IMG/VR virus record: IMGVR_UViG_3300017991_001520
Span: 1-24,338 of that record
Strand: one strand, 5' to 3'
Source: a virus
Length of the DNA: 24,338 nt
Made by a program: the position numbers and the translations under genes. Each line of letters starts with the position of its first letter. Position 1 is the first letter of the stretch. The notes under the pieces were generated by a model. That model saw nothing but the letters and a program-made list of their open reading frames with translations. It was not told the origin of the DNA and made no database searches. This document shows, piece after piece, positions 1-24,338 of this stretch.

Positions 1-82
1 CATCGACCAGGCCCATGACATTATCAGCCTGCCGGACAACCTGCTTCAGGTCATCGAGGAGGCCATCGAGGAGGTCGAGTGA
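1..82 (+). CDS. 3' end of an unidentified GC-rich gene (partial)
   Basis: Frame 2 is open from the window edge to a TGA at 80-82 and encodes 26 residues ending LLQVIEEAIEEVE, an acidic helical C-terminus. Third codon positions are mostly G or C (GAC, CTG, GTC, GAG), as expected for coding DNA of a GC-rich genome and unlike most genes here. By hand count the first 60 bases hold 34 G/C. It converges with the tail fibre gene, leaving 79 bp between the two stop codons. The fragment is too short to name. It may be the last gene of another plus-strand unit, or a recently acquired segment like the GC-rich patches elsewhere in this window. Confidence 0.6.
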   Translation, partial: IDQAHDIISLPDNLLQVIEEAIEEVE

Positions 83-123
83 TAAAGTAATTCTTTATAA
101 CTGAATGGGAAATATTAATAGGC

Positions 124-165
124 TTGAAAAATTTTTAACTATCAGTTTGAAAAATTCTTAACTAT
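124..165. repeat. Two 19-bp direct repeats at the fibre gene 3' end
   Basis: TTGAAAAATTTTTAACTAT at 124-142 recurs at 147-165 with one T-to-C change, giving a 23-bp period. The second copy covers the tail fibre stop codon (162-164, minus strand). No clear terminator hairpin is visible between the converging genes. The repeat may be a slippage duplication of the gene end, or a pair of protein-binding sites. Confidence 0.6.
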
Positions 166-1580
166 GATAATTTTTTTATTTCAGCATTTAAATATGTTTC
201 TACAGATCCAGGAAAATTAGCAGGATATCCCATACCATACGTTAATCTAGTAAGAGAGCATATTTGGATTATTTGGACTTCAATAGTGGTTCCAATATTA
301 AAATATCCTCTTCCGGCTATAGGTGCAGACGCTACATTATCAATAAATTGATGCCCTAAACAACACAATAAATTAGAATTTGTAAAATCCCAAATTCCAC
401 ATTTTGTCATTCCTGTATTATAATGATAAGTATCCACTGAAAAAAGGTATTCTCCTGGTGGAATAGTTATTTTATTATCAACAATTGAGATACCAATATT
501 ATCATATTTTATTATATTTATTGGTCTAATATCTATTATGCCTTGAGTAGCATTCCCACCAGGCAATCCAGTTGCTACTTCATAAACAACTAAGGCAGTT
601 TGATATGGTTTTATTTCAGTTCCATCTAAGATCAAACTATTTGAACAAACTATACCACCATTTGCATTTATAGATCCATCTACAGTAATAATATGAGAAT
701 TTTGTATGTTTACATCACCATTTTGTATATTTACATCACCATCCGTAAAATATGTGTCTTTTACAACAGTTAAAATATTACCAACAAAAAGATCATGGTC
801 AATCATTGAATCATTATATACAAATAAATCATTATATATAAATAAATCATTTGCATGAATATTATTAAATTTACTGGCCGCGGATCCTATATCATATGTT
901 AAGTCGGTAGACGGAATAATATTTACAGACAAAGAAGATAAATCAACAGTTTCGGCCCAATATTGCGCAAGTTGAGCATAAGAATGTGCTTCTTGTGCAT
1001 GATTATCAGCATTAGTTGCAGATAATTGCGCTGCATCCGCGGATTGTCCAGAAATATTAGCAGATATTGCAGCCTGTTCTGCAAACTGTTCAGCCTCCTC
1101 AACACTTTGATCTGGATCAAAATCTGACATCACAAAACCATTATTATCTTCATTGACCACAATGGCTCGTCTTGCTTGAGGAGAAATTGAAGCATCAAAA
1201 GATGCATCATGAATTTTTAATTTAATAATGCTTGATAATTCTGTTACTATTTCAGAAAGCAAATTATCAATTTTATTATATTCATTATTGATAGGATCCG
1301 CCTCAAAAGGGCCACCATCACTAAATATAGCATCTCTTTCTATAAAAGTATCCCCATATATAGTAATAGTGTCTCCCAAATTTGCTCCGACAAAAAGAGA
1401 TATTGAACCACCAGACTGCAATATATCAACACTATAATCAGTATTATATTCCAATTTAGTTTCATTTTTTTGTACAACAATTTCAAATGGTGAATAAATA
1501 ACAAAATCAAATAAAAACAATATTTGACCCTCTAACGCAGAATATTGATTGATTCTTGGAGTACCTGGAATTTTCGCCAT
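162..1580 (-). CDS. T7-type tail fibre / receptor-binding protein
   Basis: A 472-residue virion protein, likely a trimeric fibre that binds the host surface. Residues about 10-120 resemble the T7 gp17 N-terminal tail-attachment domain (QYSALEGQ, then a FDF/SPFEIVV pattern). Residues about 160-212 are Ala/Gln/Glu-rich and probably coiled coil. Residues 215-320 form a shaft with short repeats (NDLFIYNDLFVYND; DVNIQNGDVNIQN). The C-terminus (about 325-472, with IPPGEYLFSVDTYH, then RGYFNIGTT and a final YLNAEIKKLS) has the pattern of the beta-sandwich tips seen at the ends of many phage fibres. The start has a GGGGGA ribosome site and lies 1 bp after the upstream stop. T7 gp17 is about 553 residues. 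It is the last gene of the minus-strand operon. Confidence 0.85.
   Translation of the reverse strand: MAKIPGTPRINQYSALEGQILFLFDFVIYSPFEIVVQKNETKLEYNTDYSVDILQSGGSISLFVGANLGDTITIYGDTFIERDAIFSDGGPFEADPINNEYNKIDNLLSEIVTELSSIIKLKIHDASFDASISPQARRAIVVNEDNNGFVMSDFDPDQSVEEAEQFAEQAAISANISGQSADAAQLSATNADNHAQEAHSYAQLAQYWAETVDLSSLSVNIIPSTDLTYDIGSAASKFNNIHANDLFIYNDLFVYNDSMIDHDLFVGNILTVVKDTYFTDGDVNIQNGDVNIQNSHIITVDGSINANGGIVCSNSLILDGTEIKPYQTALVVYEVATGLPGGNATQGIIDIRPINIIKYDNIGISIVDNKITIPPGEYLFSVDTYHYNTGMTKCGIWDFTNSNLLCCLGHQFIDNVASAPIAGRGYFNIGTTIEVQIIQICSLTRLTYGMGYPANFPGSVETYLNAEIKKLS
700..741. repeat. 21-bp tandem duplication in the fibre shaft
   Basis: Two adjacent 21-bp units (700-720 and 721-741) differ at one base. 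On the minus strand they encode the heptad-like DVNIQNG/DVNIQN pair. They keep the reading frame and lie in the central shaft of the tail fibre. Confidence 0.75.
811..846. repeat. 18-bp tandem duplication in the fibre shaft
   Basis: TCATTATATACAAATAAA at 811-828 is followed directly by a copy at 829-846 with one difference (C to T). The minus strand reads it as FIYNDL/FVYND. It keeps the frame and changes shaft length by six residues. Confidence 0.75.
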
Positions 1581-1581
1581 A

Positions 1582-4500
1582 TTACATTTCCCCCATTAAT
1601 TTTAATTTCGTCTCTTCTTTATTCATTCTTATTCGATTTTTAAGTTCAGGATTTTCAATCAACATTTTACGTCTTGCTATTTGTCGGCTTTTTGTAACAA
1701 TTCTTTTTATATATAATGCTTTTTGACCTTCTGGTCCATCTGACATTTTATCAAAAAAACCCATATTATATGCTTTGTCTATTCTACCTTTAGCAAGTTT
1801 ACCAGCATATTCACAATAAGTTGCATATTCTTTATTAGTTAATCTTACTCCTTGAACAATTCTACGGGGTAGACCAAGTGGAATATTATTTTCGGCTATC
1901 ATTTTATTAACTGGGTCTGGATCTTCTTTTTTAATTTTAATTGGAGATAATGTTTCAAGAGGTTTAGCTACCCCATTATAAAATTTTCGAGGTTCACCCC
2001 ATATATCACGAATCGGGGGTGCGTTTTTTCCCATCCCCGGTACTTGATCCGCAGCACGCAAAAATGTAGATTTTAAAAAACCATTAACATCATCGGATTT
2101 ATAATCTCTTTTTACATTATCTAAAAAATAATTGCCTTTTTTAATAGCGCTAGAATAAACAGGTTGTATAAATCCTGCCAGCTGCCTTGATGCAAAATTT
2201 TCCCAAGCAGGGGCAGAATTTGATGTTAAAACGTCTACAAATTGAGTTATTCCACTTAAAAATGTTTTATTCGTAAGATTACGAGAAAATGCTGCCAATC
2301 CAGCAGCTATTAATTCTCCTGAATCCTCTTCATCAAGTTGTCCCATAATAGATGCAATATCCGCAGAATATCCAATCAGAGTTGAAATAGGTTCCAATCT
2401 ATCATATGATATATATTTATCACCAATTTTAACAGAATAGGGTTGCCATCCAGTTTGTTCAAGAACATTTCGTTCTCGATAATCAGCTGGGCCGGCCCCT
2501 GTAATTGTACCATCTAAAACAAATGGAACCACAGAAGACATTAAAAGAGATCCGGCAGACATTCTGGCTAACGCTTCTGCTCTTTTGGGGCCTCCTGATT
2601 TAATAGCATTTCTTACATCACTCATTAATAGTGCTACTGGAGTTCTTTCAAAACCATATGTTAAAATATTAGCAGGAGTACGAACAAACGGCATCAAATA
2701 TTTTCCACCAGGAATAACATTTCGTAGTTTATCAAAATAATATGCAATTTTACCTGGTTTATTTTGGAATGTTTGATATCTCGCAAAATCTGACGACACA
2801 TTTTTCATAGAATCTGTGGGATTAGAAACTAATTTTACAATTCTTTCTTTGAATTCTTTACCGGTTAATCCTTCTGATAAAGCTTGTTTGGCTGCTTGTT
2901 CATTTAGCATCATCCGATAATTTATTCCCTTAAAAAACAAATCTCCTTTTTCGAGTGCCCAACCTGGAATACCAATAAATCGACCAATATAATCTATCCC
3001 TTTTCCTACAATTGAATTAGGTTGTTTTCCCCATGCTGATGCTGATATCGCATCCATTCTATTTTCCAGTTTAGAACCAAATTCAATGTATGGGTTACTA
3101 GTTTTACCTGTTATCAATTGAAATCCATCTATCAAACCATTAAAAAACCCTGCGGCTCTGGCGTTAGCTTGGATAAGCGATTCCCCACCTATTCCCTGAA
3201 TAGCATCAAATCCTGATGTGATATATCTTTCAGGTATAGAAAGCATTGTAGTTGCCATATTTGATATAATATTAGCTCCATGTGTAGATGGAGAAGATAA
3301 GAGCCCATTTATCCATACTTGATAATATGCATCCTTCCATTTAGCAGAAAGAGCTTTATTAATAGTGGCTGATACATTCCCATCATTATTAGCTGTATCA
3401 ACTATCATTTCAGCCAATTGTTTTGTGTTTTTACCATTAGATTCCATTAAATCCGTTATTTGTTGCAACCGCATTTTAGTGGAACCTGTACTAATATCCC
3501 ATGATTTTAATGCTCTTGCTGTAGCTCTTCTTCCAGAAAGAACAACTTCTTGAATTGCAGAATGGACTTGCATTGATCTTCTAAATTTAAACATATCTTC
3601 AGGAGAAGCCATGGGATTTACAGCTATTTTAGCAAGTTCTGTAAGTTTTTCTGCTGAACTTGTCATAAGTTTTCGAGCGGCGATTGCTTCCGAAGCGCTA
3701 AAAGGTCTATCTATTTCTCGTCCTAATAATTCTGTAACTTCTTTATATTGAGAGCTCGATGCTCGTTCCATTTGATCTAGACTCATTACATCTGTCATAT
3801 CAAATTGATCAGCCATATTTTGCATGACATTTTTAATATCATCAACGCTATTAATACGATTATGATTTAAATATGTAATACCGCCTTCATTATATAATAA
3901 TTCTTCAGGTCCTAAGTCTATAATTTTTTCATCTATCATATTTTCTGATAAATCTTCTACCATATCTGCTATCGAATCTTCTTCTATTATCTTTGAAGCT
4001 GTTTTAACCGGTGTGGGAGCCTTACTCATGGTCTTGTAGGCTTTAATCATCCTGGCAGTACCTTTAATCAAAGCCTCTGATCCAACACCTAACCCAAGAC
4101 CTTCCAAAGCATTTTTTATCCGTCCTTCCCAGGCGGATTCATTTTCCGGGTTGTTATCAGCTAGGTAATCTGGCACGACGTCCTGGAGAGCAGGTACTTC
4201 ATTGAGAAGAGTGGCGAGTCTGGCCTGGTGAGGATCCATAGTCACTGCATCAGCAATTCCACCAGCAGCAAGACCTCGGGCAACACCACCAGCCATACCC
4301 GCCGCCTGCAATCCTTTAGATACAGGGATGAAACCAGTAGCGAATTGGGTAATAGCCCGTGCAAAGCCAGCAGCTACCGTGTCAGCTTCCTCCACATTAG
4401 GTGCGATCTGTGCCCTACGTCCGCCAGCTTCCTCGATCTCTTCTGGTGTCAGCAACCCTATATCAAGGTTACCGTCTTTGTCAAACAGCTGGATAGCGTA

Positions 4501-4857
4501 GTCAGGTATTCCGATATCCTCCCCCATGTCCTTTGCTGTCTGAAGAGTATTATTAAGCGCATCTATCACACCTCCCGCTGCCTGAGATGGTAACTCCTTA
4601 AAGAAGTCACCGATAGCGGACAGCATTCCATCGTCGTCCTCTTTTGTTTCGTTAGAGGATTCGGCAGCCTTCATCTCTTCGGTCGGCTGTTCTTGTGTTA
4701 CTTCTGTAGGTTTTTCAGGAGCTATTGGCCTCCCATTTGCTTCTAAAATTTCTTGTCGCAAATCGGAAATTACTGAATTTTGAATTGATTCTAAATAAGA
4801 TTCATTATTAAAGTCATTATCAATTTCAAAATTATTATCTTTTTTAAAATCGTTCAT
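1582..4857 (-). CDS. Giant internal virion / DNA-ejection protein (gp16-like)
   Basis: A 1091-residue protein, by position the counterpart of T7 gp16 (about 1318 residues), the last internal core protein before the fibre. Such proteins leave the capsid with the DNA and form a conduit across the envelope. That role is inferred from order and size, and I see no convincing lytic transglycosylase motif. Residues 1-45 are acidic and polar. Residues 80-275 are Gly/Ala-rich and contain DPHQARLATLL and NALEGLGLG, which recall motifs of large podovirus virion proteins. The C-terminus is Lys/Arg-rich. A GGGGA ribosome site precedes the ATG. Residues about 46-279 are encoded by a patch of clearly higher GC content than the rest. 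Confidence 0.7.
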   Translation of the reverse strand: MNDFKKDNNFEIDNDFNNESYLESIQNSVISDLRQEILEANGRPIAPEKPTEVTQEQPTEEMKAAESSNETKEDDDGMLSAIGDFFKELPSQAAGGVIDALNNTLQTAKDMGEDIGIPDYAIQLFDKDGNLDIGLLTPEEIEEAGGRRAQIAPNVEEADTVAAGFARAITQFATGFIPVSKGLQAAGMAGGVARGLAAGGIADAVTMDPHQARLATLLNEVPALQDVVPDYLADNNPENESAWEGRIKNALEGLGLGVGSEALIKGTARMIKAYKTMSKAPTPVKTASKIIEEDSIADMVEDLSENMIDEKIIDLGPEELLYNEGGITYLNHNRINSVDDIKNVMQNMADQFDMTDVMSLDQMERASSSQYKEVTELLGREIDRPFSASEAIAARKLMTSSAEKLTELAKIAVNPMASPEDMFKFRRSMQVHSAIQEVVLSGRRATARALKSWDISTGSTKMRLQQITDLMESNGKNTKQLAEMIVDTANNDGNVSATINKALSAKWKDAYYQVWINGLLSSPSTHGANIISNMATTMLSIPERYITSGFDAIQGIGGESLIQANARAAGFFNGLIDGFQLITGKTSNPYIEFGSKLENRMDAISASAWGKQPNSIVGKGIDYIGRFIGIPGWALEKGDLFFKGINYRMMLNEQAAKQALSEGLTGKEFKERIVKLVSNPTDSMKNVSSDFARYQTFQNKPGKIAYYFDKLRNVIPGGKYLMPFVRTPANILTYGFERTPVALLMSDVRNAIKSGGPKRAEALARMSAGSLLMSSVVPFVLDGTITGAGPADYRERNVLEQTGWQPYSVKIGDKYISYDRLEPISTLIGYSADIASIMGQLDEEDSGELIAAGLAAFSRNLTNKTFLSGITQFVDVLTSNSAPAWENFASRQLAGFIQPVYSSAIKKGNYFLDNVKRDYKSDDVNGFLKSTFLRAADQVPGMGKNAPPIRDIWGEPRKFYNGVAKPLETLSPIKIKKEDPDPVNKMIAENNIPLGLPRRIVQGVRLTNKEYATYCEYAGKLAKGRIDKAYNMGFFDKMSDGPEGQKALYIKRIVTKSRQIARRKMLIENPELKNRIRMNKEETKLKLMGEM
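4015..4720. other. GC-rich patch inside the gp16-like gene
   Basis: Hand counts give 35 G/C of 60 at 4381-4440, against 14 of 60 at 3841-3900 and 10 of 60 at 4801-4860, all within one intact gene. Codon choice shifts to G/C-ending codons and the frame is kept. The simplest reading is homologous replacement of this part of the gene by DNA from a higher-GC relative. Confidence 0.7.
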
Positions 4858-4865
4858 CTATTCCC

Positions 4866-6515
4866 CTATTCAGATTCAGATAAAATCCCACTTAAAGCTT
4901 TAAGTTTTTTGCCTTCTACTATCATTTCATCGTATGAAATTTTACCTTCTTTATAAGCCTGTTCAGTTTTTTCAAGTGTTTTAACAATATCAAAACCACC
5001 CAAGCCATCAGGAACAGCATATCTTGGGATACGGGAAAGTTTTGCCGCATAATCTTTTTGAATAGTATCTACTAAGGTTTGCGCTTTCTCATAAGCAACT
5101 TGTTGGTCAATTCCATCCTCAATCATTTGCCTATATGCTGTTTGAATATCTGCCGCTTGTTTTTGGCTTTCTGGATTAGAAAAACCGAATTCATCTGGTC
5201 TCAAAACTTGCTTAACAAGCCATGTTTCTGCTTCATCAATTTTTCCGGCTTTGACATTTGCATTTTCTTCCATTAAAGAAATATATGTTTTCCCTGTCAT
5301 ATAAGGTGATAGCTGCTTAATTTCTGTTTCTACTTCTTGTCCTAATGCAAGTTTTGTTTTTAAATCAGCAACAATATCTGGATCATCTGAGCCGGTATGG
5401 AGATCTGTAATAAGTTTAACTGCTGCCATAGCATCTGTTGAATTTATTAAACCAGAATCAAGTTTTTGATAGATGCTATCTAAGGTAATAGGGTCACCAG
5501 AAAGAATTCCTCCAATTAATAAAACACCATTTTGTTTTTGAATTTCTTTAAATGTTTTTTCTTCCAGGACATTTGATTTTTGTTCTGCTGATTCTTTTTC
5601 ACGAATTTTTCTAAATGTCCAATCTCGTATGTCATTTTCATATTTGTCAAATCCAACTTCATTAAGAATATTAATATCTCCAACACCTTCTATATTGGCA
5701 GAAAATGATCCATCAATAATTTGGTTAAGTTCTTTGTCTGTAATATCGTTTTGTGCAACATAATCCTGAACAGCTCTTATATAAAATTTTTCATGAAATT
5801 CATTCATTATTTTTTTTACTTCAGTAGGGCTATATACGGGAGTTCCATCTGGCAAGGTAGTATATAAAGCAGTTTCTAAAGATTTTTTTGCTATTGAAAA
5901 ATTTTCAATTGTCATTGCTTGTACATTAGGATCTTTAGAAAATAATCCGCCTGATTCTCTATAAGCATTAGTATTTAAAGTATGGATAAGCTCGTCTGTT
6001 TCTACTTCTATTTTTTCTGATTGATTTGACATATAGTTTTTACTAATAGCATAACCATCAGATTGTTGCGAAAGTTCAAGTCTTGCTTTTATAAATTCTG
6101 CTACAGCAGCAGTTTGAGTATTCTGTCTCAATCCAGATACAATACCATTAATATATTGATTTGAAGCATTCTGGTAGCCTTCTGGATCATTTTTATATGT
6201 TTCTTTAATGGTCTGCATATTCTTAGAAGCTTCAATTTCTAATCGTGTTAAATAGCTTCTTTTTGCAGCTTCGTTAAATGCTTCTGATGAAAGAGAACCA
6301 TTATCTCTATATTCAGGCTGTTTTTGTGCGCCTTCCAATTCTCCTTCTTGTTCAGATTTTTTAATAACTGCTTTCTGCCATTGTTTAAATTGATTTTCTG
6401 CGGCAGTATTTAAAGAACGACGGATGGTATCTAATAAATTTTTAGGAGTAGCTGGAGCAGAAGGTTGAAAAATTGAAACCCTAGGTTTAGTTATATTAAA
6501 AATAGTTTGATTCAT
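4866..6515 (-). CDS. Internal virion protein (gp15-like)
   Basis: A 549-residue, mostly helical, charged protein with many Gln, Glu and Lys residues and no membrane segment. It occupies the T7 gp15 position (T7 gp15 is about 747 residues), between the small gp14-like protein and the gp16-like giant. That makes it a probable component of the internal core and ejection channel. Assignment rests on operon order, size and composition, as no diagnostic motif is visible. The N-terminus (residues 1-25) is Pro/Ser-rich and precedes a long helical region starting near LLDTIRRSLN. Its stop is 8 bp before the gp16-like start. Its own ribosome site is weak (AAGAG well upstream), so it may depend on translation of upstream genes. 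Confidence 0.65.
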   Translation of the reverse strand: MNQTIFNITKPRVSIFQPSAPATPKNLLDTIRRSLNTAAENQFKQWQKAVIKKSEQEGELEGAQKQPEYRDNGSLSSEAFNEAAKRSYLTRLEIEASKNMQTIKETYKNDPEGYQNASNQYINGIVSGLRQNTQTAAVAEFIKARLELSQQSDGYAISKNYMSNQSEKIEVETDELIHTLNTNAYRESGGLFSKDPNVQAMTIENFSIAKKSLETALYTTLPDGTPVYSPTEVKKIMNEFHEKFYIRAVQDYVAQNDITDKELNQIIDGSFSANIEGVGDINILNEVGFDKYENDIRDWTFRKIREKESAEQKSNVLEEKTFKEIQKQNGVLLIGGILSGDPITLDSIYQKLDSGLINSTDAMAAVKLITDLHTGSDDPDIVADLKTKLALGQEVETEIKQLSPYMTGKTYISLMEENANVKAGKIDEAETWLVKQVLRPDEFGFSNPESQKQAADIQTAYRQMIEDGIDQQVAYEKAQTLVDTIQKDYAAKLSRIPRYAVPDGLGGFDIVKTLEKTEQAYKEGKISYDEMIVEGKKLKALSGILSESE

Positions 6516-6536
6516 TTTTCAAAAATATCTCTTATA

Positions 6537-6785
6537 TTAAAATAAGACTTTTTCTAAACAAACACGTTGTTCATCAACATTTAAGTCTAATTCCCTGATT
6601 AATTTAATAATATTCTTATATAATATGTTTTTATTAGAAAGAGGATTCTCATATTCCCTTAACGTTCTTTCATTTATTTTTGTCCATTCAGACAATGCTT
6701 TTTGAGAAATATTTTGTTCTATTCTATTTTTTTTTAAAATTTTAGCTATTTCTTTTGTTTTTTTTATTCTTTTTTTATTACTCAT
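6537..6785 (-). CDS. Small XRE-type helix-turn-helix protein
   Basis: An 82-residue basic protein. Residues about 13-48 fit a Cro/C1 (XRE) fold: IAKILKKNRIEQNISQKALSEWTKINERTLREYE, whose second half (QKALSEW...ERTLREYE) is the classic turn and recognition helix. The Lys-rich N-terminus (KKRIKKTK) could add DNA affinity. It lies 2 bp after the gp14-like stop and has no visible Shine-Dalgarno, suggesting translational coupling. A transcriptional regulator is unexpected among late virion genes. It may be a recent insertion (morons often sit so), an autoregulator of the late operon, or an antitoxin-like protein without its toxin. The fold call is good; the role is unknown. Confidence 0.75.
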   Translation of the reverse strand: MSNKKRIKKTKEIAKILKKNRIEQNISQKALSEWTKINERTLREYENPLSNKNILYKNIIKLIRELDLNVDEQRVCLEKVLF

Positions 6786-6787
6786 TT

Positions 6788-7255
6788 TTATTTTGTTTGT
6801 TTCTTTTCTGTAAAATGTTTAAAAAGCAAATCTCCTGCGGTAATAGAAGATCCTATCCCTTGAAATATTCCTTCCCTTTTAGCCTGTTCTCCAGCATATT
6901 GAAGCGATGCTTTTTTCGTTTGGACATTTAATCTATTTAAACTTAATTGTTCGGCAGCATTAGCCATTGATTGTTGTTTTGCATATTCCACAGAACCAGC
7001 AGATTTAAGACCACTTGTGGCAGCAGCAACTTTGTTCCGGGATAAAGTTTGAAGTAATTCTTCATTTGTTTTTATAGCATCTAGCCTGCCTTGTAATTCT
7101 GTTTGCCTGCTTTGAAGTTCAGCTAATTCTTGCTGTTCATATCCAGATGCTATGCTAGACAAACCACCTATAATGGAAGAAACGCTTGCGGCAGTTGTTA
7201 AAATAGTTCCTGTTGTACCGGATAATGCTGGCATCGCTGCTAATATAGCACCCAT
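6788..7255 (-). CDS. Internal virion protein (gp14-like)
   Basis: A 155-residue protein with a hydrophobic small-residue N-terminus (residues 1-38, with ALSGTTGTILTTAASVSSII), then a long helical, coiled-coil-like region rich in Gln, Ala and Leu (40-135). This layout, size and position between the nozzle gene and the larger internal proteins match T7 gp14 (about 196 residues), which inserts in the outer membrane during DNA ejection. The function is inferred from those features. The start has a GAGG ribosome site lying within the final codons of the upstream gene, and the two genes are separated by 1 bp. Confidence 0.7.
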   Translation of the reverse strand: MGAILAAMPALSGTTGTILTTAASVSSIIGGLSSIASGYEQQELAELQSRQTELQGRLDAIKTNEELLQTLSRNKVAAATSGLKSAGSVEYAKQQSMANAAEQLSLNRLNVQTKKASLQYAGEQAKREGIFQGIGSSITAGDLLFKHFTEKKQTK

Positions 7256-7256
7256 A

Positions 7257-9320
7257 TTAAGACCTCAATTTATAAGACATGCCTAATAATGTAAATGGTA
7301 ATGGTAATGTTTGACCAATTGAAATTTTTAATTCTTCATCCCATCCCAAAATACCATTTGTTATTAAATTTTCTGTTAGTAATGGAATTGATTCATTTAA
7401 ATTAGTTATTCCTATTTTTCTAATCGGGACTTTATTTTTATTAATTATTAAATGAGATGTTTCAAAAATCATACTTGTTATTTTTGAAATTCTTTTTTTA
7501 TTTCCAACCGTTGAACCAGAATTATTATCAATTTCAATTGGCATACTTTCTATATATACTTGATAATCTGGATCTTGTACTATAGGAAAATTTAAACCAG
7601 CCTGTATTGATTCAGCAGTAATTTCACTATCTAAATAAATAGTATCTTCTGTAACTAATTGATCTTCTCTTATTATATTATCCGTTATAATTTTAACTAT
7701 TTCATTTTTTAAATGAGAAAGGTTATTAATAGAATTTTTAACATTTAATTCATATGTAAGTGGTATACCATCATAAATCAAAGAAATATTATTATATGTT
7801 AATTTAAATCCAGTATTAATAACAGCGCAATCTAATAATAATTCGGAGTTAAATTTTTCAAGAAAATATTTGATAGAATTATTAATAACTCGTTCTACAA
7901 TAAAATAAATTTCATTTCCATCAGAAACAACTCTTTTAAATTTACCTTCTGTTTCAATAACAGACCATGCTATTACTTCTTGTTCTCTTAGAATACATAA
8001 AACAGATGCTGACCCATTTTTATTAATTACTATTAAATAATCAGCTTCATCAGTATTGGTTTGTTTTCTATATGTCATGTCAATGGGATCATTTAAAATA
8101 TGAGATGCTAATAAATTTAAATCAATTGAAGAGTAAGACCCGTTAGCAAAAGAATAAGTTGCTTCGATTAAAGACTTTCCGCCTTCTCTCATAAATATTG
8201 TTGATCCAGAAACAATAAATGATCTCAATAAATTTTTAGACCCTACGTTTGCAATTACAGGTTTTATTGATACATTTGTAGGAATAATAGGTTCATTGTT
8301 TGGTGTTTCTATAAAATAATTACCTTCAGTTGAAAAAAATGTTAAATGCTTGCCGGCATTAATATGATGAAATCCTCCCCGCGAGTCTCTTATTCTTAAA
8401 AAGATTCCATTATCAGCAAAATCAGGCACCCAATTACCAAAATCATCTTCATTATTAGTTTTAGAAGCCCATATCCCGTCAGGCAAAAATGGTGTCGAAG
8501 CAAGCCAAAGTCGTCCTTGATAAAAAAAACCACATTTAGGATATCCATAACTATCACTAAAAACTTCCTCTTCTTTGGACCATTCGCCGGCTTTCATTTG
8601 GGTTAATCCATCTGAAGTCTCATTTGTGAAAGGTGATAAAATAGTAATTATTACATTTTTTGGATTTGTATAAACATCTATTCTTGCATACCCACCATAA
8701 GATCCTCTTAAATATTTTCCAACATCTTCTGATTCAAAATAATCATCTATTGTTACGGCTTTTCCAATATATGTTGATCCGTCTACCCATTCAGCAAAAT
8801 CAATATTACCACCACTTGTATTAGTAATTTTTAATGTGGTGGGAGATTGAACATTAAGGATGTTCGCTGTAGGTATATTTTTTAATACCCAATCTCCTGT
8901 TGACCATATTAAATTGGCTTCTCTTAAAATATATTTTGGAGAAAACTCGTCATGAAATATTAATAAATAATCATTACTTTGAGAAAATGTAATATTTTTT
9001 AATTGTTTTGCTGTAATAGATATTAAAACGGATGCTATGATAGTATCATCTTTATAAATAGTAACATATCCTGGTTCAAATACTAAAATATACTTATAAT
9101 TATCTGAATGTAAAAATTCTATCATTCTGATATTAGAATTAAGATGTTCATTAATATATTGCAAACCAGGTCTTCTTTTTAATGCTCCTTGAGGAATTGG
9201 AAGAACATTTCTTAATTTAGACGCACCACTATAATAAGTAGAAAGATCATTCCTACTTTTTAATTTTCCGTCTAATTCTCCGGCTGTAAAACTATTATGA
9301 ATTAAAGTAGTTACTGGCAT
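7257..9320 (-). CDS. Tail tubular protein B / nozzle-like virion protein
   Basis: A 687-residue beta-rich protein. The N-terminus is diagnostic of a podovirus tail family: NSFTAGELDGKL, then RNDLSTYYSGASKLRNVLP and KRRPGLQYI, the 'F..GEL...R.DL..Y..G...CRN.....G....RPG..F' pattern. By order (after the tail tubular A-type gene) it corresponds to the T7 gp12 nozzle (about 794 residues). The AT-rich, Asn/Ile-heavy composition is typical of this window. It starts 6 bp after the 44-residue ORF and lacks a clear Shine-Dalgarno, so coupling to that ORF is likely. Confidence 0.75.
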   Translation of the reverse strand: MPVTTLIHNSFTAGELDGKLKSRNDLSTYYSGASKLRNVLPIPQGALKRRPGLQYINEHLNSNIRMIEFLHSDNYKYILVFEPGYVTIYKDDTIIASVLISITAKQLKNITFSQSNDYLLIFHDEFSPKYILREANLIWSTGDWVLKNIPTANILNVQSPTTLKITNTSGGNIDFAEWVDGSTYIGKAVTIDDYFESEDVGKYLRGSYGGYARIDVYTNPKNVIITILSPFTNETSDGLTQMKAGEWSKEEEVFSDSYGYPKCGFFYQGRLWLASTPFLPDGIWASKTNNEDDFGNWVPDFADNGIFLRIRDSRGGFHHINAGKHLTFFSTEGNYFIETPNNEPIIPTNVSIKPVIANVGSKNLLRSFIVSGSTIFMREGGKSLIEATYSFANGSYSSIDLNLLASHILNDPIDMTYRKQTNTDEADYLIVINKNGSASVLCILREQEVIAWSVIETEGKFKRVVSDGNEIYFIVERVINNSIKYFLEKFNSELLLDCAVINTGFKLTYNNISLIYDGIPLTYELNVKNSINNLSHLKNEIVKIITDNIIREDQLVTEDTIYLDSEITAESIQAGLNFPIVQDPDYQVYIESMPIEIDNNSGSTVGNKKRISKITSMIFETSHLIINKNKVPIRKIGITNLNESIPLLTENLITNGILGWDEELKISIGQTLPLPFTLLGMSYKLRS

Positions 9321-9326
9321 AAATTT

Positions 9327-9461
9327 TTAATGAATCCATCCAAAAATATGTTGTACAATACATCCAGCCATAACTAACAAACAAACAATAATCATTTTAA
9401 ACCACCATTTTTTAATCATTTTAGAATACCATTCTTTAAATTTAGTTATCCACCAAACCAT
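9327..9461 (-). CDS. 44-residue single-pass membrane protein
   Basis: A short ORF with an excellent GGAGG ribosome site (9467-9471) 5 bases before the ATG and a TAA at 9327-9329. It fills the otherwise empty gap between the tail tubular A and B genes. The product starts MVWWITKFKEWYSKM, rich in Trp and Lys, followed by a hydrophobic stretch (residues about 23-41, MIIVCLLVMAGCIVQHIF). Basic residues precede the hydrophobic segment, predicting an N-in single-pass topology. VMAGC weakly resembles a lipobox, but Met at -3 is atypical. The role is unknown; holin-like, ejection-related or accessory membrane functions are possible. Confidence 0.7.
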   Translation of the reverse strand: MVWWITKFKEWYSKMIKKWWFKMIIVCLLVMAGCIVQHIFGWIH

Positions 9462-9477
9462 ATTATCCTCCCTATAT

Positions 9478-10104
9478 TTAAGTATTAATATTAGAATATC
9501 TGGCATCAGTTAAAGAAAAATCTTTAATATAGACTGACGGTGTGTCTCTACTATCAAGATACATCGTGGTATTTATTATTCCACCTAAGCCATTCTGAGT
9601 TGGAGTCCCATATACTTCATATTTTAATTCTTGAAAAAGAGTTGTATTGTCAGTTACTATTTGACAAAGTTCTACCTGCATAACTTTTATCATTAATTCT
9701 GTAAAATATTCAGGCCATAATTCTTCATTTATATTAAATTGATATTTAACCCATATTTCAGGTTCATTTGTCATTAACTTGTTACCGATTATTTCCCAAT
9801 CATCAATAGTGTATGAATTAATATTATTAGATGTATATACTTCTGGGAAACCAGCCTGGATTTTATCTGATGGCAAAGTATATTGATATTTCCAATGAGC
9901 TACTGGAGTTTCTAAATCCCTAGATAGTTGAGAAAATTTCATACTAAATCTCCAAGGATAAAAACTCAACATATATTTTTTTTTAGGTTCATATATGTTT
10001 TTACAAGCCGTAGCAATATCAGTTTTATCATCAAAACTTTGAATAGGAATAGCTCCCAATCTGATAAGAGCATTGGAACATATTTCAATATCTGTTAAAC
10101 TCAT
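9478..10104 (-). CDS. Tail tubular protein A-like (adaptor/gatekeeper)
   Basis: A 208-residue protein starting MSLTDIEICSNALIRLGA, the typical opening of the gp11-type tail tubular A family ('..DI...AL.RLG..PI'), followed by ...CKNIYEPKKKYML, also characteristic. T7 gp11 is about 196 residues and forms the ring between the portal and the nozzle. I chose the ATG at 10102-10104, preceded by AAGGAT. An in-frame ATG at 10134 would place the start inside a strong stem-loop and add ten residues unlike the family. It lies between the small head protein and the tail membrane ORF. Confidence 0.8.
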   Translation of the reverse strand: MSLTDIEICSNALIRLGAIPIQSFDDKTDIATACKNIYEPKKKYMLSFYPWRFSMKFSQLSRDLETPVAHWKYQYTLPSDKIQAGFPEVYTSNNINSYTIDDWEIIGNKLMTNEPEIWVKYQFNINEELWPEYFTELMIKVMQVELCQIVTDNTTLFQELKYEVYGTPTQNGLGGIINTTMYLDSRDTPSVYIKDFSLTDARYSNINT

Positions 10105-10122
10105 TGTAAATATCCTTACTAA

Positions 10123-10153
10123 AAGGCCCCACACAAAAGTTGTATGGGGCCTT
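10123..10153 (-). terminator. Strong stem-loop between head and tail genes
   Basis: On the minus strand the RNA can form a 14-bp stem (AAGGCCCCATACAA with TTGTGTGGGGCCTT, one G-U pair) with a 3-base loop, followed by UU then AG. The stem is very stable for this AT-rich genome, but the U-tract is short. It may be a leaky terminator letting capsid and the 84-residue gene be expressed above the tail genes, or an RNA-processing or stabilising hairpin. Confidence 0.65.
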
Positions 10154-10158
10154 AATGT

Positions 10159-10413
10159 TTAATGCGCTGCGTCTGATAAGGCTGTAATTTGAGAAGTAGT
10201 ATTCGTAATTACTTCGATATATCCAAAAAAAACACTATCCGATCCCACAAGAAAGATAATATCTCCAACAGCCATCCCATATTTATTAGCTCCTGCGAAA
10301 AAGTCGTCTGCATCTAAATCAGCACCAGCTTTTGTTTTATCTGTATATACCCAAATTTTAGCGTAACCAGTTGAACCAGCCACATTGTTTAATCTTTTGC
10401 TTTCAAAAGCCAT
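10159..10413 (-). CDS. Small capsid-adjacent head protein
   Basis: An 84-residue protein beginning MAFESKRLNNVAGSTGYAKI, then WVYTDKTKAGADLDADDFF and a GDIIFLVG beta strand. Proteins of this size and pattern often sit directly after the capsid gene in podoviruses and are thought to decorate or stabilise the head; that is inference here. The gene is 17 bp after the capsid stop, with an AGGAG-like site (TAGGAGATTATAAC) before its ATG. Together with the capsid it lies upstream of the hairpin at 10123-10153, so both could be made at higher level than the tail proteins. Confidence 0.6.
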   Translation of the reverse strand: MAFESKRLNNVAGSTGYAKIWVYTDKTKAGADLDADDFFAGANKYGMAVGDIIFLVGSDSVFFGYIEVITNTTSQITALSDAAH

Positions 10414-10430
10414 GTTATAATCTCCTATTA

Positions 10431-11267
10431 TTAAGATTCTTCATGAATAACTTTAACCATACCTTTATTGTCAATAGCGACTGCACCGGCTGAAAATACA
10501 GTATTAACAAGCCACGATGTTTTTTGGGCAATATAATTAATTTCTGTTCTCATATTCATACCAATTGCATATCCAAGAGAATCTTTATGATATGCGAATG
10601 CTGTTCTATCATCTCCTGTTTTCGGTAAACCACCTTCCGCCATATATCCAACGGTTAAAATTTTAAACCCTAACCATTGAGACAATTCACCTTGTACCAA
10701 CGCTTTCACAGCATTTTTGTCAAATGTGTCTGCATCAGCATCCCCCAACATATCATAGAGTCCTTCAGAAGACATTAAAAAATATCTGTTGTCTCCAGGA
10801 ACAGTCTGATAATCAAGGAGTCTTTTTGCATCTCTAAACTTTGCAGTATTCATGCCAGTCGTAGATCCAATTGTTTTTGGAACTTCCAATAATGTAGCGC
10901 CATCATCAAAAGCATCAATAATAATCTGATCTTCTCGTCTTGCTACAGCCTTAGAAGATAATGAAACTAATTCTCTTCTTTCATCAAAATTAATTTTAGG
11001 AGCATCAAAAATATCAGTATACTCTGGAGCGTTCCAATCTTCCATAGTAGCAGTTACATGGCTATAATCAATGTTCATTGGAGAGACATCTGCCTGGGGA
11101 ACTTTTTTATTTGCCATTCCCTGATTTACTTTTTGGAATCTTTCAGTAAGACCTTCTACTCCAGTTTTAACCTTAACTGTAGAACGTAGCTGCGCATTCT
11201 GTGCGTATTCCTGTTTTACGTCTCGATCAAATTCAGCTACAACAAGATCGCTAATGTATTTACTCAT
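10431..11267 (-). CDS. Major capsid protein
   Basis: A 278-residue protein with a HK97-like pattern of podovirus capsids: N-terminal arm (ISDLVVAEFDRDVKQEYAQ), DDGATLLEVPKT, RDAKRLLDYQTVPGDNRYF, then a C-terminal GAVAIDNKGMVKVIHEES. Shorter than T7 gp10A (345 residues) but normal for related short capsids. It is the first gene of the minus-strand virion operon, with an AAAGGA ribosome site. The usual upstream neighbour, the scaffold gene, is not here but at the far right on the plus strand. Confidence 0.85.
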   Translation of the reverse strand: MSKYISDLVVAEFDRDVKQEYAQNAQLRSTVKVKTGVEGLTERFQKVNQGMANKKVPQADVSPMNIDYSHVTATMEDWNAPEYTDIFDAPKINFDERRELVSLSSKAVARREDQIIIDAFDDGATLLEVPKTIGSTTGMNTAKFRDAKRLLDYQTVPGDNRYFLMSSEGLYDMLGDADADTFDKNAVKALVQGELSQWLGFKILTVGYMAEGGLPKTGDDRTAFAYHKDSLGYAIGMNMRTEINYIAQKTSWLVNTVFSAGAVAIDNKGMVKVIHEES

Positions 11268-11383
11268 AATAATTTTTCCTTTTTAAATATTAAACATAAA
11301 AAAAACATATATTTAAAAAGGTTGCGTCTTATTTTTCATCGGCCAATTTGGTTGCGATATAAAACGGCCTTTCTATATATCTA

Positions 11384-11412
11384 ATAATATAGAATATCTT
11401 AAAAATAAACAA
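11384..11412 (-). promoter_or_regulatory. Candidate promoter for the capsid-to-fibre operon
   Basis: Minus strand: TTGTTT (11407-11412), a 17-base spacer, then TATTAT (11384-11389), a 5/6 match to the -10 consensus. A start near 11377 would give a leader of about 110 nt containing the two GGTTGCG sites (read as CGCAACC). AT-rich DNA gives such matches often, so support is moderate. Confidence 0.35.
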
Positions 11413-11506
11413 TTATTTTTTATTGGAATAGTATTTTAAAAAAAATCTATATTTTAGGAGCTAATTTTAAGTTTTATTTGAATTTTTAAAAAAAATATTT
11501 TTTTTG

Positions 11507-11535
11507 TTGACAACCATATTTTTGTATGTCATGTT
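11507..11535 (+). promoter_or_regulatory. Candidate promoter for the recombination/replication operon
   Basis: A perfect -35 TTGACA (11507-11512) is followed at 17 bases by CATGTT (11530-11535), a poor -10 (3/6). A consensus TATAAT lies further downstream near 11560 but at non-canonical spacing. The site could need an activator, or only one of the elements may be real. Confidence 0.3.
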
Positions 11536-11598
11536 GCGCACAATGGGTACTAATAAACATATAATATGACAACAATACATAAAAATGAAGGGTTCACT

Positions 11599-12621
11599 AT
11601 GAGCGAATTAATGGTTACAACATATTCTATGTGGAAACTGTTTTGTAATTGCAGAAAAGCTTTTGAATATCGTTATATAAAAAAGTTAGTTCCTAAAGAA
11701 ATTGATGATAATCTTTTTTTTGGATCAGTTATTCATGAATGTCTTGAAATCTGGCATCGAAAACGAAAACTTGAAAAGGTTATTAAACATCTCAATCAGA
11801 TCTATGCCAACCGGGCCCGGGATGACCATAAGCTCTCTAACTGGCATCTGGCCACCGCCATGATGAGTTCATACTCGGAGCAATATCCCATCGAGGACTT
11901 TGATGTGATTGCTCTGGAGAAGACCTTCGAAGGCCCCATCATCAATCCGGATACCAACGCCGTATCGAGGAGTTTCGTGCTGGCTGGCAAGGTGGACGGT
12001 CTTGTCCAGCAGGATGGTCAATACTTCATACTGGAACATAAGACCGCATCTCAAATTGATGCTGGATATTTGGAACGGTTATGGACTGATTTTCAGATCA
12101 TCATTTATGCGTGGTATCTGGAACATACCCTCGGCATCCGTATTTCCGGTATCATATATAACATACTGGTCAAAGCTAAACTTCGCCAGATCAAAGGCGA
12201 AACGGAAGCTGAATTTGAATCCCGGCGTGCCGAGCTGATCGCCAAATCCAAAACCGGAAAGAGCAGCGCCAAGCGTAAGATGCCAGAGCCAGATGATGTC
12301 TTTCAGCAGCGACTCAAAGACAAATACCTCGAACCAGTCATGTTTCATCGGGAATGGATTTATATATCACCAAATCAATTTGAACAACTTCAGAAAGAAC
12401 TTTGGGAATTATCTATAAATCTTCTTGATGCTATAAAGAGGAATAAATTTTATAGAAATACTAGTTTTTGTTTTAAATTTAATCGTCCATGTCCTTATTT
12501 CCCAATATGTAGAAGCAATGAAAGTATAAATATTATCTCAAATTATTATGAGATAAGAGAACCAAATGAAGAACTAAAAACTAAAAAGGAGGCAAATTAT
12601 GACAGTTCAACAATTAACTGA
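11599..12621 (+). CDS. Cas4/RecB-like PD-(D/E)XK nuclease with iron-sulphur cysteines
   Basis: A 340-residue protein of the RecB/AddB/Cas4 nuclease family. Core motifs in order are GSVIHECLE (42-50, His46), GKVDG (Asp133), LEHKT (Glu146 and Lys148) and FQIIIYAWYLE (the Q-x-x-x-Y motif). Cys18 (or Cys16) near the N-terminus with Cys291, Cys298 and Cys304 at the C-terminus match the split cysteine pattern that binds a 4Fe-4S cluster. Such phage enzymes resect DNA ends to feed an annealing recombinase, and a Sak4-like protein lies just downstream. The ATG at 11599 has a GAAGGG site 6 bases upstream; an earlier in-frame ATG at 11566 lacks one. Residues about 64-252 are encoded by a GC-rich patch. 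Confidence 0.85.
   Translation: MSELMVTTYSMWKLFCNCRKAFEYRYIKKLVPKEIDDNLFFGSVIHECLEIWHRKRKLEKVIKHLNQIYANRARDDHKLSNWHLATAMMSSYSEQYPIEDFDVIALEKTFEGPIINPDTNAVSRSFVLAGKVDGLVQQDGQYFILEHKTASQIDAGYLERLWTDFQIIIYAWYLEHTLGIRISGIIYNILVKAKLRQIKGETEAEFESRRAELIAKSKTGKSSAKRKMPEPDDVFQQRLKDKYLEPVMFHREWIYISPNQFEQLQKELWELSINLLDAIKRNKFYRNTSFCFKFNRPCPYFPICRSNESINIISNYYEIREPNEELKTKKEANYDSSTIN
11790..12355. other. GC-rich patch covering the nuclease core
   Basis: Hand counts give 31 of 60 G/C at 11821-11880 and 32 of 60 at 12241-12300, against 14 of 60 at 11641-11700 and 12 of 60 at 12421-12480, in one uninterrupted gene. The edges are fairly sharp. It looks like a gene-conversion tract from a higher-GC relative, spanning the catalytic residues but not the cysteine ends. 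Confidence 0.7.
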
Positions 12622-12835
12622 AAAAATAGGCCATGAAGATGCATATCTTATTTTAAAAGATAATTATTATGTTTCATTAAAAGAAGGAGATATCGTTATA
12701 AAAAGCTCTGCTTCTTTTAAAGAAATATTAGATGTTTTAATTTTACATGCAAAACAATTTTTGGAAGGGGAATATACAGAATCAAAAATTTTAGATGAAT
12801 TGTTTAGAAGTCGTTTAAAAAAACAATCTATGTAA
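12599..12835 (+). CDS. Unknown 78-residue protein
   Basis: A small protein overlapping the nuclease gene by 23 bp, with a strong AAGGAGG site. It begins MTVQQLTEKIGHEDAYLILK and is a mixed alpha/beta, slightly acidic-to-neutral product ending LFRSRLKKQSM. There is no membrane segment or recognised motif. Its place between the Cas4-like nuclease and the Sak4-like ATPase suggests a helper in recombination, but that is inference only. Confidence 0.65.
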   Translation: MTVQQLTEKIGHEDAYLILKDNYYVSLKEGDIVIKSSASFKEILDVLILHAKQFLEGEYTESKILDELFRSRLKKQSM

Positions 12836-12840
12836 TTACT

Positions 12841-12916
12841 GGTACTATAGCTCAATTGGAAGAGCAATTGGCTTATAACCGATAGGTTCTTGGTTCGAAT
12901 CCAAGTAGTACCACCA
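12841..12916 (+). tRNA. tRNA-Ile (anticodon UAU)
   Basis: A full cloverleaf. The acceptor GGTACTA pairs perfectly with TAGTACC. The D stem is GCTC/GAGC with a GG-containing loop. The anticodon stem ATTGG/CCGAT has one G-U pair and a 7-base loop CTTATAA, giving UAU at positions 34-36. The T stem is CTTGG/CCAAG with loop TTCGAAT, the discriminator is A, and CCA is encoded. It decodes AUA, a codon frequent in these genes. Most bacteria read AUA with a lysidine-modified CAU tRNA, so a UAU isoacceptor is noteworthy. It lies in the same orientation as the flanking genes and is probably co-transcribed. Confidence 0.95.
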
Positions 12917-12937
12917 ATAACATAAAGGAGGAAAATT

Positions 12938-13651
12938 ATGCTACCAGACACAAAAACAACAATTAAAACAAACATTCATGATTTAACTACATTGATATAT
13001 GGGCCAAGTAAAATAGGAAAAAGTACCTGGTGTTCAAATGCAGAGAAGGCTTTGTTTCTTGCTACTGAACCTGGATTAAATGCACTTGAAGTTTATTCAA
13101 TTTCAATTACATGTTGGAATGATCTTTTGAATGCTTGTTCTGAAATTTCAAAAGATAAACATGATTTTAAAACCATAATTATTGATACCATCGATAATGC
13201 ATATCGTATGTGTGCAGATCATATATGTAACAAGTTTAATGTTGAACATGAATCTGATCTTACATATGGAAAAGGATATGCTTTAATTAATAATGAATTC
13301 CATAGAGTAATCAATAAATTAGCATTCATGCCTTACGGACTAATTTTAGTATCTCATTCTATAGAAAAAGATATTGAAACTCGTACTGGAAAGCATACAA
13401 GGATAGTTCCTACATTGCCAGAAAAAGCCAGAAAAATTGTAACAGGGTTAGTTGATTTGATTTTATTTTGTGATTTAGAGATAGAAACAGATAAAGAAGG
13501 TAATTCTATATATAAAAGAATTATAAGAACGAAACCTAGCCCAAATTATGATGCAGGTGATAGAACTGGTATTCTTCCAGAAACAATACCATTAGATTTT
13601 AAAAATTTTACTAAAATTTTTGATGATATTAATAATAAAAGAGGAGAATAA
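12938..13651 (+). CDS. Sak4-like single-strand annealing ATPase
   Basis: A 237-residue RecA-core ATPase of the phage Sak4/AAA_24 type. Walker A is GPSKIGKST (22-30); the acidic TEPGLNAL (43-50) follows, as in this family; Walker B is TIIID (79-83). GLILVSHS (about residue 140) matches the sensor-like strand. RecA/Rad51-fold phage recombinases of this kind promote annealing with the help of a phage SSB, and an SSB-like gene follows after 5 bp. The start has AAAGGAGG at good spacing. It could also be called a generic ATP-binding protein, but the neighbourhood with nuclease and SSB supports recombination. Confidence 0.8.
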   Translation: MLPDTKTTIKTNIHDLTTLIYGPSKIGKSTWCSNAEKALFLATEPGLNALEVYSISITCWNDLLNACSEISKDKHDFKTIIIDTIDNAYRMCADHICNKFNVEHESDLTYGKGYALINNEFHRVINKLAFMPYGLILVSHSIEKDIETRTGKHTRIVPTLPEKARKIVTGLVDLILFCDLEIETDKEGNSIYKRIIRTKPSPNYDAGDRTGILPETIPLDFKNFTKIFDDINNKRGE

Positions 13652-13656
13652 CAGAC

Positions 13657-14118
13657 ATGTCAAAAATTAAAAAATATCTAGAATCATTTGATCAAACTTT
13701 TGAAGAACATGTGGCTGAAACCAATACATTCGAAGGGATACCAGAAGATGGTATTTATCATGTAATGGTTGATTCTGTAAGTTTAGAAGTATCAAAAAAT
13801 AATAATTATATGTTGATGTGGGTTTTAAAAATAATTGATGATGATAAATATGCAGGATATTTTTTATATAAAACAAGTTTATTAATGACAAAAGAAAACA
13901 TAAGATGGTTAAAAGATGAACTTTCAGTGTGCCAATTATATTTAAATAAAATATCAGATTTACCAAACTGTTTGGAATCATTGTTAGATATAGGATTAGA
14001 AATAATAAAGAAAACAAAAGAAAAAGATAAAAATTCAAAATTTTATAATATTTATTTTAAAAAAAGAATCCCAGTTTTTTCTAATGATATAGAAGAAAAA
14101 AACGACATCCCTTTTTAA
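13657..14118 (+). CDS. SSB-like protein (DUF669-type) with DIPF tail
   Basis: A 153-residue protein with a central beta-rich region (GIYHVMVDSVSLEVSKNNNYMLMWVLKI) like phage DUF669/SSB-type OB folds, an acidic hinge, and the C-terminal tip NDIPF. This is nearly identical to the DDIPF tip with which bacterial SSB recruits partner proteins. It likely coats single-stranded DNA and directs it to the Sak4-like recombinase and host repair or replication proteins. It has a GAGGAG ribosome site and sits 5 bp after the ATPase gene. The tail match is direct; the OB fold is inferred from pattern and context. Confidence 0.75.
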   Translation: MSKIKKYLESFDQTFEEHVAETNTFEGIPEDGIYHVMVDSVSLEVSKNNNYMLMWVLKIIDDDKYAGYFLYKTSLLMTKENIRWLKDELSVCQLYLNKISDLPNCLESLLDIGLEIIKKTKEKDKNSKFYNIYFKKRIPVFSNDIEEKNDIPF

Positions 14119-14143
14119 AATATATTTGTTATTAGGAATTATT

Positions 14144-14344
14144 ATGGAAGATACAAAAAAATTTTTAAAGATTACAGAACTAAGTGAATATTTAAATTTA
14201 TCTAAAAGAACAATATATAGACATATAAAAAAAAACAATCTTCCTTTTACGAGAATTGGAGGATTGATTAGATTTGAAAAAAAAAATGTAGATGAATGGA
14301 TTAACAACCAAAATAATAATAATAATAATAATAATAATAATTAA
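14144..14344 (+). CDS. Excisionase/MerR-like HTH protein with poly-Asn tail
   Basis: A 66-residue DNA-binding protein of the HTH_17 (excisionase-like) type: LKITELSEYLNLSKRTIYRH, then KKNNLPFTRIGGLIRFEKKNVDEWI, the classic helix-turn-helix plus wing. It ends in ten consecutive Asn residues encoded by a pure AAT repeat. I start it at the ATG at 14144 (AGGA 6 bases upstream) rather than a TTG at 14126. It may regulate the replication module that begins 80 bp downstream. No integrase is visible, so a true excisionase role is unsupported. Confidence 0.75.
   Translation: MEDTKKFLKITELSEYLNLSKRTIYRHIKKNNLPFTRIGGLIRFEKKNVDEWINNQNNNNNNNNNN
14312..14341 (+). repeat. (AAT)10 microsatellite
   Basis: Ten perfect AAT units directly before the TAA stop of the HTH gene give a poly-asparagine tail. 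Slippage would change the tail length without breaking the frame. Confidence 0.85.
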
Positions 14345-14424
14345 TAATTAATAAAATCTTATTAACTCTTAGGCTCTCCTTACTCTTAATAATTTAAAAA
14401 TATCAAAAAAAAGATTACTTTATT

Positions 14425-15000
14425 ATGAAAAAAATAATATCTATATCGATAGATGAAACCCTTGCGGCATGGCTAAAAAAAGAATCACTTCTCCAAAAGA
14501 CTAGTGTTTCACAACTAATAGACACCTTGGTTGCTAATAAAGCAAAACAAGGGTTTAATTTTTTTTCGTACCGCACTATAGGTATCAGGTATAAAGATAC
14601 TAGTTTATATTATATATATAATAATATAAATAATACTAAACACCTTATACCTAGAGCAAAAAGCATGCCAAAAAATAAAGAATTTGAAAATAATTATGAA
14701 AAAATTTGTATCCCATTGAAAGGAAATGATTTTTTTGAAATAGACGCAGAATTTTATAATTTTTTAAAGAGTGAATTTAAAGAACTGGATGTTGAATCTG
14801 AATTAATGAAAATCAAAAGATGGAATTTTGTTAATAAAGACCGAAGAAAAACAAAAAAAGGAATCAAAAGACATATAAATTATTGGTTTGAAATGGCAAA
14901 AAACAAAAAATTTAAAACAGATTCATATCAACAAGAAACATCAAAATCTTTTGACTGGGAACCTACCGCGGGATTTTATGAAGAATTATCAAAAACATAG
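14425..15000 (+). CDS. RHH plus replication-initiator-like domain protein
   Basis: A 191-residue protein. The first 40 residues (MKKIISISIDETLAAWLKKE...SVSQLIDTLVANKA) look like a ribbon-helix-helix DNA-binding domain. Residues 96-165 (IPLKGNDFFEID, then LDVESELMKIKRWNFVNK, then KTKKGIKRHINYWF) match a pattern common at the C-termini of phage replication-initiator and O-like proteins, where a helical module ends in 'W..A'-type motifs. With the DnaC-like loader downstream this suggests an origin-binding or helicase-loading role. The combination is not one I can match to a named family. The ribosome site is weak. Confidence 0.55.
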   Translation: MKKIISISIDETLAAWLKKESLLQKTSVSQLIDTLVANKAKQGFNFFSYRTIGIRYKDTSLYYIYNNINNTKHLIPRAKSMPKNKEFENNYEKICIPLKGNDFFEIDAEFYNFLKSEFKELDVESELMKIKRWNFVNKDRRKTKKGIKRHINYWFEMAKNKKFKTDSYQQETSKSFDWEPTAGFYEELSKT

Positions 15001-15013
15001 TTTTTATACGATT

Positions 15014-15042
15014 TTGTTTATTGGTATGTATGTAGGTATCAA
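15014..15042 (+). promoter_or_regulatory. Candidate promoter upstream of the repeat-protein genes
   Basis: TTGTTT (15014-15019), 17 bases, TATCAA (15037-15042). This 85-bp gap is one of the few in the plus-strand block, so an internal promoter for the repeat genes and helicase loader is reasonable, but the match is modest. Confidence 0.25.
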
Positions 15043-15085
15043 AAAATTTTAAAAACGCATTAGAATTGAAAAGAGAGGGCTTGTT

Positions 15086-15865
15086 TTGGAAAATATAAAA
15101 CATTCACAAAACATGATTGATAAGAATCAAGTTCAAAAAAATTTAGAAGCTGTCAAACAAGATGGATTTTATCTTAACTATGTAAAAGAACAGACATCAG
15201 AGATATGTTTATCTGCTGTAAAACGAAATGGATTTGCTCTTAAATATGTAAAAGAACAGACATCAGAGATATGTTTAGCTGCTGTAAAACGAAATGGATT
15301 TGCTCTTAAATATGTAAAAGAACAGACATCAGAGATATGTTTAGCTGCTGTAAAACAAAAGGGATATGCTCTTCAATTTGTAAAAGAACAGACATCAGAA
15401 ATTTGTATGGCTGCTGTTAAACAAAATGGATATGCGCTTGAATTTGTAAAAGAACAGACACCAGAAATTTGTATGGCTGCTGTTAAACAAGATGGATATG
15501 CGCTTCAATTTGTAAAAGAACAGACACCAGAAATATGTATAGAAGCTGTCAAACAAAATGGACTTTCTCTTAAATATGTAAAAGAACAGACATCAGAAAT
15601 ATGTTTGGCTGCTGTAAAACGAAATGGATCTGCTATTCAATATGTAAAAGAACAGACACCAGAAATCTGTATAGAATCTGTTAAACAAGATGGATATGAT
15701 CTTAAATATGTAAAAGAACAGTCACCAGAAATTTGTATAGAAGCTGTCAAACAATATGGGTTGGCTATTAAATATGTAAAAGAACAAATACCAGAGATAT
15801 GCTTAGAAGCTGTCAAACAAAATAAATACGCTGTACAATATATAGATAGAGAGGCATTATTATGA
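15086..15865 (+). CDS. 22-residue-repeat protein, copy 1 (DUF4116-like)
   Basis: A 259-residue protein made of about 11 units of 22 residues with consensus EIC-[LMI]-x-AVK-[QR]-x-G-x-x-[LI]-x-[YF]-VKEQ-[TS]-[PS], each 66 bp of DNA. The unit pattern (AVKQNG..L.YV) resembles the DUF4116 repeat, which likely folds as a helical solenoid. The last unit ends KYAVQYIDREALL. I accept the TTG start because GAGAGG lies 7 bases upstream and its N-terminus (ENIKHSQ) aligns with the KKIKYTQ starts of copies 2 and 3. The stop overlaps the next ATG (ATGA). It lies between replication genes; the function is unknown. Confidence 0.8.
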   Translation: MENIKHSQNMIDKNQVQKNLEAVKQDGFYLNYVKEQTSEICLSAVKRNGFALKYVKEQTSEICLAAVKRNGFALKYVKEQTSEICLAAVKQKGYALQFVKEQTSEICMAAVKQNGYALEFVKEQTPEICMAAVKQDGYALQFVKEQTPEICIEAVKQNGLSLKYVKEQTSEICLAAVKRNGSAIQYVKEQTPEICIESVKQDGYDLKYVKEQSPEICIEAVKQYGLAIKYVKEQIPEICLEAVKQNKYAVQYIDREALL

Positions 15866-16830
15866 AAAAAATAAAATATACACAAGTTTTAGCAGCTGTC
15901 AAACAAAATGGATGGTCTCTTGAATATGTAGAAAACCAGACACCAGAAATATGTATAGAAGCTGTTAAACAAAATGGACTTTCTCTTAAATATGTAAAAG
16001 AACAAACACCAGAAATATGTATGGAAGCTGTCAAACAAAATGGATGGTCTCTTGAATATGTAGAAAACCAGACACCAGAAATATGTTTAGAAGCTGTTAA
16101 ACAACATGGATGGGCTCTTCAATATGTAAAAGAACAAACACCAGAGATCTGTTTAGAAGCTGTTAAACAAAATGGATGGGCTATTAAATATGTAAAAGAA
16201 CAGACATCAGAGATATGTTTAGCTGCTGTCAAACAAAATGGATATGCGCTTGAATTTGTAAAAGAACAAACACCAGAAATATGTATGGGTTCTGTCAAAC
16301 AAAGTGGATTTGCTTTTAAATATGTAAAAGAACAGACATCAGAGATATGTTTAGCTGCTGTCAAACGAAATGGATATGTTCTTCAATTTGTAAAAGAACA
16401 GACACCAGAAATATGTATGGCTGCTGTAAAACAAGATGGATATGCGCTTGAATTTGTAAAAGAACAGACACCAGAGATATGTTTAGCTGCTGTCAAACAA
16501 AATGGACTTTCTCTTAAATATGTAAAAGAACAGACATCAGAAATTTGTATAGAATCTGTCAAACAATATGGGTTGGCTATTAAATATGTAAAAGAACAAA
16601 CACCAGAGATATGCTTAGAAGCTGTTAAACAAAATGGATTTGCTCTTAAATATGTAAAAGAACAGACACCAGAAATTTGTATAGAAGCTGTCAAACAATA
16701 TGGGTTGGCTATTAAATATGTAAAAGAACAGACACCAGAAATTTGTATGGCTGCTGTTCAACAAAATGGATTTTCTCTTAAATATGTAAAAGAACAGACA
16801 CCAGAAATATGTATGGCTGCTGTCAAATAA
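15862..16830 (+). CDS. 22-residue-repeat protein, copy 2, truncated by a stop
   Basis: A 322-residue product of the same repeat family, with about 14 units. It starts MKKIKYTQVLAAVKQNGW, with GAGAGG 7 bases before the ATG, inside the last codons of copy 1. It stops at TAA (16828-16830), where every sibling unit has CAA (the Gln of AVKQ). Reading on in frame gives a further 1.5 units and the normal family ending YIDREALL. So the original gene ran to 16941 and encoded 359 residues, and a single C-to-T change removed the last 37 positions. The shortened protein still holds most of the solenoid and may work. Confidence 0.8.
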   Translation: MKKIKYTQVLAAVKQNGWSLEYVENQTPEICIEAVKQNGLSLKYVKEQTPEICMEAVKQNGWSLEYVENQTPEICLEAVKQHGWALQYVKEQTPEICLEAVKQNGWAIKYVKEQTSEICLAAVKQNGYALEFVKEQTPEICMGSVKQSGFAFKYVKEQTSEICLAAVKRNGYVLQFVKEQTPEICMAAVKQDGYALEFVKEQTPEICLAAVKQNGLSLKYVKEQTSEICIESVKQYGLAIKYVKEQTPEICLEAVKQNGFALKYVKEQTPEICIEAVKQYGLAIKYVKEQTPEICMAAVQQNGFSLKYVKEQTPEICMAAVK

Positions 16831-16941
16831 AATGGATATACTCTTCAATTTGTAAAAGAACAAATACCAGAGATATGCTTAGAAGCTGTTATACAAAATA
16901 AATACGCTGTACAATATATAGATAGAGAGGCATTATTATGA
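16831..16941 (+). pseudogene. In-frame remnant of copy 2 after the premature stop
   Basis: The frame of copy 2 continues open after the TAA for 36 codons (NGYTLQFVKEQIP, EICLEAVIQNK, YIDREALL) to TGA at 16939-16941, which overlaps the ATG of copy 3. It lacks its own start. Its last codons still carry the GAGAGG ribosome site for copy 3. Confidence 0.8.
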
Positions 16942-17357
16942 AAAAAATAAAATATACACAAGATTTAGCAGCTGTTAAACAAAATGGATTGGAACTTGAA
17001 TATGTAAAAAATCAAACACCAGAAATTTGTATGGCTGCTGTTAAACAAAATGGATTTGCTCTTCAATTTGTAAAAGAACAAACACCAAAGATATGCTTAG
17101 CTGCTGTCAAACGAAATGGATTTGCTTTTAAATATGTAAAAGAACAGACATCAGAAATATGTTTAGCTGCTGTCAAACGAAATGGATTTGCTCTTCAATA
17201 TGTAAAAGAACAGACACCAGAGATTTGTATGGCTGCTGTTAAACAAGACGGATTTGCTCTTAAATATGTAAAAGAACAGACACCAAAGATATGCTTAGCT
17301 GCTGTCATACAAAATAAATACGCTGTCCAATATATAGATAGAGATGCATTATTATGA
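16938..17357 (+). CDS. 22-residue-repeat protein, copy 3 (short)
   Basis: A 139-residue member with about six units. It starts MKKIKYTQDLAAVKQNG, almost identical to copy 2, and ends KYAVQYIDRDALL, with the stop overlapping the ATG of the DnaC-like gene (ATGA). Two units begin KIC rather than EIC. GAGAGG lies 7 bases before its start, within the remnant of copy 2. Because copy 2 now terminates 108 bp earlier, coupled translation of this gene may be reduced unless its own site is sufficient. Confidence 0.8.
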   Translation: MKKIKYTQDLAAVKQNGLELEYVKNQTPEICMAAVKQNGFALQFVKEQTPKICLAAVKRNGFAFKYVKEQTSEICLAAVKRNGFALQYVKEQTPEICMAAVKQDGFALKYVKEQTPKICLAAVIQNKYAVQYIDRDALL

Positions 17358-18007
17358 AAAAAATAAAATATTCACAGAAAACAAAATCGATTAATCAAAA
17401 TAAAAAACTTCCAACTAATGAAGAAGAATATTGGTTTAAAGTTCATGAAAATTTAATAGCGGCTGATATTCCAAAACGCTTTCAAAATTTAAATTTTGAT
17501 TCTATTAAAATTAATAAAGAAATAGTAAAGCCTGTAAAAATTTTAAGAACATATGTAGAAAAATTTGATGTATTGTCAAAAAAAGGTGTGTCTGGATTTT
17601 TATCTGGTAATCCAGGAACTGGTAAAACTATGTTGGCGTGTATTGTGATATCTGAAATTATCAAACAAGGATATACATCAAAATATATTCTAGCATGGGA
17701 ATTATTACAATATCTTAGAAAATCATATCTGCATAAAGATATAGATATTCAAAAAAGAATTAATGAATTTACTTATCCAGATTTATTAATTATTGATGAA
17801 ATAGGCATACAGCATGGTTCTAATGATGAAAGAATATTATTATATCAAATAATAAATAGTAGATATTCAAAAATAAAATCTACTATATTAATAAGCAATT
17901 CAATATCGCCAATTAAAGATGGATTTATTGATGAAAGGATAATGGACAGATTAAAAGAAAATAGCGGATTTAATATTAATTTGAATATTAAAAGTTTTAG
18001 GAAATAA
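17354..18007 (+). CDS. DnaC-like helicase loader ATPase
   Basis: A 217-residue AAA+ protein of the DnaC/IstB group. IPKRFQNLNFDS (39-50) is the typical pre-Walker segment; Walker A is GNPGTGKT (85-92), Walker B LLIIDEIG (144-151), sensor 1 TILISNS (177-183), and ERIMDRL (194-200) carries the candidate arginine finger. It probably loads the host DnaB helicase, or a phage helicase outside this window, at the phage origin. The N-terminus MKKIKYSQ matches the starts of the repeat genes. The upstream ribosome site reads GAGATG where the sibling junctions have GAGAGG. Confidence 0.85.
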   Translation: MKKIKYSQKTKSINQNKKLPTNEEEYWFKVHENLIAADIPKRFQNLNFDSIKINKEIVKPVKILRTYVEKFDVLSKKGVSGFLSGNPGTGKTMLACIVISEIIKQGYTSKYILAWELLQYLRKSYLHKDIDIQKRINEFTYPDLLIIDEIGIQHGSNDERILLYQIINSRYSKIKSTILISNSISPIKDGFIDERIMDRLKENSGFNINLNIKSFRK

Positions 18008-18012
18008 TAATT

Positions 18013-18396
18013 ATGAAAAATACTTGGAAAAACATTGAAAGTAAAATAGCACAATTTTTTAATACAGAAAGAACTCCCTTATCTGGTGGAAATTCTAAAC
18101 ATACAAGATCAGATACTCTACATAAAAATCTTTTTATAGAAGTAAAATATAGAAAAACTCATTCTGCCGTAGCTCTTTGGAGAAGTATTTTAAAAAAAGC
18201 ACAAATGGAAAAAAAAACACCAGTTGTTTGTTTAAAAGAAAAACATAAACCTGGATTTTTTATTGTATGCCATTCTAATGATTTAACTGAAATTTCATCC
18301 TATGTAAAAGATAAAAATATTGATGATAGGATAGATAATGAAATCACAGAAACATCTTCAATAGGCTTTATAACTTCAGATTATAAATATAAATAA
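18013..18396 (+). CDS. Small PD-(D/E)XK nuclease, resolvase-like
   Basis: A 127-residue protein with a compact nuclease core: Glu9 in the first helix (WKNIESKIAQFF), RTPLSGGNSKHTRSD (Asp34), then FIEVKYRK (Glu43, Lys45) and a strand KTPVVCLKEKHKPGFFIV. The layout resembles Holliday-junction resolvase and VRR-type phage nucleases. It may cut branched replication intermediates before packaging. A solitary restriction-like enzyme is possible. It starts 5 bp after the helicase loader, with AGGA about 9 bases upstream. Confidence 0.7.
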   Translation: MKNTWKNIESKIAQFFNTERTPLSGGNSKHTRSDTLHKNLFIEVKYRKTHSAVALWRSILKKAQMEKKTPVVCLKEKHKPGFFIVCHSNDLTEISSYVKDKNIDDRIDNEITETSSIGFITSDYKYK

Positions 18397-18409
18397 TAAA
18401 GGTTATATT

Positions 18410-18766
18410 ATGAAAATTATTAAAAATAATTATTCTGAAGATGTACTGAATGATTTTTGTAATTATTTAGAAAATTTTGATATAATAGATTATACAGAAG
18501 TTTGGTTAAAAGAAGAACATTCAGATTTATATGGAAGAACTTTTACTAATAATGACAAAAATAGACATAGAATAGAAATTTATAAAAATAATGAATATAC
18601 TAATTTAGAAATACTTTTTCATGAATTAGCACATGTATGTATTTATAAAAAAAATCAAAATAGTTTAATACAATATAATCAAAAACATGGAAGATATTTT
18701 TATCAAATGGAAGAAAAAATTAAAAATTATATGAAAAATTATTTAAAAGAAATTGAAGGAAATTAA
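18410..18766 (+). CDS. Small HExxH metalloprotein (SprT-like)
   Basis: A 118-residue protein with the zinc-protease signature LFHELAHV (HExxH at 71-75) and a downstream KHG (His93) that could be the third ligand. This spacing and the small size recall SprT-like and other minigluzincin domains found in phages. There is no signal peptide or membrane segment, so it is probably cytoplasmic. Substrate unknown. It has an AAAGG ribosome site and lies between the resolvase-like gene and terminase, with 1 bp to the TerS start. Confidence 0.65.
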   Translation: MKIIKNNYSEDVLNDFCNYLENFDIIDYTEVWLKEEHSDLYGRTFTNNDKNRHRIEIYKNNEYTNLEILFHELAHVCIYKKNQNSLIQYNQKHGRYFYQMEEKIKNYMKNYLKEIEGN

Positions 18767-18767
18767 T

Positions 18768-19232
18768 ATGGCTCAAAAAAAAGAAAGAGGAAGACCAAAA
18801 GAATATAATAAAGATACTATTAAAAGAATATGTAAATTGATAATGGAAGGAAATACTATTACAGAAGTTGCACGGAAATTAGGAGTTACTAGACAAGCTA
18901 TTTATCTTTGGAGAAAAAAAGATGAAGAATTTAATAATTTATATGAAGAAGCATTAAGATTTAAAGCAGAATTATATATGGATGAAATTTTAGAAATTTC
19001 GAATGATGAAAGCAGAGATATATTAATAGATCCAGAAACAGGAAAACAATGTGGAAATAACACTGCAGTACAAAGAGATAAATTGAAAATAGCTGCAAGA
19101 ACAAAACTTATGCAATGGATTGATCCTAAAAAATATTCAATTCAAAATATCGATATAACAACAAATGGTGAAAATGTCTATGGTGGTTTAATTATTACTC
19201 CCCCAAAGGAAATAAAAGAAAATGATAAATGA
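18768..19232 (+). CDS. Terminase small subunit
   Basis: A 154-residue DNA-binding protein: basic N-terminus (KKERGRPKEYNKDT), then a helix-turn-helix (ITEVARKLGVTRQAIYLWRKKDEEF, about 31-55), a helical region (LYMDEILEISNDE) and a C-terminal KIAARTKLMQWIDPKKYS. That is the usual plan of small terminases that recognise the packaging site. I start at the ATG with AAGGAAATTAAT upstream, not the ATG 15 bases earlier. A 100-residue ORF and TerL follow. Confidence 0.8.
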   Translation: MAQKKERGRPKEYNKDTIKRICKLIMEGNTITEVARKLGVTRQAIYLWRKKDEEFNNLYEEALRFKAELYMDEILEISNDESRDILIDPETGKQCGNNTAVQRDKLKIAARTKLMQWIDPKKYSIQNIDITTNGENVYGGLIITPPKEIKENDK

Positions 19233-19524
19233 AAAAAATAATTATAAAATATGGGACATGGAAGTGGGTCATATTTTAGATGATGCAGAAAAATGGTGGG
19301 AAAATCATGGAAAAGAATTAATGAGAAATAGAACTTTTTCAGATGAAAGAAGAGATCAGCAAGAAGCATTAAATGCAACAAATCCTCTTCATTATAATTA
19401 TCTTGGAGGATTTTCAGGGATATTAGTAGGTCTACCCTGGGAATTGTTAACCAAAAAAGAAAAATATAAAATAGCAAAAACTTATATCTTAACTCTTAAA
19501 CAGATGAAAGATAAGTTAAAATAA
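19222..19524 (+). CDS. Unknown 100-residue protein between TerS and TerL
   Basis: Overlaps the TerS gene by 11 bp and TerL by one base. It holds a Trp-rich EKWWENHGKEL, then NYLGGFSGILVGLPWELLTKKEKYKIAKT. The charged helical frame with a hydrophobic middle (GGFSGILVGLPWELL) might contact a membrane or partner. No known family recognised. Tight packing between both terminase genes implies a packaging-related role, which is inference. Confidence 0.7.
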   Translation: MINEKNNYKIWDMEVGHILDDAEKWWENHGKELMRNRTFSDERRDQQEALNATNPLHYNYLGGFSGILVGLPWELLTKKEKYKIAKTYILTLKQMKDKLK

Positions 19525-21158
19525 TGAAAAGGAATATGACAAAACTGGATCTTTCTTATCATAAAACAATATGGGATTTTATGAATGATGATAGTTTCGT
19601 AAGAATAGTTATTGGCCCTGTAGGCTCTGGTAAATCCACAGGAGTTATTTGTGGTGAAATAATGAGACGAGCTTTAATGCAAGAGCCTTCGCCAGTAGAT
19701 AATACAATATATTTTAAAGCTTTGGTTGTAAGAAATACGATGCCAGACCTTAAAAAAACGACCATTAAAACTTGGAATTCATTATATCCACCCAATATTG
19801 GAAAATGGAGAAACAACCCACCTTTTCATCATTTCAAAAGGAAACCAACCAAGAAACATCCTGGCATAGATTTTTTAATAGAATTTATGGGACTTGATAC
19901 TATTAAAGATGCTGGAAAACTTTTATCTTACGAAGGAACATTAATAGCTTTTAATGAATGTAAAGAGATTAGAAAAGATATTATAGATCAAGCCACAGCA
20001 AGGGTTGGTCGTTATCCATCCATGAAACAGGGTGGGATCATGCCAACTTGGTATGGCATCATAGCTGATACTAACCCATATTCAGCTGGGCATTGGATGG
20101 ATGCTTTAGAAAAAGATATGCCTACCGGGTGGAAATATTTTAGACAACCGCCGGCGGTATTTGAAATGGAAAAAGTTAAAAATGGATGGAAATCAATAGA
20201 GAATGAATATGAATATATTATACCCGAAAATAAAAAAGAATATATTCATACTGGTGGTGGTTCTATATGGGCAGTAAATCCGAAGGCAGAAAATCTTCCA
20301 TATTTACCTATTAATCATTCATTAGATCCCAACTATAAAGAAGAATTAAGAAAAGATCCAAAATATCTTGAGCAAGCAAGATTAAGAGCTGGTGGTTATT
20401 ATCCAAATTTAATTAAAGGTAAGGACAAATCATATATTCAAATATATGTCCAAGGCAAAAATGGTTCATTAACATCTGATCATGCAGTAATACCAGAATT
20501 TAATGCTCATACAATGGTGAGTGAATCTATTGAATATAACGAATTATTACCTCTTCATTGTGGAATAGATTTTGGTGCGGGAACGTTAAATCCTGCTGCC
20601 GTATTCGGACAATTAGATATTATTAATGGAAGATGGCATATATTAAAAGAATGTGTATGTCCTAATATGGGTTTGGTACAATTTGTCAATCAAGTTTTGT
20701 TAACCATCAAAGAAAATTTTTTGGGAGTAGAAGATTTAAGAGTATGGGGAGATCCTGCTGGATTACAAAAAGATGGTATATCCATGAAGACTTATTTTGA
20801 TCATATGAGAACACAAGGATTATATGCTAATCCTGCTCCATCTAACGAGATTGATATAAGAATAGAATGTATCAAAACGCCTATGTTACGTTTTTCAAAT
20901 GGAAAACCTGGAATATTGTTTAGCCCTAATTGTAAGATTTTAATCGAAGCTCTTTCTGAAAAATGGTGTTATAAAAGATTAAATGTCCCGGGAGAAGATA
21001 GATATGACGATAAACCAAGCAAGGATCATCCTTGGTCAGATGTGGCGGACGCTTTAGGATATATGTTATCTGGTGGTGGGGAACATGGTGCTCTTTCTTA
21101 TAATAAAACAAATCAATTAGATTTTACTATTTTAGATAATAACTGGGAGGTATTGTGA
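19524..21158 (+). CDS. Terminase large subunit (packaging ATPase-nuclease)
   Basis: A 544-residue TerL. The ATPase has Walker A GPVGSGKST (31-39) and a Walker B-like LIAFNE (140-145), with Asn where many have Asp. The RNaseH-fold nuclease has GIDFGAG (Asp349), WGDPAG (Asp410) and HPWSDVADALGYM (Asp506/Asp509). It pumps DNA into the prohead through the portal and cuts it. The family pattern matches T7-like and N4-like podovirus terminases, but I do not claim a closer group. The ATG overlaps the previous TAA. Confidence 0.9.
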   Translation: MKRNMTKLDLSYHKTIWDFMNDDSFVRIVIGPVGSGKSTGVICGEIMRRALMQEPSPVDNTIYFKALVVRNTMPDLKKTTIKTWNSLYPPNIGKWRNNPPFHHFKRKPTKKHPGIDFLIEFMGLDTIKDAGKLLSYEGTLIAFNECKEIRKDIIDQATARVGRYPSMKQGGIMPTWYGIIADTNPYSAGHWMDALEKDMPTGWKYFRQPPAVFEMEKVKNGWKSIENEYEYIIPENKKEYIHTGGGSIWAVNPKAENLPYLPINHSLDPNYKEELRKDPKYLEQARLRAGGYYPNLIKGKDKSYIQIYVQGKNGSLTSDHAVIPEFNAHTMVSESIEYNELLPLHCGIDFGAGTLNPAAVFGQLDIINGRWHILKECVCPNMGLVQFVNQVLLTIKENFLGVEDLRVWGDPAGLQKDGISMKTYFDHMRTQGLYANPAPSNEIDIRIECIKTPMLRFSNGKPGILFSPNCKILIEALSEKWCYKRLNVPGEDRYDDKPSKDHPWSDVADALGYMLSGGGEHGALSYNKTNQLDFTILDNNWEVL

Positions 21159-21562
21159 AATTTTATATAATATTTCTTAATGACAAAAATATTCCAGACA
21201 ATCAAAAAAAATGGTGGAATAAATTTTTAAATATTAATTATAAGCATTGTTTTATTATTCAGGTTTTTAATTTATTTGATGGGAAAGAAATTTTTGTAGT
21301 ATTGGAAAATCTATATAATTCTATTAATATAGAAATATCATGCATTGATATTGAAGATTTGCCGTCATTGGTTGATAATTTAACTTGTATTGTTGAATAT
21401 AATATATTAATAAATCCTTATAAGAAACAAAATATAGAACCGATTACATGTGTTACAATAATAAAAAAATTAATTGGTTTGAAAAATATTTTTATTCAGA
21501 CTCCTTTACAGCTTAAAAAATATTTAATTAGAAATGGGGGAAAAATAATATGGGAGCAATAG
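21155..21562 (+). CDS. Unknown 135-residue protein after terminase
   Basis: Starts with GTG (GGGAGG 4 bases upstream) overlapping the TerL stop. Beta-rich N-terminal half (KFYIIFLNDK..., FIIQVFNLFDGKEIFVVLENL), then a conserved-looking C-terminal part: CVTIIKKLIGL, then FIQTPLQLKKYLIRNG. A Cys followed by 'TP.QL..YL' is familiar from podovirus proteins in this position, which have no established function; a cysteine-peptidase-like fold is conceivable. Confidence 0.65.
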   Translation: MKFYIIFLNDKNIPDNQKKWWNKFLNINYKHCFIIQVFNLFDGKEIFVVLENLYNSINIEISCIDIEDLPSLVDNLTCIVEYNILINPYKKQNIEPITCVTIIKKLIGLKNIFIQTPLQLKKYLIRNGGKIIWEQ

Positions 21563-21759
21563 TAGATATTTTTAAAGGTAAAAAGCCAGATACTTCGGCA
21601 TTAGAAGCCCAAGAAGAAAAGGCCAGAAAAAAAGAATTGCAACTTGCTCAAGAAATTGCAGCACGAAGAAGACTTTCTTCTGGTTCTTCAAAAACAATAT
21701 TTAGTGCCGTAGAAGGGAAAGCCGCCAGTACAGCTAAAAAAACAAAATTAGGGCAATAA
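21550..21759 (+). CDS. Small virion-associated protein before the portal
   Basis: A 69-residue basic protein, MGAIVDIFKGKKPDTSALEA, then a Lys/Glu/Ala-rich coiled helix and a Ser/Thr/Lys tail. It overlaps the previous gene by 13 bp, has a GGGGGA ribosome site, and ends 3 bp before the portal gene. Similar short helical proteins precede the portal gene in many podoviruses; function unknown. Confidence 0.65.
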   Translation: MGAIVDIFKGKKPDTSALEAQEEKARKKELQLAQEIAARRRLSSGSSKTIFSAVEGKAASTAKKTKLGQ

Positions 21760-21762
21760 ATA

Positions 21763-23319
21763 ATGGATATTGCAAATTTATTAAAAAGAATTAAAAAGGC
21801 TTGGGATAAAAAAAGTTTATGGGATAGTTTGTATGATGATGCGTATTCATTAGCTATTCCAAACAGGAACACGATGTTTGAGAAAACACCCGGTCAAGAA
21901 AAAAATATTGGTGTTTATGATTCTACATTGCAACAATCAACCGCCAAATTAGCATCTACCCTACAATCTACAATCACTCCGCCATTTACAGAATGGGCAA
22001 CAATGACACCTGGCCCATTTATATTCCAAGATCGAGAAGAAACATTACGAAAATTACAACAAATAAACAAAGCTGTATTTGCTGCTATTGGTTCAAGTAA
22101 TTTTGACACTGCTATCGGTGAATTTTGGCTTGATCTTTGTATCGGTACTGGAGCTTTATTAGTATTAGAAGAGAATAGCTCTGATAATTTATTTAAATTT
22201 ATTCCTGTTCCAATTTCTGAAATTGCACTTGAAGAAGGCCCAGACAATACCATTGGGGCTGTATTTAGAAAATATAAAAAACCATTACGTGTTCTTGAAC
22301 GGATGTGGCCTGATTTAAAAAAGTCTCCAGAATTAAAAAAATTAATGGACGAAGACGGAGGAAAAGAAGTAACTATCCATGAAGTTACTTATAGAACACA
22401 AGATTCTGATAAATGGCAATATTCTGTTTTAATAGAAAAATTAACAGATAAAAACAATGAACCATATCAATTGGTAAAAAGAGAATATTCGACTAATCCG
22501 TGGATAATATCAAGATGGATGAAAGTTTCAGGCGAAACTTTTGGAAGAGGGCCTGTTTTAAATGCTTTGCCCGATGCAAAAACTTTAAATATGGCTAAAA
22601 AAATAGAGTTACAAAATGCTTCTTTGGCTATTTCAGGAGTTTGGTTAGCAAGAAATAATGGTATCTTTAACCCGAATTCAATAAAGATTAGACCTGGAGC
22701 CGTCATACCTGTACAAAGCACGGGTGGTGGTATGGGGGCTGATTTGGTTCCTTTGCCGGTAGGAGGCGATTTGCAATATGCACAAATTATCGCAGAGGAT
22801 ATGAGACAATCAATTAAGGATGCGATGTTTGATCGATCAATTCCTGATACAGGAGCCGTCAGATCTGCTACAGAATGGATTGTAAGACAACAAGAACTTC
22901 AGGAGGCTATCGGTGCTCCTTTTGGCCGTATGCATCAAGAGCTTATTATTCCATTATACAATAGAATACTGGATATTCTTTATAAAAAAGGTATTATTGA
23001 AAAATTAAAGATAGATGGCAATACTATTAAAGTTCAAATTACGGGAGCATTGGCTCAAGCTCAGAATCTTAAAGAAGTCGAAACTATTGTTAATTGGGCA
23101 CAGACTTCTATGGCATTAACTGGATTAGAAGTTTTTCAGGCTACAGCACGGGTTGAAGATATGGTTGACAAGCTTGGTGCTCTGATGGGCATTGATGCTA
23201 ACTTAATAAGAACACAAGACGAACGGGCACAAGTGGTTAATGCAGCCATGCAGGCCGTTCAAGGAGGTATGAGTGATAACCAAGGAACAACTGAGGGAGG
23301 TACTAAAGTACCATCCTGA
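21763..23319 (+). CDS. Portal (head-to-tail connector) protein
   Basis: A 518-residue protein of the T7 gp8-type connector family (T7 gp8 is about 536 residues). Characteristic parts are RIKKAWDKKSLWDSLYDDAY near the N-terminus, STLQSTITPPFTEWATM, an NFDTAIGEFWLDLCIGTGALLV segment and TFGRGPVLNALPDAKTLN. It forms the dodecameric vertex through which TerL packages DNA and to which the tail tubular A ring attaches. The final 16 codons (MSDNQGTTEGGTKVPS) overlap the HNH gene. Confidence 0.9.
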   Translation: MDIANLLKRIKKAWDKKSLWDSLYDDAYSLAIPNRNTMFEKTPGQEKNIGVYDSTLQQSTAKLASTLQSTITPPFTEWATMTPGPFIFQDREETLRKLQQINKAVFAAIGSSNFDTAIGEFWLDLCIGTGALLVLEENSSDNLFKFIPVPISEIALEEGPDNTIGAVFRKYKKPLRVLERMWPDLKKSPELKKLMDEDGGKEVTIHEVTYRTQDSDKWQYSVLIEKLTDKNNEPYQLVKREYSTNPWIISRWMKVSGETFGRGPVLNALPDAKTLNMAKKIELQNASLAISGVWLARNNGIFNPNSIKIRPGAVIPVQSTGGGMGADLVPLPVGGDLQYAQIIAEDMRQSIKDAMFDRSIPDTGAVRSATEWIVRQQELQEAIGAPFGRMHQELIIPLYNRILDILYKKGIIEKLKIDGNTIKVQITGALAQAQNLKEVETIVNWAQTSMALTGLEVFQATARVEDMVDKLGALMGIDANLIRTQDERAQVVNAAMQAVQGGMSDNQGTTEGGTKVPS

Positions 23320-23749
23320 TTCAGGGCTGTTTATATGGAATGATTCATGTAGGAGAAATAGTATGCGTAACAAGATTGCTGGTTCAGTAAATAATCTTGG
23401 TTATGTGAAAATAAAACTAAATGGTAAGAGCTACGCTGCTCACAGATTAGCTTTTCTGTATGTAACCGGAAGCTGGCCTGAGAACCAAGTCGACCATATC
23501 AATAGGATTAGAACTGATAATAGATGGGAGAATCTAAGGAAAGCTTCTAATGCTGAGAATATGTTAAATACTGTTCTGCATAAGAACAACATATCTGGAG
23601 TCCCGGGTATAACCTGGGACAAAATATTAAAAATGTGGCGTGTGAACTATCGCACTAAATACTATGGTGTATTCAAGCGTTTAAAAGACGCAAAGATTAA
23701 ACGCAAACAGTTGGAGGAAGAGGATGGATATAAAGGATTTAGATTTTGA
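23273..23749 (+). CDS. HNH homing endonuclease with AP2-like tail
   Basis: A 158-residue, free-standing homing endonuclease. SYAAHRLAFLYVTGSWP then VDHINRIRTDNRWENLR (73-89) is the HNH_3 core, and SGVPGITWDKILKMWRVNY...YYGVFKRLKDA (108-140) is an AP2-type DNA-binding module. A GTG start with AAGGAGG 5 bases upstream lies inside the portal gene, and the end overlaps the next gene by 26 bp. It looks inserted between two virion genes and may cut related phages lacking it at this locus. Confidence 0.9.
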   Translation: MITKEQLREVLKYHPDSGLFIWNDSCRRNSMRNKIAGSVNNLGYVKIKLNGKSYAAHRLAFLYVTGSWPENQVDHINRIRTDNRWENLRKASNAENMLNTVLHKNNISGVPGITWDKILKMWRVNYRTKYYGVFKRLKDAKIKRKQLEEEDGYKGFRF

Positions 23750-23978
23750 TAAATTGGCTGAATATATGTATCATACATTCAATACGGAATCAGGTAAAAA
23801 AATCCTTGTTTATTTTGACAATGTAGCGAGTCAGTCTGTATTATCCGGGTCCCCAATGATGGACGCTCAGACTTCCGTAAATCCGGCTGAGTTTGTGTTT
23901 ATGCGTGAAGGAAACAACCAGGTAATCAGATATATTAAACAATTAATAAATCATTATAAGGAGAACCGTAATGGCTGA
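23724..23978 (+). CDS. Bbp19-like small protein
   Basis: An 84-residue protein, DIKDLDFDKLAEYMYHTFNT, then SGKKILVYFDN, DAQTSVNPAEFVFMREGNNQ and VIRYIKQLI. This 'F.T..GK.VL ... T..NP..F...EG...V...I' pattern is typical of the short Bbp19-type protein found between portal and scaffold in podoviruses. Function not established. GGAGGAAG precedes the ATG, and it overlaps the HNH gene and the scaffold gene (8 bp). Confidence 0.7.
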   Translation: MDIKDLDFDKLAEYMYHTFNTESGKKILVYFDNVASQSVLSGSPMMDAQTSVNPAEFVFMREGNNQVIRYIKQLINHYKENRNG

Positions 23979-24338
23979 TGAACAAGAAGGATTGTTGGTT
24001 AATGCCAAAACAGATGAATCTATGAATGAATCTGAAAGTAATAATGATGATGTTTCTGGTGTAAATGATTCTGATACAAATAATGTTGATACAAATGATT
24101 CTAATACCAATGAAAATATTTCAAACACTCCACCAGATGGTAGCCCACCGGTAGATGTTCCTGTTCGACCGGATTATGTTCCTGAAAATTTCTGGGATTC
24201 TAAAAAAGGAGAGGTGAATATTGAAGCACTTTCTAAAAGTTATTCAGAATTAAGAAAGGCTTTTAATAAAAAAAATAATGACAAAGCCGGTGAAACAATA
24301 GATGATTATTTTGATGAAAAATATTTCGATGAAGATGG
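23971..24338 (+). CDS. Scaffolding protein (partial, runs off the window)
   Basis: The first about 122 codons of a gp9-type scaffold (T7 gp9 is about 307 residues). Residues 1-60 are very acidic and rich in Asn, Asp and Ser; then RPDYVPENFWDSKKGEVNIEALSKSYSELRKAF, a hallmark of podovirus scaffold proteins ('P..VPEKFWD...GEVN...L..SY.ELE'). It guides capsid assembly inside the prohead. AAGGAG precedes the ATG. The expected next gene, the capsid, is located at 10431-11267 on the other strand. Confidence 0.85.
   Translation, partial: MADEQEGLLVNAKTDESMNESESNNDDVSGVNDSDTNNVDTNDSNTNENISNTPPDGSPPVDVPVRPDYVPENFWDSKKGEVNIEALSKSYSELRKAFNKKNNDKAGETIDDYFDEKYFDED

Follow-up and report, generated by a model that had tools for sequence, protein, structure and literature searches.

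Organization of the locus

The window analysed here is the whole stretch of DNA, an IMG/VR virus record of 24,338 bases. It carries three adjacent DUF4116 repeat genes, downstream of a weakly recognized initiator-like ORF and directly upstream of a DnaC/DnaI-like helicase loader gene. The genes and repeats of this region are listed below.

11566–14118, plus strand: early module with PD-(D/E)XK exonuclease, Sak4-like annealing protein and ssDNA-binding protein (Pfam, PHROG)
14425–15000, plus strand: initiator or replisome-organizer-like ORF, 191 aa (tblastn match; N-terminal Arc-like, E 0.0025)
15086–15865, plus strand: DUF4116 gene 1, 259 aa, 10 full units and a cap (PF13475, E 7.6e-83)
15862–16830, plus strand: DUF4116 gene 2, 322 aa, premature TAA in unit 15 (Pfam, E 1.1e-113)
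16831–16940, plus strand: continuation of the gene 2 frame, with the end of unit 15 and the cap, overlapping the gene 3 ATG (from translation)
16938–17357, plus strand: DUF4116 gene 3, 139 aa, 5 full units and a cap (Pfam, E 4.2e-43)
15143–17354, plus strand: 33 DUF4116 units of 66 bp each over the three ORFs (TRF, profile matches, unit count)
17354–18007, plus strand: DnaC/DnaI-like helicase loader, 217 aa (phrog_50, E 6.9e-43; PDB DnaC 6qel, E 6.4e-20)
18013–18396, plus strand: Holliday-junction-resolvase-like gene (phrog_2002, E 7.8e-9)

A previous reading of the sequence alone (the sequence-only reading) had counted about 33 units of 22 residues in three adjacent genes, and the count was confirmed by ORF calls, TRF and counting of the units. 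The 33 units consist of 30 full 22-residue units and three C-terminal cap half-units. The 66-bp period is ungapped with zero indels inside each array (TRF), and 28 DUF4116 domain matches were spread over the array in a Pfam profile search. Gene 1 has a TTG start codon preceded by GAGAGGG. Three ORFs are present as described, but the middle gene is cut by an in-frame TAA (16828–16830, unit 15) at a position where 29/29 other units have CAA or CGA. The gene 2 frame is otherwise open to about 16937 and ends in the cap common to the other genes, and one DUF4116 profile match crosses the stop codon. With the stop, 37 C-terminal residues are lost, the cap included. It was concluded that gene 2 is a broken gene and not a naturally short one. 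Given the premature stop, some of the cluster may be subject to drift.

The longest exact repeat inside the array is 78 bp, so that short-read assembly could resolve it. Window positions 16867 to 24338 are also covered by another contig, L009, with a single difference (synonymous, at 17240), and the gene 3 protein of L009 is identical. Since L009 starts within the array, the copy number 5' of 16867 is that of the window contig alone. The contiguity of gene 3 and the loader is seen in both contigs (the reads are perhaps not independent); that of the initiator-like ORF and gene 1 is seen only in the window contig. Both contigs end at exactly the same base (24338 in the window, 7472 in L009), inside the scaffold gene. 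At the other end, window positions 1–82 are GC-rich and coding-like, ending in ...LPDNLLQVIEEAIEEVE stop, and the remainder is AT-rich; this stretch of about 80 bases may be of foreign origin.

Residues 118–161 of the initiator-like ORF show 50% to gp42, a "replisome organizer" of Ruminococcus phage phiRgIBDN1 (tblastn, E 8e-4), a weak match of 44 residues in one record. Relatives of this ORF were not found among viral contigs. The array had been placed between an initiator-like gene and a DnaC-like loader; the loader is well supported by phrog_50, the initiator only weakly by its E value of 8e-4. An (AAT)n run at 14312–14354 encodes an asparagine tail on an HTH_17 protein and is a possible phase-variable tract. 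Downstream of the resolvase gene, a small ORF at 18410–18766 carries a HExxH motif (FHELAH) and has no PHROG match; on the motif it is a putative small metallopeptidase. A similar ORF with HELSH is found in the relative L014 (6095–6445). An HNH-like endonuclease ORF with a GTG start (23273–23749) overlaps the 3' end of the portal gene.

The relatives L010 to L014 have a terminase at 64–80% to that of the window and carry no DUF4116 genes. In L010 and L014 the ORF upstream of the terminase looks by eye like a T7-like RNA polymerase and tblastn found no loader, which indicates that the window phage has a different early module. The terminase, portal, scaffold, capsid and tail genes of L010 (6288–18696) are all on one strand. 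Comparison of window positions 1–11267 with 18753–24338 shows that the capsid-to-tail block lies to the left of the early module and is encoded on the minus strand. This strand difference reflects either a real inversion, as the gap at 11268–11565 resembles divergent promoters, or a chimeric join.

Family assignment, fold and coding constraint

The resemblance of the unit to DUF4116 proved to be true membership. The three array proteins score 272, 371 and 145 bits against PF13475, above the Pfam gathering cut-off of 24.9 bits, and the same 22-residue two-helix unit is found in DUF4116 proteins and in PHROG 17056, 5925 and 31839. The AlphaFold2 model of the gene 1 protein, built with 23 relatives, is an all-helical solenoid of high confidence (pLDDT 95.8, pTM 0.86), as the sequence-only reading had anticipated. 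Each unit folds into two helices, of 10 and 6 residues, and a loop. An alpha-solenoid had been predicted for DUF4116 (PMC8078820), in agreement with the model.

No solved homologs of the solenoid were found by sequence search, and fold searches return generic solenoids only. In comparison with ARM, HEAT and alphaRep proteins the best Foldseek E value was 4.5e-3, and the best VIA score was Z 6.9 with rmsd 13.3 over 227 residues. Among BFVD viral models the matches are mostly giant-virus DUF4116 proteins, some of them annotated as F-box (best E 2.2e-19). The repeats of F-box proteins usually select the substrate, and the annotation thus points to a protein-binding module. Searches of the PADLOC defence library gave only the low-score matches typical of repeats, none of which looked credible. 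The repeat proteins also matched many unrelated Pfam, PHROG and NCBIfam families weakly; these matches have no passing stretch and were put down to the repeats. To our knowledge the DUF4116 family has no known role, and we are aware of no experiment or solved structure that gives the binding partner of any DUF4116 protein.

Comparison between units gave pS 0.25 and pN 0.14, a ratio of about 0.57, which corresponds to moderate constraint only. V4, G8, V14, Q17, I21 and C22 are invariant across units, the most variable positions are 7, 9, 10 and 12, and unit identity is 0.82–0.85 at nearly all lags. The ratio, together with the pattern of invariant and variable positions, is better explained by a protein solenoid whose core is fixed and whose face varies than by a DNA element. 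The repeat pattern suggests that the variable positions may form one face.

Copied gene junctions

The three genes and the loader are connected by joints of nearly the same sequence.

15803–15887, plus strand: junction 1, cap YAVQYIDREALL, AGAGAGG Shine-Dalgarno, ATGA overlap, leader MKKIKYTQ
16879–16963, plus strand: junction 2, same cap, Shine-Dalgarno, ATG and leader; 58/60 upstream nt identical to junction 1
17295–17379, plus strand: junction 3, same cap, Shine-Dalgarno and ATGA; leader MKKIKYSQ opens the loader gene

Each joint contains the cap (YAVQYIDR-ALL), AGAGAGG or AGAGATG, and a stop/ATG overlap. The 60 nt before the loader are identical at 55 positions to those before gene 2 or gene 3. 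Similarity continues past the start codons: when gene 2, gene 3 and the loader are compared over their first 26 nt, 22–25 positions are identical (22–23/26 for the loader against junctions 1 and 2). The first eight codons of the loader are near-identical to those of the repeat genes. The first 26 nt of gene 1 are identical to the other leaders at 19–21 positions. Translation of gene 2 now terminates at the premature stop, ahead of its joint. Promoters and terminators near the cluster were predicted no more often than in shuffled sequences.

A simple explanation of the copied joints would be tandem duplication with one breakpoint within a repeat and the other after the eighth codon of the loader. 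Such a duplication would have copied the repeats together with the gene junctions, each new copy bringing its own ribosome-binding site. With the Shine-Dalgarno carried in the cap DNA and the stop overlapping the next ATG, each copy and finally the loader would be translationally coupled. The leader may have originated in either the loader or a DUF4116 gene; the loaders of some relatives also start with MKKI.

A helicase loader without its N-terminal domain

The AAA+ core of the loader is complete, with Walker A and B, sensor and arginine residues (GNPGTGKT, LLIIDE and DRL are conserved). In the AlphaFold2 model the core is intact, residues 1–20 are disordered (pLDDT <50) and a single helix is formed by residues 22–36. 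The stretch before the core is 38 residues long and has zero cysteines, and E. coli DnaC exceeds the protein in length by about 23 residues. Just 5' of the loader start there is an in-frame stop.

We compared this protein with 77 loader relatives, chosen with patterns for the Walker motifs and ordered by their similarity to it; the comparisons were made at 28–38% identity. A C-x2-[HC]...C-x2-C motif lies ahead of the core in 76 of the 77, and it is missing from the window loader. All 77 have at least 57 residues before the core, measured from the first possible start codon. The loaders of Vibrio phage X29 and Pseudomonas phage F10, for example, are placed after an initiator gene and are about 31–36% identical in the AAA+ core, but they have a long N-terminal region with C-x2-H...C-x2-C. 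The zinc motif was not found encoded elsewhere in the window. DnaC and DnaI carry N-terminal helicase-binding domains (PMC4887207), and the DnaI domain adopts a zinc-binding fold (PMC3791466). By analogy with DnaI, the zinc-motif region of phage loaders probably binds the helicase, and the window loader would then lack the part expected to contact it.

The gene order is also unusual. Of 74 relatives, 64 have the loader directly against an upstream ORF; in the window, about 2.35 kb holding the DUF4116 genes separates the loader from the initiator-like ORF. A close relative showing the pre-insertion site was not found among the relatives compared.

Distribution of DUF4116 genes

DUF4116 relatives were found in many viral contigs, a few sequenced phages (jumbo phages included), 15 plasmids and diverse bacterial genomes, where some are fused to DUF3945, DUF6674 or a DEAD helicase. 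Tandem overlapping DUF4116 gene clusters recur, including in a 145-kb virus, and clusters of this type turn up here and there in phages, giant viruses and conjugative plasmids. Recurrent co-location with dnaC, which the sequence-only reading had proposed as a check, was absent: IstB/DnaC (PF01695) exceeded the cut-off in 0 of 71 other DUF4116 viral records (24 + 47; four weak sub-threshold matches), and DUF4116 was found within 5 kb of none of the 80 closest phage DnaC-like loader loci. No other DUF4116 cluster in these records and loci lies between an initiator and a DnaC-like loader. The arrangement, which according to the sequence-only reading is not known from any described phage system, was seen only in the window phage and the near-identical L009. 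The worry that the repeat genes might be unique to this contig therefore nearly holds for the arrangement, whereas the genes themselves are widespread.

A role in replication had also been suggested from gene position. DnaB and primase-helicase positions were taken from 46 records, and an approximate distance test on 11 records with a located replicative helicase, primase-helicase or loader showed that the distance from DUF4116 to that gene fits uniform placement (combined p 0.53); helicase proximity is not enriched. A phage group including L026 (5348–17116), L031 and L035 has DUF4116 clusters between a primase-helicase and a PHROG 62 helicase or terminase, a second setting in which DUF4116 adjoins replication genes; in L025 DUF4116 is beside a primase. 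A replication link is not dead, as some phage lineages put DUF4116 next to primase-helicase genes; proximity to replication genes is occasional and not a rule.

In phages Slicky01, phiFN37 and SCTP-2 the DUF4116 genes are in other modules. Pseudoalteromonas phage vB_PtuP_Slicky01 has tandem DUF4116 genes (WGH49978/WGH49977) with 57% identity over 85% of gene 2. They are in an accessory region with tRNA-Arg and NAD-synthesis genes, unlike the replication module of the window. PRPP synthetase and nicotinate phosphoribosyltransferase genes lie nearby (L015, 10189–15538), an NAD-restoring pair known from counter-defence. Alistipes and Bacteroides plasmids (p2BBH45, pBFS01_1) encode mobile-element DUF4116 proteins, with polyvalent-type LPD5/zincin proteins and a giant gene related to helicases close by; these differ from the window in being plasmid-borne and larger, with no helicase loader nearby. 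In these Alistipes and Bacteroides plasmids (L068, L069) the DUF4116 proteins lie between the polyvalent-type LPD5/zincin proteins and a 5-kb helicase-related gene, a setting that suggests a mobile-element protection role. In a DNA-level donor search the best outside match was 74% (L103, a 170-kb virus), about that expected for the family. The L103 contig name bears the same sample number as L009.

Discussion

We propose that a mobile cluster of protein-binding DUF4116 solenoids may have entered the initiator–loader junction, where the genes normally abut, and then been amplified, so that it would now be co-translated with a shortened loader. The solenoids could act early as adaptors that bind proteins much as ankyrin or armadillo repeats do, capturing a host protein in takeover or counter-defence. 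Binding of a host protein is the likeliest function, and the adaptor reading is favored by the F-box matches in giant viruses, the bacterial fusions, the core-plus-face repeat and the mobile distribution. The link to replication would be one of shared expression and not a conserved replication role. We give this reading as a whole, an inserted and amplified cluster of predicted host-protein adaptors, a probability of about 0.5.

Amplification of one DUF4116 gene might instead be selfish or neutral, decaying by nonsense mutation and with no function tied to the location. The premature TAA in gene 2, the high unit identity at nearly all lags, the contig break of L009 inside the array and the absence of the cluster from L010 to L014 are in line with such an expansion. 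Only a single stop is present among 30 units, however, pN/pS is below 1, the phage genome is compact and similar clusters persist across many viruses. We consider a purely non-adaptive origin possible but rather unlikely.

It is doubtful that the solenoids inhibit or hijack host replication initiation by acting on the host initiator, loader or helicase. The array does sit with a loader and an initiator-like gene, and there is a precedent in ORF104 of phage 77, a protein that binds the helicase loader DnaI of S. aureus (PMC4887207). The likeness to phage 77 is a functional analogy only: ORF104 is a non-repeat inhibitor of 52 aa to which no similarity is claimed, and DUF4116 has no recurrent replication context.

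A slightly more doubtful explanation is a split loader, in which the solenoids replaced the lost N-terminal docking domain and bridge the AAA+ core to the host helicase or initiator, being made in step with the core by translational coupling. In favor of it, among the window loader and its 77 relatives the sole one without the N-terminal domain is the one adjoining a DUF4116 cluster. This loader has kept an intact AAA+ core and has leader codons and an overlapping stop/start in common with the repeat genes, and the N-terminal domains of DnaC and DnaI bind helicase (PMC4887207, PMC3791466). The domain loss and the insertion may nevertheless be independent events, and the remaining loader helix (residues 22–36) may suffice. 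Gene 2 is broken, and none of the 71 other DUF4116 viral records searched has a DnaC-type loader over the cut-off. If true, a split loader would be the first molecular function for DUF4116, with its stoichiometry set by the duplicated stop/Shine-Dalgarno/ATGA joints.

Phage origins are often found beside initiator and loader genes, as these repeats are, and the sequence-only reading had raised the possibility that the DNA repeats act near an origin; that the 66-bp repeats are iterons or a regulatory DNA element with incidental ORFs is nonetheless very improbable, since open frames with Shine-Dalgarno sequences are kept over 2.2 kb, PF13475 E values go down to 1e-113, pN/pS is about 0.57 and the same protein repeats lie far from replication genes in Slicky01, phiFN37 and SCTP-2.

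The family and the cluster type are known, and what is new is the setting with a truncated partner gene. The copied junctions show a way for a repeat gene to multiply in which every copy arrives as a coupled cistron. In the window phage, whose genome is small, DUF4116 is tied to a defined partner gene.
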